In this document: positions 1-64,000 of the stretch, piece by piece | Layout of the letters: every line of letters begins with the position of its first letter | Position numbering within the stretch: position 1 is the first letter of the stretch | Source: a virus | Length of the DNA: 64,000 nt | Virus record (IMG/VR): IMGVR_UViG_3300036846_000489 | Coordinates: 1 to 64,000 of that record | Strand: one strand, 5' to 3' | Program-made: the position numbers and the translations under genes | The notes under the pieces: model-generated | Told to the model about the DNA's origin: nothing | Database searches by the model: none | The model's input: the letters and a program-made list of their open reading frames with translations, nothing else

Positions 1-2
1 TG

Positions 3-473
3 GCCTCTGCCCCGATAGGAGCCAAGGTCCAGGCGTTGTTACAGCAACAAGTGGACCTGATCACATCGCTTCCCTCTGAAGCCGCTCAAAGAGTGCAGCA
101 GAAGTCACTGGAAAGTATGGAGACAGGCTCACGCTATCCCGAACGCGGGGAAGAGATCGAGGAACTGCTCCGTCAGACCCGCCCCGAAGCCACCGAGGAA
201 TGGCTGAAGAACCGCGCAACCTTGATCGCCAGGACCGAGACCGCCAGGGCGGCCAGTGTGCTGACGCAAGCCAGGGCACAGCACATCGGCAGTGAGAACT
301 ACATCTGGAAGACCGCCGGGGATGCCAGGGTGAGACAAAGCCATCGGGTATTGAATGGCACCAGCCAGAAGTGGGATGATCCTCCATTGTCTGATCCACC
401 CGATCACCATTCCCATCCCGGTCAAATCTGGAACTGCCGGTGCGTGGCCCTTCCCATTATCCCTCAAGGGTAG
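3..473 (+). CDS. Phage head morphogenesis protein, Mu F/SPP1 gp7-like (C-terminal part)
   Basis: The reading frame is open to the left edge, so only the C-terminal 156 residues are present. The end carries the hallmark of the Mu F / SPP1 gp7 minor head family: a segment with TARTETARAA-like spacing, then W-T-A-D-R-R-SH-LNG, a DDPP stretch and a final HPGQIWNCRC motif. This family binds the portal and helps initiate capsid assembly. It sits at the start of the head gene run, as expected. Portal and terminase genes presumably lie just outside the window. Confidence 0.85.
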   Translation, partial: ASAPIGAKVQALLQQQVDLITSLPSEAAQRVQQKSLESMETGSRYPERGEEIEELLRQTRPEATEEWLKNRATLIARTETARAASVLTQARAQHIGSENYIWKTAGDARVRQSHRVLNGTSQKWDDPPLSDPPDHHSHPGQIWNCRCVALPIIPQG

Positions 474-501
474 CATTCTGACCAAGCCGAAGGAGAGTCA
501 C

Positions 502-597
502 ATGAGCGACAAGCCAAAGCCAGACGAGAATGAAAAGCCACAACCCGATCCGCCACCACCACCAATACCACCGAGCAAGGAAGCCGAGGACGCATGA
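502..597 (+). CDS. Small proline-rich protein, 31 aa
   Basis: The start at 502 follows a good ribosome site (AAGGAGAG, 490-497). The product is polar, then proline-rich (PDPPPPPIPPS). The stop codon overlaps the next start by ATGA, which supports translation. No function is recognised. Confidence 0.55.
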   Translation: MSDKPKPDENEKPQPDPPPPPIPPSKEAEDA

Positions 598-794
598 CAC
601 CGGATCAGGAACCCCTGCTGCAATTCTTTTCCTACGACCACCTGCGCGAGGAACTACAGATAATCTCACGGTCGTTCTCTCTGCTGGCCCATCAAATGGT
701 GGATGTGTTGCCACGCAATCCGGAACGCACCGCCGCCATCCGGAAACTCCTGGAAGCCAAGGATTGCGCGGTGCGGGCCAAACTCTATCAGTAG
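594..794 (+). CDS. Small helical-hairpin protein, possible Acb2/Tad1-type fold
   Basis: This 66-aa protein starts by ATGA overlap with the gene before. It contains an FFSYDHL segment, a helix with LAHQMVD, then LPRNPERTAA and RKLLEAKDCAVRAK. The two-helix pattern ending in ER-x-A-x2-LEAKD-AVRA resembles the hairpin of the Acb2/Tad1 family, phage proteins that sequester cyclic-nucleotide signals of CBASS and Thoeris defence. Proteins of this exact type are common next to phage head genes but are usually left unnamed. The anti-defence role is inference from the pattern only. Confidence 0.45.
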   Translation: MTPDQEPLLQFFSYDHLREELQIISRSFSLLAHQMVDVLPRNPERTAAIRKLLEAKDCAVRAKLYQ

Positions 795-803
795 GAAAAA
801 GCC

Positions 804-1112
804 ATGAGCGATGAGGTCAAGCTGGATGTCGATGCAATCGTCCCGATCATGGCCGGAGCGCTTTACGAGGATGTGCTGGCCACCGCCGACACATTCGACC
901 CTCCACCTCCGGCCAACCTGTTCATTGGTGCTGACCTCACGCCACAGTATTTTACCCTTTGCGACAAGGGCAATACCGTCGTGGTCATCACCTTTGATCC
1001 GCCAGGGGTCGAGGTGAACCCGGACTACGACTGGAACACCGCCGCCAAGTGCTTCTGGAATGCGGTCTGCCGGGTATCAGGCAGGCCGGCATTGTTTCCC
1101 GACGCAGGATGA
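804..1112 (+). CDS. Hypothetical phage protein, 102 aa
   Basis: The start follows a purine-rich site (AGGAAAAAGCC). The protein is acidic with no predicted membrane segment. A beta-rich middle (NTVVVITFDPPGVEV) is followed by a short Cys pair (CFWNAVC). Its TGA stop overlaps the start of the 22-codon gene downstream. No family is recognised. Confidence 0.6.
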   Translation: MSDEVKLDVDAIVPIMAGALYEDVLATADTFDPPPPANLFIGADLTPQYFTLCDKGNTVVVITFDPPGVEVNPDYDWNTAAKCFWNAVCRVSGRPALFPDAG

Positions 1113-1177
1113 TCCTGGTGATCCTGGGCGCGGTGATCATCATCATTGTGGTGATCCTGGCATCGAGCGTGACATGA
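1109..1177 (+). CDS. 22-aa single-span membrane peptide
   Basis: The start overlaps the previous stop (ATGA at 1109-1112) and its own stop overlaps the next start (ATGA at 1174-1177). The whole peptide is one hydrophobic stretch (for example GAVIIIIVVIL) with almost no soluble part. Coupling on both sides argues that it is translated. Small single-span phage peptides can be holin-like, superinfection-exclusion or regulatory factors, but nothing here decides between these. Confidence 0.5.
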   Translation: MILVILGAVIIIIVVILASSVT

Positions 1178-1344
1178 CGGAACTGGTCGAGGCCACATGG
1201 CGCGAGACCGTGCGGGATATTTATGACCGGCTGCATTTCGGCCCGGAGGATTATTTCAGCGGCAACGCCAGACTGGCCAAGGAACTCGTTCATCTGATCG
1301 AAACCCGGCATCCGGATTTCTTCGGGCTGCCTGCCGCAGAATAA
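1174..1344 (+). CDS. Hypothetical protein, 56 aa
   Basis: The start at 1174 is chosen because it overlaps the stop of the membrane peptide before it. The product (MTELVEATWRE... ending FFGLPAAE) looks mostly helical and acidic. It precedes the protease gene by 13 bases. Function unknown. Confidence 0.55.
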   Translation: MTELVEATWRETVRDIYDRLHFGPEDYFSGNARLAKELVHLIETRHPDFFGLPAAE

Positions 1345-1357
1345 CCAGGAGGGGCGC

Positions 1358-2995
1358 ATGGAGTGGCACACCGTCACCCGTCTCAGCCCACGCATGCACC
1401 TGACCGACGAAGGTTATCTGGTGTGTCGTGACGTGCCGGTCGCCCGCACCGGAACGCAGGTGTATTTCGAACACGAAGTCCCACCCCTGCAAGGCGACAG
1501 TGGTGGCCGGGTCCACGTCTCCCGCGACGCCTCGGAAGTGTTCAAGCCGCTCAGCATTTCGACTTTCGAAGGCAAGCCGATCTGCGACGATCATCCGATG
1601 GAGCCGGTCGGACCGGCCAACTGGCACAACCTCTCCATCGGCTACGTCAGTAACCCAAGACGCGGGGAAGGCACCAACGATGATCTCCTCTTCGCCGATC
1701 TGATCTTCACGACACAGAAAGGCATCGACGCGGTCCAAGGCGGCAAGCGAGCCATCAGCGTGGGGTATAATGCCTTCTATGAACAGACCGCCCCAGGGTT
1801 GGGAAGGCAGAAAGACATTCACTGCAATCATGTGGCACTGGTGGACGAAGGCCGTTGCGGCGCTCGGTGTTCCATCATGGACGGCAAAACGGTCTATACG
1901 GGCGATCTTCACAAAATCGCCGTCACTACGCCAGCAGGAACTTTCCATATTAGAAAGCATGGAGAGGTTGAGCGTTATCGCGAAGGGTATCACAATGCCG
2001 AACTTGATATCGAGCGTGAGTTCTCCCGACCCGAATGGCTCACCGATCTCCCCCAGCCCGACATCGACTTTCCGTCCGAGACCGACGATCCGCCCCTACG
2101 ACCCGGTGACGACGAAGACATCGACTATCCCGTCGAGGACGTGGCCGAGTTCCGCGAGACGCAACATCCAAGAGGCGGAAAGGGTAGTGGCAAGGGTGGT
2201 GAGTTCGTCGCGAAGGGGACTGGTTCCGGTGGAACCGAACGCACCCAGGAGGCCAGAGCCGGGAAGCGTGAACAGCGCGCCAGCCGCACCGAGCGTCAAG
2301 GTCGTCAGAGCGAGGCACAGGGTAAGGCCGTAGAGGCGGGTAGGAAGCCCCAGGAAGCCGCCGCGAAGGCTGCCGGCACCCCTACCACCACTCAGGCCCC
2401 GGAAGCCGCTCAGAGCGCTCCTAAGGCCGCCGCAAGCGGGGTCGGAAAGCTCACCCCGACCAAGACCCGTGCCTACACCGGCCAACAGGTCGCGACGAAG
2501 ACCCAACTCACCAAACAGGAGACCGGGGCCATCGGGGAAGCGGTGATCACCAATTACATGAAGCAGTTCGGTGGCCTGCCCGATGCCCGCCCGCTGAACA
2601 TGAAGGAAAGCAACTTCCCGGTGGACATGATCGGCGATCACGAACTGATCGAGATCAAGACCGGACTGGTATCCAATTCATCTTCGGCCCAGAAATGGCG
2701 TGCCACCATTGGTCAGCCGGGCAAGGCCGAAGCGGCATGGCTGGCGAAAGCGAAGCCGGAAGAGAAGGCCGCCTGGAACCAGAAGAAGATGCAGGCCATC
2801 ATGGACCGGAAAATGGCCGTGCTGAAGGAATACCAGCAGAAATACGGGAACAAGGTGCAGGGCAAAACGGTGACCGCGATCATCAACCCGGACACCCGCA
2901 CCGCCGACCTGTTCCAGTATAATGGCTTCCATCTGAATATCCGGTGGAACAGCGATGAGACCAAGAAATCCTACGTCGGGTCTTACAGCTATTGA
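1358..2995 (+). CDS. DUF2213-type prohead protease fused to a nuclease-like C-terminal domain
   Basis: The N-terminal ~180 residues match DUF2213, a prohead protease-like family of phage head clusters: a conserved GKPICDDHP segment, an SIGYVSN segment and a closing HCNHVALVDEGRCG motif. Residues ~255-365 are a charged, Ala/Gly-rich linker. The last ~150 residues look like a separate domain with FPVDMIG, then ELIEIKTG, the spacing of a PD-(D/E)xK nuclease core (D-x9-E-x-K). A 545-aa length is far longer than a bare protease. The ribosome site is CAGGAGGGG. The nuclease role is inferred from the motif. Confidence 0.75.
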   Translation: MEWHTVTRLSPRMHLTDEGYLVCRDVPVARTGTQVYFEHEVPPLQGDSGGRVHVSRDASEVFKPLSISTFEGKPICDDHPMEPVGPANWHNLSIGYVSNPRRGEGTNDDLLFADLIFTTQKGIDAVQGGKRAISVGYNAFYEQTAPGLGRQKDIHCNHVALVDEGRCGARCSIMDGKTVYTGDLHKIAVTTPAGTFHIRKHGEVERYREGYHNAELDIEREFSRPEWLTDLPQPDIDFPSETDDPPLRPGDDEDIDYPVEDVAEFRETQHPRGGKGSGKGGEFVAKGTGSGGTERTQEARAGKREQRASRTERQGRQSEAQGKAVEAGRKPQEAAAKAAGTPTTTQAPEAAQSAPKAAASGVGKLTPTKTRAYTGQQVATKTQLTKQETGAIGEAVITNYMKQFGGLPDARPLNMKESNFPVDMIGDHELIEIKTGLVSNSSSAQKWRATIGQPGKAEAAWLAKAKPEEKAAWNQKKMQAIMDRKMAVLKEYQQKYGNKVQGKTVTAIINPDTRTADLFQYNGFHLNIRWNSDETKKSYVGSYSY

Positions 2996-3254
2996 CCATC
3001 TTGCCTGGGTCCGCCGTCAGCCATGCTGTGTGCCGGAATGCGGTCGTGCGCCTTCGGAGGCGCATCACGTCAGGACCAGCGCGAACAGCGGCACCGGGAT
3101 GAAGCCGGACGCGGTCTACGCCGTCCCGCTCTGTCGCTACCATCACGATGCTTACCACCGTCTTGGCCGGCACACCTTCGAGGATCGGCATGGCGTCGAT
3201 CTGGACGCCGAACTTCGCTTCATGCAACTCGCGTCTGGAACCGAAATGCCATGA
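2955..3254 (+). CDS. HNH-type nuclease-like protein (DUF968/Ref-like)
   Basis: The 99-aa product has the pattern W-V-R-x-QPCCVPECG, then EAHHVR, then KPDAVYAVPLCRYHHDAYH, with Cys and His spaced as in HNH/zinc-finger nucleases of the DUF968/Ref group. The first 41 bases overlap the end of the protease gene in another frame. Such small HNH proteins near head genes are often linked to DNA packaging or cutting. Its substrate is not known here. Confidence 0.7.
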   Translation: MRPRNPTSGLTAIDHLAWVRRQPCCVPECGRAPSEAHHVRTSANSGTGMKPDAVYAVPLCRYHHDAYHRLGRHTFEDRHGVDLDAELRFMQLASGTEMP

Positions 3255-3505
3255 CCAAGGAAGAAGCGGAGGCAGAGCTATACCGGCGCAACCATGACAT
3301 CGCCGCTCGCACCGCGACTAGCATTATTCATGCCCTGACGTGGGGCGATATTCCAGATGCCTCGATTGATGCAATTCGTAATCTTGGCCGGCAAAAATGG
3401 TCATGGATACCCGGTGTCGGGAGAATGACGTTGCTCGATCTCGACAAGCTGGTCAGGTATTGGACCGACGAAGAGAAAATGCTGCTGGAACGGACACCGC
3501 CATGA
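3251..3505 (+). CDS. Hypothetical protein with helix-hairpin-helix-like end, 84 aa
   Basis: The start overlaps the previous stop by ATGA. The product is helical. Its C-terminal half (LGRQKWSWIPGVGRMTLLDLDKLV) has a G-x-G turn between helices, like a helix-hairpin-helix DNA-binding unit or the RNA polymerase alpha C-terminal domain. DNA binding is only inferred. It sits in a chain of four coupled small genes. Confidence 0.55.
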   Translation: MTKEEAEAELYRRNHDIAARTATSIIHALTWGDIPDASIDAIRNLGRQKWSWIPGVGRMTLLDLDKLVRYWTDEEKMLLERTPP

Positions 3506-3705
3506 GCGCCGAAGACGATCTGAGAAAACTAATCCAACTCGCTCACAACGCAGTGGCGGCGAGCCACAACGGCGCGGATTTCACCGCTGCCTATGCCGAA
3601 CATTCGGCTCTGGCCAACGAGATCGGCCAGAAGTGCCAGGAGAGAGCCTACCAGGATGAATATTCCGCTGCCGTCACCCGACTGCTTCTGGATTACCGGC
3701 CATGA
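3502..3705 (+). CDS. Hypothetical helical protein, 67 aa
   Basis: Coupled to the gene before by ATGA. The product (MSAEDDLRKLIQLAHNAV...) is predicted helical and shows no known motif. Its stop overlaps the next start by ATGA. Confidence 0.55.
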   Translation: MSAEDDLRKLIQLAHNAVAASHNGADFTAAYAEHSALANEIGQKCQERAYQDEYSAAVTRLLLDYRP

Positions 3706-3938
3706 GCGGCACGGAAACTCCCGTCGATCCCGACGATCTTGATCCCGACATCGAGGTTCCCGAAGGGACCGAGGTCGATGTGCCGCCAGAGGTATTGGCC
3801 GAGTTCGAGGCCGAACTCGACGCCTACGAGCAGGAATTGCGCGAGCAATTGGGCCAGCAGTTCGCCGACTACGAAGACATCGACCATCCCGAGGACGATG
3901 ACGACGAGGACATCGATTATCCCGAAGGGGAGAAATAA
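3702..3938 (+). CDS. Small very acidic protein, 78 aa
   Basis: The product is strongly acidic, with a Glu-rich middle helix and an Asp/Glu-rich end built around repeats of the type (E/D)DIDxPE. It starts by ATGA overlap and precedes the candidate scaffold gene. Acidic small proteins in head clusters may act during assembly or mimic DNA. No assignment is possible. Confidence 0.55.
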   Translation: MSGTETPVDPDDLDPDIEVPEGTEVDVPPEVLAEFEAELDAYEQELREQLGQQFADYEDIDHPEDDDDEDIDYPEGEK

Positions 3939-3984
3939 CGTGCCGTGCCTGTGCGATATCTGCGTTAGCGAAAGGAGGACTAGC

Positions 3985-5007
3985 ATGAGCAAGCGGACCG
4001 TCCGCGATTGGATGAGCCGTTCGTTTTTCGCCAAGGACAAGGCGACATTCGCGCGTCTCGCCGACGAAGCGGAACAGGAACTCACCATCGCCAAGGGTCC
4101 AGCGGCCCAAGGCAACGGGAACGGAAACCCGAACCCAAACCCGGATGAAGACCTGGGGCAACACGTGGAACCGGACGGCGATGAGGGAAAGCATCCTCAG
4201 AACGTCCACATCCACGTCGAACATGCCGGCGAAAGCGGCAAGGGCAACGGTGGTGACAACGGTCTGATGGACCGCGTCACCGCCCTGGAAGACGGCGTGA
4301 AGGGCATCAACGACAAGCTCGGTCGCGTGCTCGACGCCCTGCCGCCCGAGTTCCTGAAGAAAAAGGACGACGATCCCGACGAGGTCAAAGACGCCGATTG
4401 GGGCGGCGACGTGACCGAAGGCGGAACCGACAAGGATGGCAAGGGCGATGACGGCGGCCTGACCATGAAGGCCCCGCCCGCTTCCTCCGCCGAACTGGTC
4501 GAAGCCGATCCGGCCTTGGGGCAGGAGAAAACCAGGATGGGCGACGCGGCAATCAAGTCCAGGACCATTCAGGCCATGGGCACGGTGATGCGCGATACCA
4601 TCGCACGCGCCGAAATCCTGGCACCGGGGATCAAGGTCGGCACCCTGGACGCCGGACCCGAGAAGTGGACCGACACCCAGAAGCGTCTCCATGCGCTGCG
4701 CCAGAACGCCCTGAAGGAACTGATGAAGTCCGAGAAGGCCCAAGGCGTCCTCGGACTCTATGCCGCCACCGCCGACAAAATGAGCTACGACGCCACCCGC
4801 CTTATCTTCAACGATGCGTCCGAGAAAATCAGGCAGGCGAACAACGCAGCCAATATGCCGTCACCGATGTTCGGCGACACCGCAGGAACCCTGCGTTCCT
4901 ACCGGAACCACCAGGAAGCCGTGATCGGCGGCATCAACGACGCCAATCGGGAATATTGGGAAAAGCAAGGGGTGGCAATGGGCCAACCCCGCAGGAGGGC
5001 CGCATAA
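3985..5007 (+). CDS. Candidate capsid scaffolding protein, 340 aa
   Basis: The start at 3985 has a strong site (AAAGGAGG, 3971-3978); an in-frame GTG at 3940 is possible and would add a CLCDIC motif. The protein has a basic N-terminus, a low-complexity Gly/Asn/Pro/Asp/His region (residues ~35-80), a short coiled coil (MDRVTALEDGVKGINDKLG), an acidic linker and a helical C-terminus. Composition, length and position between the protease and the capsid genes fit a scaffold. This rests on context, not on a family match. Confidence 0.5.
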   Translation: MSKRTVRDWMSRSFFAKDKATFARLADEAEQELTIAKGPAAQGNGNGNPNPNPDEDLGQHVEPDGDEGKHPQNVHIHVEHAGESGKGNGGDNGLMDRVTALEDGVKGINDKLGRVLDALPPEFLKKKDDDPDEVKDADWGGDVTEGGTDKDGKGDDGGLTMKAPPASSAELVEADPALGQEKTRMGDAAIKSRTIQAMGTVMRDTIARAEILAPGIKVGTLDAGPEKWTDTQKRLHALRQNALKELMKSEKAQGVLGLYAATADKMSYDATRLIFNDASEKIRQANNAANMPSPMFGDTAGTLRSYRNHQEAVIGGINDANREYWEKQGVAMGQPRRRAA

Positions 5008-5508
5008 ATGGCACTGACACCAGGAGCGATGTCCGAAGGACCAAAGCCTGCTCCGACACCGTTCGATCAAACGGAAACACCGGCCAATGTCGCGGAAAGG
5101 GAAACACGGCTTCATGAAAAGGAAGCCATGCTCCGCGATATGCCGTTGATCGATGGCGCGCCGGAATATTGGGCGCTTTATCCGGAAGCGGTTGGCTTCC
5201 AATATCCGCCGGGCCAACAAGTCCTGCCATCCGGCATGTGGCCGTGGGAAAGCCCGGTGGCAAAATCCGCCAGGGCATTGCGTGGCGAAAATCCCAATGA
5301 GCCACCGCAGGATTACCAGGAAGTCGTTCTGGAAGCTCTCGGCTTCCCGTTTGTGCCGCATCTGCCCGAGGAAGAAAGGGCAAAGCGGGACGAGGCGAAA
5401 AGTGCCCACAGACAAGAAGCCACGGCAAGGGCACGGACTGCCCAGGAACAACGGGCCGCGCAGGCACAGCCCAATCGCTCCAACCCGCCTGCTGCTCACC
5501 AACACTAA
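5008..5508 (+). CDS. Hypothetical virion-region protein, 166 aa
   Basis: The start directly follows the previous stop. The protein begins with a proline-rich stretch, has a central conserved-looking segment rich in Trp, Tyr and Pro (GAPEYWALYPEAVGFQYPPG) and ends in a charged Arg/Glu/Ala/Gln tail likely to be helical. Its place between scaffold and cement genes suggests a head role. No family is recognised. Confidence 0.6.
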   Translation: MALTPGAMSEGPKPAPTPFDQTETPANVAERETRLHEKEAMLRDMPLIDGAPEYWALYPEAVGFQYPPGQQVLPSGMWPWESPVAKSARALRGENPNEPPQDYQEVVLEALGFPFVPHLPEEERAKRDEAKSAHRQEATARARTAQEQRAAQAQPNRSNPPAAHQH

Positions 5509-5520
5509 TAGGAGGCATAA

Positions 5521-6027
5521 GTGGTAGCATTTCTCTATCGAATGGACGTTGGCTATCCCGGCGCGGTCAACCGCACCCAGCCGGCCACCGTGCAGGCGGA
5601 AATCCTCAATACCACCACCCCGCCACTCGGTTATGGCACCATGCTGGTCATGGACAGCGCAACCGGCACGCTGCGTCCACCCACCGGCACCGACACCTTG
5701 GCCGGCTTCGCCGGCCTCTATGTCCGGCCATACCCGAGGCAGAGCAACCTGAATATCAATGATCCACTCGGCACCGCCACACCGCCCACCACGGGCATGG
5801 GCGATGTGCTCAAGCGTGGCTACATGATCGTCAGGCTCAACACCGCGTCCCCGGCCGTCGTGAAGGGCCAGCCGGTCGGGGTATTTATCGGTGCCGCAAC
5901 GGCGGGAAATCCCGCCGGAGGTGTCACTGGAGCCGCGCCGGGAGCCACCGTTCTCGCTCTGACGAACTCACAATTCATGGGTCCGGCAGACGCAAATGGC
6001 ATGACTGAGATAGCCTACAACCTGTAA
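5521..6027 (+). CDS. Structural cement/decoration protein (gp24-like)
   Basis: The start is GTG after AGGAGGCATAA. The pattern FLYRMDVGYPGAVNRTQPATVQAEI and a beta-rich body with many Gly, Thr and Pro match the phage structural cement protein Gp24 group, which decorates and stabilises the capsid surface. The 168-aa length and the position just before the major capsid gene are typical. Confidence 0.7.
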   Translation: MVAFLYRMDVGYPGAVNRTQPATVQAEILNTTTPPLGYGTMLVMDSATGTLRPPTGTDTLAGFAGLYVRPYPRQSNLNINDPLGTATPPTTGMGDVLKRGYMIVRLNTASPAVVKGQPVGVFIGAATAGNPAGGVTGAAPGATVLALTNSQFMGPADANGMTEIAYNL

Positions 6028-6041
6028 CGAAAGGAGACCGA

Positions 6042-7058
6042 ATGTCCGGCATGATCGGCCACAATGGTGGCCCACCGATGGGAGGGCAACTGCGGCCTCC
6101 CATGTTTACCTACGACGGGCTGTATACCAAAGACAGCACCGGCGCATTTCTGATCGGGGAATTGGAACGCCTCGACCAGACCCTTCACGGTCCACTGTTC
6201 ACCGTGACCTGGGGACGTGACATCGACCTCCGCGAAGACGTGACCGTGGGCGACGAATATTCGTCCTACACGAATTCATCCTTCGCTTCGGCCGGCGGCA
6301 TCAACCCCGCTGGTATTGCCTGGATCGCCAAGGACACGAATACGATCACAGGCGCTCAGTTGGACATCGGCAAGACGCCGCAGCCGTTGTTCCTCTGGGG
6401 CATGGAACTCAGCTACACCATGCCCGAACTCGCCTCTGCCATGCAGCTTGGCCGGCCCGTCGATGACCAGAAGTTCCAGGTCATCAGGACCAAGCACCAG
6501 ATGGACATCGACCAGTTGGTCTATATCGGTGACAGCACCGTGGGATCAGCCGGGCTGGTGAACCATCCGCTGGTGACAAACACCACGAACGTCACGGGTG
6601 GCACATGGCAAGCCGCCATCACGGCACAAACCCCAGCCGTCCTATTGCAGCAGATCAACGAACTGCTGACCTCGGTCTGGACCGCCTCGGCCTTCGCCGT
6701 GATGCCCGACCGTCTGCTCGTGCCTCCGGCACAATTCTCGCAGCTCGTCAGCAACATCGTGTCGAGTGCCGGCAACATCTCCATCCTGCGCTTTCTTCAG
6801 GAAAACAACCTCGCCGCCACGGCGGGGAAGACCCTGGAAATTCAGCCGGCCAAGTGGCTGATCGGGAGGGGCGCAGCCGGCGCGCAACGCATGATGGCCT
6901 ACACCAAGAACTACGACTACGTCCGCTATCCGATGACCCCACTGCAACGCACCCCGCTGGAGTGGCGTTCCCTCTACAACATTACAACTTACTGGGGCCG
7001 CCTCGGCATGATCGAGGTGGTGTATCCCGAACTCATCGGCTACCGCGACGGCATCTGA
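6042..7058 (+). CDS. Major capsid protein (DUF2184 type)
   Basis: The 338-aa product matches DUF2184 capsid proteins: an N-terminal arm, DLREDVTVGDEYSSY, a central ELSYTMPELA segment, then MDIDQLVYIGDSTVGSAGLVN and late beta-strand motifs near YDYVRYPMTP. It forms the shell of the head. The ribosome site AAAGGAGA precedes the ATG. It lies where a major capsid gene is expected, after protease, scaffold and cement. Expression should be very high. Confidence 0.9.
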   Translation: MSGMIGHNGGPPMGGQLRPPMFTYDGLYTKDSTGAFLIGELERLDQTLHGPLFTVTWGRDIDLREDVTVGDEYSSYTNSSFASAGGINPAGIAWIAKDTNTITGAQLDIGKTPQPLFLWGMELSYTMPELASAMQLGRPVDDQKFQVIRTKHQMDIDQLVYIGDSTVGSAGLVNHPLVTNTTNVTGGTWQAAITAQTPAVLLQQINELLTSVWTASAFAVMPDRLLVPPAQFSQLVSNIVSSAGNISILRFLQENNLAATAGKTLEIQPAKWLIGRGAAGAQRMMAYTKNYDYVRYPMTPLQRTPLEWRSLYNITTYWGRLGMIEVVYPELIGYRDGI

Positions 7059-7169
7059 CCGTCGCAATCATTTATTCACATTCCTCTGAGCTATGCGGTG
7101 GGCAGATTATCCCGCAGACTTGCGCACGTTCGCCGCACCAAATTGCCGACCCGACAGGGAGCTACGCTC

Positions 7170-7583
7170 ATGATCATCCACGTCGCGAAGAAGTTCACCT
7201 TCCAGCACAACCCAAGGCAGACCGGGTCATACTTCGACGAGAAGGAAAAGAAGGAGTTGCCGGTGTTCGCCCTGGAAGGCGACCGCCAAGACTTTCTTCC
7301 CGGCATCTACGACGTGCCGGAATACGTCGCGAACCACTGGTATGTGCAGGCCCATCTGGAAGGCTTCGTCGAACCGATGCCGCAGAGGGGCCAGCCGGAC
7401 TATGCCCAGCGCGCGGCCATAGCAGCGAGAGCGGGCCGAAACACAACCAGCGTTGAAGAAGCCGCGCCCCGCCCCGCCCCGCCTCCACCGGGCGTCCAGC
7501 CGGCTCCCAGGCACTACTTCGCCGGTCAGCCCATAGAGGACAAGGAACGACCGGAGGCACCGTCCTGGATGTCGGGGAGGTAG
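7170..7583 (+). CDS. Hypothetical head-region protein, 137 aa
   Basis: The start at 7170 follows AGGGAG. The first 85 residues look like a compact domain (FALEGDRQDFLPGIYDVPEYVANHWYVQAHL), followed by an Ala/Pro-rich linker. Small proteins of this type often follow capsid genes. The 111 bases before it (7059-7169) hold no gene or clear signal. Function unknown. Confidence 0.6.
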   Translation: MIIHVAKKFTFQHNPRQTGSYFDEKEKKELPVFALEGDRQDFLPGIYDVPEYVANHWYVQAHLEGFVEPMPQRGQPDYAQRAAIAARAGRNTTSVEEAAPRPAPPPPGVQPAPRHYFAGQPIEDKERPEAPSWMSGR

Positions 7584-7586
7584 CCG

Positions 7587-8141
7587 ATGCCACTCACCGA
7601 GAAGGGCGAGAAAATCCTGGAGAATATGGAAGAGACCTATGGGTCTGAAAGGAAGGCCAAGTCCGTGCTCTACGCATCCAAGAACGCCGGCAAGATCAGT
7701 GGCATCGACCAAGGTCCGCTGCCGTCATCCATGCCGACCGCGAGCATCGCACCGAACGCCGGCAGTCCCACAGCGGCGAGTGCCACACCGCCACCGACGC
7801 CCAGCAGTCCGGTCACCGGAGACGACGACAACACCGATGGGCCGAAGGGGGTATTGAAGCCAATCGGGGAAATGCCGGAAGAGAAGGCGATCAAAAGCAA
7901 CAATCCCGGCGGACCATCTGGCACGCCCGACGCGGCTGAAACCAAGGAAGGAGAGTGGCCGCCAATACCAAAGAAGCCGATCCTGGGTTCGACTGCGCCC
8001 AAGCCTGGACGCATCAAGACCGCATACGGCTGGGCCGGAAAGGATGAACCCGGGCAGCGCAATCTCGCCAAGGATCGTCCGCCGGATAAGGCGGTCGGCA
8101 CACTGAGAGACTACGCCGCAGCGGCAGGGGCAAAGCGGTGA
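7587..8141 (+). CDS. Phage protein with EKGEKIL/YASKNAGKISG motif, 184 aa
   Basis: The N-terminus (LTEKGEKILENM...YGSERKAKSVLYASKNAGKISGI) is a motif shared by many small phage proteins that flank head genes; its role is unknown. The rest is low complexity, rich in Pro, Ser and Thr, with a basic end. It overlaps the next gene by GTGA. Confidence 0.6.
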   Translation: MPLTEKGEKILENMEETYGSERKAKSVLYASKNAGKISGIDQGPLPSSMPTASIAPNAGSPTAASATPPPTPSSPVTGDDDNTDGPKGVLKPIGEMPEEKAIKSNNPGGPSGTPDAAETKEGEWPPIPKKPILGSTAPKPGRIKTAYGWAGKDEPGQRNLAKDRPPDKAVGTLRDYAAAAGAKR

Positions 8142-8671
8142 GCGGCACAATACCGCCTCCCGCTCCTCCTATCATCCCGCAGACCAATCCCTACGTCTCA
8201 CCAAGCCAGTTCCGCGCCGACTTCCCAAGCTTTGCCGACACGACCAAGTTCCCCGACGCTCAGATACAGCGGTTCCTCGACCTGTCCGGCTGCATGATCA
8301 ACACCGACCGATGGGGATGCTTTTCCACCATGGGAATGGAATTGATCACCGCACACTTCCTGACCATGCAAGGGTATTTTCTGGCGATCAACCAGGGAAT
8401 GCCCTATCCGGCTGGCATGGCGCTGGGAATACCGACCAGCAAGTCCGTGTCCAAGGTATCCGTAGGATCAGACATCGCGTCCTTCATGATCGAAGGTGGT
8501 GGACCGTGGAACTACACGGTCTATGGACAACAATACCTGTGGTGGGTCACGCTGGTCGGCACCGGAGGCTACGAAGTCCTGATGGACACCTATACGCCTT
8601 CCGGATTGGAAGGCACGGTGCAGACTTACGCGCGGGGTGTGTTCGAAGCCTGGGGGACGGGAAGTGCCTGA
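8138..8671 (+). CDS. Head-tail connector protein (DUF4054)
   Basis: The GTG start overlaps the previous stop. The pattern [27 protein letters not shown], then WG and a helix with ELITAHFL matches DUF4054, a small protein placed between capsid and tail genes in myoviruses and thought to serve in the head-tail junction. The length of 177 aa is typical. Confidence 0.7.
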
Positions 8672-11090
8672 CGGGATCAGTTTCTCTTCGTCCTTTCTCG
8701 GGCCTTCCCCGTTGGCGCCGGCCAGGACCAACGTCATCCAGCATTACCGCACCGCGACCGACAACAATCCTCCGGCTCCGTTGTCCTTGGCCGAAGGCGA
8801 GTTCTGCGTGGAGATGGGCACACCCATGCGGGTGTGGATCGGGGTGCCCCTTTCACTTGATCCGACCGGCCAGAAGGTCATGTTCGACCACACCTTCAAC
8901 ACCGGTATTCCCGAGGCGCCCCAAGACGGTCAGGTCTATGGGCGCAGCGATGCCACGTGGCTGCCGGTGCTGCCGATATCGGGAGGCGCGCTGACCGGAT
9001 CATTGATCCTGGCACATGATCCGACCGCTCCGCTGGAAGCGGTGACGCTGGAATACTACACCACGAACCTACCTGTCGGCTTCCCCGAAGCGCCACAGGA
9101 CAGTCACCAGTATGGCCGGCAGAACGCCGCCTGGACGATTGTGGCAGGCAGCGAAACTGCCACCACGGTCGCGATCTCCGACACCGCGCCGTCGCTTCCC
9201 GTCCCCGGTGAACTGTGGTGGGACAGCAAGGGAACGCAGCTTTATATTTGGTATCAAGACCCGAACTCATCGGCCTGGGTCGCGGCGTCGAATGCGGTCG
9301 GTCCATTCTCCGAGGCGCCGACCGACGGCGCATCTTATGGCCGGCGAAACGCGGCCTGGAACGCTGTGCTTCCCCTGACCGGCGGCACGCTGACCGGCGC
9401 CTTGACCCTCTCGGCTGATCCCGCCGCTCCTTTGCAGCCGGTCACGCTGCAATATTTCAATGCCCATCTTCCGGCACCGCCGACCTCACTGCCGCCTTCG
9501 GGCGCGGCTGGTGGTGATCTGACCGGAAGCTATCCCAACCCGGTTCTTGCGAACACAACGGTCACTGCCGGCTCCTACACCAATACCAACCTCACCGTGG
9601 ATGCAAAGGGCAGGATCACCGCAGCGGCCAACGGAACGGGAGGCACGGGAGGCGGCGCCACAATCACCATTGGCGACACCGCGCCGGCCTCTCCGACCGT
9701 GGGGTCGATGTGGTTCGACAGCGTGGGCGTGCAGACCTACCTCTGGTATCAAGACCCGACCGGTGCCCCGCAATGGGTGCCCTTGAATGCGCCGCCGGGC
9801 ACGACCCAGACCGCCTACCTTCCCCTCTCTGGCGGCACCCTCACCGGCCCACTTAACATCACCTCTGCCGCCGGCTATGCCACCCTTACGCTTGCGGCGG
9901 TCTCCGGTCAGGGCAGGCAAATTTCCTCCTATACCGGAGCCAATCTGCGCTGGGTGCTTTCTCTTGGTGGATCGGCTGCCGAAAGTGGCAGCAATGTTGG
10001 CACCAACTTCTCGCTTAACAGCTATTCTGATACAGGCACTTTTCTCGATACACCGATGACGATCAACCGTGCCACCAGTAAATCCTCCTTCACGCAGACC
10101 ATGGCGGTCGGCGTCGCGATGCCTGCCAATATTTATCCAAGTGTATATGGCAATGAGATATCGTCGGCGGCAAGCATCTCGATCTGTGGCTACCTCAACG
10201 CTGCCGCGACCACTTGGATGCACGCGAATAGCACGGGATCAATCGGGGTATTCGATCCAAATCCATCGAGCATTACCCTCAGCGTCGGTCCTCCCGGCAC
10301 CGCCGACACAGCGTGTGGTTCTTACCTAACATATACCTTCGGCACAAATGGCCATTTCGGTGCGCGAAACGTCGATGTCGGTCAAGCCGCGGCGGTTAAT
10401 GATCCGCTGTTGGTGAGCGTCGCGAACGGCAGCTATGCCCGCGTTTATTATACCGTGACGGGAACACGCTCTTGGTCTTGTGGCATCAATCCTAATGGGC
10501 AGTTCGCGCTGGCCGATGAGACCCGAGCGCAAATTGCTGTGTTACTCGATACCGACGCCACTTTATACCATTATCAGTCAGGCAGCGTCAGGGCTAACTT
10601 TCAAGGTGGTTGGGGCCTTGGGTTTCCCAACTGTCCTTATGGTTCCGTCAACGCTTTCGTGCTTGGCTGGGGCACATCGGTAGCGAGCAACATCGCGATC
10701 TCGGTTGATGGCGGTGGGGCGGTCGGCAATGTTCCGAACAGCGACCGGCGGATGAAAATGGACATCGCGCCATCCTCACACGATTGTCTCTCCACCGTGC
10801 GCGCGTTGCCGGTGCATGAGTTCAATTGGCGCGATCTCGGTGATGATCCATGGAAATTGCGTGAGGCGCATTCGCGTGGTCTGCGCGCCAAGGGCCGTGT
10901 CAAGGTCAGGGCCGGTGTGGTCGCCCAAGAGATCGCCAAGGTATTTCCCGAGGGCATTCTTCATGGGGACGATTTCGAGGACCATCTTGGGGTCATCTGG
11001 AATGTTGATCCTGGAACCATGTTCGGATTGCTGATCGGCGCGATCCAACAGCTATCGGCGGAAGTGACGGAATTGCGTGCCCGTGTTTGA
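8664..11090 (+). CDS. Tail fibre with C-terminal S74 chaperone domain
   Basis: The 808-aa product begins with a phage-specific N-terminus ([16 protein letters not shown]), then repeats of EAPxDGxxYGRxNAAW and PLTGGTLTG spikes typical of trimeric fibres. The end (from ~residue 690) has SDRRMKMDI, the Ser-Asp-x-Arg-x-Lys pattern of the S74 intramolecular chaperone, which folds the trimer and is then self-cleaved. It should act in receptor binding. The GTG start overlaps the previous stop by 8 bases; an in-frame GTG at 8637 is an alternative. Confidence 0.8.
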
Positions 11091-12522
11091 CTTCCCATCA
11101 TCGCCGACCTCCGGCACCATTGTCTCGGGACCAAACGGTGCGGCATGGCGCTGGGACGGCACCAAATGGCTCGCTTCCCAATCGGGTGCTCAGACCATTG
11201 TGGTGTCCGACACGCCGCCGCCGAATGCCACCCCTGGCACGCTCTGGTGGGACAGCGCGGGTGGCCAGATGTATCTGCGCTTTCAAGACCCGAACTCGAC
11301 CGCCTGGGTGCCGGCATCCAGCCTCGCGGGAAGCCAGGGCGTGTTCATCGGCGATACCCCGCCGACCACACCGGCACCGGGCGTGATGTGGTGGGACAGC
11401 ACGGGTGCCCAGCTATACGTCCGCTACCGTGATCCCTCCGGGCCGGATCAATGGGTGCAAGCGAATAGCCTGACCGCCGACATGAGCGCGGCGGTGGCTC
11501 AGTCGCAGGGCAACACCGGGCGCAATCTTATCGGGAATGCGTTGTTTCAGGTGCAACAGCGCGGCGTTGGTCCGTTCACTTTGAACGGCTCGGGGCCGGT
11601 ATATTCCGGTTATACCGCTGACCGTTGGTTCATGAGCCCATCAGGAGCCGGGTCTACGCAAACCGGCTCTATCATCACGCTGACCGACACCGACCGGGCG
11701 CAAATCGGCGATGAGGCTGCCAGATATGCTTTGCGCTGTGCCTTTGTCGGCTCATCTGGCAGCACCGATATGGTCGGTGCGCAACATAGGATGGAGGACC
11801 CGTATCGCGTATCCGGCAAGACCGTCATCGTGTCCTTCTGGGCAAGAGCAACGGTCGCCGGCATCAGGTTAGGCTTCAATACGTGCGTATATTTTGGCTC
11901 TACCGCCTATCAATCACCGACCGCTGCATTGGTGACGCTGACCACAACGTGGCAGCGCTACAGCGCGGTCTTCACCAATATCTCATCGAGCGGCTACGCC
12001 AATCCTCAAAACCACTATCTCCAACTCAATTATTCCAGCGGGTCGTTCTTCGGTAGTAGTGGAGTTTTTGGAGCGACAGGCGTGCAGTCCGGCACGGTAG
12101 ACTTGTGGGGCTGCCAGATGGAGATTGCGGCGGCGGGACAGACCCAGCCAACGCAACTAGAGAAAATCGACGCGGCGCTCGATCTGATCCGCTGCCAACG
12201 CTTCTATCAGACCTATTCCCCGCCACCGTTGCGCGGTGGCGCCCAAGGAGCGACTGCTGCGGCAACGCGAATGGGCATGGTGCTTCCGGTGCCGATGCGA
12301 GTAACGCCGACCCTTAGCCTTGTCCAGGCGTTACCGGTATGGAATGGAGTTTCGACGACAACAATCACTTCTTTCTCAGCCAATTATACCACCGCATTTG
12401 CGATTGAAGTTGAAGGCGTTATTCCGGTGGCTTGGGGAACTGTGTCAGGCACGGTATTGCCGGCTATGGTCTATCTTGCTTCCAATCCCACCGGCCAGCT
12501 AACCCTCAGCGCTGACCTCTGA
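11083..12522 (+). CDS. Tail fibre/receptor-binding protein, tandem copy 1
   Basis: The GTG at 11083 is chosen because the product then starts VFDFPSSP like its paralogues ([24 protein letters not shown]). Two SDTPP/GDTPP-WWDS modules follow, then a [16 protein letters not shown] - YTADRW body and a jelly-roll-like domain with an SFWARA motif. This body is common in phage receptor-binding proteins and resembles carbohydrate-binding domains. It is the first of three tandem paralogues. It lacks an S74 end. Confidence 0.7.
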
Positions 12523-13673
12523 TGCTCGACTTCCCAGCATCCCCCGCAACCGGAGATACCTTCGCCGGCCCCAACGGCATCCTGTGGCAATGGGACGGGG
12601 CAAAGTGGGTGACGCTGGCACCGACCTCCGCTGCCGCCCCAATCATGTCGCCGGTGTTTCAGGGCGACCCACGGGCACCGACACCCGCCTACGGCGACAA
12701 CGACACCTCGATCCCGACCACGGCCTTTGTGCAGAGTGCGGTCGCGCCGGCACTCAACAACGTCGGACGCAACCTGCTGCACAACGGGCTGATGAACGTG
12801 CAGCAGCGCGGGGTAGGCGGGTGGACGGGGACGACTTACACGGTGGACCGCTGGCAAACCGTTGTCGTGGGAAGCACTGGCACCACGAACCTGCAAGCCC
12901 TTGCGGACGCGGATCGGGCAGTCATTGGTGATGAACAAGCGACGATTGCGCTACAGGCAGTGTTTACCGGCACGGCTGGCGCTACGGATGCGGTGCTGTT
13001 TTTGCAAAAAGTCGAGAACGTCAGACGACTAGCCAATAAGACGGTAACGGTATCGTTTTGGTCCAACGCCGGTGCAGCGCTGCGACTAGGCGTCTCGCTT
13101 GACCAAAACTTTGGCAGCGGTGGCTCGCCTTCGGCAGCAGTTCTGGGCAACGGTGTTGCGGTCACGTTGTCTGGAACCTGGACACGCTACACTGTGTCGC
13201 TGGTAGTGCCGAGCATCGCCGGAAAGACAATCGGCACAAATCATGACGACAATCTCGAACTCAATCTGTGGTTTACGGCGGGAAGCAGTTTCAACGCACG
13301 ATCCGGCAACGTCGGCGTGCAAAGCGGCGCTGTGAACATATGGGGCGTGCAGCTCGAACTCGGCTCCGTCGCCACCCCGCTGGAGAAGCCCGACCCGCAG
13401 CAGGATCTGGCCAAGTGCCAGCGGTTCTATTCCATTGGCTCGGTCCGTCTGCTTGGCGGAGCTTATATTGCGAACATTGTGCAAGCCCAGTGGCAGTCAT
13501 TCCCCGTCCAGATGCGGGCGACCCCGACGATAACTCCAACCTGGACCACCCAGAGTAATTGCACCGGCACCATAGCCCCGGTCGATGGCAGCGGATTTGA
13601 ACCGTATTCGCAGTCTGCGGCAGCAGGCCAGACTAACCTTCAAGGCTCTTACACCGCGAGTGCGGACCTCTGA
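12522..13673 (+). CDS. Tail fibre/receptor-binding protein, tandem copy 2
   Basis: The start overlaps the previous stop (TGATG). The N-terminus [19 protein letters not shown] is shared with the neighbours, followed by GRNLLHNGLMNVQQRGVG - YTVDRW and SFWSNAG. It ends YTASADL, very like copy 1 (LTLSADL) and copy 3 (FTASADL). Shared ends and divergent middles suggest duplication followed by diversification of the binding face. Confidence 0.7.
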   Translation: MLDFPASPATGDTFAGPNGILWQWDGAKWVTLAPTSAAAPIMSPVFQGDPRAPTPAYGDNDTSIPTTAFVQSAVAPALNNVGRNLLHNGLMNVQQRGVGGWTGTTYTVDRWQTVVVGSTGTTNLQALADADRAVIGDEQATIALQAVFTGTAGATDAVLFLQKVENVRRLANKTVTVSFWSNAGAALRLGVSLDQNFGSGGSPSAAVLGNGVAVTLSGTWTRYTVSLVVPSIAGKTIGTNHDDNLELNLWFTAGSSFNARSGNVGVQSGAVNIWGVQLELGSVATPLEKPDPQQDLAKCQRFYSIGSVRLLGGAYIANIVQAQWQSFPVQMRATPTITPTWTTQSNCTGTIAPVDGSGFEPYSQSAAAGQTNLQGSYTASADL

Positions 13674-14806
13674 TGCTCGATTTCCCCAACTCCCCCACGG
13701 TCGGACAGGTCTTCCAGAACCTCACCTGGGATGGTGTGAAGTGGACCAGTGTTTCCAGCACCGCGCTGGCTCCGCTCAATTCCCCGGTCTTCATCGGCGA
13801 CCCACAAGCGCCAACAGCCTCGGTCGGAGACGCGGATCAGAGTTTGGCGACCACCGCATTCGTGGCAAGAGCTGTGGCGCCGGCGCTGCGCAATGCTGGG
13901 CGCAATTACCTGGACAATGCCCGCTTTCAGGTTTGGCAACGTGGCCTTGGACCATTCACCGTGTCTGGCCTCTCTGCGGATCGCTGGTCCTATGGGTATA
14001 GCGGGACGGGTGCTAGTATCAGTGTCCAGGCGACCTCGCTCACTGACGCCGACCGCGCTGCAATTGGCGACGAAAGCGCGATCTATGGAATGACCGTTAC
14101 CTTCGCCGGGACCGGGGCGGCGGGCGATTACAATCAGGCTTTCCAGATGGTGGAGGATGTTCGCGCGCTGGCGGGCAAGACCGTGACTGCCAGCTTTTGG
14201 GCAAAGTGCAACACGGCGCCGCTCAATCTTGGCATAGGCACCCTGCAACTTTTTGGGTCTGGCGGCTCGCCTTCTGCGCCGTTTCGGGTCAACGGGCAGG
14301 CGGTTGCGCTTTCGACCACATGGCAACGCTACAGTGTGACCATCACCCTACCGAGTGCGGCTGGGAAAACGCTGGGGACTTCCGGCGGCGATTGCACACA
14401 GCTTGCATTCTGGTTTTCCTCCGGCAGCACTTATGCGGCTAACGCCGGCAATCCCGGTGTGCAGTCCGGCACCGTGTCGATCTTCGGGGTCCAGTTTGAG
14501 GAAGGCTCTGTTGTATCACCGCTGACGCGGCAAATCTATCAGCAAGACCTTGCTCGTTGCCAACGCTTTTATCAGATCGGCTATTTGCAGGCGAACGGCT
14601 ATGGACAGCAGGTATTTGCTCTCGACATGCCGTTGCCGGTAGTAATGCGCGTGACGCCGACGATAACAAGCAATTTCACGACGCTGCAAAATTGCACTGT
14701 TGCTGTCAGTTCTTACTTCCCCGCGATGATCCAGTATGTCACCACCATTACGGCTGCTGGTATGTTTAACTCTGCTGGCACCTTCACAGCATCAGCGGAC
14801 CTCTGA
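13673..14806 (+). CDS. Tail fibre/receptor-binding protein, tandem copy 3
   Basis: Coupled by TGATG to copy 2. It shares [40 protein letters not shown] and the terminal FTASADL. The body differs from its paralogues mostly in surface-like Ser/Thr/Gly-rich strands. It is probably a virion fibre or a receptor-binding tip. Confidence 0.7.
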
Positions 14807-14807
14807 C

Positions 14808-15104
14808 ATGGCACAACCCTACCAACTTCTCCACGACACCGATACCGTGCTGCGGATCGCGGACAACGCTTACATCCCGAATGATCCCGCCAACCGCGAC
14901 CGACAGGAATACGAGGCGTGGTGTGAGGAAGGGAACGTCGCCGATCCCGCACCGTCACCTCCCGAACCTCTGCCTCCGGAACCGCTGAAGCTTCCCATGG
15001 CGATGCCGGAGGAGCCTATGGACGCGGTGCCGAAGGTCTATCTGGACAATCTGATCAATCCCTTGATCGCGCGGATCGCTGCGCTGGAACGAAAGCTCGG
15101 CTGA
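14808..15104 (+). CDS. Small tail-fibre-associated/assembly protein, 98 aa
   Basis: The product has [18 protein letters not shown] followed by a proline-rich stretch, a pattern typical of short proteins encoded beside tail fibres and often labelled fibre assembly proteins. It ends with a short helix ([20 protein letters not shown]) that could trimerise. Its stop overlaps the next fibre start by TGATG. Confidence 0.6.
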
Positions 15105-17098
15105 TGTTTGACTTTCCCGCCTCTCCGGCGATCAGCGATACCGTCACCGGCCTTGATGGCGTCGTCTATGAATGGGACGGCGTGAAGTGGACGGCGATCA
15201 ATGGCGTTCTCGCTGTGATGCCGGACGCCCCTTCGAATGGCACAACATATGGGCGCATGAATGCCGCGTGGACGCCGGCAATGCCTCTCACCGGAGGCAC
15301 CCTCACCGGGCCGTTGATCCTCGCCGGCAACGCGACGAACCAACTCGGTGCGGTGACGCTACAGCAACTCACCTCGACGGAAGGGAATTATCTCCCCCTA
15401 ACCGGTGGCACGTTGACCGGCGGTTTGGCAATCAACGTATCATCTGGCTGGGCCAATCTTAGCCTTACGGCGCCATCTGGGTATGGCCGGCAGATCATCG
15501 GATACACCGGAGCCAATCTGCGTTGGACCCTTATCATGGGCGACGCGGCGGCGGAAAGCGGCGGAAACGTCGGCACCAACTTCAGTATTAACCGGTATAA
15601 CGACGCCGGCACCTATATCGACACCCCGTTGTCGATCAACCGTGCCAGCGGCGCGCTTTCCCTTGGCGCCACCACGACCGGCGCCTTGAATGTGAATGGC
15701 GGCATCTATGCTACCGGCAGCATTCTGGCGATGAACGACAGCGGCTTCGGTCTTGCCTCTGACGGCAGCTACAAATGGCTTTCTTGGCAAGCGAATTGGG
15801 TGGATTATTGGCGCCGCTCTGACGGACTTCGCCTGTGGAACTCTCCATCCGGCACCGTGATGTCGTTGGATGGCGGCGGCAACTTCTGGATCGGTGGAGG
15901 CTTTGTTGCGGTTGGAGCGGTCACCGCCGCCTATATTCATTCGACCGGCAACATGCAGATCGATGGCAGCATCAACGCCACTGGCAACATCATCACGCCG
16001 GGGAATACCGTGCAGGGCGCTTACATTCACTCGACCGGCTCCTTGCAGGTCGATACCAGCGGCAACTTCAACGGGAGACTGCGAACCGCCGAGGCCATCA
16101 TGTCGGCGAGCGGCACCTTCTATGTCGCCGACAACACCAACTATTATCTCTCGCGGAACAGCAGCAACGGCTCTTGGTATTTTGTCGAGAATGGCAACGT
16201 GACATTCCGGATCGACACCTCCGGAAATATCTGGCCCTCTGCCGCCTGCACCGCGACCTACGTTCATTCCACTGGCACCGTCGCGGCTGACGGCAACGTC
16301 ACCGGAAACCAGCTTTCTGCGGGCGGACTATGGATCAACGCCTGGGGGATGCAGGGGCCGAGCGGTTACTGGTGCCGCACCGACTGGGATGGCAGCAACT
16401 GCCCGTTCTATGTCAACGGCGGTTATGCCTGCACCTTGGTGTCCTCGACCTGGGTCAGCAACAACTTCAAAGCCATCGGTGCCTACACGCCGAACCAGAA
16501 TGTTGATAACGGCAGCAGTCCGACATTTTACAACCTCTACTATGGTAGTTCTGGCGAGCGTTATCTTGCAACGAACCAAGGCTCTGGCGTTATCTGGCAG
16601 TTCCAGGGCGGCTGGTATATGGACTGGAATTGGGGCAACGGCAATCTTGGGTGGCCCAGCAGCAACCTGTTTTTCTTCTGGCGGATCACCGATGGCTGGT
16701 CCTACAATGCGCGTGGTCCGGTCGGCGGGGTTGGGGGTTATCAAGATGTCTCCGATATTCGCACCAAGACCAGTATTTCCGATGCGCAGGTTGGTCTCAA
16801 TGAGGTGCTTCGCTTGCGCGCCAAGCGTTTCAGGCGCCTGCCTCCAAGGCCCCAGCAACTGCCGAACGGAGAATGGGCCAAGCATTCCGACCGGTTTCAT
16901 CTTGGCTTCACCGCGCAGGATGTGCGCGAGGTTATTCCCGAAGCGGTCTCTGAGGCTGGCATAGAATTGGCGGATGGCACGGGCGGCCTCGACACAGATG
17001 CGCCGACGCTGGCCATCACCTTGACCCCGATTGTCGCCGCCTTGGTCAACGGCATGAAGGAACTGGCCGCCCGCGTTGCCACGCTGGAAGGACGATAA
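15104..17098 (+). CDS. Tail fibre with C-terminal S74 chaperone domain
   Basis: The 664-aa product starts with the shared MFDFPASP module, followed by [11 protein letters not shown] repeats. The long Gly/Ser/Thr/Asn-rich body contains repeated AYIHSTG units. The end from ~residue 553 has SDIRTKTSI (the S74 Ser...Lys pattern) and GFTAQDVREVIPEAV. It should form a self-folding trimeric fibre that recognises the host surface. Confidence 0.8.
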   Translation: MFDFPASPAISDTVTGLDGVVYEWDGVKWTAINGVLAVMPDAPSNGTTYGRMNAAWTPAMPLTGGTLTGPLILAGNATNQLGAVTLQQLTSTEGNYLPLTGGTLTGGLAINVSSGWANLSLTAPSGYGRQIIGYTGANLRWTLIMGDAAAESGGNVGTNFSINRYNDAGTYIDTPLSINRASGALSLGATTTGALNVNGGIYATGSILAMNDSGFGLASDGSYKWLSWQANWVDYWRRSDGLRLWNSPSGTVMSLDGGGNFWIGGGFVAVGAVTAAYIHSTGNMQIDGSINATGNIITPGNTVQGAYIHSTGSLQVDTSGNFNGRLRTAEAIMSASGTFYVADNTNYYLSRNSSNGSWYFVENGNVTFRIDTSGNIWPSAACTATYVHSTGTVAADGNVTGNQLSAGGLWINAWGMQGPSGYWCRTDWDGSNCPFYVNGGYACTLVSSTWVSNNFKAIGAYTPNQNVDNGSSPTFYNLYYGSSGERYLATNQGSGVIWQFQGGWYMDWNWGNGNLGWPSSNLFFFWRITDGWSYNARGPVGGVGGYQDVSDIRTKTSISDAQVGLNEVLRLRAKRFRRLPPRPQQLPNGEWAKHSDRFHLGFTAQDVREVIPEAVSEAGIELADGTGGLDTDAPTLAITLTPIVAALVNGMKELAARVATLEGR

Positions 17099-17686
17099 AT
17101 GCCAGAGTTCGATATCCGCAAGACCATCGACAACGTGGCCGAGTTGGTCAAGCGGGTGAACACGCTTACCGGCTCCGATGTATTTGTCGGTGTGCCGGCG
17201 AGCAAAACAAGTAGACGGCAGGGTCAGATCGGCAACGCCGACCTCGCCTACATTCATGAGTTCGGTTCTCCGGCCCACAACATCCCGGCACGACCATTTC
17301 TCCATCCGGGTATTAGGCGGGTAAAGGACGAGATCGTCGCCATGATGAAGGAGGGGATGAAGAATACGCTGGAAGGCAAAGGGAAGCCGGAACAGGTGCT
17401 TGAACGGGTCGGCATGCTGGCACGCAATTCGGTGGTCAACGAGATCACCGATCCCGATCCACCGTTCGTCCCGCTCAAGGCCGCCACCATCCGGGCACGG
17501 CTCCGCAGGACCGCCGCCGGACGAAGAAAGCTACGAAGTCTAAAGCAGATCAAGGCTGCCGCCGGCTGGAAAGCCGAGCAATCAAATGAGGCACTGACCG
17601 AATGGGCCGAGGCGGGCAACGCCAAGCCGCTGATTGACACCGGGCAGCTTCGTGCCAGCATTACCTATGTCGTCAGGAGCGTGTGA
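17099..17686 (+). CDS. Tail completion protein (HK97 gp10 / Mu G-like)
   Basis: The 195-aa product has DVFVGVPASK, then YIHEFGSPAHNIPARPFLHPGI, the pattern of the virion morphogenesis / tail-completion family. It ends in LIDTGQLRASITYVVR, the typical closing LxDTGxLRxSI motif. It acts at the head-tail interface. The start follows the fibre stop directly. Confidence 0.75.
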   Translation: MPEFDIRKTIDNVAELVKRVNTLTGSDVFVGVPASKTSRRQGQIGNADLAYIHEFGSPAHNIPARPFLHPGIRRVKDEIVAMMKEGMKNTLEGKGKPEQVLERVGMLARNSVVNEITDPDPPFVPLKAATIRARLRRTAAGRRKLRSLKQIKAAAGWKAEQSNEALTEWAEAGNAKPLIDTGQLRASITYVVRSV

Positions 17687-18099
17687 TGGCGAATATCGGT
17701 GTTTCAGAACTCCTGCTTGATCCCGACTTCGTGGACCAAGTGATTGTGCTGCGGCAGGTCGAAATCATGGGAGACGATGGTATTGCGGTCAGACAGCCGC
17801 AGTCTATCAATATCCTCGCATCCATTCAGTCCAACGATGACACCCTTCAGATGACGCCCGATCTTGCCCGCACGGAAGGGAGCTACGAGATCATCACCAC
17901 ATTCCCGTTGCTCACCGCTACCGACACGTCGTCGGCGGATGTGGTGGTGTGGAACGGCCGGCAGCATAAAGTGACTTCCGTTGCGCGGTTCGGAAATTTC
18001 GCCACCGGCTTCGGGCATTTCGAGGGGATCATGGAAATCATCTCGGTCCAGCCGGTTCCCCTGGACGCACTGGCACCGACATTCAGCGAGGGAACATGA
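17686..18099 (+). CDS. Phage tail/connector protein, 137 aa
   Basis: The ATG at 17686 overlaps the stop of the preceding gene. The protein is beta-rich with LLLDPDFVDQVIVLRQ and a VVWNGRQHKVTSVARFGNF segment, a layout seen in small head-tail joining proteins that follow a gp10-like gene. The exact family cannot be fixed by eye. Confidence 0.6.
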   Translation: MANIGVSELLLDPDFVDQVIVLRQVEIMGDDGIAVRQPQSINILASIQSNDDTLQMTPDLARTEGSYEIITTFPLLTATDTSSADVVVWNGRQHKVTSVARFGNFATGFGHFEGIMEIISVQPVPLDALAPTFSEGT

Positions 18100-18320
18100 C
18101 CGATCTTCCAGAGACGATTACCGTCAAAGAACAGGCACAAGCCTCTGGACAGGGAAAAATACTGCCCATTGGGGCCTATCCCGACATAGATCAGCTACGC
18201 GATCATGTCCGGGCATTTCTCATGGCCGAGCAGCACCAAGGTGGCGAGGCATTGGCGATGGCGAAGACCAAGGCGACCGAGATGGACTTCTGGCTGCGCA
18301 CTCATAGGGGCAGGCGGTGA
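18096..18320 (+). CDS. Hypothetical protein, 74 aa
   Basis: Coupled to both neighbours (ATGA before, GTGA after). It has a short N-terminal strand region and a charged helix with HVRAFLMAEQHQGGEALAMAK. No known family. Confidence 0.5.
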   Translation: MTDLPETITVKEQAQASGQGKILPIGAYPDIDQLRDHVRAFLMAEQHQGGEALAMAKTKATEMDFWLRTHRGRR

Positions 18321-18955
18321 GCACAAGCGTTCCGAACGACAGCACGACCGGTGGCTACATCGTCGATGTCCCGCCGCCGCCGGCCACCGTGGAAGACCTC
18401 CAGAGCGCGCTCCAGCAGGCGGTGGCCGGACTGGCGGGACTGCCCGGCAGCCTTGTGCGGCCCCGCTGGCAGCCCGTCCCGCCGGCTCAGCCGCCGGTTG
18501 ACGTGACCTGGGTATCCATCGGCGTCACGATGGTCGAGGCCGACGAATACCCCTACCTCCTGCATGTCGGCGGCGTCACGCTGGCCGGTGCTACCGCTCC
18601 CGGCTACACCATCATGCAGCGGCACCAGACAATTACCGTGGTGACCACGTTCTACGGTCCCCAGGCCGACGCTCTGGCGGCACAGGTCAGGGACGCATTC
18701 TATGTGCCGCAGAACTACGAAAATCTGTTCCCGGTCGGACTAAAACTTCGCACCATCCACGACCTGCAACGCGCACCGGAATTGATGAACCAGCAATACG
18801 TGGACCGGGCCGATCTCAGAATGGAATTCCGTGCCATGATCGAGCGCGTCTACCCGATCCGCGATCTCGACGGCGCCGACTTCACCATCAATACCGACCA
18901 AGGCAGCGAGACGTTTCAGGTTCGCGAGGATACAGTAGTCTATCCTGAGGGCTAA
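18317..18955 (+). CDS. Phage neck terminator protein (gp12-like)
   Basis: GTG start with GTGA overlap. The pattern VRPRWQP, then YTIMQRHQTITVVTTFYGPQADALAAQVRDAF.VPQN and VDRADLRMEF matches the neck terminator family found just before the sheath gene in myoviruses. It closes the tail at the neck. Its end overlaps by four bases the end of a gene on the other strand. Confidence 0.7.
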   Translation: MSTSVPNDSTTGGYIVDVPPPPATVEDLQSALQQAVAGLAGLPGSLVRPRWQPVPPAQPPVDVTWVSIGVTMVEADEYPYLLHVGGVTLAGATAPGYTIMQRHQTITVVTTFYGPQADALAAQVRDAFYVPQNYENLFPVGLKLRTIHDLQRAPELMNQQYVDRADLRMEFRAMIERVYPIRDLDGADFTINTDQGSETFQVREDTVVYPEG

Positions 18956-19245
18956 GTTTCGTCGGGAATGTATTGGATGCCGTCGCGTGTCGCCATGCAG
19001 CCAATCGTCACCGATGACGGGTCGTTCATGTCACCGCGCGTCATGATGCTTGCCACCACCGAACAATTCACACAGAGCACCGTGTAGCAGCCGACCCCAG
19101 GTGCCGGGTATGGCACCAGACCAATCTGACAGCTAGGCTGATGGCCTCCGGTATAGTCCAGGTTGGACGTTCCCGGTTGCACCACGTCAGAGGCGTCAAA
19201 GTCCATCGCTTTCCAGGATACCTGAAACTGCTGAAGATACGCCAT
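18952..19245 (-). CDS. Minus-strand orphan gene inside the late operon, 97 aa
   Basis: The start MAYLQQF at 19245 has an excellent ribosome site on the minus strand (GGAGGTGAGA before ATG). Codon choice is like the neighbours. The product is probably beta-rich with four Cys (PSCQ, VGCYT, LCVNC) and a final GCMATRDGIQYIP. It runs against all flanking structural genes and would be transcribed separately. No promoter is obvious. It could be a moron or a regulator; function unknown. Confidence 0.55.
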   Translation of the reverse strand: MAYLQQFQVSWKAMDFDASDVVQPGTSNLDYTGGHQPSCQIGLVPYPAPGVGCYTVLCVNCSVVASIMTRGDMNDPSSVTIGCMATRDGIQYIPDET

Positions 19246-19271
19246 TCTCACCTCCACAAAGGAGACCCAGC

Positions 19272-21566
19272 ATGCCGGGCCTAGCGCTGTCTGATGTCGT
19301 CAACGTCAGTGTGAACCTTACACCACTCGCCGTGCCGGTGCGCAACTTCGGCGTTCTGTGCATCGCCGGGGCGTCGGACGTGATCGACGTGGAAGAGCGG
19401 GTGCGGGAATACGCTACGCTCGACGAGGTGGTCTCGGACTTCGGCTCCACCGCGCCGGAATATCTGGCGGCCGATCTGTATTTTTCGCAAAATCCCACGC
19501 CGTCGATCTGCTATATTGGGCGGTTCGCACAAACGCCCACGTCGGCCATTCTGAAAGGCCAGATTTTCTCGACGGCCCAACAGACCCAGCTTTTGACTTC
19601 GTTGAACACGATCACCAACGGCACCATGACGATCCCCATCGACGGGTCGCCGCGTCCGGTCGGTCCTTCGGCTGCCGTGCTGTCTTCCGGGTTCTTCACC
19701 GCCACCGACCAGACCAATCTTCTCACCACCTTGCAGGGTATTAACAACGGCGCGTTCACCATCACGGTCAACGGCACCTTGCAGCATCCGGCCACCATCG
19801 ACTTCACGTCGATCCTGACCCTTACCGATGCGGCCACCAAGGTTCAGGCGGCCTTGACCAATGCGACCTGTGTGTGGAGTGCCTCGCAGGGAGGCTTCAT
19901 CATTACGTCCTCGACCCAGGGCACGGCTTCGACCTTGAGCTATGCCAGCCCACCGTCCGGCACACCGATCAATACCACGACCACCGCCTCGGTGGCCTCC
20001 GGTGCCACGGTGATCCCGGTTGCCACCACCACGGGAATGCTGGCGAACATGCCGATTGCCGCCACGGGCATTCCGGCAGGAGCCACCATCACCACGGTCT
20101 CTACCACCATGCCGATCATTACAACCACGACCGGCGTGGTCGCCTCTGGTGCCACCGTCATACCGGTCGCGTCGGCGGCGGGGATGGTTGCGGGTCAGCC
20201 GATTGCTGCTACCGGTATTCCGGCCAGCACGACCATTGTCTCGATTGCTTCACTTAACGTCACGATTTCGGCGGCAACCAATGCATCCATCGCGTCCGGT
20301 GCCACAATCACCGTCACGGCGACTTCGCCCAACGTCACCATCTCAACCCCGACCACCGCAACCATGGCGTCCGGCACGGCAGTTGTCGTCACCCCTCCCG
20401 GTGTCGGCACCGACGTTTCCGGCGATCTGCGGTTCACCGCGACCACTGGCGCCTTTCTGACCCAAGGCACGGCGGGTATGAACTTCACGGGAATTACCAA
20501 CCTCAACGGTGCGGCTTCCATCGTCTCATCGGCCCTTTTGGGCGCTCACTGTCATTGGGATGGACAGCGTTTCATTGTGGAATGCACCAGCGCTGGCACC
20601 GCGTCCACCTTGGGATACGCCAGCGGCACCGGATCGGGACAGGATGTTTCGGTTCTTCTGGGGTTGACCAATGGCCGGGCCTTGCCTCCGGTCAATGGTA
20701 TTGCGGCGGAAACACCTTTGGCCTGTGCCACCGCGTTGCGTGCTCATCCCGAATGGTATGGCCTGACCTTTGCGCCGCCGGCCAACCTGCCGCTGGCGGT
20801 CACCGATCAGATCGCGGTCGCGGGGTTCATCGAAGGCTGTCAGCCGTATTCTATTTTCGGCTACACCACCCAGGACACTCTCGTTCTGTCCGGCACGGTG
20901 AACAACGATATTGCATCGTCCATGCAATCGCTCGGCTTTACCCGCACCTTTGGTCAATACAGCCTTTCCTCGCTTTATGCGGTGTGCGCCATGTTCGGAC
21001 GCGCCTTCACCGTGGACTTCCAGGGCCAGAACACGGTGATTACCTTGAAGTTCAAGCAGGAGCCGGGCGTGGCGGCAGAGCAGTTGACCGAGACGCAGGC
21101 CAGCGTGCTGAGAACGAAACGGTGCAACGTATTCGTGGGATACGCCAACGATGCGGCGATTATCCAGGAAGGCGTCATGGCGTCGGGAATGTTCTTCGAC
21201 GAACGGCACAATGCCGACTGGCTGCAAAACCAAATCTCTACCGATCTCTTCAACGCGCTCTACACCAGTCCCACGAAAATCCCGCAGACCGATGCCGGCG
21301 TTCACGTGTTGACCACGACGGTCGCGAACTCCTGTGCTCAAGGGGTGCAGAACGGCATGATCGCGCCGGGGCAGTGGAACGGGCCGCCGCTGGGGCAGAT
21401 CAGCACCGGCCAACAGCTTCCTGCTGGCTTCTACGTCTACGCTCCCAGGGTGGCGACGCAACCGCAGAGTATCCGGGAGCAGAGGATTTCGCCGACCATT
21501 CAGGCATTGGTGAAACTGGCCGGGGCAATCCACTTCGCCGACTGCATCGTCAACGTCAACCGCTGA
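19272..21566 (+). CDS. Tail sheath protein (DUF3383 type) with inserted beta repeats
   Basis: The 764-aa product matches DUF3383 sheath proteins: N-terminal SDVVNVSVNLTPLAVPVRNFGVLCIAG, then twice a domain ending in a W-x(n)-F-x-STASTL-like core, and a C-terminal GAIHFADCIVNVNR. It is longer than usual (about 500 aa) because residues ~234-376 are Thr/Ala-rich repeats shared with the baseplate J-like protein. It forms the contractile tail tube cover. Ribosome site AAAGGAGA. Confidence 0.85.
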   Translation: MPGLALSDVVNVSVNLTPLAVPVRNFGVLCIAGASDVIDVEERVREYATLDEVVSDFGSTAPEYLAADLYFSQNPTPSICYIGRFAQTPTSAILKGQIFSTAQQTQLLTSLNTITNGTMTIPIDGSPRPVGPSAAVLSSGFFTATDQTNLLTTLQGINNGAFTITVNGTLQHPATIDFTSILTLTDAATKVQAALTNATCVWSASQGGFIITSSTQGTASTLSYASPPSGTPINTTTTASVASGATVIPVATTTGMLANMPIAATGIPAGATITTVSTTMPIITTTTGVVASGATVIPVASAAGMVAGQPIAATGIPASTTIVSIASLNVTISAATNASIASGATITVTATSPNVTISTPTTATMASGTAVVVTPPGVGTDVSGDLRFTATTGAFLTQGTAGMNFTGITNLNGAASIVSSALLGAHCHWDGQRFIVECTSAGTASTLGYASGTGSGQDVSVLLGLTNGRALPPVNGIAAETPLACATALRAHPEWYGLTFAPPANLPLAVTDQIAVAGFIEGCQPYSIFGYTTQDTLVLSGTVNNDIASSMQSLGFTRTFGQYSLSSLYAVCAMFGRAFTVDFQGQNTVITLKFKQEPGVAAEQLTETQASVLRTKRCNVFVGYANDAAIIQEGVMASGMFFDERHNADWLQNQISTDLFNALYTSPTKIPQTDAGVHVLTTTVANSCAQGVQNGMIAPGQWNGPPLGQISTGQQLPAGFYVYAPRVATQPQSIREQRISPTIQALVKLAGAIHFADCIVNVNR
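19971..20400 (+). repeat. Beta-repeat insertion in the sheath protein
   Basis: Two full copies and a partial third copy of a module with ASGATVIPV - GM - G/N-PIAATGIPA-TTI - NVTIS - ASGATITVT. The same module, similar also at the DNA level, occurs at 33094-33300 in the baseplate J-like gene. The insertion lies between the two halves of the sheath repeat domain, where it would be exposed on the outer surface. Confidence 0.75.
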
Positions 21567-21577
21567 GGGGCACAGCC

Positions 21578-23722
21578 ATGGGCAAGCCGCCGACCAGGAA
21601 GCCACCGGAAGGGCATCAGCCTCCCGGCCACGGCGGCACGCCCCCAGGGCAAGGCCCTGGAGGCCCTCCGGGCCAGGGGCCGGGTGGACCCCCAGGCCAG
21701 AGGCCAGACCGGCCTGAGCGGCCTCCTGAGCCGCCTGTAGACGCGGCTCCCGAGCATCCCATCGTCATCCCTCCCGAGGTTCCTCCCGAGCCGCCGGTAG
21801 ATGCCGCACCTGAACATCCCATTGTTATTCCGCCAGAACCGGAACAGCCGCCGGAAGAGATCACCCCGCCCGATCCACCGCCAGCCGGCACGTTGCAGGC
21901 CATCGTTGACCTGAGCGGCGGGCAGTTCGTCTACAACGAAGCGGATGGCACCGATGTCGGAACCTACCAAGACCCTGACGGGCGCTTCGCGGAACGCTGC
22001 ACCCGCACGGTTAGCACGGACTGTCCTATCCGCGTTGATTTCCGCAGGATGGAAGGGCGTGTCTCTGTCGTGTTCGGCCAAGGAGCCTGGAACGAACCAA
22101 CCCACCTTAACCTGCCACGCTATCGCGTCACCATCGTCGGAGACGAACTAACCTCTCCGGTCGAGATCGACGTGCCCAGCCATGGTTCCTATCAGCGGCA
22201 CCGCTGGTATTCGAACGACTGGCCGCTGCCGATGCGGAAGATGTCCGACATCTACGACAAAAAGCTCATGCCGCGCTTCGATCCCGACCTCACCCGTGGC
22301 ACCGACCCCTACCCTGGCCGACAATACCACTATACCCCGATGGGACTGGCCGGCCTTTTCGCCTACATGCCGACCACGGGCGGACGCGGCGACATTGGCC
22401 ACGTCACCAGTGCACAGGGCCATTATATGGCGAACGAGGACAATCCCGACGCGCTGGCCGACGTGATGGCACAGGCCGAAGCAGCCGGCACATTCACCTG
22501 GGATTTTTATGACCGGGACACGGGTGCGGTGATCGACCCGATCATGGGATACCCACAATCGACGCTTTACAGCGAACAGGCCGGCACGCCTTACATCACG
22601 TGGTCATTGGCTTCGAATTGGGTCGATGTGACTATTTCTGGCCCTGCGGGCACCGTGCTGTCGGCCAACGGCAGCCCGCCTGACTGGAACATGGTGGTCG
22701 ATGCCTTTGGTGTGGAATGTCGTGTGCCGGTCGATACCATGATCCCGGCCAGTGGCTCGGTGACGGTAAGCTGCGAGGTCTATGGCACTTCGACACCGGG
22801 TCCCGCCTCGATCAATCCTCCGGTCGAGGGTGTCAGCGCGGAAATCTCGGACAATTTCGTGCCCGGCACCGGCATCTATCTCGACAGCGCACACCAGCCG
22901 GCCGTGAGCTACCTGCCGTTTCTGCTGACCGGCGATCCGTATCATCTGGAAAATCTGCAACGGCAAGCCGTCTTCATCATCATGGAAAATCCAAGCGCAC
23001 CAGTCCGGTCCTACGGCGTGCTTCAGCCGAGAGCCACCGGCTGGTCGGCGCGCACGCTTGCCGCCGTTACACGGGTGTCTCCGGAAAATCCACCATCATG
23101 GCTTCTGCCTCGCTCGATTTTCCATCAGGCGCTGAAGGACTGGGCAGCCAACTTCGTTTACAATGAGACCGTGTTGAACGGTGATCCCATTGCCGATGTG
23201 CTGCACCTTGCCTCACGCAGCTTCGCTGGCGGCGAAGACAATACCTATTCGTGGTATCAGCCATGGCAGGAAGACATCTGCTCCGGCGGCTGGGGATGGA
23301 TCGCACTGCTGCATCCGGACATGGCGCAATGGCGGGAAATCGTTGACTGGAAGGCACGGAACGCGATTGCCCGACTGGATGAGAACTCTGGTTGGTCTTG
23401 TCCTTATGCGTCCAGCTATGTCGCGAAAGCCGCCGTCACCGACCTGTCCGACGTTTACACGTCCTGGTCCGATGCCTGGGCCGGAAATGCGCCGTTCCTG
23501 GGCGATCCGAGACCAGCGGAATATTCGCCTGACTATCCACCATTCAGCGGCGACATGGACTATCCTGGCTATTTGTCCTGCTCGTTGGCAATCGCATGGC
23601 AGGCCGGTGTGGCCGACGTTGAGCAAGCCCTGATTAAATTGGAGACCGGCCTGATCGCCGGGCTGGAGCAGGGCAGCACCGTGAGACCGATCAAGCAGGC
23701 CATCGCCGGACCTATGGGTTAA
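21578..23722 (+). CDS. Large virion-associated protein with proline-rich N-terminus and probable alpha-toroid domain
   Basis: The first ~100 residues are Gly/Pro repeats with two copies of PEHPIVIPPE. The next ~270 contain beta-rich modules. The rest is helix-rich and aromatic, with LTGDPYHLENLQRQA, a RATGWSARTLAAV segment and paired WYQPWQED/GGWGW motifs. These resemble (alpha/alpha) toroid proteins such as polysaccharide lyases, so a host-polysaccharide-binding or -degrading tail protein is plausible. No catalytic set can be pinned by eye. It is 714 aa and follows the sheath by 11 bases. Confidence 0.5.
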   Translation: MGKPPTRKPPEGHQPPGHGGTPPGQGPGGPPGQGPGGPPGQRPDRPERPPEPPVDAAPEHPIVIPPEVPPEPPVDAAPEHPIVIPPEPEQPPEEITPPDPPPAGTLQAIVDLSGGQFVYNEADGTDVGTYQDPDGRFAERCTRTVSTDCPIRVDFRRMEGRVSVVFGQGAWNEPTHLNLPRYRVTIVGDELTSPVEIDVPSHGSYQRHRWYSNDWPLPMRKMSDIYDKKLMPRFDPDLTRGTDPYPGRQYHYTPMGLAGLFAYMPTTGGRGDIGHVTSAQGHYMANEDNPDALADVMAQAEAAGTFTWDFYDRDTGAVIDPIMGYPQSTLYSEQAGTPYITWSLASNWVDVTISGPAGTVLSANGSPPDWNMVVDAFGVECRVPVDTMIPASGSVTVSCEVYGTSTPGPASINPPVEGVSAEISDNFVPGTGIYLDSAHQPAVSYLPFLLTGDPYHLENLQRQAVFIIMENPSAPVRSYGVLQPRATGWSARTLAAVTRVSPENPPSWLLPRSIFHQALKDWAANFVYNETVLNGDPIADVLHLASRSFAGGEDNTYSWYQPWQEDICSGGWGWIALLHPDMAQWREIVDWKARNAIARLDENSGWSCPYASSYVAKAAVTDLSDVYTSWSDAWAGNAPFLGDPRPAEYSPDYPPFSGDMDYPGYLSCSLAIAWQAGVADVEQALIKLETGLIAGLEQGSTVRPIKQAIAGPMG

Positions 23723-23853
23723 GTCTTGGTGGCACCCCGCGTTTGATCTACCAGCCGGCGCAGAAGCTCGCCTATGGTGATCCCGAGCCGCTTCGCTTCC
23801 CGGCGAAGCCAAGCCACCTGTTGATCTGTAAGCGAGACCGACATACGCTGCAT
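23719..23853 (-). CDS. Ribbon-helix-helix DNA-binding protein
   Basis: The product MQRMSVSLTDQQVAWLRREA... is a short strand followed by two helices (ending RRLVDQTRGATKT), a textbook Arc/CopG ribbon-helix-helix unit that binds DNA as a dimer. The start at 23853 is preferred; 23844 and an extended start at 23880 are also possible. The stop overlaps the end of the convergent virion gene by four bases, and the divergent gene at 23905 starts just upstream. Likely a small regulator, perhaps of itself. Confidence 0.6.
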   Translation of the reverse strand: MQRMSVSLTDQQVAWLRREAKRLGITIGELLRRLVDQTRGATKT

Positions 23854-23904
23854 CGCGTAAGCAGTGCCTACGCACCACATCCCGTCAAGTGAAAGGACGT
23901 TTCC

Positions 23905-24477
23905 ATGCCAACCCTCGACGTAGTCATCAGGGGACAAATGGTCCTGCCGGAAGTCAGCACCGGCCCGTTGCCTCCCGGCAGCGGCGGTCATCCCGAGCAT
24001 CCGATCTACAACCCACCTGGGATCAATGTTCCGGTATTCCCGACGTTTCCCATCGTGATCCCGCCGGAGTTCATCGCTGACGTTCATCCCGAGCATCCCA
24101 TTGTCATTCCTCCGCCGCCAATGCCACCGGGCATCTGGCCTTCTCCGGGCCATCCTGCCCATCCTATCGCTCCCGGTGGCAGTCCCGGCCAGCCTGCGCA
24201 TCCTATCGCTCCCGGCGGTGGTCCCAGCCATCCCATCGTGATCCCGCCTGATGTCGATGTCTGGCCGCCGAACGCCAAGCCGGAACATCCCATTGTCGTT
24301 CCGCCGCCGACCACGATCTGGCCGCCGTTGCCGACCCATCCCATCGTGGTGCCTCCCGATGGCCCGCCGGAGGTTCTGGAGAAGTGGGACGTGGTGGCAT
24401 ACTGGACGCCGGCAGGCGGCTGGGCGATGGCCATCGTGCCGACTGAAAGCCATCCCGGTGTTCCGACCCCGGCCTAA
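23905..24477 (+). CDS. Proline-rich HPIVIPP-repeat protein, 190 aa
   Basis: After a short strand (LDVVIRGQMVLPEV) the protein is mostly repeats of HPIVIPP/HPIAPGG type (at least eight), ending in a conserved-looking GGWAMAIVPTESHPGVP. Such proteins occur in many tailed phages next to tail genes and are of unknown role, perhaps extended spacers. The same HPIVIPP motif appears in the gene at 21578. Ribosome site AAAGGACG. Confidence 0.6.
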   Translation: MPTLDVVIRGQMVLPEVSTGPLPPGSGGHPEHPIYNPPGINVPVFPTFPIVIPPEFIADVHPEHPIVIPPPPMPPGIWPSPGHPAHPIAPGGSPGQPAHPIAPGGGPSHPIVIPPDVDVWPPNAKPEHPIVVPPPTTIWPPLPTHPIVVPPDGPPEVLEKWDVVAYWTPAGGWAMAIVPTESHPGVPTPA

Positions 24478-24500
24478 ACCCTCTCTCTGAAGGCAGACCT

Positions 24501-24689
24501 ATGCGCCGTCCGTGGTCTTGGCTGCGGGCGGCGTTTCTGCCTCTCGCGTTCCACCTTGCATCCTGCTCTGGCGCCCTGAACTCACACTCGGCATGTTATG
24601 TGTTCGTGTGGAACGCTATTGTTGCGTGCTGGCCGGAACAGGAGCCACCATCATCCCTGCCGCCGCTCCCACCACCAAAAAAGCCGTAA
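24501..24689 (+). CDS. Small predicted lipoprotein, proline-rich (Rz1-like architecture)
   Basis: The product has a basic start (MRRPWSWLR), a hydrophobic segment and a consensus lipobox L-A-S-C with Cys22. The mature part of 41 residues ends in PPSSLPPLPPPKKP. Small size, lipobox and proline-rich tail recall outer-membrane spanins of the Rz1 type, but no Rz partner overlaps it. A superinfection-exclusion lipoprotein is another option. Ribosome site GAAGGCAGA. Confidence 0.5.
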   Translation: MRRPWSWLRAAFLPLAFHLASCSGALNSHSACYVFVWNAIVACWPEQEPPSSLPPLPPPKKP

Positions 24690-24698
24690 GGAGGTCCT

Positions 24699-25163
24699 AT
24701 GGCAACCGGAAGCACCTATTCGTTCATGGACGTGAACGCCTCCATTGTCGGGCCGGGAGGCTCATTTGCCCTCGGCTACGGCAGTGCAAATGCCGAAGAA
24801 GGCATCACCGTCGCGATGGTCGAGGCCAAGAACACGATGACCATGGGCGCCGATGGATCGTGGATGCACAGCCTTCACGCCGGCAACGGCGGCACCGTGA
24901 CCATTCGGTTCCTTAAGACCAGCCCGACCAACCAGCAACTCATGGAACTCTACGACACCCAGCGGATTAGTTCGGCGTTGTGGGGCCAAAATACCATCGT
25001 CATCTCGGACCCGGCACGCGGCGACAGTATCACCTGTTCCGGGGTCGCGGTGCAGCGGGCACCGAACATTGCCTATGCGAAGGACGGTGGTATTCTGGAA
25101 TGGGTGTTCGACGCCGGGGCAATCAACCACGTGCTCGGTGACGGCACACAGGTCGCCGCATGA
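24699..25163 (+). CDS. Tail tube protein (DUF3277 type)
   Basis: The 154-aa product starts STYSFMDVNASIVGPGGSFALGYG and carries EEGITVAMVEAKNTMTMGADGSWMHSLHAGNGGTVTIRFLKTSPTN, the DUF3277 (KPP10 ORF10-like) pattern of myovirus tube proteins. It forms the inner tail tube under the sheath. Ribosome site AAGGAGG. Confidence 0.85.
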   Translation: MATGSTYSFMDVNASIVGPGGSFALGYGSANAEEGITVAMVEAKNTMTMGADGSWMHSLHAGNGGTVTIRFLKTSPTNQQLMELYDTQRISSALWGQNTIVISDPARGDSITCSGVAVQRAPNIAYAKDGGILEWVFDAGAINHVLGDGTQVAA

Positions 25164-25678
25164 TCGAGTTTCGCATCGGCGATCACGTCTACCGGTCCAG
25201 GAAGATGAACGCCTTCCAGCAGTTCCACTGCGCCAGAAGACTGGCTCCGGTGATGTCGGAAGTGTTTACCAATTCCGAGCTTCGCGACGCTCTGGAAGAG
25301 GCACAAGGAAATCGGGCGCCAGCGGCGGACGGCGTAGACCAGGACAGCCTGGAAGGTCTCAAGGGCTTTCTGGTGGTCGCCGTGCCGTTCGCCAAGGCGC
25401 TCAGCCACGTCACCGACGAGGACTGCAATTATGTGTTGCAGATGTGCCTTCAGATGACGCAAAGATTGCAGGGCGGAAACGGCGCGGCACCGATCTGGGT
25501 GGACGTGTTCAGTGAACGGGCGAAGCGCCTGATGTTCGAAGACATGGACAATCTTCCCATGCTCATGCGGATCGTGAACGAGGTCTTGCAGGACAACCTC
25601 ACGGGTTTTTTCTTCGGCGTCTTGCCGGGTGGGGGCGCGACCGAGGGCCTGACCGGAACCCCGACATTGAATTCGTAG
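25160..25678 (+). CDS. Tail assembly chaperone, zero-frame product
   Basis: Lying between tube and hub/tape genes, this 172-aa protein (MIEFRIGDHVYRSRKMNAFQQFHCARRL...) has the position and helical make-up of a tail assembly chaperone (lambda gpG analogue). Near its end it crosses the slippery heptamer T-TTT-TTC at 25606-25612. Ribosomes that do not slip end at 25678 after a Gly-rich tail. ATGA overlap with the tube gene. Confidence 0.75.
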   Translation: MIEFRIGDHVYRSRKMNAFQQFHCARRLAPVMSEVFTNSELRDALEEAQGNRAPAADGVDQDSLEGLKGFLVVAVPFAKALSHVTDEDCNYVLQMCLQMTQRLQGGNGAAPIWVDVFSERAKRLMFEDMDNLPMLMRIVNEVLQDNLTGFFFGVLPGGGATEGLTGTPTLNS

Positions 25679-25857
25679 CTCTCGACGACGGCGAGATGTA
25701 TCTGATGCGGCCGGCGCTGCGTGGCGTCTACCGCATGGAAAGCCTGCTGGACGGCACCATTGACCTGGAACACGTTCTGGTCGCCAACGACGCGCTCAAC
25801 GTGAACGACGAGAACGAACAGCGCTTTCATGAATGGCAACTACGGAATAGAGACTGA
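25606..25857 (+). CDS. -1 frameshift extension of the tail assembly chaperone (gpGT-like)
   Basis: After a -1 slip on T-TTT-TTC the frame stays open for 81 codons to a TGA at 25855-25857, giving a 232-aa fusion. The extension contains DIEFVALDDGEMYLM, RPALRGVYRMESLLDGTIDLEHV and ends RFHEWQLRNRD, a protein-like sequence. The stretch 25679-25856 has no other gene, and the stop overlaps the next ATG. This matches the G/GT arrangement of tail chaperones. An internal start at 25696 is the alternative. Confidence 0.7.
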   Translation, partial: FFLRRLAGWGRDRGPDRNPDIEFVALDDGEMYLMRPALRGVYRMESLLDGTIDLEHVLVANDALNVNDENEQRFHEWQLRNRD

Positions 25858-26891
25858 TGGCAAATGGCACAGACGTTAATGCCACGCTGCCGGAAACCAC
25901 GGTCACCGCCAAGCGGGACCCGGTTCCTCCGTCGGCACTATGGATGCGGTTGTGGGACGTGGTAATTGCCGGTGGATCGAGCAGCGATACTCCCGGCGAC
26001 GTCAACGCTCAATCACTGGCACAATTCCACTACCAGTTTGAGATCGACATCAGCGTCTCTCAGGTCATGCAAGGCGCCTTGGTCACGGTGTTCAACCCAC
26101 CACCGGAACTGATCAATGAAAACCTGTCGCAATGGAGCGACATCGCGATTTATGGTGGCTACCAGAAGGCGCGCTATGGCGAACTCTTTTCGGGGAAGAT
26201 CACCTATTTCGAGCACGGGAAACAAAGCCCGTTGGAGACCTACCTGAAAATACATGCCGTCATGAACGACGAAACGCTCACCATTGCCGTGGTCAATCAC
26301 GCCCTGCCCGCCGGCACCACCGGAGACGACATCGTGAACGCCGTCGTGGCCGCCATGGCACCCTACGGCATCACCAAGGGGCAGATCACCGAACTGGCGA
26401 AGAAGATGCCGGCGTCTCCAAGGGGCCGCACGCTGTTCGGGATGCCGATGGACATTCTGCGCGACCTGTCTCAGACCCTCGATGCCCGCGTGTTCATCGA
26501 CACTGGTAAACTCCACATGCTCGGTCCCGGTGAACAGATCACCGGAGACGAGATCGAGTTGAACATCGGCAACGGACTGATCAACTTCCCGTCGCAGGAA
26601 ATGAACGGCGGTCTGAAGCTGCAATGTCTCTTGCACTATCAGGTCCGGCCAGGACGGGTAATCAAGATCAACAACAAGGATTTCAATACCCCGGTCAGGC
26701 AGATCACCAAGGTCAACAACCTGTTGGCGGATCAGGGGCTGGAAGCGTCCAAGGACGCCATTCAGGCGGATGGAAAATACGCGGTTCACACCGTTCGCCA
26801 CCACGGCGATAATCGAGGCCAGACGTGGTATACCGACATTACCACCAATCCGATCATTCAGCCCGGCCTGTCCATCGGCGGTGGAACGTAG
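25857..26891 (+). CDS. Baseplate hub-like tail protein, 344 aa
   Basis: TGATG coupling to the frameshift product. The protein is beta-rich with a central helical stretch (GDDIVNAVVAAMAPYGITKGQITELAKKM), then GRTLFGMPMDILRDLSQTLDARVFID and INFPSQEMNGGLKLQCLL. The FGM...L..L.. - F-id pattern fits phage hub/gpD-like tail proteins. Sitting between chaperone and tape measure is unusual but seen in some myoviruses. Confidence 0.6.
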   Translation: MANGTDVNATLPETTVTAKRDPVPPSALWMRLWDVVIAGGSSSDTPGDVNAQSLAQFHYQFEIDISVSQVMQGALVTVFNPPPELINENLSQWSDIAIYGGYQKARYGELFSGKITYFEHGKQSPLETYLKIHAVMNDETLTIAVVNHALPAGTTGDDIVNAVVAAMAPYGITKGQITELAKKMPASPRGRTLFGMPMDILRDLSQTLDARVFIDTGKLHMLGPGEQITGDEIELNIGNGLINFPSQEMNGGLKLQCLLHYQVRPGRVIKINNKDFNTPVRQITKVNNLLADQGLEASKDAIQADGKYAVHTVRHHGDNRGQTWYTDITTNPIIQPGLSIGGGT

Positions 26892-26894
26892 CTC

Positions 26895-29063
26895 ATGGCT
26901 AACGTCCTCGAAGAATACCTTGTCAACATAAAATATGTCGTAGACAGCACCAGCCAGAACAAGGTTCTGGAAGGGCTGAAGCATTTTGCCCATTCGGTTC
27001 TCGGCATTAACGTCGAAGTTCTCACCCTGGCCGGTGCACTGACGGAATTGACCAAGAAACTCGCTGAGGCCGGCGAGAAATGGTATTGGATGGGCCAACA
27101 GATCGGGGCCAGCGTCGGCGACCTGATCTCTGCATCCGACGCCCTGCGGTCGCTCGGAATGTCGTCCGAGGCGGCGGTGGGAAGCCTGAATGCCTTCGCC
27201 TTCTGGACCCGATCCATGGGGCCGGCGGCAATGGCGGTAATGCGTGGCCTGGGCGTCACCGCGACCGACTTCAAAGGCCAACTGCTACAGCTTGGGCCGA
27301 TCCTGGCCCGAATGGGAGGTGCCGACCCGAATAATCCGAATTACTGGCGAGCGCTCCAATGGGAGCAGATGATGCACATCTCGCCGGAACTCGGTCTGCG
27401 CGTGGCACAAGGGAAATTCGCGGACGAGGAGGCCCGACGAAGAGAGGTCGGTGCGACGGTCTGGGGCGTGAAGCCCGGCCAGTTGAACGCACAATACAAG
27501 GAATACGCTGACCAAGCCGAACGCTTCATGAAGGTGATGCACAACTTCGGCTTCGCCTTCGAGGATTTATACAAATATTTCGGGCTGGAACTTTTCAAAC
27601 AACTCACCCCGACGTTCGAGCATATGTTCAAGGTGTTCGAACAGAACATGCCGATGATCCGGAGTTTTCTCCACCTCATCGCCTCGCTGATCGGGGAATT
27701 CTTCCGGCTGGCCGACGCCGCCATCACGCTCACCTCCGCGCTCGCCCACGGGTTCTCCCAACTGCCGGGAATATTCGAGGTGGCGATTGCGGCGCTGACG
27801 CTTCTGGGTGCGCGGCTCTTGATGACCCCCATCGGGAGAATTATTGCCGGGCTGTCGTTCCTGCTCCTGCTGATGGAAGATTACATCGGCTGGCAGCACA
27901 AGATGAAATCCGCCTTCGACTGGTCTTCGGTTGACAAGGCGATCAAGACCAAGCCCGAAGAACGGTCATGGTGGCAGACGGCCCTGCATTATCTCGGGCA
28001 GGTGCTCGATTATTCTCTGGCCATCTGGCTTGGCTGGAAGGTATTTGGCGGCACGATCAGAACCGTGTTCAGGCCCATCGCGGCATTGCTCGGTCGCCTC
28101 GGTCTCGGAACATTGCTCCGTGCCGGCGGCGTGGCGGGAGCCGGCCTGCTGACCGGCGGTCTGGTGCCGGCCACCGCCATTGGCGCCGCCGCTCTGGGCG
28201 GCGCGGAAATCCTCATCGGCGCCGCCATCGGTGCATTGATCTACAAGGCCGGCGAATGGCTGTTCTCCAATACCGAAGTTCAGAACGCCCTGAAGGAAGG
28301 CGCCGAGGGCTTCTGGGATTTCATCAAGGGGCTGTTCGCGAACCAGGAGGAAGCCGATCCGACCGGTGGATCGGTGAACCAGCCGAAAGGTCTGTGGAAC
28401 CGTGTGACCCAAGGAGCGGGTGGCATGGGTCCGGCAGGCGATCCGGTCAAAGAAGCCGACATGATGAAGACCCTGACCAGCAAATACGGGCTGAGCCGGG
28501 AAGATGCCGCCGCGTGGATCACCAACTGGGAAGCCGAAAGCGGTCTTCGCAGCGACATCACCAATCAAGGGGGTGGATATAATCCGGCTTCCACCCGTGC
28601 CTACGGCCTGATGCAATGGATTGGCCCGAGGTTGCAGGCATTGAAGAAATTTGCCGCAGATCGCCATCTAGACATCCGCCAAATGGACACTCAGTTGGCG
28701 TTCTGGTGGCAGGAAACGCACGAGAACCCGACCTACAAGAACATCATGGCACATGTCGCCGCCGCAAAGGGCCGGCATAAGGCCGAAGTTGTATTTCATG
28801 AGGCCGAAAGCGGCGGTGACCCCAGCTTGGAACACGATCTTCCCGGCCACACCAAAAATTGGGAGCGTATTGCTAACCTTCCCGACACCCCTTCCACCGG
28901 CCCGCCAAGAATGGGAGGTGGACCGGTGGTGCAGAACAATAAAACCGACATCAACATCACCCATGGGCCAACTGCCGCCTCCACCGCCGCTGCCGTGGCG
29001 GACAAGCAGGATCAGGTGCATCGTGATCAGGTGCGAACCTTGCGTCACGCGGCGGTGCGATAG
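26895..29063 (+). CDS. Tape measure protein with C-terminal tail lysozyme domain
   Basis: The 722-aa protein begins with helices (FAHSVLGINVEVLTLAGALTEL), has hydrophobic segments in the middle (~residues 265-325 and 415-455) and ends with a phage tail lysozyme domain: GLSREDAAAWITNWEAESGLRSD, then ASTRAYGLMQWIGPR. It sets tail length and can open peptidoglycan during DNA entry. It is rather short for a tape measure, suggesting a short tail. Confidence 0.8.
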   Translation: MANVLEEYLVNIKYVVDSTSQNKVLEGLKHFAHSVLGINVEVLTLAGALTELTKKLAEAGEKWYWMGQQIGASVGDLISASDALRSLGMSSEAAVGSLNAFAFWTRSMGPAAMAVMRGLGVTATDFKGQLLQLGPILARMGGADPNNPNYWRALQWEQMMHISPELGLRVAQGKFADEEARRREVGATVWGVKPGQLNAQYKEYADQAERFMKVMHNFGFAFEDLYKYFGLELFKQLTPTFEHMFKVFEQNMPMIRSFLHLIASLIGEFFRLADAAITLTSALAHGFSQLPGIFEVAIAALTLLGARLLMTPIGRIIAGLSFLLLLMEDYIGWQHKMKSAFDWSSVDKAIKTKPEERSWWQTALHYLGQVLDYSLAIWLGWKVFGGTIRTVFRPIAALLGRLGLGTLLRAGGVAGAGLLTGGLVPATAIGAAALGGAEILIGAAIGALIYKAGEWLFSNTEVQNALKEGAEGFWDFIKGLFANQEEADPTGGSVNQPKGLWNRVTQGAGGMGPAGDPVKEADMMKTLTSKYGLSREDAAAWITNWEAESGLRSDITNQGGGYNPASTRAYGLMQWIGPRLQALKKFAADRHLDIRQMDTQLAFWWQETHENPTYKNIMAHVAAAKGRHKAEVVFHEAESGGDPSLEHDLPGHTKNWERIANLPDTPSTGPPRMGGGPVVQNNKTDINITHGPTAASTAAAVADKQDQVHRDQVRTLRHAAVR

Positions 29064-29939
29064 ATGAGCGGTATTCTCGGCGTCGGCACCGGACTGCTGC
29101 AAGGTTCTGCCGGCAGTCTCATCAGTGGCGTTTCCCAGGCATTTCCGGCGGTCATGCAGCAGACCGGCCTGGGTGGTCTGCTGGCGTTCATCCGTCAGCC
29201 GAGAAGCATCGGCACGATCATCCCGGACGTGACCATCGAAGAGAATTTCGAGGATCGTCTCGCCGTCACGTCGCATCCAGTGGCAACCGGCAGTCCCATC
29301 CAGGACCACGCCTACCGTGAGCCACGACAATGCACGATGCGGATCGGCTTCACCAACGCCAATCCGGTCGGTGGCGCCGTCAGTGGCCTGCTCAGCGGTG
29401 GCAGCGGCCTGCTGGGCAGTTCCGGCGGTGGGCTGCTGTCCGGTGACATCGCCGGAGGTCTGACCGGCGCGGCCAACGGCTTGATCTCTTCGGCCTTAGA
29501 GCAACGTGCTCAGGACATGTATAAGAAACTGCTGGATTTGCAGTTCACCGAGGCGGCGTCGTTCGCCTCCACCGGTCCCCAGGCGGGAACGCCAAACCAG
29601 CAGAGCAAGACCGGCACGGTCATTCCATTCCAACTGACCGCCGGAAAACGCACCTACCCGTCGATGGTGATCACCAGCATCAGCGTCAGGAACGACCACC
29701 GGACAGAATACGCCTGCATTCTGGAAGTGCGGATGCAGGAAGTCATGTTCGTCTCGGCGTCACTGTCCTCGCAGCCAAGCGGAGACAATCAGGGCAAGCC
29801 AAGCCAGACACAATCGCCTGACAAAACCGGAGAAACCCAGCCAACCGGGGAGACCACGCTGCACAGCGGCTTTGGCTTTCTAGGCAAAGTTCCCGGATTT
29901 CTCGGAGACCTCATCAGTGGCATCACAGGAAACCCATGA
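29064..29939 (+). CDS. Dit-like baseplate/tail protein
   Basis: The pattern PDVTIEENFEDRLAVTSHPVATGSPIQDHAY, then a long Gly/Ser loop and RTYPSMVITSISVRNDHRTEYACILEVRMQEVMFV matches the Dit-like baseplate family that follows the tape measure. It helps connect the hub to the tube. The C-terminal 60 residues are low complexity. The start directly follows the previous stop. Confidence 0.75.
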   Translation: MSGILGVGTGLLQGSAGSLISGVSQAFPAVMQQTGLGGLLAFIRQPRSIGTIIPDVTIEENFEDRLAVTSHPVATGSPIQDHAYREPRQCTMRIGFTNANPVGGAVSGLLSGGSGLLGSSGGGLLSGDIAGGLTGAANGLISSALEQRAQDMYKKLLDLQFTEAASFASTGPQAGTPNQQSKTGTVIPFQLTAGKRTYPSMVITSISVRNDHRTEYACILEVRMQEVMFVSASLSSQPSGDNQGKPSQTQSPDKTGETQPTGETTLHSGFGFLGKVPGFLGDLISGITGNP

Positions 29940-30295
29940 GCGGCACCTTCACACCCACCTTCTATGAAATACCATTGAACGGCCGGCCACAGGTCTTCCC
30001 GATCACCCTGGCCGGAAATCCTCTCCGTCTGACCTTCAGCTACCGTGACAGCCAGATCGGCATGGGCGGCTGGGTGATGGACGTGGCCGACAGCGGCGGC
30101 GTGCCGATCCTGTGTGGGGTGCCTCTGGTCACCGGAGCCAATCTCTTGCAGCAGTATGACTATTTGGAGTTTGGTGGCGTGCTGTTCGTCATGACCGACG
30201 GCGATCAGGACGCGGTGCCGGGGTTCACCACCTTGGGCCAAATACCCGGAAGCCATCTCTATTGGATGCCCTTGCCAGGATCACCTTCGCCATGA
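29936..30295 (+). CDS. Baseplate plug-family protein, 119 aa
   Basis: ATGA overlap at the start. The product (YEIPLNGRPQVFPITLAGNPLRLTFSYRD.... GGWVMDVAD) is an all-beta protein matching the phage baseplate plug family, which normally follows the Dit-like gene as here. It closes the lumen near the hub. Confidence 0.75.
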   Translation: MSGTFTPTFYEIPLNGRPQVFPITLAGNPLRLTFSYRDSQIGMGGWVMDVADSGGVPILCGVPLVTGANLLQQYDYLEFGGVLFVMTDGDQDAVPGFTTLGQIPGSHLYWMPLPGSPSP

Positions 30296-31224
30296 GCGTC
30301 ACCACCGCGAAAAATCAGCAGTCCACTACCACCGTATTAGACAATCGGGAACGTCGCGCTGATCCGTTGGAGGCCATTCAGTCCGGCCTGGACGGACGGC
30401 AGGCACAAATACACACCGGAATGCCGGGGCAGATCGTCAGCTACAATGCCGCGAAGATGACCGCCACGGTGCAGCTTTCCATTCAGGCGGTGCAGACCCA
30501 GAAGGACGGCACCAGAAAGAACATCTCCATCGCCCCCATTCAGGATGTGCCGGTGATGTTTCCCGGCGGCGGTAGCCACACCTTTACCTTTCCCATCGCA
30601 GCCGGTGACGAATGCTGGGTGGCGTTCTCGGAACGGAACATCGACGCTTGGTTTCAGCACGGTGGACCGAAGCCGCCGCCTGACTGGCGAATGCACGATG
30701 TCAACGATGCGGTCTGTTTTGTCGGGCTGCGCAATCAATCTCGGGTGCTGGGTGCGGATGGCAAAGCGCCGGTCGCCAGCAAAGATACGACCACGCTGCG
30801 CAGTGATGACGGCAAGACCGTCGTGCAGATAGATGGTCCGAACAACGCGATCACCCTTTATGCCGCCGGCCAGACCGAAAGCGTGGTATTCGTGGACGGC
30901 AAGAACCAGCAGATCACCACGATGGCGGGTGGCACAAAGACTGTGGTCGATGGCTCCGCTAATACGATCACCGTGACGGCGGCAACCGTGACGATGAGTG
31001 GCGATCTCCATGTGATGGGTGAGGTGTGGGGCAAGTTCCAGAGCGGCCCTGTGTCGGTCACGCAGCACATTCACAAGGCACTCAACCAGCCGCCGAATGT
31101 CGGCACGTTTGCGATACCCGCTGAGCCGCCGGTTATTACCGGAAGCTATGGCGGCATCGCGGCACTGAAGAACCTTTTACAATTTCTCGACCAACGCGGC
31201 GACATCGTGGATCAAAGCACATGA
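30292..31224 (+). CDS. Baseplate spike protein (Gp138-type N-terminal domain)
   Basis: The ATG at 30292 overlaps the previous stop. The protein has GQIVSYNAAKMTATVQLSIQ, then PIQDVPVMFPGGGSHTFTFPIAAGDECWVAFSERNID, the Gp138 N-terminal OB-like domain, followed by a beta-helical repeat region (ITTMAGGTKTVVDGSANTITVTAATVTMSGDLHVMG) typical of the spike. It pierces the outer membrane at contraction. Confidence 0.8.
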   Translation: MSVTTAKNQQSTTTVLDNRERRADPLEAIQSGLDGRQAQIHTGMPGQIVSYNAAKMTATVQLSIQAVQTQKDGTRKNISIAPIQDVPVMFPGGGSHTFTFPIAAGDECWVAFSERNIDAWFQHGGPKPPPDWRMHDVNDAVCFVGLRNQSRVLGADGKAPVASKDTTTLRSDDGKTVVQIDGPNNAITLYAAGQTESVVFVDGKNQQITTMAGGTKTVVDGSANTITVTAATVTMSGDLHVMGEVWGKFQSGPVSVTQHIHKALNQPPNVGTFAIPAEPPVITGSYGGIAALKNLLQFLDQRGDIVDQST

Positions 31225-31358
31225 GCGAAGAACCGAACCTGGAGCGTGACTTTCAGGAGACTGTGCTGATTTCACTGGCACGCATCGAAGCCATGCTGAA
31301 GCAAATGCTCGATCAGCAACTCCTTCCGGAAAAGCCAGAGCGGGGATTTGGGAATTGA
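31221..31358 (+). CDS. Small helical protein between spike and wedge genes, 45 aa
   Basis: ATGA overlap with the spike gene and overlap of its stop with a TTG start downstream. The product is a single amphipathic helix (ETVLISLARIEAMLKQMLDQQ). Small coiled peptides at this place occur in related myoviruses. Function unknown. Confidence 0.55.
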   Translation: MSEEPNLERDFQETVLISLARIEAMLKQMLDQQLLPEKPERGFGN

Positions 31359-31888
31359 GATACCGGAAGCTCGATCCGGTGACCGGCGACTATCGCTTCG
31401 GGCGCGGTCAAGGGGATTTTTACGTCAACGTCCCAGAGGCGGTCGGTCAGAGCGTCTACACCCGGCTTATGCTGTGGACCGGCCAGTGGTTTGCCGACCT
31501 GACTGAAGGCACGCCATGGGGCGCCGAGGTATTGGGAACCAACACCCGCTGGACGCGGGACATCGTGGTGCAGGAACGGGTGCAGACCACCTACGGTGTG
31601 ACCGACATCGCCGCCTACGCCTCGACGGTCAACGTCAACCGACGTTCCTTCACCGCCGCGATGACCGTGGACACCATCTACGGCACCGTGGTCTCAGTCC
31701 TGGCACCCTCCCTGCCCGCCACCATCCCGCCGTTGCCGGCACCAACTGTCGCGGCTCATCTGCTCGGCCTTGTCGGTGGCAACCCACCGAAGACCGGAAC
31801 CGAGATGCAGCCGGCAGACCTAACCGCATCCGGTCAGGCACAGATCACCGACTTTCAGGTCACACGGGCAGACAGCGGGAGCTTCTGA
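31355..31888 (+). CDS. Baseplate protein, W/gp46-like position, 177 aa
   Basis: The start is TTG, tucked into the previous stop (TTGA). The product begins RYRKLDPVTGDYRFGRGQGDFYVNVPEAVGQSVYTRLMLWTGQWFADLTEGTPW, a pattern typical of small baseplate proteins ahead of the J-like wedge gene. The rare start suggests low or coupled translation. Confidence 0.65.
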   Translation: MRYRKLDPVTGDYRFGRGQGDFYVNVPEAVGQSVYTRLMLWTGQWFADLTEGTPWGAEVLGTNTRWTRDIVVQERVQTTYGVTDIAAYASTVNVNRRSFTAAMTVDTIYGTVVSVLAPSLPATIPPLPAPTVAAHLLGLVGGNPPKTGTEMQPADLTASGQAQITDFQVTRADSGSF

Positions 31889-32382
31889 TGGACATCACAA
31901 CCTCCCCGGTCATGGTCGTGATCCCCGGTCGAAGCCCGATGCCCCTCGTCCCGGCCCGTGGAAGGCCCGTGACGGCCGAGAAGCCGGCCCCCGCCCCTTA
32001 CACCGCCCCTGGGCCTCCACGGCTTCCAGCGGCTCCCCAGCCGCTCCGGGTGCGGGCCAAAGGCCCCGAGCCGAAGGTGAAGCCAAAGGAGCCGCCTAAG
32101 GCTCCGGTCATCCTCTACGTGCCGCCCACACCATCCCTTCAGGTTGAGCCGTCTTGGCGGCTGGTCTTCACGGCACGGGTAGAGATGGCACAGAAGGCGG
32201 CACCGGCACCAAAGGCTCCGGCCCCGCCGCCCTATGTTCCCACCAATTTCGCGACTTACGTGGGACTTATTCCAAGCGGCGGGACCTTCGTCACATCAAC
32301 ACCAGCTAACCTGTTGATTGGGCCGGTAACTTACATTGCCGACTTCACCATTCATGCGCTGGACGCGGGAACCTACCTATGA
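31888..32382 (+). CDS. Proline/alanine/lysine-rich baseplate-region protein, 164 aa
   Basis: TGATG coupling. The first two thirds are Pro/Ala/Lys low complexity with interspersed VPP and PPKAP units; the end is a short beta-rich stretch (YVGLIPSGGTFV...LDAGTYL). Its stop overlaps the J-like start. It may act as an extended linker. No family recognised. Confidence 0.5.
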   Translation: MDITTSPVMVVIPGRSPMPLVPARGRPVTAEKPAPAPYTAPGPPRLPAAPQPLRVRAKGPEPKVKPKEPPKAPVILYVPPTPSLQVEPSWRLVFTARVEMAQKAAPAPKAPAPPPYVPTNFATYVGLIPSGGTFVTSTPANLLIGPVTYIADFTIHALDAGTYL

Positions 32383-33833
32383 GCGGAACGGTTTCGCAGA
32401 CTGCCGCCTATGTCGATAGCACCGGTATCCATGCGCCGAGCTATCAGGATTTGGTCGGCTTCCTGACCAGCCAGTTCCAGGCGATCTACGGTGCCGACAT
32501 CGTGGTGTCGCCGGACAGTCAGGACGGGCAATTGATTGGTATTTTCGCCCTGGCGCTCAGCGATCTCAACGCCGCCTGCATCGCGGTGTATAATTCCTTC
32601 AGCCCATCCACCGCCCAAGGCGTGGGGCTGTCGTCCAACGTCAAGATCAACGGAATGACCCGTGCCATTCCGAGCCAGTCCACGGTGCAGCTTCTGGTGA
32701 CCGGCGTGGCCTATACGGTCATCAACAACGGTGTCGCCAGAGACGATGCCGGGAATTCATGGGCACTGCCATCGGCGGTGGAAATCGATGCCACCGGACA
32801 GATCACCGTCACCGGCACATGCACGGTTCCCGGTGCGGTATTCGCGCTGCCCAACACGATCACCGAGATTGCCACCGTCACTCTTGGCTGGCAGAGCGTG
32901 ACCAACCCGGCTGCCGCCGATCTTGGGGCACCATTGGAAACCGATGCGGCGCTGCGTCAGAGGCAGGCGACCTCTACGGCGGTGCCGTCTGTGACCGTGC
33001 TGTCTGGTATTGTCGGCGCGGTGCTGAAGCTCTCCGGTGTGACCTCGTGCGTGCCGTATGAGAACGACACAAATACCGATTATACAACCGCGCCAATCAC
33101 CACGACCACGACCGCTCTGGTGGCGTCGGGCGCAACGGTTATCCCGGTGACTTCGGTTGCTGGAATGGCAGCGGGCCAACCGATTGCCGCCGCCGGAATT
33201 CCGGCCAACACGACCATTTCTTCGATTGCGGCGCTGAATGTCACGATCTCGCACGCAACCACCGCCAGCATCGCGTCTGGTGCGACGATCACCGTCACCG
33301 GACCAGGAACGCCGCCCATCGGTGAAGGTCCATTGCCGCCACATTCCATCAGCCTCGTGGTCCAGGGCGGCGATCCGGTGGCAATCTGCAATACCATTCT
33401 CATGCACAAGACGCCCGGTTGCTACACCTACGGCACAACCAGGAGAACGGTGGACGATGGTTACGGCCTGCCCCACGACATCGGCTTCTACATTCCGACG
33501 CCGGTCAATGTCGGGGTGAGCATCAATCTGAAAGCCGGCGCGGGGTATTCCAGCATCATTGGAAGCCAGATCAGCGCCGCCGTCGCCTCCTACATCAATG
33601 CTCTCGGCTCCGGCGAGCCGGTGGTGTGGAGCAAGCTGTGGCTGCCGGCCAACCTGTGCGACTGGACCACGGGCGTGCCGACCAATGCCACCGGCACATA
33701 CGACATCACCCAGATCACCCAAGGCACCCCACCAAGCGGCACGGCGGTGGGCTACGGCATGACCAATATTCCCATCAGCATTTTCCAGATTGCACAGTGC
33801 CAAGTCTCTGACGTGATCGTCCACGCCTCGTGA
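32379..33833 (+). CDS. Baseplate J-like wedge protein with inserted beta repeat
   Basis: The 484-aa product matches the baseplate J/gp47 family: APSYQDLVGFLTSQFQAIYGADIVVSPDSQDGQLIGI, then LETDAALRQRQ and a GVTSCVPYENDT segment, ending in a VSINLKAGAGYS domain. Residues ~240-307 are an insertion identical in type to the sheath repeats. It builds the baseplate wedges. ATGA start. Confidence 0.85.
   Translation: MSGTVSQTAAYVDSTGIHAPSYQDLVGFLTSQFQAIYGADIVVSPDSQDGQLIGIFALALSDLNAACIAVYNSFSPSTAQGVGLSSNVKINGMTRAIPSQSTVQLLVTGVAYTVINNGVARDDAGNSWALPSAVEIDATGQITVTGTCTVPGAVFALPNTITEIATVTLGWQSVTNPAAADLGAPLETDAALRQRQATSTAVPSVTVLSGIVGAVLKLSGVTSCVPYENDTNTDYTTAPITTTTTALVASGATVIPVTSVAGMAAGQPIAAAGIPANTTISSIAALNVTISHATTASIASGATITVTGPGTPPIGEGPLPPHSISLVVQGGDPVAICNTILMHKTPGCYTYGTTRRTVDDGYGLPHDIGFYIPTPVNVGVSINLKAGAGYSSIIGSQISAAVASYINALGSGEPVVWSKLWLPANLCDWTTGVPTNATGTYDITQITQGTPPSGTAVGYGMTNIPISIFQIAQCQVSDVIVHAS
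33094..33300 (+). repeat. Beta-repeat insertion in the baseplate J-like protein
   Basis: One copy of the module ASGATVIPV - GMAAGQPIAAAGIPA-TTI - LNVTIS - ASGATITVT that is also found two to three times in the sheath gene (19971-20400). It interrupts the conserved J fold just after the YENDT motif. Confidence 0.75.
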
Positions 33834-34513
33834 CGCTCTACGAATACATTGCGCTGATCCCGTCGTTCAACGCCGGGAAGCCGCGTTTTGTCAATACTCT
33901 GGCGGCGTTGATCCAGCCGCTCATCGACGCCCAGGACCTGTTGGCCTCGCTCACCGCAGACTTCGACCTCGACACCGCGGTCGGCGTGCAACTCGATATC
34001 GTGGGTCAGTGGCTGGGTCGCACACGGTATCTGACCGAGCCGATCACCGGGGTCTACTTCGCGTTCCACACCCCCACCGATCCGGTGCAACGCGACGGCT
34101 TTGATCAAGGTATTTGGCTCGGTCCTTATGATCCGACCACCAAGATCATCGCCATGCCGGACGATGCCTACCGGAAAATCCTCAAGTTACAGGCCATCGC
34201 CAATCACTGGGACGGGACGGTTCCGTCCATCCAGGAAGCGTTCAACAACGTCTTCCCCGGCGTGGTGGTCCAGGACATGGGCGACACGTCCGGTGGCCTC
34301 ATGGTCATGGACGTGCTGATCCCTGGCATCGAGATGAGCAGTCTGGAACTTGCCGCCCTGGAGCAAGACTTTCCCATCAAGCCGTCCGGGGTGCGGGTGA
34401 ACATCATCGAAAGCAGCGTCACCACCACACCGCTGTTTGGCTTCAACGTGGACGGTAGCATCATCGGCGGCTTCGACCACGGCTCTTGGGGCGTCGTGAT
34501 CCAATCGACGTAA
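33830..34513 (+). CDS. Baseplate protein (DUF2612 type)
   Basis: GTG start with GTGA overlap. The 227-aa product has DLDTAVGVQLDIVGQWLGRTR near the N-terminus and a conserved DDAYRKILKLQAIANHWDGT segment, the pattern of DUF2612 proteins encoded after the J-like wedge. It likely links wedge and fibres. Confidence 0.75.
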   Translation: MTLYEYIALIPSFNAGKPRFVNTLAALIQPLIDAQDLLASLTADFDLDTAVGVQLDIVGQWLGRTRYLTEPITGVYFAFHTPTDPVQRDGFDQGIWLGPYDPTTKIIAMPDDAYRKILKLQAIANHWDGTVPSIQEAFNNVFPGVVVQDMGDTSGGLMVMDVLIPGIEMSSLELAALEQDFPIKPSGVRVNIIESSVTTTPLFGFNVDGSIIGGFDHGSWGVVIQST

Positions 34514-34522
34514 GGGAAACAA

Positions 34523-36499
34523 ATGGCAACCAACGACTTCCTCGCGTTCGCGGCAGACCCTGCGGCCAACGTCATGCTGCAAACCGACTACGCGGCAACC
34601 GGCTTCACGCCGCGTATTCTGGGCTTTCAGACCGGCACCGCGCTCAGCATTCAGTTGAACAAGGTCTGGCGGCAGGCCAGCCTGATCTCGGCCATGATCG
34701 GCCAGTTTCCCGTCACGTCGATTGGCGCCGACATGAAGGACGATGGAAGCGCGGCAGGTCAGGCGGCGCTCCTGACGAACTTCACCAATGCCGTTGCCCA
34801 GGTCGGCGGTGCCGGCCTCGCGGGGAAATACCTGCCGCTTACCGGTGGAATACTGACCGGCCCTCTCGGGATAAACGCCGGATCAAATCAACTGTATATT
34901 TCCGGCACCACCGGCAGCCACGCTATTGCCACGATGACGCGAAACCCCGGTCTGGTGGCACGTTGGGAAGCGTTGTCGAACAATCAGGCGCGCTGGACGC
35001 TGGACATTGCCGATGGAACACCAGAGACAGGGAACAACCTCGGCAGCAACTTCTCCGTCTCGCGATACAACGATGCCGGTGCCTATCTGGAAACTCCGTT
35101 CTCGATTGCCCGCTCGACCGGCATTGTGCAATTCACTCATCCGCCCCAGGTCAACGGTGGCCCGTTGCCCTACCTGCCGATTACCGGTGGCACCCTGACC
35201 GGTGCGCTTGGTCTTCCCCTTCCGGGCATCTACTACAATGGCACCGCCGGCCATTGGCTCGCATTCGATTGGGATGGCAGCTTTATTCGTGGCTGGGTCG
35301 ATGGCGGCAGCGTGGTCTATCAGCTTGCTCACGTTGGTTGGGTCAATTCCCTGGTCGGCAATTATGTCAACAAGGGCGGCGACATCATCTACAATTGGTT
35401 CGAAGCGGATTGCAACGTCACCATCGACGGGTCGCTGTTCAATCGCTCGACGGTGTATTTTTCCAACCTCAGCGACTTCGCCAATTTCACCGGAGGCAAC
35501 TGGCGTTACCGGCAATGGGCCGGCAACTGGTATGACGCATGGGACGGTGCCAGCGGCACAAGAATTTGGGTGAACGGTCCCACCGGCACCAACATGACGC
35601 TGGACCCGTATGCCAATCTGGCGATCAGCGGCACCTTGCACGTCTACGGTGGCCGGCTCGCGGTCGGCCAATACGGCTCGATCTCGGTTTATCATCCCCA
35701 GACCAGCCAAGGATTGTGGGCCGCAGCGGACGGTCTGTGGTTCGGTTGGAACGACAACAGCGCCAACCCTCAACGTGGCCTTCTTCGCCTGGGAAACGAC
35801 GGCGTGCTGGCGAGTTGGTATGGCATTGTCAGCTACGGCTGGATACAGAGCAGCCAATGGGCATCATTCGGCTCCGATGTCACGGTCGGCGGCCACCTTC
35901 AGGTCAACAGCAATGCCGACATCAACGGCTACATGAACAGCCAAAGCTGGGTGCATGCCCACGGCGATATGTGGTGCGATGGCAATTTCACCGCCAATGG
36001 CTGGGCCACTTTCCAGAACCCGACCAACGTCTACGGCCCAGGCCGCTTCATGGTGCATTCCAATCAGCCGGCGATTGGTCTTGATTTCGTCGGCAATTAC
36101 GGCATGGGCATCTGCATCAATTACGCCCTTGGCGCCGCGATGGTATTTACCATGATGGACGGTGGCGCCAACCCGACCGGCTGGCTCGGCTTTCTCAATA
36201 CCGCCGGCGTCTGGGGCGGCTATTATTTCCAGACCGTCTCCGGTCGTGACATCAAAAAGAACATCGATGGATCGCCTGAGTTCGACAGCCTTGCCGCCAT
36301 TTCTCGGATCGCGACGCACAGCTACGATATGAAGGAAAATGACGTGCATCGTGATTTTGGCTTCATTGCCGAGGAGGTTGCCGAGCAACTTCCCGATGCC
36401 GTCGAAGACCACGGCGCCGGCCCGATGCTGGATATCATGACCTTGATTGCCCACGCCTATCGTGCCATTGCGCAATTGGAAGCCAAGCTGGCGCACTGA
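34523..36499 (+). CDS. Tail fibre with C-terminal S74 chaperone domain
   Basis: The 658-aa product has a tail-attachment N-terminus followed by YLPLTGGILTGPL and [13 protein letters not shown] modules and a long Asn/Gly/Trp-rich body. The end (from ~residue 573) carries SGRDIKKNI (the Ser...Lys dyad spacing of S74) and GFIAEEVAEQLPDAV. It is the third S74 fibre in the window. Placement directly after the baseplate genes suggests it is the primary attached fibre. Ribosome site AAGGGA. Confidence 0.8.
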   Translation: MATNDFLAFAADPAANVMLQTDYAATGFTPRILGFQTGTALSIQLNKVWRQASLISAMIGQFPVTSIGADMKDDGSAAGQAALLTNFTNAVAQVGGAGLAGKYLPLTGGILTGPLGINAGSNQLYISGTTGSHAIATMTRNPGLVARWEALSNNQARWTLDIADGTPETGNNLGSNFSVSRYNDAGAYLETPFSIARSTGIVQFTHPPQVNGGPLPYLPITGGTLTGALGLPLPGIYYNGTAGHWLAFDWDGSFIRGWVDGGSVVYQLAHVGWVNSLVGNYVNKGGDIIYNWFEADCNVTIDGSLFNRSTVYFSNLSDFANFTGGNWRYRQWAGNWYDAWDGASGTRIWVNGPTGTNMTLDPYANLAISGTLHVYGGRLAVGQYGSISVYHPQTSQGLWAAADGLWFGWNDNSANPQRGLLRLGNDGVLASWYGIVSYGWIQSSQWASFGSDVTVGGHLQVNSNADINGYMNSQSWVHAHGDMWCDGNFTANGWATFQNPTNVYGPGRFMVHSNQPAIGLDFVGNYGMGICINYALGAAMVFTMMDGGANPTGWLGFLNTAGVWGGYYFQTVSGRDIKKNIDGSPEFDSLAAISRIATHSYDMKENDVHRDFGFIAEEVAEQLPDAVEDHGAGPMLDIMTLIAHAYRAIAQLEAKLAH

Positions 36500-36510
36500 A
36501 AGGAGAATAA

Positions 36511-36714
36511 ATGCCTGATTATCCTAGCGTCCCGGTCGCGGACCCGGCCACCGCGAATGTCGAAACCGGACCAACGCCGATGCCTCCCGACATCGGGCCG
36601 CTGCAAACCATCCCTAAGGCCGCGCCGCCGCCGCCTTCGCCGCCAGACGGCATGACCATCGGCACGGCTGAAGCACCACCGATGGTCGCGCCGCCAATCC
36701 CCCCACTGCCATAG
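36511..36714 (+). CDS. Small proline-rich protein, 67 aa
   Basis: A strong ribosome site (AAAGGAG) precedes the ATG. The product is about one quarter Pro with Ala and Met, no predicted helix and no known motif. It resembles the other Pro-rich short proteins of this phage. Confidence 0.55.
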   Translation: MPDYPSVPVADPATANVETGPTPMPPDIGPLQTIPKAAPPPPSPPDGMTIGTAEAPPMVAPPIPPLP

Positions 36715-36726
36715 GAGACCGCACTA

Positions 36727-36945
36727 ATGTCAGGCACTACCCCACGTTCGGTGCAAGAGCCGGAAATCACCTGGACCATGCCATTGAGTTCGGCACGGTT
36801 CGTGCTCTCGATCATCGCCAAGCAGCCCTACGAAACCGTCAACACGCTGTTCCGCATGCTGGAAGAACAGGGCAATGCCCAGGTTCGGCAGTTTGAACAA
36901 CAGATGCAGCATCGGGGGAACGGCGAGGATAGGCCACTCGCATGA
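36727..36945 (+). CDS. Hypothetical helical protein, 72 aa
   Basis: Ribosome site TAGGAGA. The product (EITWTMPLSSARFVLSIIAKQPYETVNTLFRMLEEQGNAQV) is mostly helical with a Gln-rich end. The stop overlaps the next start by ATGA. It may partner the small membrane protein downstream. Confidence 0.55.
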   Translation: MSGTTPRSVQEPEITWTMPLSSARFVLSIIAKQPYETVNTLFRMLEEQGNAQVRQFEQQMQHRGNGEDRPLA

Positions 36946-37115
36946 GCCTAATATGGGTTCTGATCATCGTCCTGCTGGTGGTTGTGCTGGTCGGCGGTGG
37001 TGGTGGCCATTATTACGGCTGGTATGGTGCCTCGCCGTATTTTGGTCCCGGCATTGGCATCGTCGGCGTGATCCTTGTGGTTTTGGTCTTGCTTGTGCTC
37101 ATGGGCCGCATCTGA
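36942..37115 (+). CDS. Small two-span membrane protein (DUF3309-like), 57 aa
   Basis: Two hydrophobic segments (LIWVLIIVLLVVVLV and GIVGVILVVLVLLVLM) flank a Gly/Tyr-rich loop with HYYGWYGASPYFGPG. The pattern is like DUF3309, common in alphaproteobacteria. As the last gene before the late terminator it is also the best holin candidate by size and topology, but that is only a possibility. Confidence 0.55.
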   Translation: MSLIWVLIIVLLVVVLVGGGGGHYYGWYGASPYFGPGIGIVGVILVVLVLLVLMGRI

Positions 37116-37150
37116 TAGCCTTCCCGCTTCCTCAACACTGTTCCCCTGAG

Positions 37151-37179
37151 GCCCCGCTCTCCCAAGCGGGGCTTTTTTT
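37151..37179 (+). terminator. Rho-independent terminator of the late operon
   Basis: Stem GCCCCGC/GCGGGGC with an 8-base loop, followed by seven T (37173-37179). It closes the long plus-strand structural operon, 35 bases after the last stop. Confidence 0.9.
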
Positions 37180-37288
37180 ATTCCTTTTTCCTCGGGGGCG
37201 AAGCGATCCACAACGCCAACGCCGTCACCCCGATCCACATCCCTATGGTGATCGCGGCGACGATGGAAAGCAGCCACCAGAGGCTCAT
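37178..37288 (-). CDS. Single-span membrane peptide, 36 aa
   Basis: The start overlaps the stop of the upstream minus-strand gene by ATGA. One hydrophobic segment (LLSIVAAITIGMWIGVTALAL) is followed by a basic tail (PPRKKE). Its TAA lies in the T-run of the convergent late terminator, so nothing is wasted at this junction. Confidence 0.5.
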   Translation of the reverse strand: MSLWWLLSIVAAITIGMWIGVTALALWIASPPRKKE

Positions 37289-37455
37289 TCCGGCCGGAAC
37301 TTCGGCCTGAGCGCCTCGACCTCGTCAAGCAGCCACGTGATAGCGAGCCGGTCGATCCGGGTGGATACGGAAATACGCTCATTGCACTCGGCGATGACGT
37401 GCGTCAGCACCCGGCTGATCAGGTCACATTCGCGGTCGGTAAGTTCGACGGTCAT
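37285..37455 (-). CDS. Hypothetical helical protein, 56 aa
   Basis: The ATG at 37455 has a good minus-strand ribosome site (AAGGAAGG). The product is MTVELTDRECDLISRVLTHV..., acidic and helical, with no known motif. A GTG at 37470 would add five residues. Confidence 0.55.
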   Translation of the reverse strand: MTVELTDRECDLISRVLTHVIAECNERISVSTRIDRLAITWLLDEVEALRPKFRPE

Positions 37456-37639
37456 CGGCCCTTCCTTCACTCGTCACGACTGTTGCCCGCCAGCCCTTCT
37501 GGCGGAAATACTCGCGTATTTGGTCAGACGACCAACCGATCATCCGGCGCAGGATCGGCGCAGCACGAATGCAATATCCGTCACGGACGATCAGTCCGGC
37601 GACAAAGTGTGGTGCGACCACACGAACCAGGGTTTCCAT
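37424..37639 (-). CDS. Small phage protein with APILRRMIGW motif, 71 aa
   Basis: The product has VAPHFVAGLIVRDGYCIRAAPILRRMIGWSSDQIREYFRQKGW, a pattern seen in short phage proteins of unknown role. It overlaps the next gene by 32 bases and the previous by 49. No strong ribosome site, so it is probably coupled. Confidence 0.5.
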   Translation of the reverse strand: METLVRVVAPHFVAGLIVRDGYCIRAAPILRRMIGWSSDQIREYFRQKGWRATVVTSEGRADDRRTYRPRM

Positions 37640-37794
37640 AGGTCGGTCTCGCTCACCACTTCGGTCGTGTAGAAGCCGATATTGGCATAGGCACGGTCTA
37701 GCGCTATGCTCGCCAATGTGATACCGGCCACCAAGAGCCACCGCGATCCGCCTAGCCTAACGTCCCCTCGGGTAGTGGCGTGGAACCGGTGCAC
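37591..37794 (-). CDS. Small membrane/secreted protein, 67 aa
   Basis: The product starts with a basic stretch and one hydrophobic segment (WLLVAGITLASIALDRAYA) resembling a signal peptide with an A-x-A site, followed by ~30 residues. It is the first gene of this short minus-strand run. The divergent spacer to 37860 shows no convincing promoter. Confidence 0.45.
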   Translation of the reverse strand: MHRFHATTRGDVRLGGSRWLLVAGITLASIALDRAYANIGFYTTEVVSETDLWKPWFVWSHHTLSPD

Positions 37795-37859
37795 GACCTA
37801 CGAGCGCCGGAGATTTTTAACGCTGCTCAACGATACCCAGGAACCAAAGGACTTGCCCC

Positions 37860-38102
37860 ATGAGTGAATACCAGAGTGAGCTGGTGCGTGAGCTGTATAT
37901 ACAAATCAAGCAGCTTGAGCGCGAGAACGCGGACCTGAAACGCCAGAACGCCGAGCTGCGTGGAGCGGTTGCAGCATTGATGGATCCTACATCTGTAAAG
38001 TTTTCTGACACTCTCGGCGTTTCCCCACAAGAGGGAGCGGTCCAGGGCGTTGCATCGCGTGGCAGGCCGGCACAGCGAACGAGCAGGAACTCATCCGGCT
38101 GA
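37860..38102 (+). CDS. Coiled-coil protein, 80 aa, possibly frameshifted
   Basis: The N-terminal 40 residues are a clear coiled coil (ELVRELYIQIKQLERENADLKRQNAELRGAV). The last ~25 residues look unnatural, whereas the -1 frame from 38009 is open and protein-like and runs into the gene at 38102. Either the two are separate genes joined by TGATG, or one protein has been split by a frameshift. Ribosome site AAAGGA. Confidence 0.5.
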   Translation: MSEYQSELVRELYIQIKQLERENADLKRQNAELRGAVAALMDPTSVKFSDTLGVSPQEGAVQGVASRGRPAQRTSRNSSG

Positions 38103-38245
38103 TGGACAAGATTGTCCAGGCCACCGGCTCAGGCGTCGAGATGGACCCCGGCAGGTGCGTGGCGGGACCGGTGGACACCGTCAGCAAGACGCTTCAGCGG
38201 CTGGAGCCGACCCTCGATCCCGCCGAAGTTTCCGGTGATACTTGA
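38102..38245 (+). CDS. Hypothetical protein, 47 aa
   Basis: The start overlaps the previous stop (TGATG). The product begins MDKIVQATGSGVEMDPGRC and ends LEPTLDPAEVSGDT. The frame is open upstream to 38009 with no start codon, so it may be the true C-terminus of the coiled-coil protein. Its end overlaps a convergent minus-strand gene by 65 bases. Confidence 0.4.
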   Translation: MDKIVQATGSGVEMDPGRCVAGPVDTVSKTLQRLEPTLDPAEVSGDT

Positions 38246-38363
38246 AGCGTGCAACGACGCACCAGCTTTTGGCGCGCAGCGGGTCAATCGTCCAGGCATG
38301 TATTCCGTTCTTTTCTCCGCAATAGAGCGTGCCGTCCTGCGGGGTGCGCAGATACCATCTCAT
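38181..38363 (-). CDS. Hypothetical protein, 60 aa
   Basis: The start overlaps the stop of the zinc protein upstream (ATGA), which supports translation. The product begins MRWYLRTPQDGTLYCGEKNGIHAWT and has a basic end. No family recognised. Confidence 0.5.
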   Translation of the reverse strand: MRWYLRTPQDGTLYCGEKNGIHAWTIDPLRAKSWCVVARFKYHRKLRRDRGSAPAAEASC

Positions 38364-38551
38364 GTCGCACTTCGTGCGAAGCGTTTCTGGTAGCAGGTCA
38401 TACACAGCCTCTGGCCTTCCTTGATCTTCGGGTTTTGCGCGTGGGTATAGCCGAACGAAGCGTCGGCACGGCACCGGTCACAGAGAAACTTGCTGTCCCG
38501 CCGCATCGGGATCGGCAGCCGATGAGACCTCGGCTCTTTCTTGCGGATCAT
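38360..38551 (-). CDS. Small zinc-ribbon-like protein, 63 aa
   Basis: Two CxxC pairs (FLCDRCR and RLCMTCYQ) spaced 25 residues apart suggest a zinc ribbon. The start overlaps the upstream stop by ATGA and has a GAGAGGTT site. DNA or RNA binding is possible. Confidence 0.55.
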   Translation of the reverse strand: MIRKKEPRSHRLPIPMRRDSKFLCDRCRADASFGYTHAQNPKIKEGQRLCMTCYQKRFARSAT

Positions 38552-38826
38552 TGGAACCTCTCGGGCGCGTGCTGTTTCGCCGCGTCCATGAAATAGTGTG
38601 CCAACATCATCATGACCTCCCCGCGTTTGATCTGGTAATTGTCGGCGGTGGTTAGCGCCACGCTGACCGTCACGTTCATCAGGGCGGTTAGCGTATCGCC
38701 GGGCATATGGCCTTCCCCAACCAGCCGGTTGGCAAGCGCACCGAACAGGTCGGCCATGAAGCCGATGTTTGGCGGCACCTCCTTGGTGAAGTGATAATCG
38801 AGCGTCTGGGTCCAGTTCTCGGTCAT
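38548..38826 (-). CDS. Hypothetical helical protein, 92 aa
   Basis: Coupled on both sides by ATGA. The protein (TLDYHFTKEVPPNIGFMADLFGALANRLVGEG...RGEVMMMLAHYFMDAAKQ) is mostly helical and looks well folded. No function known. It lies directly downstream of the GcrA homologue and is probably co-translated with it. Confidence 0.55.
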   Translation of the reverse strand: MTENWTQTLDYHFTKEVPPNIGFMADLFGALANRLVGEGHMPGDTLTALMNVTVSVALTTADNYQIKRGEVMMMLAHYFMDAAKQHAPERFQ

Positions 38827-39287
38827 AGCGCTGTCTCCCGCCGATCTTTGATCTTGACATAGGCCAGCCGGCAATGATCGGCACAATACGACCGGCCTGG
38901 ATCGGACGGCTTGCCGCAGAACCGAAAGCTTGCCGTTCCCGGCTCTCCCAGCGGCCAGGAGCAGGTTCGGGGCGGGGGCGGCGGCCTTACCACCGGCTCG
39001 AACCTCACCGCCGTCCTGGGGCCTCCTGGGGGCTGTGGCGACGGTGTCGGCGGCTTCGCCGCCCGGCGGGCGATGATGGTGGCGCGCTTGGTCTCTTCCC
39101 GCCGAGCCTGTATGCCAGGATCGTTGCTCTTGATCGGCGATCCGCGAGCCGGCAATCCGAGCCGATGTGCCTTCCCCGCGACCGCGCTCGCGCTGACGCC
39201 GCCGACTTCCTTGGCGATCACCGAACAGAAATGCCCCTCCGGCCACATCCGGCGCAGGGTCGCCAGCATCTTGTCGGTCCATTCCAT
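38823..39287 (-). CDS. gcrA: GcrA-family cell-cycle regulator homologue
   Basis: The N-terminus EWTDKMLATLRRMWPEGHFCSVIAKEVGGVSASAVAGKAHRLGLPAR is the GcrA helix-turn-helix signature, followed by a variable Pro/Ala linker and the conserved end CSWPLGEPG.FRFCGKPSDPGRSYCADHCRLAY. In alphaproteobacteria GcrA binds sigma70 RNA polymerase and activates promoters at CcrM-methylated GANTC sites. A phage copy could redirect host or phage transcription. Coupled to neighbours by TGATG and ATGA. Confidence 0.85.
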   Translation of the reverse strand: MEWTDKMLATLRRMWPEGHFCSVIAKEVGGVSASAVAGKAHRLGLPARGSPIKSNDPGIQARREETKRATIIARRAAKPPTPSPQPPGGPRTAVRFEPVVRPPPPPRTCSWPLGEPGTASFRFCGKPSDPGRSYCADHCRLAYVKIKDRRETAL

Positions 39288-39895
39288 CAGTGCAGCATCC
39301 GGTGGTTGCCGTCGTAGGCGATGTCGAACAGGTCGCGGTCGATCAGCCCGTTATCTTCATAGTATTTCCGCATCACCTCATTGGCCGCACTGCGGGAGAG
39401 CCGCGTCGCATCGGTGTCCAGGCAGATGGTCTGAGCATATAGTATTTCCCCGTCTGCGGCGTCCGACCGAAGAACCATGGATTGCGTGGGAGCGTGGAAC
39501 TTCACCCAATCGGGATACGGCTGCTTCATCTCCCCGTTCAGCATGTGGGTTTCCAGGACGCCATAAATACCATGAACGGTCTGCACCGCCCTGGCGCTCT
39601 CGCGCTTCGCCTGAATGGAAATCTGGCGGTTCACTCTGACCGACATCAGCCCGCCGACACACATCGGCTGAAGCTCCCGGCGGGTCTGCTGAGTGGCAAT
39701 CATCAGTTCGAACTGCTCGTCCGGGTCCACGTTGCAATCAATCGCGAACATGATGATCGAGCGATATCGGCCCTGGGTATAATCCGCCAGGGTGCCGCCG
39801 TTGCTGAGAAAGTTCACGGTGGCACCTTCCAACGGCTGATTTCGCATCCTGACGTTGGCCGGGATGATGTGGTCGAGCAGGAAATCTCGGATCAT
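39287..39895 (-). CDS. Hypothetical protein, 202 aa
   Basis: The start overlaps the SLOG-fold gene upstream. The protein is mixed alpha/beta (NVDPDEQFELMIATQQTRRELQPMCVGG, VLETHMLNGEMKQPYPDWVKFHAPTQSM). No known motif. It is the largest gene of this cluster without an assignment and is coupled to gcrA. Confidence 0.6.
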   Translation of the reverse strand: MIRDFLLDHIIPANVRMRNQPLEGATVNFLSNGGTLADYTQGRYRSIIMFAIDCNVDPDEQFELMIATQQTRRELQPMCVGGLMSVRVNRQISIQAKRESARAVQTVHGIYGVLETHMLNGEMKQPYPDWVKFHAPTQSMVLRSDAADGEILYAQTICLDTDATRLSRSAANEVMRKYYEDNGLIDRDLFDIAYDGNHRMLH

Positions 39896-40314
39896 GGCGA
39901 GAACTCCAACGTGCCGTCGGCGTGGACTATGGTGACGATCTTGCCTTGCTTTCTGGCGTATCGGATGGTTGCCCAGGTTCCCGACCGTGGCGAATGCGCT
40001 TCGTCCGAAGCGGGCGCGGCAATCAGTTCTTCGCTGAAATCGACGATGGTGTGATTTCTCTGAAGGTATTCCTGTTCGGGGTAGAGCTGGTCGAAATAGC
40101 CACACTCCACGGCACGGTGACGTTGGTTCTTGGGTGGGTGTCCAGCGACGAATATCCCGAGGCTGATAGCGATCCTGTGGGCCTGTTCGTCGGCACCGAC
40201 ACACACGCCGTGATGCAGCCATGCCGGAACCCGTGCCAAGAGAAGATCGGACAGAACGGCCTTCTGCACGTTCTTCATACCCTCTCGGGTGCCGGTGAAG
40301 CCAATATGCCTCAT
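39892..40314 (-). CDS. SLOG/Rossmann-like protein (DprA/YpsA-related)
   Basis: The N-terminus MRHIGFTGTREGM is the strand-loop motif of the SLOG superfamily, followed by WLHHGVCVGADEQAHRIA and NHTIVDFSEELIAAPAS, the usual G-x-x-x-GAD and late acidic positions. Such proteins bind nucleotides or their derivatives, and some act in phage-host conflict. Substrate unknown. Coupled by ATGA. Confidence 0.7.
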   Translation of the reverse strand: MRHIGFTGTREGMKNVQKAVLSDLLLARVPAWLHHGVCVGADEQAHRIAISLGIFVAGHPPKNQRHRAVECGYFDQLYPEQEYLQRNHTIVDFSEELIAAPASDEAHSPRSGTWATIRYARKQGKIVTIVHADGTLEFSP

Positions 40315-40565
40315 GATGACGCCACCAATCGTCTGGCATCCGATCCCTCGCTTTCCAGCGCGTTCTTCCCCGCCCGCGTGAGATCGAAGATCACCAGCCG
40401 CTTGTCGTCCGGGTCTTCTAGGGCACGCGCCCAGCCGCGCGCCACGAGGTTGTGGGCCTGCTTTCCCACCTGAGAGCGTGACAGGCCCATCAATTCCCCG
40501 GCCTCGGTAGCTGATAGCGCCCCGTGCTGGTCGATCAGCGCCATCAGCTTCCGCGACGGCCTCAC
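40311..40565 (-). CDS. MarR-like winged-helix protein, 84 aa
   Basis: A GTG start overlaps the ERF stop (GTGA). The product has LIDQHGALSATEAGELMGLSRSQVGKQAHNLVARGWARALEDPDDKRLVIFDLTRAGKNAL, a classic winged helix with a beta wing (DPDDKRL). It probably binds DNA and may regulate this recombination operon. Confidence 0.7.
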   Translation of the reverse strand: MRPSRKLMALIDQHGALSATEAGELMGLSRSQVGKQAHNLVARGWARALEDPDDKRLVIFDLTRAGKNALESEGSDARRLVASS

Positions 40566-42088
40566 CCCAACTCTCCCTGCTTCTTGCCGAACGCTGCCGC
40601 CACGATGTCGAACGTCGGCTTGTCTTCCTTGTTCATCACCCTCATGCGTGGATACGCCGCATTCTTCGCCGCCTCGAAACCTTCCGTGTCGGTGATCCAA
40701 TGCAGTTCGGCCATTCTCGCCTCGGCCCATTCCTTGTGGTCGCAGGCAGCGCCGATTGGCAGGATCAACTGACGTAGCCAGTCCGGCTTTGCCATCCCGC
40801 GCTTGGTCATGGCACCGGCAATAACCCTGACCGCCACCTGCCGGTAGAGGATTTCGGCGTCGGCCATGACCGACTTCTGGGCTTCCAGCCAGGACATCAG
40901 ATATTCATCCTCCGGAAAATTCCCGATCAAAGACTTGACCCAGGCGCTCCACACCGGCCTCCCGTTGTTCATCGGCGGCTGCACCGTCTCAAAGGACAGC
41001 GGTGGACTTTCGTCTCCGCTGGTCTCCTTGCGCCACTCGTCCACGTCCTTGAGCAGCGGCGTGCGGGTCTTTCGTGCCGCAACCAGGGCGTCGGCGTTGT
41101 GGTGCAACAGGTTCTCTCTGGCCTCGGCTCCGGTCGCCGCGTTCCAGTATTCCTTGAACTCCCTTACCCAGCCGGCGACATCTGGGTATAGCTCGCCGTC
41201 AGTCTCTCCCTCAGCGTCCCTCACCAAGAAATCGAACCTCTCCGGCGCGGCACTCAGACGCTCGCGCGCTTTCATCAAAGCCTCCCCTATTTCCTTCTGC
41301 TTCCCGGCGTCGAGAGTGTTCACATTATCCCGCACCAGATCGACCAGAGCTTCCAGGTCTTCCGATGTTTTTGCATCAGCGAAGCCGTGGGCCAGCGCGC
41401 CCCACCACTGCGGGTTACGCTTGAGTATGTCTTCGACGCTCTTGGCCCAAACATTTCCCATCGACTTTTCTGATGGTGGCGGCGAGGCCGGCCCACGCTC
41501 CCGATGGGTTCCGTCCGTGTCTTCGCCCTTCACCACGATATTCAGCAGCGCGACGGTGAGATAGCGGATGGCAAAGGTCTGCGCGGCCCCGCCTTTCTGC
41601 TGAATACCCATGTAGGCATCTTTGTCGATTGGCTCCTGTTTCCTGGCGGTGAACGACCATCCGGTATCTTCGTGGATCAGTTCCCCCTCCACGATGATGT
41701 AGTCGGCGGTCTGCTCGATGGGCCGGAAGGTCAATCCGAACCCGTGCTTCGTCATGATCGGTCGAACCACTTCGTCGATGTCTTCCTGGGTGGCAAAGCC
41801 GTATTTTATGGTCCCCCCACGCTTCGTGACGGTATCCACCCTGCCCTTTTTCTCGATCTGCGGAATGTCGTGGTGCATCCGCACGAACGCCTGTTTGGCG
41901 GCAATCTCCCGGTCGCGATCTTTGGTCCGCTCCCACAGGGTGGTCAGCCGCTCAAGCACCTCTATGTTTCCACTGGTGGAAGCTTGCGCCATCATGGTCA
42001 TGATGGATGGCACGGCCTGTTCTACTACCTTCCCGTTCCCGGTGTGCGTGATGTTGATCTGCGCTTCGGATGTGTCTGTCTGGCTCAT
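40562..42088 (-). CDS. erf: ERF-family single-strand annealing protein, extended
   Basis: Residues ~20-190 match ERF: TIKYGFATQEDIDEVVRPIMTKHGFGLTFRPIEQT, EGELIHEDTGWS and GIQQKGGAAQTFAIRYLTVALLNI. ERF proteins anneal single strands in phage recombination. At 508 aa it is more than twice the usual length: the extra C-terminus is helical, charged and unassigned. ATGA overlap with the HicA-like gene. Confidence 0.8.
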   Translation of the reverse strand: MSQTDTSEAQINITHTGNGKVVEQAVPSIMTMMAQASTSGNIEVLERLTTLWERTKDRDREIAAKQAFVRMHHDIPQIEKKGRVDTVTKRGGTIKYGFATQEDIDEVVRPIMTKHGFGLTFRPIEQTADYIIVEGELIHEDTGWSFTARKQEPIDKDAYMGIQQKGGAAQTFAIRYLTVALLNIVVKGEDTDGTHRERGPASPPPSEKSMGNVWAKSVEDILKRNPQWWGALAHGFADAKTSEDLEALVDLVRDNVNTLDAGKQKEIGEALMKARERLSAAPERFDFLVRDAEGETDGELYPDVAGWVREFKEYWNAATGAEARENLLHHNADALVAARKTRTPLLKDVDEWRKETSGDESPPLSFETVQPPMNNGRPVWSAWVKSLIGNFPEDEYLMSWLEAQKSVMADAEILYRQVAVRVIAGAMTKRGMAKPDWLRQLILPIGAACDHKEWAEARMAELHWITDTEGFEAAKNAAYPRMRVMNKEDKPTFDIVAAAFGKKQGELG

Positions 42089-42291
42089 GATTGAACCTCC
42101 TTCCGCTTTTTCTCTTTCCGCAGTCTGTCAAGTTCCCGCTTTGACCTGCCCTCTCGGATGCTGCCGGACAGGATGACCATGGCACCACACGGATGCAGCG
42201 CCCTGAAGTGGCCGCTTCCGGTCGGCGTCACCGTGTATCCGAGGTCACGAGCAAATCTGAGAACGGTGTCTCGCGCATTTCGCGATGTCAT
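42085..42291 (-). CDS. HicA-like small protein, 68 aa
   Basis: The product (DTVLRFARDLGYTVTPTGSGHFRALHPCGAMVILSGSIREGR) follows the HicA double-stranded-RNA-binding-like fold: a helix, then G-H-F/W, a hairpin with HP-G-x-x-V and a basic turn. HicA toxins cut RNA using a conserved His, present here (SGHF). No HicB partner is beside it, so it may be a domesticated phage protein rather than a toxin. Confidence 0.5.
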   Translation of the reverse strand: MTSRNARDTVLRFARDLGYTVTPTGSGHFRALHPCGAMVILSGSIREGRSKRELDRLRKEKKRKEVQS

Positions 42292-42899
42292 GACACCGCC
42301 AGGGTCTGGTTCTTCACCCACTTGATCCCCGGTATTGTCCGGCGTGGCACGCGAGTTTTCGGGTGGCGATCCGCCATCACCGCCTTTACCATCCGGTCGT
42401 CCACCGTGAGATATTCCTTGGGGACTTTGGCGATGTCCTCGACCTCGTATCCCCAGGTCTCCTTCACGGTTGCCTTTGAGCCATAGATGCCCCGCACCGG
42501 CTCCTTTTCCTCAAAGACCCGAGCGCGGTCCCGGCGAATGGTAAAATCCCGCAGGGCCGAACGGAGCGGCTCCACCGCTGCGTCGATCATCCCGGTGATG
42601 GTATTCGTCCAGACATCGACCTTTCTGCCGAGGGTCAAATACGGAGCCTTTTCCTCCTGGTGAAAATCCACGAAGGCCGAGCGGAGCGCCGCCACCATGC
42701 GGATGTTCTCGGTGAAAATACCAGCCGTCTCTTCGTCGCCGTCGTTGATGACAGGATGCTCCTGCCTGATCTGCGACAACGCCGGGGCGAGTTCTTTCCA
42801 TCGGGTGAGAAGGTCCGAAGCGGCATATTCCAGCCACGCGAAAAGTTCTTCCGGCTTTGCCGTTTCGGGTCGTCGCGGCACATTCGCTATGGTGTCCAT
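42288..42899 (-). CDS. Hypothetical recombination-cluster protein, 203 aa
   Basis: The start MDTIANVPRRPET at 42899 has a GAGGAAACC site. The protein is helical (FAWLEYAASDLLTRWKELAPALSQIRQEHPVI, IDAAVEPLRSALRDFTI) and ends VPRRTIPGIKWVKNQTLAV, an ending often seen in proteins next to phage annealing genes. Its partner role with ERF is inferred from position. Confidence 0.6.
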   Translation of the reverse strand: MDTIANVPRRPETAKPEELFAWLEYAASDLLTRWKELAPALSQIRQEHPVINDGDEETAGIFTENIRMVAALRSAFVDFHQEEKAPYLTLGRKVDVWTNTITGMIDAAVEPLRSALRDFTIRRDRARVFEEKEPVRGIYGSKATVKETWGYEVEDIAKVPKEYLTVDDRMVKAVMADRHPKTRVPRRTIPGIKWVKNQTLAVS

Positions 42900-43261
42900 G
42901 GTTTCCTCGGTATCAGTGGTCGCAGGTTCATCGGGTCCATGCTGGTCCACGGGTTCAGGCACGGATGATCCGGGTCGTGCCTTTTTGCCCATTCCTTGAT
43001 CCCGATCAGGTAGCCGTAATGTCGGTCGCTGACTTTCTCTCCCCATTCGTGGATGTGAACGATCTGCGGACAGTCAAACGGATCAGCCACCGTGTATCTG
43101 GCGCGGCTTCCATCGACCTCCGCGAACCACAGAAAATCTTCCTGGATGATCCGGCACGGCACCTTCCATCCCTTCCGAATGAGCGACATCCGATACAGTC
43201 CAGGCTCAATGACATCCGGTCGTCTTGCCTGTTCTGGCCGGTGCATTCTGGAACGCGCCAT
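42887..43261 (-). CDS. Hypothetical first gene of the recombination operon, 124 aa
   Basis: The product has YRMSLIRKGWKVPCRIIQEDFLWFAEVDG and a YGYLIGIKEWAKRHDPDHPCLNP end. It starts only seven bases downstream of a -10 box (TAATAT), so its message may be leaderless. No function known. Confidence 0.6.
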   Translation of the reverse strand: MARSRMHRPEQARRPDVIEPGLYRMSLIRKGWKVPCRIIQEDFLWFAEVDGSRARYTVADPFDCPQIVHIHEWGEKVSDRHYGYLIGIKEWAKRHDPDHPCLNPWTSMDPMNLRPLIPRKPWTP

Positions 43262-43268
43262 GTGCGGG

Positions 43269-43298
43269 ATATTAGACAGGTTGTAGTTCGATTGTCAA
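43269..43298 (-). promoter_or_regulatory. Sigma70-type promoter for the leftward recombination/gcrA operon
   Basis: On the minus strand TTGACA (43298-43293), an 18-base spacer and TAATAT (43274-43269). The expected start point is about 43262, at or next to the first ATG (43261), implying a leaderless message. Confidence 0.75.
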
Positions 43299-43300
43299 CA

Positions 43301-43326
43301 TCTATTTCTCCATATTGACATATAGA
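43301..43326. promoter_or_regulatory. Imperfect dyad, candidate operator
   Basis: TCTAT at 43301-43305 and ATAGA at 43322-43326 are arms of a 26-base imperfect palindrome with matching inner C-ATAT-G positions. It lies just upstream of the leftward promoter and before the rightward repressor-like gene, where an operator is expected. Confidence 0.45.
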
Positions 43327-43352
43327 AACCGCTTGCCGCATGGTCTGAATTT

Positions 43353-43721
43353 ATGGGGGATCAGCGTCCAACCATGGTCCGGTGCCGAACCTTCACCGAG
43401 GTGCTGGACCTGTTTCCGAGCTTCACGTCGCTGGCGGCGAGCCTGCGGCTTCCCGCCTCCACGGTGCGTTCATGGAGCGTGAGAAACAACGTGCCGGTGG
43501 CCTACTGGCACGACCTTGTCGCCGCCGCGCGGGCCACGGGAATTCACCTGACCCTCCACCGCCTGAATATCTGCATCAAACAACAGGAGCCACAGGATGG
43601 CAGCCAACAACGATCTGATCTGCGAAGCCAGTCGCGTCTATCGCGGCGACCGGCGGACTATGGACAGTCACAACGGACGGCTCAGGGCACACCTGAAGCA
43701 CTACGGCGAGCAAGGCGTTGA
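43353..43721 (+). CDS. Cro/repressor-like helix-turn-helix protein
   Basis: Residues ~8-75 (TFTEVLDLFPSFTSLAASLRLPASTVRSWSVRNNVPVAYWHDLV) match a common phage repressor-like helix-turn-helix in which a pair of helices is followed by W-x-x-R-N-x-(I/V)P. The last ~40 residues overlap the next gene in another frame and look like a shadow, so the original stop may have been lost. ATG at 43374 is an alternative start. It likely controls the divergent promoters beside it. Confidence 0.65.
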   Translation: MGDQRPTMVRCRTFTEVLDLFPSFTSLAASLRLPASTVRSWSVRNNVPVAYWHDLVAAARATGIHLTLHRLNICIKQQEPQDGSQQRSDLRSQSRLSRRPADYGQSQRTAQGTPEALRRARR

Positions 43722-44283
43722 CCTGAAGGCACTGCAACGGGTCAGCCGCGCATTCGGCAAGATGGAGCCGGAGGATTTCGTCAAGCTCCTGGCCACCGAA
43801 CTCCACTACGCGAAGCTGATCCTGCGCGCCGAAGCCCAGCCGGAAATGTTCTTCGGGGAAGACAGCGATACCACGGTCAGCAACATGACCCGCTATAGCG
43901 ACGATGTGATGACCGCTGAAAGCAGGGGATACGAGGCCGGGCGCCAGGGCGTGGCACGCGACGAATGTCCCTACCCAGAGGGTTCCGATCTGGCGAAATC
44001 CTGGAGGAAGTGGTGGAAGAACGGCGACACCCACCGCGCCGAGGTGAAGCCGGCCAGCAAGCCAGCAAATGCCAGCCGAAAGGAAGCGCGCAAGCGTCAA
44101 GCAAGAATGGCAGGCACCGAGGGTATTCAGTATTCCCCCAGGCGCAAGCGGCGTCAGCAGGCTGCGGAACAACAGGCCCAAACGGGCAAGCGGCGCGGCA
44201 GGCCGAAGGGCAGCAAGAACCGGCCAAAGGTGAACGGCCCCGAGGTGGTCGATTTCCCGGCACAGCTTCCGCCGGCAGCGTGA
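43597..44283 (+). CDS. Rmf/CrpP-fold DNA- or ribosome-binding protein, 228 aa
   Basis: The N-terminus has RLRAHLKHYGEQGVDLKALQRVSRAF, reminiscent of GapR-like helices. Residues ~108-140 have the Rmf/CrpP pattern SRGYEAGRQGVARDECPYPEGSDLAKSWRKWWKNG. A basic end contains RRGRPKGSKNRPK, an AT-hook-like motif. Nucleic-acid binding is likely. The ribosome site CAGGAGCCACAGG lies within the previous gene. Confidence 0.65.
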   Translation: MAANNDLICEASRVYRGDRRTMDSHNGRLRAHLKHYGEQGVDLKALQRVSRAFGKMEPEDFVKLLATELHYAKLILRAEAQPEMFFGEDSDTTVSNMTRYSDDVMTAESRGYEAGRQGVARDECPYPEGSDLAKSWRKWWKNGDTHRAEVKPASKPANASRKEARKRQARMAGTEGIQYSPRRKRRQQAAEQQAQTGKRRGRPKGSKNRPKVNGPEVVDFPAQLPPAA

Positions 44284-44867
44284 CAAACCTTCCTCCCGGC
44301 GGGGTGTTGACGCTTGACCTCTCCACCATGGTCGGGTGGTGCTATGGGCCAGTGACGGGGAAACTCCCACTGGCCACTGGCACATGGGAACTTCCCACGT
44401 TCGACGGAACCAAGCTTGGACTTGGCTCCAAGGTTCCCTACGGAACCAAGGGTCACCGAGGCATGTCCCTGGAAAATAGCCTGATCCAAGACTTCCTCTG
44501 CGTCGGCAAGAATGAGATCGTGCTACCCAGCCTGATCATCGTAGAGAAGCCGTTGCCTCCCCAGGCGCAGACCCAAACGGAGACCTGCGCTTTGCAATAC
44601 GGGCTTTCCTTTCTGGTCGAAAAGAATGCCTATGTCGCGAGTGTGCGGTATTCCGAGATCGAGGTCTGGAACGTTCGCCGCGAGGTATTTGGGGAGGCGG
44701 TTCGGGTAAGCCCGAAGCAACTGAAATCGACGATCCTCAAGCTGATCCGGCAACGGGGTATTCCCGCCAGAGATCATCACCAAGCCGACGCCGCCGCAAT
44801 CTGGTTGTGCCACAAGCAGCGCTCCACCCACGGTGCCGGTCCTTTGTGGGAGGAATACGCGGCATGA
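44280..44867 (+). CDS. RuvC-like Holliday junction resolvase
   Basis: GTG start with GTGA overlap. The RNase H fold is visible: TLDLSTMVGWCYG (first Asp on strand 1), LIIVEKPLPP (Glu), and HHQADAAAIWLC (last Asp-Ala-x-x-Ile). These are the metal-binding acidic residues of phage RuvC-like resolvases, which resolve branched DNA before packaging. The 195-aa length is typical. Confidence 0.8.
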   Translation: MTNLPPGGVLTLDLSTMVGWCYGPVTGKLPLATGTWELPTFDGTKLGLGSKVPYGTKGHRGMSLENSLIQDFLCVGKNEIVLPSLIIVEKPLPPQAQTQTETCALQYGLSFLVEKNAYVASVRYSEIEVWNVRREVFGEAVRVSPKQLKSTILKLIRQRGIPARDHHQADAAAIWLCHKQRSTHGAGPLWEEYAA

Positions 44868-45058
44868 AAATCAATGACCTCATCCTTGTCGCCATCATGG
44901 CGGAAATCGAGGATCATGCCGGGGACTGCAAGATCGAAATCCACAAGATTGTGCCACTGGATTATCCCCAACAGGTGAAGGTCGCGCTGGCCTTCGAAAC
45001 CATGCTGGACAACATCGAGGATGCCATTCGAAATGCCAGCGACATTGGATCAACGTGA
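44864..45058 (+). CDS. Hypothetical protein, 64 aa
   Basis: ATGA overlap with the resolvase. The product (MKINDLILVAIMAEIEDHAGDCKIEIHKI) is probably a small alpha/beta protein. No known motif. The next gene begins inside its end. Confidence 0.5.
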   Translation: MKINDLILVAIMAEIEDHAGDCKIEIHKIVPLDYPQQVKVALAFETMLDNIEDAIRNASDIGST

Positions 45059-45452
45059 TCGGGAAAAGCTGATCAAGCTGCTGGGAATGATCGGCTCGTC
45101 AGCGGACGGCGAGGCGCTCAACGCCGCCCGTCTGGCGAACAAGCTCGTTTCCGACCGGGGACTGACCTGGGGTCAGGTGCTCGCTGTCAACGGTGCCCAG
45201 GTATGGCCCCAAGGGGCACACCAGACCGTCTGGCCGCAGTCGTCCTGGTCGCCTCCACCGCCTCCCAGACCGTCGCAGATGGAGCGGTGGAGGACCGTGG
45301 CCGACTTCATCAAGACCTACCGGGCGGCTGAGATTAACGATTGGGAACAGCACTTTCTGGCCAGCATCTTGTCCAAGAGATCAGCTCTCACGCCGAAGCA
45401 GATGGAGACCCTGGTGAAGATCGGTCAGAAGTGCCGTATCATCGTTGACTGA
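45021..45452 (+). CDS. Hypothetical phage protein, 143 aa
   Basis: The N-terminal part (REKLIKLLGMIGSSADGEALNAARLANKLVSDRGLTWGQVL) is a pattern shared by many phage and alphaproteobacterial proteins, followed by a Pro-rich linker and a helical end (LTPKQMETLVKIGQKC) often seen in the same proteins. Its role is unknown. ATG at 45033 is an alternative start. Confidence 0.6.
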   Translation: MPFEMPATLDQRDREKLIKLLGMIGSSADGEALNAARLANKLVSDRGLTWGQVLAVNGAQVWPQGAHQTVWPQSSWSPPPPPRPSQMERWRTVADFIKTYRAAEINDWEQHFLASILSKRSALTPKQMETLVKIGQKCRIIVD

Positions 45453-45529
45453 CCAACTTCTCTCCTGATTTCAACAGGATGCCGTGCCGGCTTCAACCGG
45501 TCTGTGCGGAACAGCAGAGAATTTGGGGG

Positions 45530-45557
45530 TTGACTGGTGAGGTCCGGGGTGTAGGCT
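45530..45557 (+). promoter_or_regulatory. Possible promoter for the replication genes
   Basis: TTGACT at 45530-45535, a 16-base spacer and TAGGCT at 45552-45557. The -35 box is good, the -10 box weak. It lies in the only long plus-strand spacer (45453-45719) before the primase-helicase cluster. Confidence 0.4.
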
Positions 45558-45597
45558 TTTCCCTTCGACCCGACCTAGGTTCGTGCCTGAAATAGAA

Positions 45598-45626
45598 CCG
45601 GCCCCGCTTGTCTAGAGCGGAGCCGG
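45598..45626 (+). promoter_or_regulatory. Strong leader hairpin before the replication genes
   Basis: CCGGCCCCGCT and AGCGGAGCCGG pair with one mismatch around a 7-base loop. There is no T-run, so it is not a standard terminator. It would lie in the 5' leader of the message from the upstream promoter and could protect it or regulate translation. Confidence 0.5.
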
Positions 45627-45719
45627 CAGACTTGGAGGTTGTGCGCCTACCAAGGAGGAAAAACGACCACCCTCCACGTAGCGCACTTCCTCCGTCATTG
45701 CAACAGGAGGAAAGCGCAA

Positions 45720-45893
45720 ATGTCTGAAAATTCCGTGACAGCCCTCGATACCACCACCGACCAGCTTCTCGCTGAATGGCGGCGGCAGCTTCTGGTTGTG
45801 CCGCGTTTCGAGCGGTGGCACCGGACGGTGTGCCTGATCTCCAACCTGCTTCACAGCCTCGCCGTGGTCGAGGATTGGGAGGCCGGTCAATGA
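45720..45893 (+). CDS. Hypothetical protein, 57 aa
   Basis: Strong ribosome site (AGGAGGAAA). The product (TDQLLAEWRRQLLVVPRFERWHRTVCLISNLLHSLAVVEDWE) is helical with several Trp. First gene of the replication run; function unknown. Stop overlaps the next start (ATGA). Confidence 0.55.
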   Translation: MSENSVTALDTTTDQLLAEWRRQLLVVPRFERWHRTVCLISNLLHSLAVVEDWEAGQ

Positions 45894-46381
45894 CTGGCAC
45901 AGAAATTGCTCTCGCGCGCACACCCCTTTCTTCTACTTCTTCTACCTCTAACAACCAAGATAATAATTACAATCCTTTTGATACCAAGAAAGGGAAGGGA
46001 AGACGTAGTGATGGAACTAATCCCAGAGCACTAGGAACCAACCCTAAAGCTCTCGGAACTAACCCAAGAGCATTAGGCACCAATCCAAAGAAAATTGGAA
46101 TTATCGTTCCGCAGGACTGGCGTCCTTCCCAGAGTGCTTGGACCTTTGCCACCAAGCTTGGATTTGGGGAAAGGGAACTTGCCCAATTCATCCGCTACAA
46201 CCGGCATAAAAGGTATCACGCATTCAAATGGCAATGGAATAAAATTTTCGTCGGATGGTGCAAGAAAATCCATCAGCGGAAGGAGGAACGGTCGGCACAA
46301 CCGACAGAGACACCGATGGGACAATTCGGCGGGTCATTGCTTGATGGGAGAAAACTCGGGATGTGGGAGACGGTGTGGTGA
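45890..46381 (+). CDS. DnaT-like replication protein with GTNP repeats
   Basis: The 163-aa product has a Ser/Thr/Asn-rich start, four GTNPxAL repeats (46013-46096) and a C-terminal domain with DWRPSQSAWTFATKLGFGERELAQFIRYN and KWQWNKIFVGWCKKI. That Trp-spaced pattern recalls DnaT/primosomal loader domains, and it sits directly before the primase-helicase. The N-terminal half is more AT-rich than its surroundings, hinting at later acquisition. Loader function is inferred. Confidence 0.6.
   Translation: MTGTEIALARTPLSSTSSTSNNQDNNYNPFDTKKGKGRRSDGTNPRALGTNPKALGTNPRALGTNPKKIGIIVPQDWRPSQSAWTFATKLGFGERELAQFIRYNRHKRYHAFKWQWNKIFVGWCKKIHQRKEERSAQPTETPMGQFGGSLLDGRKLGMWETVW
46013..46096 (+). repeat. Four 21-base in-frame repeats
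   Basis: Four successive 21-base units each encode GTNPRAL, GTNPKAL, GTNPRAL and GTNPKKI. The DNA copies differ mostly at silent positions, so the peptide repeat is older than a simple slippage event and appears to be kept by selection. Confidence 0.75.
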
Positions 46382-48150
46382 TCGAGAAGAACCTGTTCGA
46401 CCTCCTGGATGAACACGGCATTCCCCGCCTCAAAAGCTACCAGCCCGGCTACACCGAGAAACTGATCTGCCCCAAATGCGGGGGTGGAAGAACCCGAGAC
46501 CACTGCCTGTCCGTGACCATCTCCGACGATGGCACAAACGCCATGTGGCAGTGCCACCGTGGAAACTGCGATGGCTTCTCCGGCAAGGTGTTCGTCAAGG
46601 GCGGGCACTTCGAACCAAAGCCCAAGCCTCGCCCAGCCAATCCGTTCGCCGATGCCGAGGTTCCCCAGGATCAGCCTGTTTATGCGCCGCCGTGGTATTG
46701 GGACTTTTGGGCCAACCGGCACATCGGGAAAAAGACCCTCGACGATCTCGGCATCCATTTTTCAGTTCATCCCGTCTTAGCTGACAGCATCGTCTTCCCG
46801 TATCGGTGGAAAGGGAGGCTGGTCAATCGGAAATTCCGATCCCATCCGAACAAGGACTTCCGCAACGACGCCGGGTCGCAGCCGACGCTGTTCAACGTGG
46901 ACAGCATCGATCCCAAGGAACCGCTGTATTGGGTCGAGGGAGAGATCGACGTTCTGACCATGCACGAGATGGGCTACCCGCACGTCGTCTCGTTGCGCGA
47001 CGGTGCACCGCAGAAGGTCGGCCAGGGCGACAAGCGGTTCGAGGCACTGAATACCCACGCCGACGCGCTGCACAAGGTCGGCACACACATCCTGTGTCCC
47101 GACGCCGACAAGCCGGGTGAGGCGTGGCTGGAAGAACTCAGCCGGCGTCTGGGCCGGCACAGGTGCAAGATCGTGCGCTGGCCTGCGGGGCGAAAGGATG
47201 CCAACGACACGCTCTGCATGGCCGACGACGATGAACGAAATACCATCGAGTATTGCACCTCCCACGCGCAGCGGTTTCCGCTTCAGGGCATCCGCGACAT
47301 TTCCGAGCGGGTGATCGAACGGGCGTTCACCAGAAAGCAACCCGACGTTCTGACCCTCGGGGTCCAGTCCATCGACAGCACGCTGAAGTTTCCCGCCGAG
47401 GGAAAGTTGATCGTGGTGAGCGGCGTGCCGTCCCACGGAAAGTCCACGTTCATGCGCTTCGTGACGGTCAAGACGATCCAGCACTACGAACGGAAATGGC
47501 TGGTGTTCGTGCAGGAAGACGACTTCCACGACTACGTCATCGACGTGGCAAAAATACATGCCGACAAGATGTATTCCGAGGTGACCAGGGAAGACCGTGG
47601 CGAGGCCGGCGCTTCGTTCATGAACGGCGGTCTGCGGATTTTGATGTTCGACGGCGAGCGTGATCCACCAACCATCGACACGATCTTGGAGCGGGCACGA
47701 TTGTCCATTCTTCAGGACGGCACCACAGACCTGTTGCTCGATCCGTTCAACGAACTGGAAGATGCCTACGAGCATGGCGACCAAAGCCAGACCCAGCACA
47801 TCGGCCGCACGCTGCAACGGCTCAAAGCCTTCGCCAAGGAATATTCCTGCAACGTCTGGGTCATCGCCCATCCGGCCAAGCCGTCCAACGGTGAGCGCCA
47901 TCCACCGGATGGATATTCCTGTGCCGGCTCGGCGAATTGGGCCAACAAGCCCGACCTTGGTTTTTCGGTCTGGCGTCCCGGTCCAATCGGCGACGTGGAA
48001 CTTTACGTCTGGAAGAGCCGCACCCAGCGATGGGGTAGCGCGAAGACAGTCGCGAAGGCGTGGTTCAACGCTTCGATTGGCACCTACCACACACCCACAC
48101 CGAAGGAGACCGAACAGGCACCAACAGACACACCCGGTTGGATCGACTGA
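46378..48150 (+). CDS. T7 gp4-like primase-helicase
   Basis: The 590-aa product has an N-terminal zinc-ribbon (LICPKCGGG, then WQCHRGNCDG), a TOPRIM-like primase core (YWVEGEIDVLTMHEMGY, ILCPDADKPGE) and a DnaB-like helicase domain with Walker A SGVPSHGKST and LLLDPFNELE as a Walker B-like motif. It primes and unwinds DNA at the phage fork. The GTG at 46378 overlaps the previous stop and has a GGGAG site; a GTG at 46363 is the alternative. Confidence 0.85.
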   Translation: MIEKNLFDLLDEHGIPRLKSYQPGYTEKLICPKCGGGRTRDHCLSVTISDDGTNAMWQCHRGNCDGFSGKVFVKGGHFEPKPKPRPANPFADAEVPQDQPVYAPPWYWDFWANRHIGKKTLDDLGIHFSVHPVLADSIVFPYRWKGRLVNRKFRSHPNKDFRNDAGSQPTLFNVDSIDPKEPLYWVEGEIDVLTMHEMGYPHVVSLRDGAPQKVGQGDKRFEALNTHADALHKVGTHILCPDADKPGEAWLEELSRRLGRHRCKIVRWPAGRKDANDTLCMADDDERNTIEYCTSHAQRFPLQGIRDISERVIERAFTRKQPDVLTLGVQSIDSTLKFPAEGKLIVVSGVPSHGKSTFMRFVTVKTIQHYERKWLVFVQEDDFHDYVIDVAKIHADKMYSEVTREDRGEAGASFMNGGLRILMFDGERDPPTIDTILERARLSILQDGTTDLLLDPFNELEDAYEHGDQSQTQHIGRTLQRLKAFAKEYSCNVWVIAHPAKPSNGERHPPDGYSCAGSANWANKPDLGFSVWRPGPIGDVELYVWKSRTQRWGSAKTVAKAWFNASIGTYHTPTPKETEQAPTDTPGWID

Positions 48151-48163
48151 AAGGGAGGACGCC

Positions 48164-48316
48164 ATGAACCGCGAGACTGAGGTTGTTGAGCAAGCCATGC
48201 GAGACTTGGAAGAGGAACTGGACACCCGCTTTGACATGCACGAACGCATTGCCGTTCAGCACGTTCTTGAACGGCTGGTTGATGAAGCACCCAGGAGGTA
48301 TCAGCCATGGCACTGA
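48164..48316 (+). CDS. Hypothetical helical protein, 50 aa
   Basis: Excellent site (AAAGGGAGG). The product (VVEQAMRDLEEELDTRFDMHERIAVQHVLERLVDEA) is an acidic helix or coiled coil. It overlaps the next gene by ten bases. Function unknown. Confidence 0.5.
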   Translation: MNRETEVVEQAMRDLEEELDTRFDMHERIAVQHVLERLVDEAPRRYQPWH

Positions 48317-48528
48317 TCGAACTGCCGCAGATCGAGCATGTTTGGGTGTGCCTCTGTCGTGCTGAAACTGTCTGTCGTCCTGAGGATTTTTACCCCGGCG
48401 CTGTCTACCAGTGCCCCGGTTGCGAACGTGTGTGGGCATGCGTTAGTCCCCGGAGAGGCGGAAAAGCCTGGGTCAGAGTGACCGACCAGGATGCAGAATT
48501 CCATCGGCTAATGGATGAGGATGACTAG
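48307..48528 (+). CDS. Zinc-ribbon protein, 73 aa
   Basis: Cys pairs (WVCLC, YQCPGC) with spacing like a zinc ribbon, and an acidic tail. A ribosome site (CAGGAGG) lies just before. Probable nucleic-acid-binding helper; not identified. Confidence 0.55.
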   Translation: MALIELPQIEHVWVCLCRAETVCRPEDFYPGAVYQCPGCERVWACVSPRRGGKAWVRVTDQDAEFHRLMDEDD

Positions 48529-48530
48529 CA

Positions 48531-48851
48531 ATGGCACTGAATTACGGAATACACGGCAGCAGGGCTGCCAGGGATCAGGGTATTTCTCTGGTCTCGGGAA
48601 ACGCCACGTCCTTCATGGCACGCGGCATGGAATACATCCAGAAGCTTCCGCCCGGTGATTACACCAGCGAGGATATTAATGCCCGGCTGGACATCGCCGG
48701 CATCAAGCCGCACACCCCAAAGGCGTATGGGGCGCTGACTTCCCATGCGGTGCGGCTCGGTCTGCTGGAAGATACCGGGCGGGTGCGGCAGATGAAGAAA
48801 TACAAGAGCCACGCCCGCCGCACGCCGGTCTGGCGCCGGCCGGCTTGGTGA
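48531..48851 (+). CDS. Hypothetical DNA-associated protein, 106 aa
   Basis: The product has a helical middle (GDYTSEDINARLDIAGIKPHTPKAYGALTSHAVRLGLLEDTGRVRQMKKYKSH) typical of a winged-helix-like phage domain that follows replication genes in many phages. The basic end suggests DNA binding. It is coupled by TGATG to the next gene. Confidence 0.55.
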   Translation: MALNYGIHGSRAARDQGISLVSGNATSFMARGMEYIQKLPPGDYTSEDINARLDIAGIKPHTPKAYGALTSHAVRLGLLEDTGRVRQMKKYKSHARRTPVWRRPAW

Positions 48852-49474
48852 TGGCCAAGGGAGGCAGACCAGCCGTTCCGGACGAACTGGTGCCGGCGGC
48901 GATCCGGATGCTGATGACCTACGGTCCCACGGCGGTCATGGAGGCGCACTGGCGTGATCCGGATGACACGACACCGAACGCGGCACGGAACGCCAGAGAG
49001 GTCAGGGGGTTCCGGTCTTACGATCCGCTGCGGTGGTCGCGCCGCCGGCATGGTGACGCCAGTTCGATCACCGAGCTTCACATCCATGCCGCCGACCGGC
49101 TTCGACACGCCGCCGACGTGGCACGCCTAGGAGGGCTTCCAGGGCCGTTGCCAGGGTGGGGCGCCACCCCTACCCAGGCCGGCCGCTACAGCCCGTCCAC
49201 GGGCTTCCCCGCCGCCGCACGGGCCATGTTGCGGGCCGACCGGGAATACCGGAGAGCCATGAGCATTCTGATACCGTCCGAACAGGAGATCATCGTCGTG
49301 GTCGTGCTGAGAAACGTCAGCATTGCTGCCTGGACGCGGCTTCGAAGATACCTCGGGGACCGGACCCTGCCGCAGACCGAGACGGCCAAGCTGGTTGGCG
49401 CTTTGGACAAGCTGGTTGACCACTACGACACCGAGATCAAGGAAGACATGGCATTCGGGAGGGTCGAGGTATGA
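48851..49474 (+). CDS. Hypothetical protein, 207 aa
   Basis: The start overlaps the previous stop. Residues ~20-60 (AAIRMLMTYGPTAVMEAHWR) and the second half (ILIPSEQEIIVVVVLRNVSIAAWTRLRRYLGD, TLVGALDKLVDHYD-like) look folded and helical. Helix-turn-helix character is possible. No family recognised. Confidence 0.55.
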   Translation: MAKGGRPAVPDELVPAAIRMLMTYGPTAVMEAHWRDPDDTTPNAARNAREVRGFRSYDPLRWSRRRHGDASSITELHIHAADRLRHAADVARLGGLPGPLPGWGATPTQAGRYSPSTGFPAAARAMLRADREYRRAMSILIPSEQEIIVVVVLRNVSIAAWTRLRRYLGDRTLPQTETAKLVGALDKLVDHYDTEIKEDMAFGRVEV

Positions 49475-49770
49475 AGCTGCCGACCAGCGCTTCCCAGCCG
49501 GTCATCGATCTGCTGCGAGAGATCAATGAAACCGCCAATCGGAAAAAGGTCGAAGACCTGCGGGATCAGATCAACGATATCCTGGTCGATGAGAACCGAT
49601 GCGACAGCATGTTTGCCATGGTTCTTGTGCTGTCGGGAATGGCCATCGATCAGCCGGAAGAGAACTGCCAGGAAATCATTCTGCAATCATTCTACACGCT
49701 CGCGAGACAGGTCATCTATTTGTGGGAAATGAAGCAGGACGGGAACCATCGCCGGAATTTCCAACCGTAG
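49471..49770 (+). CDS. Hypothetical acidic helical protein, 99 aa
   Basis: Coupled by ATGA to the gene before. Mostly helical, acidic, with one hydrophobic helix (SMFAMVLVLSGMAI). No known motif. It ends the coupled run. Confidence 0.5.
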   Translation: MKLPTSASQPVIDLLREINETANRKKVEDLRDQINDILVDENRCDSMFAMVLVLSGMAIDQPEENCQEIILQSFYTLARQVIYLWEMKQDGNHRRNFQP

Positions 49771-49921
49771 ACGCCCCGTGACGCCCCTGTGTGGCCAGAA
49801 AATGCTGTAGAACACTGGAAATATCGGATAATTCCGAAACTCTGCACGACAGAAGGCGCTGGACAAACCGAAAAAATGCGCCGAGAATAATCAGGAAGGA
49901 CACGCAACCAGGAGAACGAAC
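49771..49921 (+). promoter_or_regulatory. Spacer with weak promoter-like and start-associated sequences
   Basis: This 151-base gap holds a GATAAT box inside an imperfect dyad (GGAA...TTCC) and a GGCGC/GCGCC hairpin. Near its end is AAGGACACGCAACC, close to the start-associated motif of the right-arm operon, followed by a second site (GGAG) and the ATG. No -35 box is clear. Confidence 0.35.
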
Positions 49922-50455
49922 ATGAATAAGAAGATGCAGGTTCCGTGGGTAAACCAAGCTACGTTGACCAAGGCCGAAATGGAGAAGGTTCGCACGAATT
50001 GCGAACCGCGTCGGCCAACGATGTGCCTTAATACCAAGATGGTGAAGCTCGGTGCCGAGAAAAAGGGAAGGATCGTGCGTGGAGTAAGCACCTTGAATGG
50101 GTTCGTTCATTGGTCTGAACAAGAGAAAGACCTTACGTGGCATATGTGGCGCGCGAAATTGCTGCTTCCGTATGCGGAGAAGATCGATGTCTACGATACG
50201 GACGGCAAGCAATTCACATTGCCAGCAAAGCCGCCGTTTGGTCCGGTGGAATACCGGGGGCCGTGTCGGCCACGCCGGGGCACGCCAGAGGGTGCCAGAT
50301 TGGCCAGCAAGAAATTCCAGGAAAGGAAGGCGGCCGGATTGGCTCAGTCACGGAAGAAGTATCGCAATTTGCAAGCTCCCGAGGTGATCAGGATGGGAGA
50401 GATGGAGCGGGAAAGGGAAAGCTTGCCAGAGGCCGAGCTAGTTCCTACCTTCTGA
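49922..50455 (+). CDS. Hypothetical basic protein, 177 aa
   Basis: Codon use is somewhat more AT-rich than around it. The protein has a Cys pair, a central domain (GFVHWSEQEKDLTWHMWRAKLLLPYAEKIDVYDTDG) and a basic helical end. It is the last plus-strand gene before the convergent right arm. Function unknown. Confidence 0.55.
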   Translation: MNKKMQVPWVNQATLTKAEMEKVRTNCEPRRPTMCLNTKMVKLGAEKKGRIVRGVSTLNGFVHWSEQEKDLTWHMWRAKLLLPYAEKIDVYDTDGKQFTLPAKPPFGPVEYRGPCRPRRGTPEGARLASKKFQERKAAGLAQSRKKYRNLQAPEVIRMGEMERERESLPEAELVPTF

Positions 50456-50470
50456 TCCCCTTCGGGGTGT

Positions 50471-50516
50471 GGTGTCCTTCCACAGAGAGCCGGGCGATCC
50501 CGTCGCTCGGCTCTCA
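50471..50516 (-). repeat. Orphan copy of the intercistronic element beyond the last right-arm gene
   Basis: Read on the minus strand: a long hairpin (GAGAGCCG...CGGCTCTC, 50515-50485) followed by GGAAGGACACC, as in the gene junctions, but no start codon follows. It lies between the two convergent operons, and the hairpin could also terminate transcription from either side. Confidence 0.55.
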
Positions 50517-50655
50517 CCACATCTGGCGCGAGAAGGGGCTTGACCGCGCAAGATGAGCGAAGGCATGCTTTCCCTATCGTCGCGGGATCGCACACCTTGG
50601 AGCCAGCTATGTGACCTGCTAGCGCAGCATTATGAATGGATACGGAATTGGTGTG

Positions 50656-50859
50656 CTACCTGTTGGGCATCCAGCGACGCGGGTAGAAGCCGGGATAGTC
50701 TTTTCCTTCTTGCCACCACTCACGAGCAAGTTTCGGCGCTCTCAGTAGGGCCGCGTCGCGTTCTTCCCCTAGAGACAGCAGGTGGAAGTAGGCTCTGAAT
50801 ACCAAGGCACGATGTTCCCCCACCCGCATGTCCAGGTGGCGGTCAGTCTTTGGAAGCAT
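50656..50859 (-). CDS. Small conserved phage protein, 67 aa
   Basis: The start MLPKTDRHLDMRVGEHR at 50859 has an AAAGG site. The product is helical (ALVFRAYFHLLSLGEERDAALLRAPKLAREWW) and ends in FYPRRWMPNR. Proteins of this kind recur in phage early regions without a known role. Last gene of the right-arm operon. Confidence 0.55.
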   Translation of the reverse strand: MLPKTDRHLDMRVGEHRALVFRAYFHLLSLGEERDAALLRAPKLAREWWQEGKDYPGFYPRRWMPNR

Positions 50860-51055
50860 AGGGCTGCACCTTTTGTCCGAGGAAATCGAGGTCAAGAACA
50901 TTCAGGTTGTGGCGTTTGCACCAGACCTGAATACCCTGTTGCGTCCAGCCGACCTCAAGCCGTGACCACGTTTGCGGCGAGACGCCGGCGGGCATTTCCT
51001 TCAGGCACCTGGCACAGTGCATGAACTGGAAGATGCGGTTGGGATGGTCGGTCAT
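50843..51055 (-). CDS. Small conserved phage protein with CxxC, 70 aa
   Basis: The product (FQFMHCARCLKEMPAGVSPQTWSRLEVGWTQQGIQVWCKRHNLNVLDLDF) has a CxxC and a WC-x-R-H end, spaced like a small zinc-binding unit. Function unknown. It overlaps the next gene by 17 bases. Confidence 0.6.
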   Translation of the reverse strand: MTDHPNRIFQFMHCARCLKEMPAGVSPQTWSRLEVGWTQQGIQVWCKRHNLNVLDLDFLGQKVQPYASKD

Positions 51056-51348
51056 ATCGGACCCTCCGCATCACACCACACACACCGGCCGTCTACACCG
51101 TAGCGGTGCCTTCCGCTCGGCACACGGCAGGAAGTTTCTGATCTCACCGGCTTCGGTTCGACCAGATCGTCCACCTTGTGCTTGATGTATGCCTGATCGT
51201 CGGAGAACGTGACCCACGAACGAACGTCGGGGAAGATACGCTGTCCGCATTCAGGGCAGAAGTTCGGCAGCCGGGGATTAACCCAGCATAGCAGACAGAT
51301 GCAGCATTCTGTGCGAATGAGCCGGAAGTGCGCTCTGGTCAGTGCCAT
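51052..51348 (-). CDS. Zinc-ribbon protein, 98 aa
   Basis: The start at 51348 (MALTRAHFRLI) follows GGGAG. Three CxxC pairs (CICLLC, FCPECG, CVWC) suggest one or two zinc ribbons. No known family. ATGA overlap downstream. Confidence 0.55.
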   Translation of the reverse strand: MALTRAHFRLIRTECCICLLCWVNPRLPNFCPECGQRIFPDVRSWVTFSDDQAYIKHKVDDLVEPKPVRSETSCRVPSGRHRYGVDGRCVWCDAEGPI

Positions 51349-51452
51349 TCCATTACTCCCGTCTGCTGCATCAGCCAGTGCTGGACGACGACGTGGCGGT
51401 AGTGCCACATCGCCGGGTAGAAGGTGGTTGTGGTCATCAGAAACAGCTTCAT
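51339..51452 (-). CDS. Small protein, 37 aa
   Basis: The start overlaps the upstream stop by ATGA. The product begins MKLFLMTTTTFYPAMWHYRH. It overlaps the next gene by ten bases. Too short to assign. Confidence 0.45.
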   Translation of the reverse strand: MKLFLMTTTTFYPAMWHYRHVVVQHWLMQQTGVMEWH

Positions 51453-51697
51453 TGTTTCAACCTCTGGCTGACATTGATCTTGGTGTCCGGACCAATACCG
51501 TCCTTTAGGGTTTCCGCGCAGTGTGCTTCGGTTTCGCCGGAGAAAATCATGACATCGACCGGCAGCCCAACTTCGCGACCGATGATGCGGATGAAGCTGT
51601 CACCCGGCTCTTTGCGGAACTGGTCCAGGTTGGCGAAACTCAGGCCGATCACCAGGATGCTTTTTCCGGTTCCGTCTCTCGCAATTGCTTTGATCAT
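51449..51697 (-). CDS. Small conserved phage protein, 82 aa
   Basis: The pattern SILVIGLSFANLDQFRKEPGDSFIRIIGREVGLPVDVMIFSGETEAHC is a typical small alpha/beta phage protein; GETE is conserved in comparable proteins. Function unknown. ATGA overlap on both sides. Confidence 0.6.
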   Translation of the reverse strand: MIKAIARDGTGKSILVIGLSFANLDQFRKEPGDSFIRIIGREVGLPVDVMIFSGETEAHCAETLKDGIGPDTKINVSQRLKQ

Positions 51698-51942
51698 GAG
51701 GATTTCCTGTCCAGCTTGATGTCGTGGGTGCGGTGGCCGTATGATCTACCGGTTCTTATGGCATCGACCAGTTCCTCCATCAGTTCAACAAACTCATGAG
51801 GGGGTGTGGTCGAGACCACGCGATTTTTCTTTTCTCCCGCCAGTCGATAGATCAGCAGCCAGTCACCGTCATCGCCTATTGCCTTGGCGAGAAACTGACC
51901 TACGGCATCAGCTATGAATTCATCCTCTTTGTCTTCGGTCAT
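51694..51942 (-). CDS. Hypothetical acidic protein, 82 aa
   Basis: It starts directly after an exact AAGGACACCAA motif. The product (DEFIADAVGQFLAKAIGDDGDWLLIYRLAGEKKNRVVSTT) looks like a small mixed fold. No motif known. Confidence 0.55.
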   Translation of the reverse strand: MTEDKEDEFIADAVGQFLAKAIGDDGDWLLIYRLAGEKKNRVVSTTPPHEFVELMEELVDAIRTGRSYGHRTHDIKLDRKSS

Positions 51943-52017
51943 TTGGTGTCCTTTTCCTGTTTCCAGCGAAGTGCTGGTGCAGAGAGCCACGCCCCACGGG
52001 ACGCGCTCCCTGCATCA
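51943..52017 (-). promoter_or_regulatory. Intercistronic two-hairpin element, copy 1
   Basis: Closing helix TGATGCAGGGAGC / GCTCTCTGCACCA, starting with the stop codon of the upstream gene; apical stem CGTCC-CGTG-GGGCG; second hairpin CCAGC...GCTGG; then AAGGACACCAAATG exactly. Confidence 0.8.
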
Positions 52018-52266
52018 ATGCTTCGTCTCCGCAGCGTCTTTTAAGGCGGTGAGTTTGAGGATTAATTTCACTAGCATCGTCAATAGGCTCGACCGAATTT
52101 CTGCGGTGTCCTTGTCGTCTTCCCCATAATGCCCAGCAACCCATATGGCGGTTAGTTCGGCGAGAACTGCGCCCTGTATGGCTGAGGACTTGCCAGCCAG
52201 GATCGGCTTGATCTGACCGATCAGAGCGATTATTTCCTCTACGTCTTTCTTGGCGAAATCGGTCAT
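52015..52266 (-). CDS. Hypothetical helical protein, 83 aa
   Basis: The start overlaps the upstream stop (TGATG). Helical throughout (VEEIIALIGQIKPILAGKSSAIQGAVLAELTAIWVAGHYG). Function unknown. Its stop codon begins the first intercistronic element. Confidence 0.55.
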   Translation of the reverse strand: MTDFAKKDVEEIIALIGQIKPILAGKSSAIQGAVLAELTAIWVAGHYGEDDKDTAEIRSSLLTMLVKLILKLTALKDAAETKH

Positions 52267-53309
52267 CAACGCACCTCGTAGTGGGAACGGTTGGACTTGA
52301 AGCTCTTCCGCTGTTCCTCGGTAGCATTGACCAGTGTGTCCGCGATCCAGATCGACCGACCCGTGGCGTAGTTTCTCGGGTGTCCCATGCGGATGTGGAA
52401 CTGCGGACTTGCGTGGTGCCCGCCCAGACCTTCGCTCCGCTCCCGATGACCGCGTGCCAGAATAGCCGTGACATACGGCTCACTAAGCACCCGGTCGTAG
52501 TGCGGGATCGGCGGCTTCCGGCTTTTCATCCTGGCACGTTGCAATTTCTCCGGTGGCCGAACTGTCTCCCGATCCACCCCGCGCGTGGCGAGGATCATCA
52601 GGCAACAGATAATCGGGTCACCGATATTGCAGCTTGCCGCCTCGTGGGCCGATTGTCCGTTGTTCTGCAAGGCACGGAATTCATCGTCGGCGACGAACCG
52701 CAGAATAGACGGTGCCACTTGGGAAATATGGTCAACGCCAAGTTCCGGTGGCGGCACCATGAACATGCCACGGTCACCGATTACCAGGAGTTGCTGGTAA
52801 CCGAGCGTCAAGGGCTGAAGCTCGCAGACTTCGAAGGTCGTGTCGGAAGGACGATTGACCAGATAGACCGCTATCGCCTTGGTTTCTGGCAACACCACTG
52901 GCTGAGGGCCTGCGCCCTTCCAGATGAGGTTATGATCCCAAGTGTGGTAGCAAATCCACGGGTCGGAAAATGGGAAACCCAAGGCTCCCATATTCCACAT
53001 CTTCCCGCCACGCTTCGCGCATTCCGAGATGACCAAGTTCGGCAAGTGACCGAAGTCGATGACCCTGCCGGCTGTCACCGCATCGCGGCACCGAAGGGAG
53101 ATCAATTCAACCTCCCTCTGTGTCGAGGCGTATTCACGGCTCTCGGGAAGCAACCGCATGTTCGATGACTGGAAACCGGTGACGCGAAAATCGAGCACCG
53201 CGTCCCGCATCTGCGTGACGGTTGGTCTCCACTCCATGTCCAGCGACATAGTTAGCTCCTGCCCGAAGATCACCTGACCTTCGGGAGTTCTCATTAGTCT
53301 CGGTTCCAT
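52266..53309 (-). CDS. Hypothetical protein with HASPxFHxRxGH motif, 347 aa
   Basis: The C-terminal third has LSEPYVTAILARG, a GGHHASPQFHIRMGHPRNYATGRSIWIADTLV motif and a final Arg/Lys-rich end, shared in outline with the gene at 55480. Such proteins are widespread in phages with unknown role. The N-terminal 200 residues are mixed alpha/beta. Exact start-associated motif before the ATG. Confidence 0.6.
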   Translation of the reverse strand: MEPRLMRTPEGQVIFGQELTMSLDMEWRPTVTQMRDAVLDFRVTGFQSSNMRLLPESREYASTQREVELISLRCRDAVTAGRVIDFGHLPNLVISECAKRGGKMWNMGALGFPFSDPWICYHTWDHNLIWKGAGPQPVVLPETKAIAVYLVNRPSDTTFEVCELQPLTLGYQQLLVIGDRGMFMVPPPELGVDHISQVAPSILRFVADDEFRALQNNGQSAHEAASCNIGDPIICCLMILATRGVDRETVRPPEKLQRARMKSRKPPIPHYDRVLSEPYVTAILARGHRERSEGLGGHHASPQFHIRMGHPRNYATGRSIWIADTLVNATEEQRKSFKSNRSHYEVR

Positions 53310-53382
53310 TTGGTGTCCTTCTCTGTGTCCCCTGGTCGGGGCGAGGACAGCACCGATGCCGGCGCTGCCTTCGTCCAGATCA
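53310..53382 (-). promoter_or_regulatory. Intercistronic two-hairpin element, copy 2
   Basis: Closing helix TGATC/GACCA (one A-C mismatch), TGA being the upstream stop; inner stem GGCAGC..GCTGTC with tip GCCG-GCAT-CGGT; second hairpin CCCC-GACCA-GGGG; exact AAGGACACCAAATG. Confidence 0.8.
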
Positions 53383-53997
53383 GCGAATATCAACCTTTTT
53401 CGCCGCGCCTTGCTCAAGAGCGGCTTTGAGTATCTGTTGGGCGGCATCGCGTTCTTCGAAGGTTGGCTCCCTTTCCGGCAGAACCTCGGCAAAACTTCCC
53501 ATTATGAAACTCTGCGGGTCAGAGGTCTTTTCATCCTTTACCCCGGTGCATTTGCCTTTCGCGTTTCTTACGACTTCGGCTTGTGCCACGGCGGTAAGGC
53601 GTTCACCGGTATCGTCGTTGCGCCATATGATCTGTGCTATGACGACTTCTTGGCGATCTTCCCGTTGGCTCGGCATGACCTCGGGATATTCTGGGTCCGG
53701 TTCTCCTGGCTTGCTGCTCGCAATCCAGGCTTCGCCGATGAAGGCGACGGCGAACCCGTTGTCGGCTATACAGATGAGCCGGGCCATTTCCCGGTGTCCG
53801 CGTTTTTCCTTGTCGTCGTAGTTGTTCATTCCGCCGACACCTATCGGGGTAACTCTATGGGCGGCATGAACCACGAATAGCGGCATAAGGTGTCCTTCTT
53901 TGGTGATACACCGCTTGGCATATTCTAGATCAAGCCGAAGTTGTTTGGCATAATCGAACTTTCCCTTGGCGATGTTTGGTCCGGTTTTTCTCGGCAT
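53380..53997 (-). CDS. Hypothetical protein, 205 aa
   Basis: Start MPRKTGPNIAKGKF. The protein has MPLFVVHAAHRVTPIGVGGMNN and IADNGFAVAFIGEAWIA segments, suggesting an alpha/beta domain that may bind a small ligand. No family recognised. Start-associated motif AAGGACACCAGATG. Confidence 0.6.
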   Translation of the reverse strand: MPRKTGPNIAKGKFDYAKQLRLDLEYAKRCITKEGHLMPLFVVHAAHRVTPIGVGGMNNYDDKEKRGHREMARLICIADNGFAVAFIGEAWIASSKPGEPDPEYPEVMPSQREDRQEVVIAQIIWRNDDTGERLTAVAQAEVVRNAKGKCTGVKDEKTSDPQSFIMGSFAEVLPEREPTFEERDAAQQILKAALEQGAAKKVDIR

Positions 53998-54073
53998 CTG
54001 GTGTCCTTCCTGTTCTCCCCTGGTCGGGGCGGTGACAGCCACGGAATATCCTTGGCTGCCCCCGTCTGGATCA
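53998..54073 (-). promoter_or_regulatory. Intercistronic two-hairpin element, copy 3
   Basis: Closing helix TGATC/GACCA starting at the upstream stop; inner stem GGCAGCCA/TGGCTGTC with tip GGA-TAT-TCC; second hairpin CCCC-GACCA-GGGG; then AAGGACACCAGATG. Confidence 0.8.
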
Positions 54074-54235
54074 GGGCAAATACCTCTCAGCGACGTTCTC
54101 GCGCTTAATGAACTTCAGTAGGGCTGAATAGAATTCTTCCAGCCGTTGCTCGCCGTCCTGTTGCGACAGCCGTTGTTGCCAATGCTCCAGGAAATCCCAG
54201 GCATTGATCAACGCTCTTTCCCGGTCATAGAACAT
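54071..54235 (-). CDS. Hypothetical helical protein, 54 aa
   Basis: The start overlaps the end of the membrane protein upstream by 11 bases. The product (FYDRERALINAWDFLEHWQQRLSQQDGEQRLEEFYSALL) is a charged helix. Function unknown. Confidence 0.5.
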   Translation of the reverse strand: MFYDRERALINAWDFLEHWQQRLSQQDGEQRLEEFYSALLKFIKRENVAERYLP

Positions 54236-54458
54236 GAGCGGCCGCCAGCAGTAATCCAGCGACAATTCCGACCACCAGGAACAGGCTGAAGCCGCCCTGT
54301 CCTGGCCGTTCCCGATCCCGCCTTCTCTCGGTGATTTCGATGTTGACCACCACGCGCCGGGGCGGCCCGCCTGAAGGCGGGGGAGGATCGTTGTGGAAGG
54401 AATTGCCGTCCAGTAAGTAGTCGAATGAGCCACGCTTCGGCTCCTTGTTCTTCAGCAT
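54225..54458 (-). CDS. Tail-anchored membrane protein, 77 aa
   Basis: A soluble N-terminus with a PPPPSGGPPRR segment is followed by one C-terminal membrane helix (FSLFLVVGIVAGLLLAAAHVL). Topology suggests a cytoplasmic domain anchored in the inner membrane. It overlaps the gene before by seven bases. Function unknown. Confidence 0.55.
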   Translation of the reverse strand: MLKNKEPKRGSFDYLLDGNSFHNDPPPPSGGPPRRVVVNIEITERRRDRERPGQGGFSLFLVVGIVAGLLLAAAHVL

Positions 54459-54685
54459 ATGCCCAACTCCTTCTTGGTCCGATCAACCAGATTTTCCCAC
54501 TCCTTGCAGGCATCTTCCAGCCAGTTGATTGACTTGGCCGATCCCTGAAATTCGTAGGTATCGCGATCAAAGTGAAGACCGTTGAGCACCTCTCTTGCCG
54601 CCGCTCTCATCGAACAGGCAACATCATACATCAATTGCTTGTTCGCTTTCATAGCGACGGCCTGATCTTCAGTTCTTTTCGGCAT
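54452..54685 (-). CDS. Hypothetical helical protein, 77 aa
   Basis: Start MPKRTEDQAVAMKANK; helical with VACSMRAAAREVLNGLHFDRD. The start-associated motif is AAGGACACCAAACCC before ATG. Function unknown. Confidence 0.55.
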   Translation of the reverse strand: MPKRTEDQAVAMKANKQLMYDVACSMRAAAREVLNGLHFDRDTYEFQGSAKSINWLEDACKEWENLVDRTKKELGIC

Positions 54686-54770
54686 GGGTTTGGTGTCCTT
54701 CTCTATTCCCCGACCGACTGGTCGAGGCGACAACAGCACCGCGCAAGGCGGGCTGTTCCCGTCAGGATCA
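54686..54770 (-). promoter_or_regulatory. Intercistronic two-hairpin element, copy 4
   Basis: Closing helix TGATC/GACCA; inner stem AACAGC/GCTGTT with CCGC/GCGG tip; second hairpin CGACC-AGT-CGGTCG; motif AAGGACACCAAACCCATG. Here the upstream stop is about 20 bases before the element. Confidence 0.75.
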
Positions 54771-54790
54771 GCACGACAGTCTGGCGACCG

Positions 54791-55402
54791 TCAGTGGTAT
54801 CTCCGGTGGTTGCCGTCGGCGGACCAATTTACTTCGTGCCAGTCCGCGACCGGCCCAGGCACGGTCAGAACCGGCACGGCCAATGCCCCGATGATCCCAG
54901 CGGACGCCCTGCCCTCTACACCGGCCAGGACGATCAGCGTGCCACGAGTAAGGAGCGTGGCCTTTTGGTTCGGGAACAGAACCGGCTCCTTGGTATTATC
55001 GAGGCGATCAAGGCTGCTTTCGAATTCGGCAATTCCCTGTTCCCCCAGGCGGGTTGCCAGGGTGACAAGGGCGCCGTGGCTGTCAGCTTGAAGAATGAAA
55101 GACGCCATGGTTGACCACAGTGCTGCCCGGTCTTCCAGGTCGGTATTATTTATCTCTGGGACCGGGTCAGACCACCGAAGCATGTCGCAGATCATTCCCC
55201 GGTTGGGGGAGGCAAATACCACATGCCGCCCATAGCAGGCCGGGAGTGCTAGTTTCCCAGCTTCCTCTGAAGCGATGGCATCGACAACCTCCTGCAAGGT
55301 CGGAATACAGCGACGCAGTATTCGCTTCGTGCTCGGCTTTTGCGCGCGGCCTTTCACCACATCCTCTAAGGTCATGGTGGCGACGTGTTCTCCTAGTGTC
55401 AT
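54791..55402 (-). CDS. Hypothetical protein, 203 aa
   Basis: Starts MTLGEHVATMTLEDVVKGRA. It has an Ala/Leu-rich mixed fold (LWSTMASFILQADSHGALVTLATRLGEQGI, LLTRGTLIVLAGVEGRASAGIIGALAVPVL). No known family. Motif AAGGACACCAACCCATG. Confidence 0.55.
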   Translation of the reverse strand: MTLGEHVATMTLEDVVKGRAQKPSTKRILRRCIPTLQEVVDAIASEEAGKLALPACYGRHVVFASPNRGMICDMLRWSDPVPEINNTDLEDRAALWSTMASFILQADSHGALVTLATRLGEQGIAEFESSLDRLDNTKEPVLFPNQKATLLTRGTLIVLAGVEGRASAGIIGALAVPVLTVPGPVADWHEVNWSADGNHRRYH

Positions 55403-55482
55403 GGGTTGGTGTCCTTCTCCGTCCTCGACTTCTGGTCGAGGCGGCGACAGCGCGGCTTCCCGTGCTGTCTCCGTCCAGATCA
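55403..55482 (-). promoter_or_regulatory. Intercistronic two-hairpin element, copy 5
   Basis: Closing helix TGATC/GACCA starting at the upstream stop; inner stem GACAGC/GCTGTC; second hairpin CCTCGAC-CAGAA-GTCGAGG (7 bp), which takes up the GAC of the closing helix; motif AAGGACACCAACCCATG. Confidence 0.8.
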
Positions 55483-56637
55483 GGGTCGTCTCCTGATGAC
55501 GTCATAATCGTCGTGAACAACGAAGCCGCGTGAGGCGTCGCCGCGTTCATGCTCCGGTCGCCACCAGCGTTTGCCGCCACAGTCCGAACAGACCCAATTA
55601 TCCGGATCGTCCGGCCCAGCGTCCGGCCACGGCAGCCATTTCGGTGGACCGTGGTTCGGTTCGAAGTTGTGGACGCACCCGGCGATCCTGGAATAATCGC
55701 GGGCTTCCTTGTTGTGGCAGTAGTGACCACGAACTTCGTGCCGGCGACGCGGCACAGCGTCACCCGCCGGGGTGCCGATCAGCCTTAAGGTCGGCACCGG
55801 ATCGATCTCTATGGTCACCGTGGTATGTGCCATGTAGGCCCGGAACTTGCCGCTGATGAAGCCAGGGGCATTCGGCAGAGAGTTCCGGTAGCTGGTCAGC
55901 GACGGCCGGTTGAGCATCAGCAGGATCGCGATGATCGTCCGAAAGTCGCCAATCGTGCCACGTGCCATGGACGCCATGCCGCCGTCAGCGGTCCATTTAT
56001 GGTAGGATGGATGGGCCGGATTGAGCGGCGTCTGTTCCATGACGTTGAACTCTCGCAGCACGCGCCGTTCGTCGTTGGTCAGGTTGTCCCAGGTTGATCC
56101 CCACATAAGCATGTCGAGGCTCATCCGAGAGCACCCGCACAGACGGGCGAATTCCAACTGATCGTCTATCGGCCATTCGGTTCTTAGTCGATACTGCATT
56201 CCGGTCACCTGCGGGTCAGTGACCGGGTTGGCCACCGTGCCGCCGCAGATGGTATTGATCCGATTATGGTCGATCAGATACCCGACCGTGTGATCGGCAC
56301 TGTCAAGTTCGCCATACCAGCCGGTATTTTCATACCGTCCTGGATCAGCGTCGCGTAGCACCTTCCAGTAAATCCACGAAGGCCACTCTATCCAGGTGAC
56401 CTCGAAAGGTGGTCTGGCGAAGCCGTGTTCCCGCACCAGAAGTGAAGGAATATCACGCACGACCTGGGCAATACGCTCCGCGGCCCGCTCGTCAAAGACG
56501 AACTTATGGGCGGCACGCATGGAGCGTTGAAGCATGTCCATGGTTTTCGGATGGACGAACCGCTCCTTGGCCGAAAACTTATGAGCCAAAAAGCGGTCAG
56601 CCAGTATTGGCCCCCGCTTGGTAGGTGTTTTGGCCAT
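55480..56637 (-). CDS. Hypothetical protein, 385 aa, related in outline to the gene at 52266
   Basis: The middle has MSLDMLMWGSTWDNLTNDERRVLREFN and a C-terminal RRRHEVRGHYCHNKEARDY segment that corresponds to the GHHASP...RMGHPRN region of the 347-aa protein. A CxxC pair near the end (WVCSDCGG) may bind zinc. Role unknown; both may act on the host early in infection. Confidence 0.55.
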   Translation of the reverse strand: MAKTPTKRGPILADRFLAHKFSAKERFVHPKTMDMLQRSMRAAHKFVFDERAAERIAQVVRDIPSLLVREHGFARPPFEVTWIEWPSWIYWKVLRDADPGRYENTGWYGELDSADHTVGYLIDHNRINTICGGTVANPVTDPQVTGMQYRLRTEWPIDDQLEFARLCGCSRMSLDMLMWGSTWDNLTNDERRVLREFNVMEQTPLNPAHPSYHKWTADGGMASMARGTIGDFRTIIAILLMLNRPSLTSYRNSLPNAPGFISGKFRAYMAHTTVTIEIDPVPTLRLIGTPAGDAVPRRRHEVRGHYCHNKEARDYSRIAGCVHNFEPNHGPPKWLPWPDAGPDDPDNWVCSDCGGKRWWRPEHERGDASRGFVVHDDYDVIRRRP

Positions 56638-56709
56638 GTTGTGTCCTTCTGTTCTCCCCGAGCATGTCTGATCGAGGCGGAAACAGCCATGCTGCTTCCG
56701 TCCGGATCA
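56638..56709 (-). promoter_or_regulatory. Intercistronic two-hairpin element, copy 6
   Basis: Closing helix TGATC/GATCA (fully paired); CGG/CCG; inner stem AAGCAGC-ATG-GCTGTTT; second hairpin CCTCGA...TCGGGG; motif AAGGACACAACATG. It follows the terminator of the PEP-CTERM gene. Confidence 0.8.
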
Positions 56710-56712
56710 GGC

Positions 56713-56738
56713 AAAGAAAAGGGGAGCCGAAGCTCCCC
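56713..56738 (-). terminator. Rho-independent terminator behind the PEP-CTERM gene
   Basis: On the minus strand GGGGAGC-TTCG-GCTCCCC followed by TTTTCTTT. A perfect 7-bp stem with a UUCG loop, 32 bases after the gene. It partly insulates this gene from those downstream. Confidence 0.85.
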
Positions 56739-56769
56739 ACAAAGTCTGGGTCGGATATTTTCTGCCGGT

Positions 56770-57408
56770 CTACGCCGACCGACGCCGCAACAGGGTCAGG
56801 CCGATCAGGCCCATCCCGAGGATCACAAGCGAGGCAGGCTCCGGCACGGCCGTCGCCGAAGCACTGATGTCACCCGCAAAGCTGGCATTGAAGGCGCCAA
56901 TTGTGCTGCCGTCCAAGGCAAGGGTGGGCAGCAGATTGGTGAACGCCAGATTGAACGAGCTTGGGGGCACCAACTCGTTGGCCGGAATGACGTTGCTGGC
57001 CAACGTGAGGCTCTCCGGGGGGTTGTTGACATTGACTGTCAGACCCGGCCCACCATTTGCCCCAAAGGCGGCATCGGTGAACGTGCCAGAGAGGAAGTTA
57101 CCCGTGCATCCGGCAGCACTTGAGATACAGAAGCTTCCCGAGTAATGCTGGATGATGTTGCCCGCTACCGTGATTGCCGCATCGATAGAATGCGCGGAGA
57201 GGGTCATCATGGCGCCAGGAATGGCACCGAGAATACCGCCGCCCAGCAAAGCTAGCTGGTTGGTGTAACTGATATTCGTCACGGTGCCATTGTCGGTCGC
57301 TACCACGGTATTCGTCGTGGCCTCCTGAGCGAAAGTCGTAAGCAAGGCGGCTTCCGCTACTGTCGGCAAGGCCACGGCGATGGTGGAGGCAAGCAAAAGT
57401 GCCTTCAT
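56770..57408 (-). CDS. Secreted PEP-CTERM protein
   Basis: The protein has a clear signal peptide (KALLLASTIAVALPTVAEA, cleavage after A-E-A) and a C-terminal VPEPASLVILGMGLIGLTLLRRRSA: the PEP motif, a membrane helix and an Arg cluster that define a PEP-CTERM exosortase substrate. The 165-aa middle is Thr/Ser/Asn-rich and beta-like with one Cys pair (FCISSAAGC). PEP-CTERM proteins are exported and processed by host exosortase, often with biofilm polysaccharide. A phage-borne one is unusual. It is followed by a strong terminator. Confidence 0.85.
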   Translation of the reverse strand: MKALLLASTIAVALPTVAEAALLTTFAQEATTNTVVATDNGTVTNISYTNQLALLGGGILGAIPGAMMTLSAHSIDAAITVAGNIIQHYSGSFCISSAAGCTGNFLSGTFTDAAFGANGGPGLTVNVNNPPESLTLASNVIPANELVPPSSFNLAFTNLLPTLALDGSTIGAFNASFAGDISASATAVPEPASLVILGMGLIGLTLLRRRSA

Positions 57409-57513
57409 CTGGTTTCCTTTCGGGTTGGTGTGAACACTCAGTCTCCCCGGCTTTGCTGGCCGAGGCCGGAACGCCCGCCACAGTTTCCTGTGGGGACGCT
57501 CCGGTCAAGGTCA
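57409..57513 (-). promoter_or_regulatory. Intercistronic two-hairpin element, copy 7
   Basis: Closing helix TGACC/GGCCA (A-C mismatch); CCGGA/TCCGG; apical CCACAG-GAAA-CTGTGG with a GNRA tetraloop; second hairpin CCTCGGC...GCCGGGG. The start motif differs: CACACCAACCC, then AAAGGAAACCAGATG. Confidence 0.75.
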
Positions 57514-57518
57514 GATTT

Positions 57519-57728
57519 CTACCGTCTCCGGTGGCTGGCATCTATAGGTTCGATGTCGGTCTCAACCTGACGGGGATCGCGGCCCTGTTGTATCCGCGAT
57601 ATCCTGGCGGGCAGGATGATATCCCGATTGCAGTCGTCGCAGCACCGGCCATGGTTGATCGGCTCCGCGTTGTTCCCGAACCGGGTGTATGGCCGCCCGC
57701 AGATCGTGCAGGCTCCGTTCTCATCCAT
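57519..57728 (-). CDS. Zinc-binding phage protein (CTICGRPYT...CCDDCN), 69 aa
   Basis: CTICGRPYTRFGNNAEPINHGRCCDDCN gives two Cys pairs for a zinc knuckle; this motif set is common in small phage proteins. The rest is helical and basic. Role unknown. Its start lies within the end of the upstream gene. Confidence 0.65.
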   Translation of the reverse strand: MDENGACTICGRPYTRFGNNAEPINHGRCCDDCNRDIILPARISRIQQGRDPRQVETDIEPIDASHRRR

Positions 57729-58224
57729 CCTTGTTCTCCTCTTCCTTGCGCGGCATTCCGGAAAGAAGCTGACCGTAGGTGTGGAGCACCTCGGTCACCG
57801 GCTTGCCGTCTCGGAAGAACGTGATGGTTCCCGCCGCCTCTGAGGCGCGAGAGTTGCCCCAGGCGTCGAACTCGGCACGATCCATCCAAATGATGTTCCG
57901 ACGCAGCCATTCGACGGTGACCACCGGATCGACCGTGTAGTAGCCTCCCGGCACGTCTTCGTCTTCGACCTCTTCGCCCACAACCACACCGTTGCCGGCC
58001 ATTGGCTGGTCGGTGCGGAATGCGCAGAAGAAAAAGTGCATGGTTGGTTTCAGCAAGCCTTCCTCGTCCACGAACATCACATCTCCAGACGGGAACCGAA
58101 AGGCCGCTTCGATCCAGCCACCGATATAGTCACCGACGGTAGGAAGCTCGCCTTCGGCACTTTGTATGCGATATTCGACCTCACGGATTTCCCGCTTCAC
58201 GGCATCAATGAGAATTGCCTTCAT
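57721..58224 (-). CDS. DUF3846-like protein, 167 aa
   Basis: The N-terminus KAILIDAVKREIREVEYRIQSAEGELPTVGDYIGGWIEAAFRF and then MFVDEEGLLKPTMHFFF matches the DUF3846 pattern (YIGG-IE, DEEG-LL), found in phages and plasmids with unknown function. The rest holds VDPVVTVEWLRRNI and a terminal Lys/Glu stretch. Confidence 0.65.
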   Translation of the reverse strand: MKAILIDAVKREIREVEYRIQSAEGELPTVGDYIGGWIEAAFRFPSGDVMFVDEEGLLKPTMHFFFCAFRTDQPMAGNGVVVGEEVEDEDVPGGYYTVDPVVTVEWLRRNIIWMDRAEFDAWGNSRASEAAGTITFFRDGKPVTEVLHTYGQLLSGMPRKEEENKDG

Positions 58225-58315
58225 GGGTATTTGGTGTCCTTCCATTCAGTTTCCCCAGGCTGGCTGAGGCGAGGACAGCCACCGGCCTGAGCCGGCGCTG
58301 CCTTCGTCTTAGTCA
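58225..58315 (-). promoter_or_regulatory. Intercistronic two-hairpin element, copy 8
   Basis: Closing helix TGACT/AGCCA, a compensatory change relative to TGACC/GGCCA; inner stem GGCAGC/GGCTGTC with GCCGGC/GCCGGT; second hairpin CCTCAG-CCAGC-CTGGGG; motif AAGGACACCAAATACCCATG. Confidence 0.8.
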
Positions 58316-58494
58316 GGGTCTATCGGCTCGTCGTGATCGTAGTTCGGATCGGTCAGAACCTCTGGCCGGAACGCGGCCAGCTTCTCCTTTTCGCATTTCC
58401 CGCACATGTATCCGAGAGGAATTCCCCTCGCATCCAGTCCGACCCACGGCCACTCGCCGCTGCCGCACGGGCATTCAGTCAGCATCGCCATCAT
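58309..58494 (-). CDS. Small zinc-binding protein, 61 aa
   Basis: Cys pairs (ECPCGSG and YMCGKC) and a central WPWVGLDARGIPLG; likely a small zinc ribbon with an acidic tail. ATGA overlap with the upstream gene. Function unknown. Confidence 0.55.
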   Translation of the reverse strand: MMAMLTECPCGSGEWPWVGLDARGIPLGYMCGKCEKEKLAAFRPEVLTDPNYDHDEPIDPD

Positions 58495-58778
58495 GGTTCT
58501 CCGTCGTGGCCAACGGCTTTCTGGTCCGCCACGCCATCGACGGTGCGATGGCGTCCGGCGTATTCCCACTGGACCTGATGGAAGCGTTCGATATTCGCGA
58601 TGTCACGAATATCCAACTTGAACCCCAGAGCCAAGTAGATTAGTTCCAAATCGCCTTGGTTGAGCCGGTCGAGGTTGGGCAAGGTGGCATGAGGGATGCC
58701 ACAGTGCTCAATGATCCACTCACGGATGACGCGGACCAGTTCGTATTTGTCTGGCCGCATCTTGGGAGGAAGCGACAT
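58491..58778 (-). CDS. Hypothetical protein, 95 aa
   Basis: Start chosen at 58778, which overlaps the stop of a 12-codon leader peptide. The protein (KYELVRVIREWIIEHCGIPHATLPNLDRLNQGDLELIYLALGFKLDIRD) is helical and well folded. Function unknown. Confidence 0.55.
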   Translation of the reverse strand: MSLPPKMRPDKYELVRVIREWIIEHCGIPHATLPNLDRLNQGDLELIYLALGFKLDIRDIANIERFHQVQWEYAGRHRTVDGVADQKAVGHDGEP

Positions 58779-58816
58779 CACGCTGCCTCCCGAGGGTCTT
58801 CAGTATTTATCGGCAT
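58778..58816 (-). CDS. 12-aa leader peptide
   Basis: An exact AAGGACACCAAATG motif leads not into the gene but into a 12-codon frame (MPINTEDPREAA) whose stop overlaps the real start (TGATG). It may set coupled, lowered translation of the downstream gene. Confidence 0.5.
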   Translation of the reverse strand: MPINTEDPREAA

Positions 58817-58897
58817 TTGGTGTCCTTTCCAAAGTCCTCGGCGAACTGGCCGAGGCGGCGGTAGCCACGACAAGCGCAGCTACCCCCGTCCAGGTCA
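58817..58897 (-). promoter_or_regulatory. Intercistronic two-hairpin element, copy 9
   Basis: Closing helix TGACC/GGCCA including the upstream stop; inner stem GGTAGC/GCTACC; second hairpin CCTCGGC...GCCGAGG (7 bp); exact AAGGACACCAAATG. Confidence 0.8.
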
Positions 58898-59113
58898 GAT
58901 CAACTTGATCTCGACAGAAGTGACCGTGTAGGGGCCGTTGCAGCCAAGGCCGGGAGAGCCATACACGGCCTTCCCGTGGGTCAGTTCCCAGAAGCTTTTC
59001 TGCCGAGCCTGAAGGTAGACATCATCAAGCTCACCTTCGCAGATCGACTTTGTCTCCCAGGTCTGGCCCTTGGCAGCGGTGCCACGAAGGGTGCAGTTGT
59101 AGAGGCGGATCAT
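58895..59113 (-). CDS. Hypothetical protein, 72 aa
   Basis: The product (MIRLYNCTLRGTAAKGQTWETKSICEGELDDVYLQARQKSFWELTHGKAVYG) appears to be a compact beta-rich protein. ATGA overlap with the gene before. Function unknown. Confidence 0.55.
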   Translation of the reverse strand: MIRLYNCTLRGTAAKGQTWETKSICEGELDDVYLQARQKSFWELTHGKAVYGSPGLGCNGPYTVTSVEIKLI

Positions 59114-59445
59114 GCCGGCCTCCTTATGAACTCTCGGCCCGGCCTGGACCGAATACCATGGATCAGATCGTCATGTTCTGTAGCGAACCGAACCATGGCA
59201 CGGCGAAGGTCCAGCATCACGTCGCAGATTTTCCGCAGGCGATCCACCTCTTTCTGATCCATCGGAAACTCCGACAACTGCGCCATGGCATCACAGAGGT
59301 TCGATACCATCGCGTTCATCCGGCCCAGGATCAGGTCTTTCTGATCGGTCTCTTTCTGGTATTTCGCCATCAACAAAGCCATGCTGGAACGCGCTTCTCG
59401 CGCTTCAGCCTTCGCCTGTTGCAGCGGTGTAGGGTTTCGAGGCAT
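59110..59445 (-). CDS. Hypothetical helical protein, 111 aa
   Basis: Mostly charged helix (QQAKAEAREARSSMALLMAKYQKETDQKDLILGRMNAMVSNLCDAMAQ), possibly a coiled coil. Exact start-associated motif before ATG. Function unknown. Confidence 0.55.
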   Translation of the reverse strand: MPRNPTPLQQAKAEAREARSSMALLMAKYQKETDQKDLILGRMNAMVSNLCDAMAQLSEFPMDQKEVDRLRKICDVMLDLRRAMVRFATEHDDLIHGIRSRPGREFIRRPA

Positions 59446-59523
59446 TTGGTGTCCTTCCGTTCTCCAGCGCAAACGCTGGTGCAAAGAGCCACGGGCCATT
59501 GCTGACCCGCGCTCCTTGCATCA
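59446..59523 (-). promoter_or_regulatory. Intercistronic two-hairpin element, copy 10
   Basis: Closing helix TGATGCAAGGAGC / GCTCTTTGCACCA from the upstream stop. Relative to copy 1 one G-C pair is replaced by A-T, a compensatory change. Second hairpin CCAGCG-TTTG-CGCTGG; exact AAGGACACCAAATG. Confidence 0.85.
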
Positions 59524-59991
59524 AGGTTTGTTTGCTTCTCGCGCTATCCGCTCGTCTTCCTTCGTCGCATAATGAGGAAGTTCGCGCAGAGAAAGGCGGG
59601 GCCTTCCAGGCTTTTTTGGCCCAGGTGTTCTTTCCCGTTTCTTTTCCGGTGCTCGCTTTCCCAGCCTATGGGCTTTGGTAGGCGCAAAAAGTGTGAGTTT
59701 GCCGTAGACAAACCGTCCTTCGGTATCGAATTGACGAATGACTTCTGGCCAGTGGTTGACGTATCTCAGCCAGTGTTTTGCCCCTTCTTCTAGCACATAA
59801 GCTCGGTATTTATAGACTATCGCTGCCCGAGCGCCTTCGCGCATTAACGAACGAGCCCAAGGGCAGTCGCACGGATCGTTGGGGCAGGCGCCCTTGATAT
59901 CAACAAGAAGAGCCACGACAGGTCTATTCTTCTTCGCGTCCACTATGGGTAGTCCTAGAAAGGCTGGATGGTTTCTCATCATGGATGCCAT
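59521..59991 (-). CDS. Hypothetical basic protein with Cys cluster, 156 aa
   Basis: The N-terminal half has PVVALLVDIKGACPNDPCDCPWARSLMREGARAAIVYKYRAYVLEEG, a mixed fold with CPND-PCDCPW that might hold a metal. The last 50 residues are very basic (KKRERTPGPKKPGRPRLSL). It may bind nucleic acid. No family recognised. Confidence 0.55.
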   Translation of the reverse strand: MASMMRNHPAFLGLPIVDAKKNRPVVALLVDIKGACPNDPCDCPWARSLMREGARAAIVYKYRAYVLEEGAKHWLRYVNHWPEVIRQFDTEGRFVYGKLTLFAPTKAHRLGKRAPEKKRERTPGPKKPGRPRLSLRELPHYATKEDERIAREANKP

Positions 59992-60082
59992 TTGGTGTCC
60001 TTCTCTGTTTCCTGGTCCGGGTCTGGCCCAGGCGGAAACAGAAACGGCCCCCGAAAGGGCCGCTCTGCTACCGTCACGGTCA
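59992..60082 (-). promoter_or_regulatory. Intercistronic two-hairpin element, copy 11
   Basis: Closing helix TGACC/GGCCA, a few bases after the upstream stop; apical CGGCCC-TTTC-GGGGGCCG; second hairpin CTGGG-CCAGA-CCCGG; exact AAGGACACCAAATG. Confidence 0.8.
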
Positions 60083-60084
60083 GA

Positions 60085-60351
60085 TCATCCCCGCCGCGTG
60101 ATGGTCACGTCGTATCCCTTGTCCACGATTTTCTGGATCAGAATTTCCAGGTCTTCGTGATCGTCGGGGAAAAGCATGTGCAACAGCTTTTTCACCTTGG
60201 CGGGACGCGGCTGGGCGTTGCCGTTCTCGATCTGCGACAGATAGCCATTGGACAATCCGGCACGTTCCGCGAGAGCGGTCTGAGACAAACCGCGTTCCTC
60301 ACGGGCTTGCCTGATCTTTTCGCCCAGGTCGGGGCTGTCGAAATTCACCAT
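60085..60351 (-). CDS. XRE-family helix-turn-helix protein, 88 aa
   Basis: A textbook XRE domain: LGEKIRQAREERGLSQTALAERAGLSNGYLSQIENGNAQPRPAKVKKL. It binds DNA and may act as a repressor of this arm. Start at 60351 with GGAGGTTGACC just upstream. Not preceded by the intercistronic element. Confidence 0.8.
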   Translation of the reverse strand: MVNFDSPDLGEKIRQAREERGLSQTALAERAGLSNGYLSQIENGNAQPRPAKVKKLLHMLFPDDHEDLEILIQKIVDKGYDVTITRRG

Positions 60352-60353
60352 GG

Positions 60354-60569
60354 TCAACCTCCTGTCTTCCACCATCGGCCGTGATCGCCCAGAGTGTATT
60401 TCTGGCCGACCCCGACGCCGAGGCCAAAGCCGAACAGAAGATGGCATCTCAGGCACATCATTGCCCACGGCCCCCGACGGGTTGCTCCATCAACAAAGTC
60501 GGTGTTGAGGGAGCCGCGGCAGATGGCACAGGCAACAGGCTTGCTGCCTTGCCAGTAAAGCTTGGTCAT
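60354..60569 (-). CDS. Zinc-finger-like protein, 71 aa
   Basis: CAICRG and MMCLRC pairs suggest a zinc ribbon. A Gly-rich hydrophobic stretch (LLFGFGLGVGVG) follows. Exact start-associated motif. Function unknown. Confidence 0.55.
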   Translation of the reverse strand: MTKLYWQGSKPVACAICRGSLNTDFVDGATRRGPWAMMCLRCHLLFGFGLGVGVGQKYTLGDHGRWWKTGG

Positions 60570-60652
60570 TTGGTGTCCTTTCCGTTTCCCCCGATCCGCT
60601 GATCGAGGCGGTGGCAGCACCGCACAGCGGCGGGCTGCCCCCGTCCGGATCA
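60570..60652 (-). promoter_or_regulatory. Intercistronic two-hairpin element, copy 12
   Basis: Closing helix TGATC/GATCA (fully paired); inner stem GGCAGC/GCTGCC with CCGC/GCGG; second hairpin CGATC...GATCG; exact AAGGACACCAAATG. Confidence 0.8.
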
Positions 60653-60654
60653 GA

Positions 60655-61209
60655 TCATTCCATCCAGAAACAATTATACCGTTCGCGTTTCGCCATCCGG
60701 CACTTCAGGTTGTTCGCCTCGGCGATCCCTCGCAGATAGGCGAACCACTTCGCACTGGTCTGACCCGTGTGATCGCTGAGTTCCTTTCTCGAAACCCCCT
60801 GCGGCCGGCGAGATTGCTCGACTGCCCAATCGACGAACCCGGCGGGCAGTTTGGAGAGGCTGGGACCGCCCTTGATCTCCGGCCCCCGGTATTCCCCAGG
60901 CTCGACTTCTTCCGGCTTGGGAGAAGCCTCAGCGGCCTTCCTGGCAGCCTTCTTCGGCGCCGGCGCTTTCTTCGCGGTCGGTGCCGCCGCTTTCTTCTTC
61001 TTCGCAGCCTCGATACGCACGACGTTGCTTCCTTCATCGTCAGGAAGCGGACGATCAATCAGGCACCACTTGCCTTCAGCATTCTGTCCCGGCATGTGGT
61101 CGGCACCGAGCAGACGCAGACCGGAGCGCTTGAACTCCTTCTCCATGTCTTCCTTGCTGTCCCATGTCCGAGTTTGTGCCTCGACAATGGTCATGCGTGT
61201 AGCGGCCAT
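60655..61209 (-). CDS. Lys/Ala-rich protein with winged-helix-like end, 184 aa
   Basis: An N-terminal beta-alpha unit (MTIVEAQTRTWDSKEDMEKEFKRSGLRLLG), a histone-H1-like Lys/Ala/Pro linker (AKKKKAAAPTAKKAPAPKKAA) and a C-terminal unit with VSRKELSDHTGQTSAKWFAYLRGIAEANNL. The end matches that of the next gene, making them paralogues. DNA binding or nucleoid-like packing is plausible. Confidence 0.6.
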   Translation of the reverse strand: MAATRMTIVEAQTRTWDSKEDMEKEFKRSGLRLLGADHMPGQNAEGKWCLIDRPLPDDEGSNVVRIEAAKKKKAAAPTAKKAPAPKKAARKAAEASPKPEEVEPGEYRGPEIKGGPSLSKLPAGFVDWAVEQSRRPQGVSRKELSDHTGQTSAKWFAYLRGIAEANNLKCRMAKRERYNCFWME

Positions 61210-61313
61210 GAATGTGTCCTTCTGTCCGTGGTGGAAATTCCCGGGACTGGCCCAGGCGGAAAAAGCGTGGGGCAGAGGTTTCCCCCTGCCCCGAGTTGTT
61301 TCCGTCACGGTCA
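61210..61313 (-). promoter_or_regulatory. Intercistronic two-hairpin element, copy 13
   Basis: Closing helix TGACC/GGCCA; CGGAAA/TTTTCCG; apical GGGGCAG/CTGCCCC; second hairpin CTGGG-CCAGT-CCCGG; motif AAGGACACATTCATG. Confidence 0.75.
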
Positions 61314-61319
61314 GTCAGA

Positions 61320-61739
61320 TCAGGCGCGCTTGCGCACTGCGATCTTGGTCAGCTTGAACACCGGCTTGCCGCCAGAGACGCTGTAGGCGAGGCCGTTGCT
61401 CGTGGCCAACCGTTCTACCCATGGCCGCCACGCCACTTGGTTCTGTCCGGCTCGGCGCGCCAGCATGGCCCGCGTTACCCCTCCCGGACTGGACGCCATC
61501 TCCAATACCATCTTCGCGAAATCCTTCGGCAGGATGGTATCGTTGACCGGCGGCATCGGCGTTCTGGCTTTTCTCGGCGCTCTGGCTTTTCTTTCTGCCC
61601 GAGGCTTCCGAGCCGACTTCTTCGCTTCCCGGCCCGGTTTCGGGCCTTGACGCCCCCCGGCCACTACCTTGAACTTCTCTGGCACCGCAGCCATGCGGGC
61701 TGAGGCGCTGTTCTTTTTCTTGATTACGGTCTTAGCCAT
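61320..61739 (-). CDS. Lys/Arg/Ala-rich protein with winged-helix-like end, 139 aa
   Basis: The N-terminal half is strongly basic (KPGREAKKSARKPRAERKARAPRKA). The C-terminal half (ILPKDFAKMVLEMASSPGGVTRAMLARRAGQNQVAWRPWVERLATSNGL) is a paralogue of the end of the gene before it. Probably DNA-binding. Ribosome site AGAGGGTTAAG rather than the usual motif. Confidence 0.6.
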   Translation of the reverse strand: MAKTVIKKKNSASARMAAVPEKFKVVAGGRQGPKPGREAKKSARKPRAERKARAPRKARTPMPPVNDTILPKDFAKMVLEMASSPGGVTRAMLARRAGQNQVAWRPWVERLATSNGLAYSVSGGKPVFKLTKIAVRKRA

Positions 61740-61853
61740 TGTCTTAACCCTCTTGTTCGAAGACGCACGCCCGCAGTCGGGACGTGCCCCCGGCATACTG
61801 GCCGAGGCCGCAGCACCACCACGGTTTCCCGTGGGGTGCTCCGGTCCGGGTCA
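61740..61853 (-). promoter_or_regulatory. Intercistronic two-hairpin element, copy 14
   Basis: Closing helix TGACC/GGCCA from the upstream stop; AGCACC/GGTGCT; apical CCACGG-GAAA-CCGTGG with GNRA loop; second hairpin CCTCGGC...GCCGGGG. The usual start motif is missing; AGAGGG precedes the ATG. Confidence 0.75.
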
Positions 61854-62036
61854 GGTATCGAAGTCGCGGCGATGCGCCGCTAGGATTTCCGCGATTTCCT
61901 CTGATGGGATCGGCTCGGCCCGATAGAGGATATCGATGTCCGGCACTTTGCTGATGATCATCCGGTAGCCGGGTGGCATTTTCTCCAGCAACATGAGAAT
62001 GGTTGCTGCCACGTCGGCATTTTCATCGTTTACCAT
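61851..62036 (-). CDS. Hypothetical protein, 61 aa
   Basis: A small mixed fold (VAATILMLLEKMPPGYRMIISKVPDIDILYRAEPIPSEEIAEILAAH). Overlaps the end of the upstream gene. Function unknown. Confidence 0.55.
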   Translation of the reverse strand: MVNDENADVAATILMLLEKMPPGYRMIISKVPDIDILYRAEPIPSEEIAEILAAHRRDFDT

Positions 62037-62328
62037 CCGTTTCTCCTTGCCCTAAAAAGCGAAAGCTGAGACCGTGATTGCCGTCGTTCTCCCCGACAAA
62101 GGATATCGCTGGATGCCCCTCGATCAACAGAAGGTCTTCGTAGAAGCTGTCCCATTCGTCGATCACGGTATCCATCTCTTCCCCTTCTTTCGGGTAGTTC
62201 TCGGCTATGTAGGCGTCGAGCGACATCTGCCGAGCCAATAATACGGCGTTGCCTTCTTCCTGGGCATTCACCCGGATCGCTTGCATGTAGCCTTCGTCTC
62301 CTATCAGGATGACGGTGTAGGGTTGCAT
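62023..62328 (-). CDS. Hypothetical acidic protein, 101 aa
   Basis: Starts MQPYTVILIGDEGYMQAIRVNAQEEGNAV after an exact start-associated motif. Acidic with a VIDEWDSFYEDLLLIEGHPA segment. Likely a small alpha/beta protein; function unknown. Confidence 0.55.
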   Translation of the reverse strand: MQPYTVILIGDEGYMQAIRVNAQEEGNAVLLARQMSLDAYIAENYPKEGEEMDTVIDEWDSFYEDLLLIEGHPAISFVGENDGNHGLSFRFLGQGETDGKR

Positions 62329-62403
62329 TTGGTGTCCTTTCTCCCGAACCATTCTGGCCCAGGGAGAAACGTCGTCCGCAGACGACGCTTCCCTCACAGG
62401 TCA
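62329..62403 (-). promoter_or_regulatory. Intercistronic two-hairpin element, copy 15
   Basis: Closing helix TGACC/GGCCA from the upstream stop; long arm GAGGGAA..TTCTCCC with CGTCGTC-TGCG-GACGACG; second hairpin around loop AGAAT; exact AAGGACACCAAATG. Confidence 0.8.
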
Positions 62404-62652
62404 GGCTTCTTGGGGTTCGCCAAACAATTCCTTCCACATCTCGACCGTGGAGAACTGTTCGACCAGCTTCTTCGCCTCGTCCTCTGGCTGCGGCTCTATG
62501 CTCATGGTTTCGTAGCTCTTGACGAAGAGGTAGAACCGGGAGCTTGCGGTGCGATACAGGATCGCATGATCCCAGTGGAGATACTGGCCGAGGTCGCAGA
62601 TCGGCTTTCCCTTATCCGTATCGTAGAGAACGCCGTCGATTATTTTCTGCAT
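62401..62652 (-). CDS. Hypothetical protein, 83 aa
   Basis: MQKIIDGVLYDTDKGKPICDLGQYLHWDHAILYRTASSRFYLFVKSYE: compact beta-rich with an acidic helical end. Preceded by a start motif with an insertion (AAGGACGGACACCAAATG). Function unknown. Confidence 0.55.
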   Translation of the reverse strand: MQKIIDGVLYDTDKGKPICDLGQYLHWDHAILYRTASSRFYLFVKSYETMSIEPQPEDEAKKLVEQFSTVEMWKELFGEPQEA

Positions 62653-62738
62653 TTGGTGTCCGTCCTTCTGTCTCCCGTGCCAACCACTGGCCCAGGCGAG
62701 GACGGCCACGGTTCCCCGCGCCGCCTTCGTCTTGGTCA
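62653..62738 (-). promoter_or_regulatory. Intercistronic two-hairpin element, copy 16
   Basis: Closing helix TGACC/GGCCA from the upstream stop; inner stem GGCGGC/GCCGTC; weak second hairpin around loop AGT; motif AAGGACGGACACCAAATG. Confidence 0.75.
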
Positions 62739-63032
62739 GATAAGTGGTTTCCATCCACCCCATGGGGGAAGCTCTTCGCCCCACCGTTTCTTCGGCTTCA
62801 CCCTCTTGCTGCGTGCGGTCACCGCCCGATCATGGGCGGCTCCCAACGCGGCATCCGACATTGGTTTCTCTTTCGCCCGAGACCAGCTATCGCTTGGCCC
62901 CACACGAAGCCGAACCTCTGGCACGCTTCCATAGGGCAGACCCTTCGCCTTGGATTTCCGGTTGGGATTTCCCTGACGAAGGAACTTCCTGCCCTTCGGA
63001 TACGACCAGTTAATCCGAGACTTTTTCTTCAC
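62736..63032 (-). CDS. Hypothetical basic protein, 98 aa
   Basis: GTG start overlapping the gene before by 23 bases. Very basic (KKKSRINWSYPKGRKFLRQGNPNRKSK) with a WGEELPPWGGWKP end. Could bind nucleic acid. No family recognised. Confidence 0.5.
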   Translation of the reverse strand: MKKKSRINWSYPKGRKFLRQGNPNRKSKAKGLPYGSVPEVRLRVGPSDSWSRAKEKPMSDAALGAAHDRAVTARSKRVKPKKRWGEELPPWGGWKPLI

Positions 63033-63198
63033 TCGGAATAGGCTCGAATATGACCGACCACTCGGGGTTTGATCCTTCCGGGTTGCATCTGATTACGATC
63101 TGCTCTCCGGGAGAAAGGTCGTCGAGAAACTCGACCACCCGCTGAATGATGGCGAACCTTGGTTCTTCGTATTCGCGCTTGTTGGCGACTTCTTCCAT
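63010..63198 (-). CDS. First well-supported gene of the right-arm operon, 62 aa
   Basis: MEEVANKREYEEPRFAIIQRVVEFLDDLSPGEQIVIRCNPEG: small acidic alpha/beta protein. The start motif is AAGGACAGACACATG, which can pair with a complementary stretch in the leader (63319-63332). Function unknown. Confidence 0.55.
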   Translation of the reverse strand: MEEVANKREYEEPRFAIIQRVVEFLDDLSPGEQIVIRCNPEGSNPEWSVIFEPIPSEEKVSD

Positions 63199-63318
63199 GT
63201 GTCTGTCCTTCCGTTCACACTCGTGCTCTGTCTTGGGGGCTTGCAACCCTCGGCAACCTTTCGGCTGACGGCGACATTCCGACCGACCCCCGTAGGGGCC
63301 GGGCGGTGAACAGAGGTT

Positions 63319-63332
63319 AAGGACACACCAAA
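63319..63332 (-). promoter_or_regulatory. Anti-start-motif in the operon leader
   Basis: On the minus strand TTTGGTGTGTCCTT, complementary to AAGGACACCAAA except for a two-base bulge (6 + 6 bp). It can mask the AAGGACA of the first gene, helped by a GTTCAC/GTGAAC helix, and in principle pair with the other copies. Confidence 0.5.
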
Positions 63333-63497
63333 TTTTCGTATGAATACAACCGAGACTGTTTCGCCCTTCCCGCCCGCAAGATCGCCTCACGGCTACCCTT
63401 ACGACTTGTTCTCAGGCTAGGCTGTATCCACACGCCCGTATCCATTCACAATGCTGGCTTACACGCTGACGCCAGCAGACATCCGACAACCCTGCTC

Positions 63498-63517
63498 ACG
63501 CCCACCGGGCGTTTTTC
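63498..63517 (+). terminator. Plus-strand rho-independent terminator
   Basis: ACGCCC-ACC-GGGCGT followed by TTTTC. It points rightward, opposite to the operon leader, so a short plus-strand transcript may end here. A 26-codon plus-strand frame (63340-63420) lies upstream of it. Confidence 0.6.
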
Positions 63518-63622
63518 TAGGTGTCGGTGTATCTACTGTGTCAGCCAGAGCGGGGCGCTCTTGGCAGGCTTACAAGGATCGCGCTCTCCCGGTATTCCCA
63601 ACGCGCATTGATCCAGGGGGGT

Positions 63623-63817
63623 TTATGTTGCTGCCCATTTCGCCTTGCCAGTCTGATACCCTTTGCGACCTCTGTTGAGGTCGGGCCTTCTGGGTGGCAC
63701 TATGGCGTGGCCGTGGTCCGCTCCTTGACACACTGTCGGCCAGCGTGTCACCTCGGACACCGTCCACTTGCACCTCGGAAGTTCTTTCCTCGCACGCTTG
63801 CAGCGCCCCATCTTCAC
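63623..63817 (-). CDS. Possible leader gene, basic Cys-containing protein, 64 aa
   Basis: The GTG start lies three bases after the stop of a 19-codon frame. The product (GRCKRARKELPRCKW...RRPDLNRGRKGYQTGKAKW) is basic with three Cys. Coding quality is uncertain. Confidence 0.3.
   Translation of the reverse strand: MKMGRCKRARKELPRCKWTVSEVTRWPTVCQGADHGHAIVPPRRPDLNRGRKGYQTGKAKWAAT
63726..63750. promoter_or_regulatory. 25-base dyad in the leader
   Basis: TGACACACTG and CAGCGTGTCA are inverted repeats with nine of ten matches around TCGGC. It could be an operator or, in RNA, a hairpin about 130 bases into the leader. Confidence 0.45.
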
Positions 63818-63820
63818 CTG

Positions 63821-63880
63821 TCAAAGAACCCGCCGGGGTCGAAGGCGGGGCGGCCCGCCGCCCCTTTTCCTCCCGGCCAT
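63821..63880 (-). CDS. Possible 19-aa leaderless leader peptide
   Basis: The ATG lies six bases after the -10 box of the operon promoter, so it would sit at the very start of the message. The product begins MAGRKRGGGPPRLRP. The same frame continues upstream through the promoter to an ATG at 63967 (48 codons), so chance cannot be excluded. Confidence 0.3.
   Translation of the reverse strand: MAGRKRGGGPPRLRPRRVL
63847..63869 (+). terminator. Plus-strand terminator-like hairpin
   Basis: GGGGCGGC/GCCGCCCC followed by TTTT, preceded by a competing CCCGCC/GGCGGG helix. On the minus strand the same sequence gives a strong hairpin at the 5' end of the operon message. Confidence 0.5.
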
Positions 63881-63886
63881 TTTAAG

Positions 63887-63915
63887 ATCATAGCAAATTT
63901 TACCAGGTTTGTCAA
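63887..63915 (-). promoter_or_regulatory. Consensus sigma70 promoter of the right-arm operon
   Basis: On the minus strand TTGACA (63915-63910), a 17-base spacer and TATGAT (63892-63887), in an AT-rich island. It reads leftward into the 13-kb run of small genes and should be strong and early. Bases 63916-64000 beyond it show no firm feature. Confidence 0.85.
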
Positions 63916-64000
63916 GGTGGAGGATGCGCGGCGGTGGCGCCGTTCGCCGGTTTCCATCGTTGCTCATGTCCCAGGCGACACGCGACCCGCGAAACGATAA

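Follow-up and report, generated by a model that had tools for sequence, protein, structure and literature searches.

What do the long untranslated spacers in the right-arm operon of this phage do? Elements with a structured RNA plan separate almost all gene blocks of this minus-strand operon from stop codon to start codon, and a preliminary description had counted sixteen of them, each with two hairpins. Within the window (the whole stretch of 64,000 nucleotides that was analysed) all 16 were recovered, every one on the minus strand between 51,943 and 62,740, and the closing helices occur in the types and numbers originally given: TGATC/GACCA in four copies, TGATC/GATCA in two, TGACC/GGCCA in seven, TGACT/AGCCA in one and TGATGCA/TGCACCA in two. 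The order at the junctions is stop codon, RNA, AAGGA and ATG, and the units headed by elements hold one to three tightly packed genes. The copies, numbered from the low-coordinate end, are listed below with their scores in bits (R1/R2) where two are given.

62653..62740, minus strand: element copy 16 (e2), 75/72; helix TGA serves as stop codon for the gene that ends at 62736
62329..62405, minus strand: element copy 15 (e3), 50.6/60.4
61777..61855, minus strand: element copy 14 (e4), 50.9/51.3; additional hairpin before the start codon
61212..61315, minus strand: element copy 13 (e5), 46.1/48.4; degenerate upper stem
60570..60654, minus strand: element copy 12 (e6), 85.4/84.3
59992..60084, minus strand: element copy 11 (e7), 73.7/72.8
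59446..59531, minus strand: element copy 10 (e8), TGATGCA/TGCACCA subtype, outside the seed; 40.2 bits, E 4e-7
58817..58899, minus strand: element copy 9 (e9), 75.6/72.8
58231..58317, minus strand: element copy 8 (e10), TGACT/AGCCA subtype, 77.3/74.7
57425..57515, minus strand: element copy 7 (e11), 59.7/57.3
56638..56711, minus strand: element copy 6 (e12), shortest stem, 66.8/65; terminator-like hairpin ahead
55406..55484, minus strand: element copy 5 (e13), 71.4/70.5
54690..54772, minus strand: element copy 4 (e14), 78.4/74.3
53998..54075, minus strand: element copy 3 (e15), 72.9/65.2
53310..53384, minus strand: element copy 2 (e16), 71.4/67.9
51943..52020, minus strand: element copy 1 (e17), TGATGCA/TGCACCA subtype, outside the seed; 32.8 bits, E 3e-5

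The elements had been said to begin at or just after the upstream stop codon. This is so for most copies, the TGA of the helix being the true stop in 9/16 and the stop lying 4-8 nt off in a further five, but in the other two the stop is 23 and 63 nt upstream. In 14/16 copies the A of this TGA faces a C, leaving an A.C mismatch in the closing helix. An Rfam search of the window at the gathering threshold returned nothing, none of the 16 copies matched an Rfam family, and no published description turned up in literature searches, in agreement with the earlier remark that no such element was known to be described from proteobacterial phages.

Covariation and distribution in related phages

A covariance model seeded with 14 window copies (1 and 10 were left out) recovers all 16, including the two omitted ones, and finds no further sense-strand copy in the 64 kb. 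Among the seed copies 89.1% of cells are paired, compared with 80.9% after shuffling, two-sided changes occur at 11/19 pairs and the covariation score of 0.347 (0.199 shuffled) was reached by 0/500 shuffles, whilst the number of further pair types was not above that in shuffles. With 37 copies from four phages the values rise to 94.4% (75.5% shuffled), 16/19 pairs and a score of 0.550 (0.198 shuffled, 0/500), and slid versions of the alignment score at most 0.158. A further phage contributed 19 copies from outside model building, of which 89.5% of cells pair as against 68.8%, and 0/500 shuffles reached the real copies on any measure. The G-C to A-T exchange that had been noted between copies 1 and 10 is also present (GCAG..CTGC and GCAA..TTGC). 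Pairing and two-sided changes thus exceed shuffles in three sets, and to judge from these substitutions selection clearly acts on RNA structure, as first proposed. At paired positions G-U outnumbers A-C mismatches by 48 to 7 (column 5/79 / the two invariant mismatch positions excluded), and the folded strand is therefore the messenger.

About 70 copies were found overall, in six records: four related phage records have 9-20 copies each and a fragment has one. Gene order varies among the relatives and the elements remain at junctions; the one that follows the PEP-CTERM gene retains its terminator-like neighbour despite the move of that gene. Where relatives lack elements, the orthologous genes directly adjoin one another. 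Wider searches gave little more. There was no megablast match of the operon to 50,697 phage records, and three broad DNA patterns run on viral_contigs produced mainly chance matches, element-free by the covariance model. A terminase search of bacterial genomes gave ten distant relatives and no close prophage; no element was found in 100 genomes related to one of these, and among the remaining terminase relatives whose records were searched in full only one fragment had any. Lack of covariation and lack of relatives had been named as grounds for rejecting the elements, and since both covariation and related copies were found, the proposal is not refuted. On this comparative evidence the RNA family itself is well supported.

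Two hairpins that compete for one strand

The first hairpin (H1) is long and interrupted, consisting of a closing helix P1, helix P2, a 1x1 mismatch, helix P3 and a variable upper stem. With P1 closed it has 17-27 pairs (median 21), or about two helical turns. The 5' arm of the second hairpin (H2) overlaps the 3' arm of H1, and because H2 shares a strand with P1 the two compete. Both hairpins of the original plan were found, but they cannot form completely at the same time; a true pseudoknot of P1 and H2 was ruled out, as the two overlap or leave no linker. The states are finely balanced, with a mean difference of -0.6 kcal/mol and H2 preferred in 18/37 copies. The 3' arms of H2 are fitted to the 5' arms of the same copies: with matched arms the total energy is -372.9, compared with -294.4 (sd 11.0) after permuting 3' arms among the copies of each phage, and 0/500 permutations were lower.

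The only invariant unpaired bases are A14 (36/36) and C73 (36/37), and no sequence motif common to the copies was found beyond them. The TGATGCA subtype is without that internal loop and has no unpaired motif in common with the other copies. H1 and H2 do not have the features of intrinsic terminators (a GC-rich hairpin with a T run), the sequence 3' of both being of the GAAACAGAAGGA type with no T run; minus-strand terminator-like sites near the elements occur only before copy 6 and at the apex of copy 13. Stop-codon read-through into the next gene was ruled out, the frames over 36 junctions (13/14/9) being random.

Self-cleaving ribozymes in the same slots

Known ribozyme classes occupy some of the equivalent positions in relatives. 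In L102 a twister ribozyme that scores above the Rfam cut-off lies at 1699-1766, between a stop at 1695 and an ATG at 1804. L103 has three consecutive type II hammerhead candidates (3084-3163, 3340-3417 and 3735-3807) which carry GAAA, GUC and CUGAUGA and score below Rfam gathering; the TGA stop lies within stem II in 2/3, and the remaining one begins at the base after the stop. The window has a candidate of its own upstream of the first operon gene (ATG at 63198).

63220..63283, minus strand: candidate twister ribozyme (type P1), RF03160, 32 bits, E 0.0014

This candidate is below the RF03160 gathering score of 67.2, and the first base of its UAA core is altered. That relatives use self-cleaving ribozymes in a few slots suggests that the spacers mark cut points into gene-sized messages, although the two types of element could differ in function despite sharing an operon.

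A leader complementary to the ribosome sites

Each unit is preceded by a copy of a ribosome-site module (AAGGACACCAAATG or a related sequence), and a segment at the 5' end of the operon is complementary to this module.

63306..63336, minus strand: operon leader segment, TTTGGTGTGTCCTTAACCTCTGTTCAC

With a mean energy of -19.1 for its duplexes with the modules, it ranks first among all 26-nt windows along 14 kb of the sense strand, where the background is -8.8 (sd 2.5). Leaders of the same kind occur in four relatives, stand at the operon 5' end in all five phages with the operon start present and change partly in step with the module of their own phage; in assigning them, a leader-like match at 56.3 kb of G120 was set aside, being away from the operon, and L369 973-1003 was preferred. 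It is conceivable, if rather unlikely, that the operon works as a one-transcript regulon, in which an anti-ribosome-site leader freed by ribozyme or element cuts would pair in trans with ribosome sites across the operon and so set translation of the units. That the leader serves instead as the ribosome site of a divergent gene is unlikely. In G000 the sole divergent start within 75 nt of it opens 26 codons at a long spacing, and in G010 a 151-codon divergent frame starts 66 nt away.

Discussion

Structure, covariation, mRNA-strand bias, position, orientation, the competition between P1 and H2 and the presence of known ribozyme classes in the slots of relatives, with one member above the Rfam cut-off and the others candidates, are all directly supported by the present analysis. 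Our preferred reading, to which we give a probability of about 0.5, is that the elements are a new intercistronic family of structured RNAs that serve as RNA-processing sites, probably for an RNase III-like nuclease. We infer that cutting occurs, which nuclease is responsible and what H2 does afterwards. On this view a nuclease specific for double-stranded RNA, probably host RNase III, would recognise and cut H1, so that the polycistronic transcript falls into segments with one to three genes each. The 3' strand of P1, together with the strand that precedes it, could then refold as H2 and give the following message a hairpin at its 5' end, directly before a standard AAGGACACC ribosome site.

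The closest parallel is coliphage T7, whose RNase III sites are oriented intergenic hairpins at which the transcript is divided to give mono- and dicistronic mRNAs (PMC4858673). Both systems place several structured hairpins between the genes of a phage operon, and as in T7 we find sense-strand junction hairpins, here 16, with a duplex of about two helical turns, although the shortest copies, with only 17-18 H1 pairs, count against processing. T7 has five early sites, whereas operons here have 9-20 copies for which we propose cutting, often with the stop codon inside the helix and with a second hairpin competing for one strand. Clustered prophage hammerheads, which flank single genes or short blocks and for which a role in cutting up long phage transcripts has been proposed (PMC3088659), are likewise several in number and have candidate counterparts in the same operons and slots here, but none of the 16 copies has a hammerhead core or an Rfam match. 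The SAS/ESAS of Cluster K mycobacteriophages also occur in many copies, just before start codons of right-arm non-structural genes, and an inverted repeat precedes their conserved start-associated sequence. Their authors saw little support for mRNA hairpins in ESAS (PMC3203893), whereas the elements here are rich in compensatory changes, and the 13-bp SAS GGGATAGGAGCCC is absent at start codons here.

An alternative that we consider possible but improbable is a ribosome-responsive translational switch or insulator, in which a terminating ribosome opens P1 and forces H2, P1 closes when no ribosome is present, and translation of the next unit is set by the state with no cut. The stop codon in or beside P1 in most copies, the compensated TGA to TAA changes (that pair is G-C in 31 and A-U in 5) and the balanced energies of P1 and H2 would all suit it. 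However, predicted accessibility is equal in both states for the ribosome site (0.62 and 0.61) and the start codon (0.56 and 0.57), which also rules out a classic riboswitch masking the ribosome site; seven window copies keep TGA in P1 though it is not their stop codon, and such a switch would not account for ribozymes occupying the same slot.

Somewhat less likely still is that the element binds a protein of the phage or the host, or acts as an antitermination or Rho-blocking RNA, and so sustains operon transcription or co-regulates the units. The put RNA of HK022, part of early phage transcripts, likewise has two stem-loops within about 70 nt (PMC9378689), the unpaired A14 and C73 are invariant, and the untranslated gaps would otherwise be exposed to Rho. 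Yet put acts from two promoter-near sites per genome, where its stem-loops form together, and not from one element per junction with hairpins that compete; relatives lacking elements manage with abutting orthologous genes, and the TGATGCA subtype does not share the internal loop.

That the element is itself a new class of self-cleaving ribozyme is very improbable. Sharing operons and slots with twister and hammerhead can indicate such a class, but Rfam searches found no hammerhead or twister catalytic core in the 16 copies, and two conserved unpaired bases, absent as a motif from the TGATGCA subtype, compare poorly with the ten highly conserved nucleotides of pistol, for example (PMC4604425). 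Least probable of all is a DNA-level recombination or cassette border with attC-like folding for gene shuffling: the differing gene order around fixed elements and the moved PEP-CTERM gene would fit, but orientation is always with transcription, the excess of G-U pairs shows folding of the sense strand and the subset of proteins scanned includes no integrase.

The finding adds an RNA family with strong covariation, present in up to 20 copies per operon and found beside, or replaced by, known self-cleaving ribozymes. Complementarity of the leader to the ribosome sites would bring in operon-wide control, for which our searches found no earlier description. Because elements and ribozymes alternate in the slots, the role of small ribozymes and processing hairpins in phages becomes testable, and if the elements are cut, independent solutions (a nuclease hairpin, twister and hammerhead) would have been put into the same slots of related operons.

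Layout of the operon and anatomy of the element

The elements in the window (bases 1-64000 of the 75,088-base IMG/VR virus record) belong to a single operon:

~63.3 kb down to 51.4 kb, minus strand: operon with the elements

Sixteen junctions, reading along the minus strand, have the layout proposed in the preliminary description, namely a long hairpin (H1) at the upstream stop codon, a second, shorter hairpin (H2), and then a ribosome site and ATG; the closing-helix types and their numbers are exactly as first stated there. Every element stands at the head of a block of one to three genes, and genes of one block overlap or lie almost end to end, with no element between them.

Helix P1 (CTGAYC/GRYCAG) closes H1. 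Above it come a 4x4 internal loop, in which A14 and C73 are invariant, the three pairs of P2, a 1x1 mismatch and P3 (approximately GGCAGC/GCTGTC); the upper stem beyond P3, frequently set off by one bulged base, is variable and in several copies capped by GNRA or UNCG loops. The 5' side of H2 begins with the stretch that separates P2 from the P1 3' arm (CCTC, CCTG or CCCC), and, apart from a few copies in one relative, every copy inspected draws part or all of that arm into its H2 stem or loop. Downstream of H2 lie a purine-rich spacer and the repeated ribosome-site module (GAACAGAG)AAGGACACCAAATG.

Several other features of the operon deserve mention. A PEP-CTERM protein gene (56770-57408, minus strand) is followed by a terminator-like hairpin (56738-56721), a pair conserved in the related phage G001 despite the gene having moved. 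Few operon products match a known family; the DUF3846 protein (57724-58224, minus strand; Pfam E 6e-8) is one that does, and two relatives retain its gene, preceded by an element. The ribosome site after copy 9 serves a 12-codon frame (58780-58818, minus strand; MPINTEDPREAA) overlapping the next gene's start as TGATG, which may possibly be a leader peptide or act in coupling.

Selection on RNA structure

A covariance model seeded with 14 copies recovered both of the copies withheld from it, at E 4e-7 and 3e-5, and found no further sense-strand copies in the window. The earlier reading of the paired changes as selected RNA structure is borne out by pair counts exceeding all 500 shuffles in the seed copies, among 37 copies from four phages and among 19 from a phage outside the model; the structure guided the latter two alignments, a step that works in its favour. 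Covariation scores were 0.550 for the 37 copies and 0.502 for the 19, compared with at most 0.158 and 0.092, respectively, for slid versions. The stop codon, too, covaries with its partner (TGA with CA, TAA with TA; G-C in 31 cases and A-U in 5), TAA being the true stop in three copies. G-U outnumbers A-C by 48 to 7, setting aside 5/79 and 14/73, which are invariant A.C positions or nearly so and can be read either way. This excess points to the message strand as the one that folds, rather than a DNA cruciform or the antisense strand.

H2 is matched to its own arms. Its total energy is -372.9 kcal/mol, compared with -294.4 (sd 11.0) when 3' arms are permuted within each phage, and no permutation out of 500 was as low. 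This advantage is clear in the window and in G001 (0/500 lower in each), weaker in the relative G004, and absent in six copies of the relative G010. P1 is also adapted to its own arms, and the P1 and H2 states are nearly equal (mean energy difference -0.6, range -14 to +7). In at least two G004 copies H2 is shifted downstream, so strict exclusivity of P1 and H2 is not universal.

Ribozymes and candidates at equivalent junctions, and the operon leader

Some stop-to-start slots in relatives are occupied by a ribozyme or a ribozyme candidate:

L102 (the G001 sequence), between stop codon 1695 and start 1804: twister-P5 ribozyme, above the Rfam cut-off (40.9 bits against 37.6, E 2e-5)

At three consecutive G004 junctions there are candidate type II hammerheads whose cores are complete, all leading into the AACAGAAAGGA module and ATG, and in two of them the upstream TGA lies inside stem II (3340-3342, 3735-3737). 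Two score 27.6 and 25 bits, under the Rfam cut-off of 37, and the third was detected by its core motif, which shuffles did not match.

At the head of the operon in the window lie two further features:

63306-63336, minus strand: operon leader, complementary to the units' ribosome-site module by pairing energy
63220-63283, minus strand: candidate twister-P1 ribozyme, weak (32 bits, E 0.0014, cut-off 67.2)

The leader, upstream of the first gene (TTTGGTGTGTCCTTAACCTCTGTTCAC), pairs best with the module among all windows across 14 kb of the sense strand (mean -19.1; background -8.8, sd 2.5). A comparable segment stands at the operon 5' end in G001, G004, G010 and G120, and its changes partly track the module of its own phage, own pairing being best in row in 3/5 and best in column in 3/5 of a leader-by-module table. 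Letter shuffles fall short of the native energy in this phage, G010 and a second G004 segment, but match it in the case of the G004 leader, which is rich in pyrimidines. That second segment, beyond the last element (13231-13266 of L103, the G004 sequence), is even more strongly complementary. Base-pairing of the leader with the module is thus supported, though not proven; the leader could instead be the ribosome site of a divergent gene, but this is less likely given that divergent frames are poor or absent in most of the phages. The candidate twister-P1 sits between the leader and the ribosome site of the first operon gene, directly before that gene; otherwise, this site could be covered by the leader.

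A proposed processing model

We propose that the message is cut at the element junctions. Cutting would account at once for the direction in which the elements point, for the length of H1, for a structure better conserved than its sequence, for the presence of ribozymes in equivalent slots and for the boundaries of the units. The main rival to cutting is a ribosome-operated switch. The best candidate for the inferred nuclease would be RNase III, by the precedent of T7 (PMC4858673). Following a cut in mid-H1, a few bases would separate H2 from the new 5' end, where, going by what is known of mRNA decay in bacteria, it may protect the message.

Distribution and implications

Sense-strand copies number 16 in the window, 13 in G001 (75,005 bases), 11 in G004 (73,959 bases), 9 in G010 (a 15,153-base fragment) and about 20 in G120 (64,791 bases, located via the gene after copy 2 at 40%), and a fragment of 9,274 bases has one more at its edge. 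The terminases of G001, G004 and G010 share 73-80% identity with the terminase of this phage. No elements occur in other terminase relatives (up to 74% identity), even though these have orthologues of operon genes; G002 and G003 (L106-L109) are among these relatives, and in G002 the orthologues abut or overlap. The element is mostly retained before orthologous genes and gained or lost at some, and gene order has changed between relatives. A tRNA gene lies at 12676-12746 of L365, a phage record that also encodes an orthologue of the gene following copy 3.

The element family is absent from Rfam 15, and no description of it was found in the searchable literature, beyond whose reach most subscription papers lie. 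The RNA family appears to be new, and its proposed role, phage intercistronic processing, is of a known sort; G002 and G003 provide a comparison set for element gain or loss.
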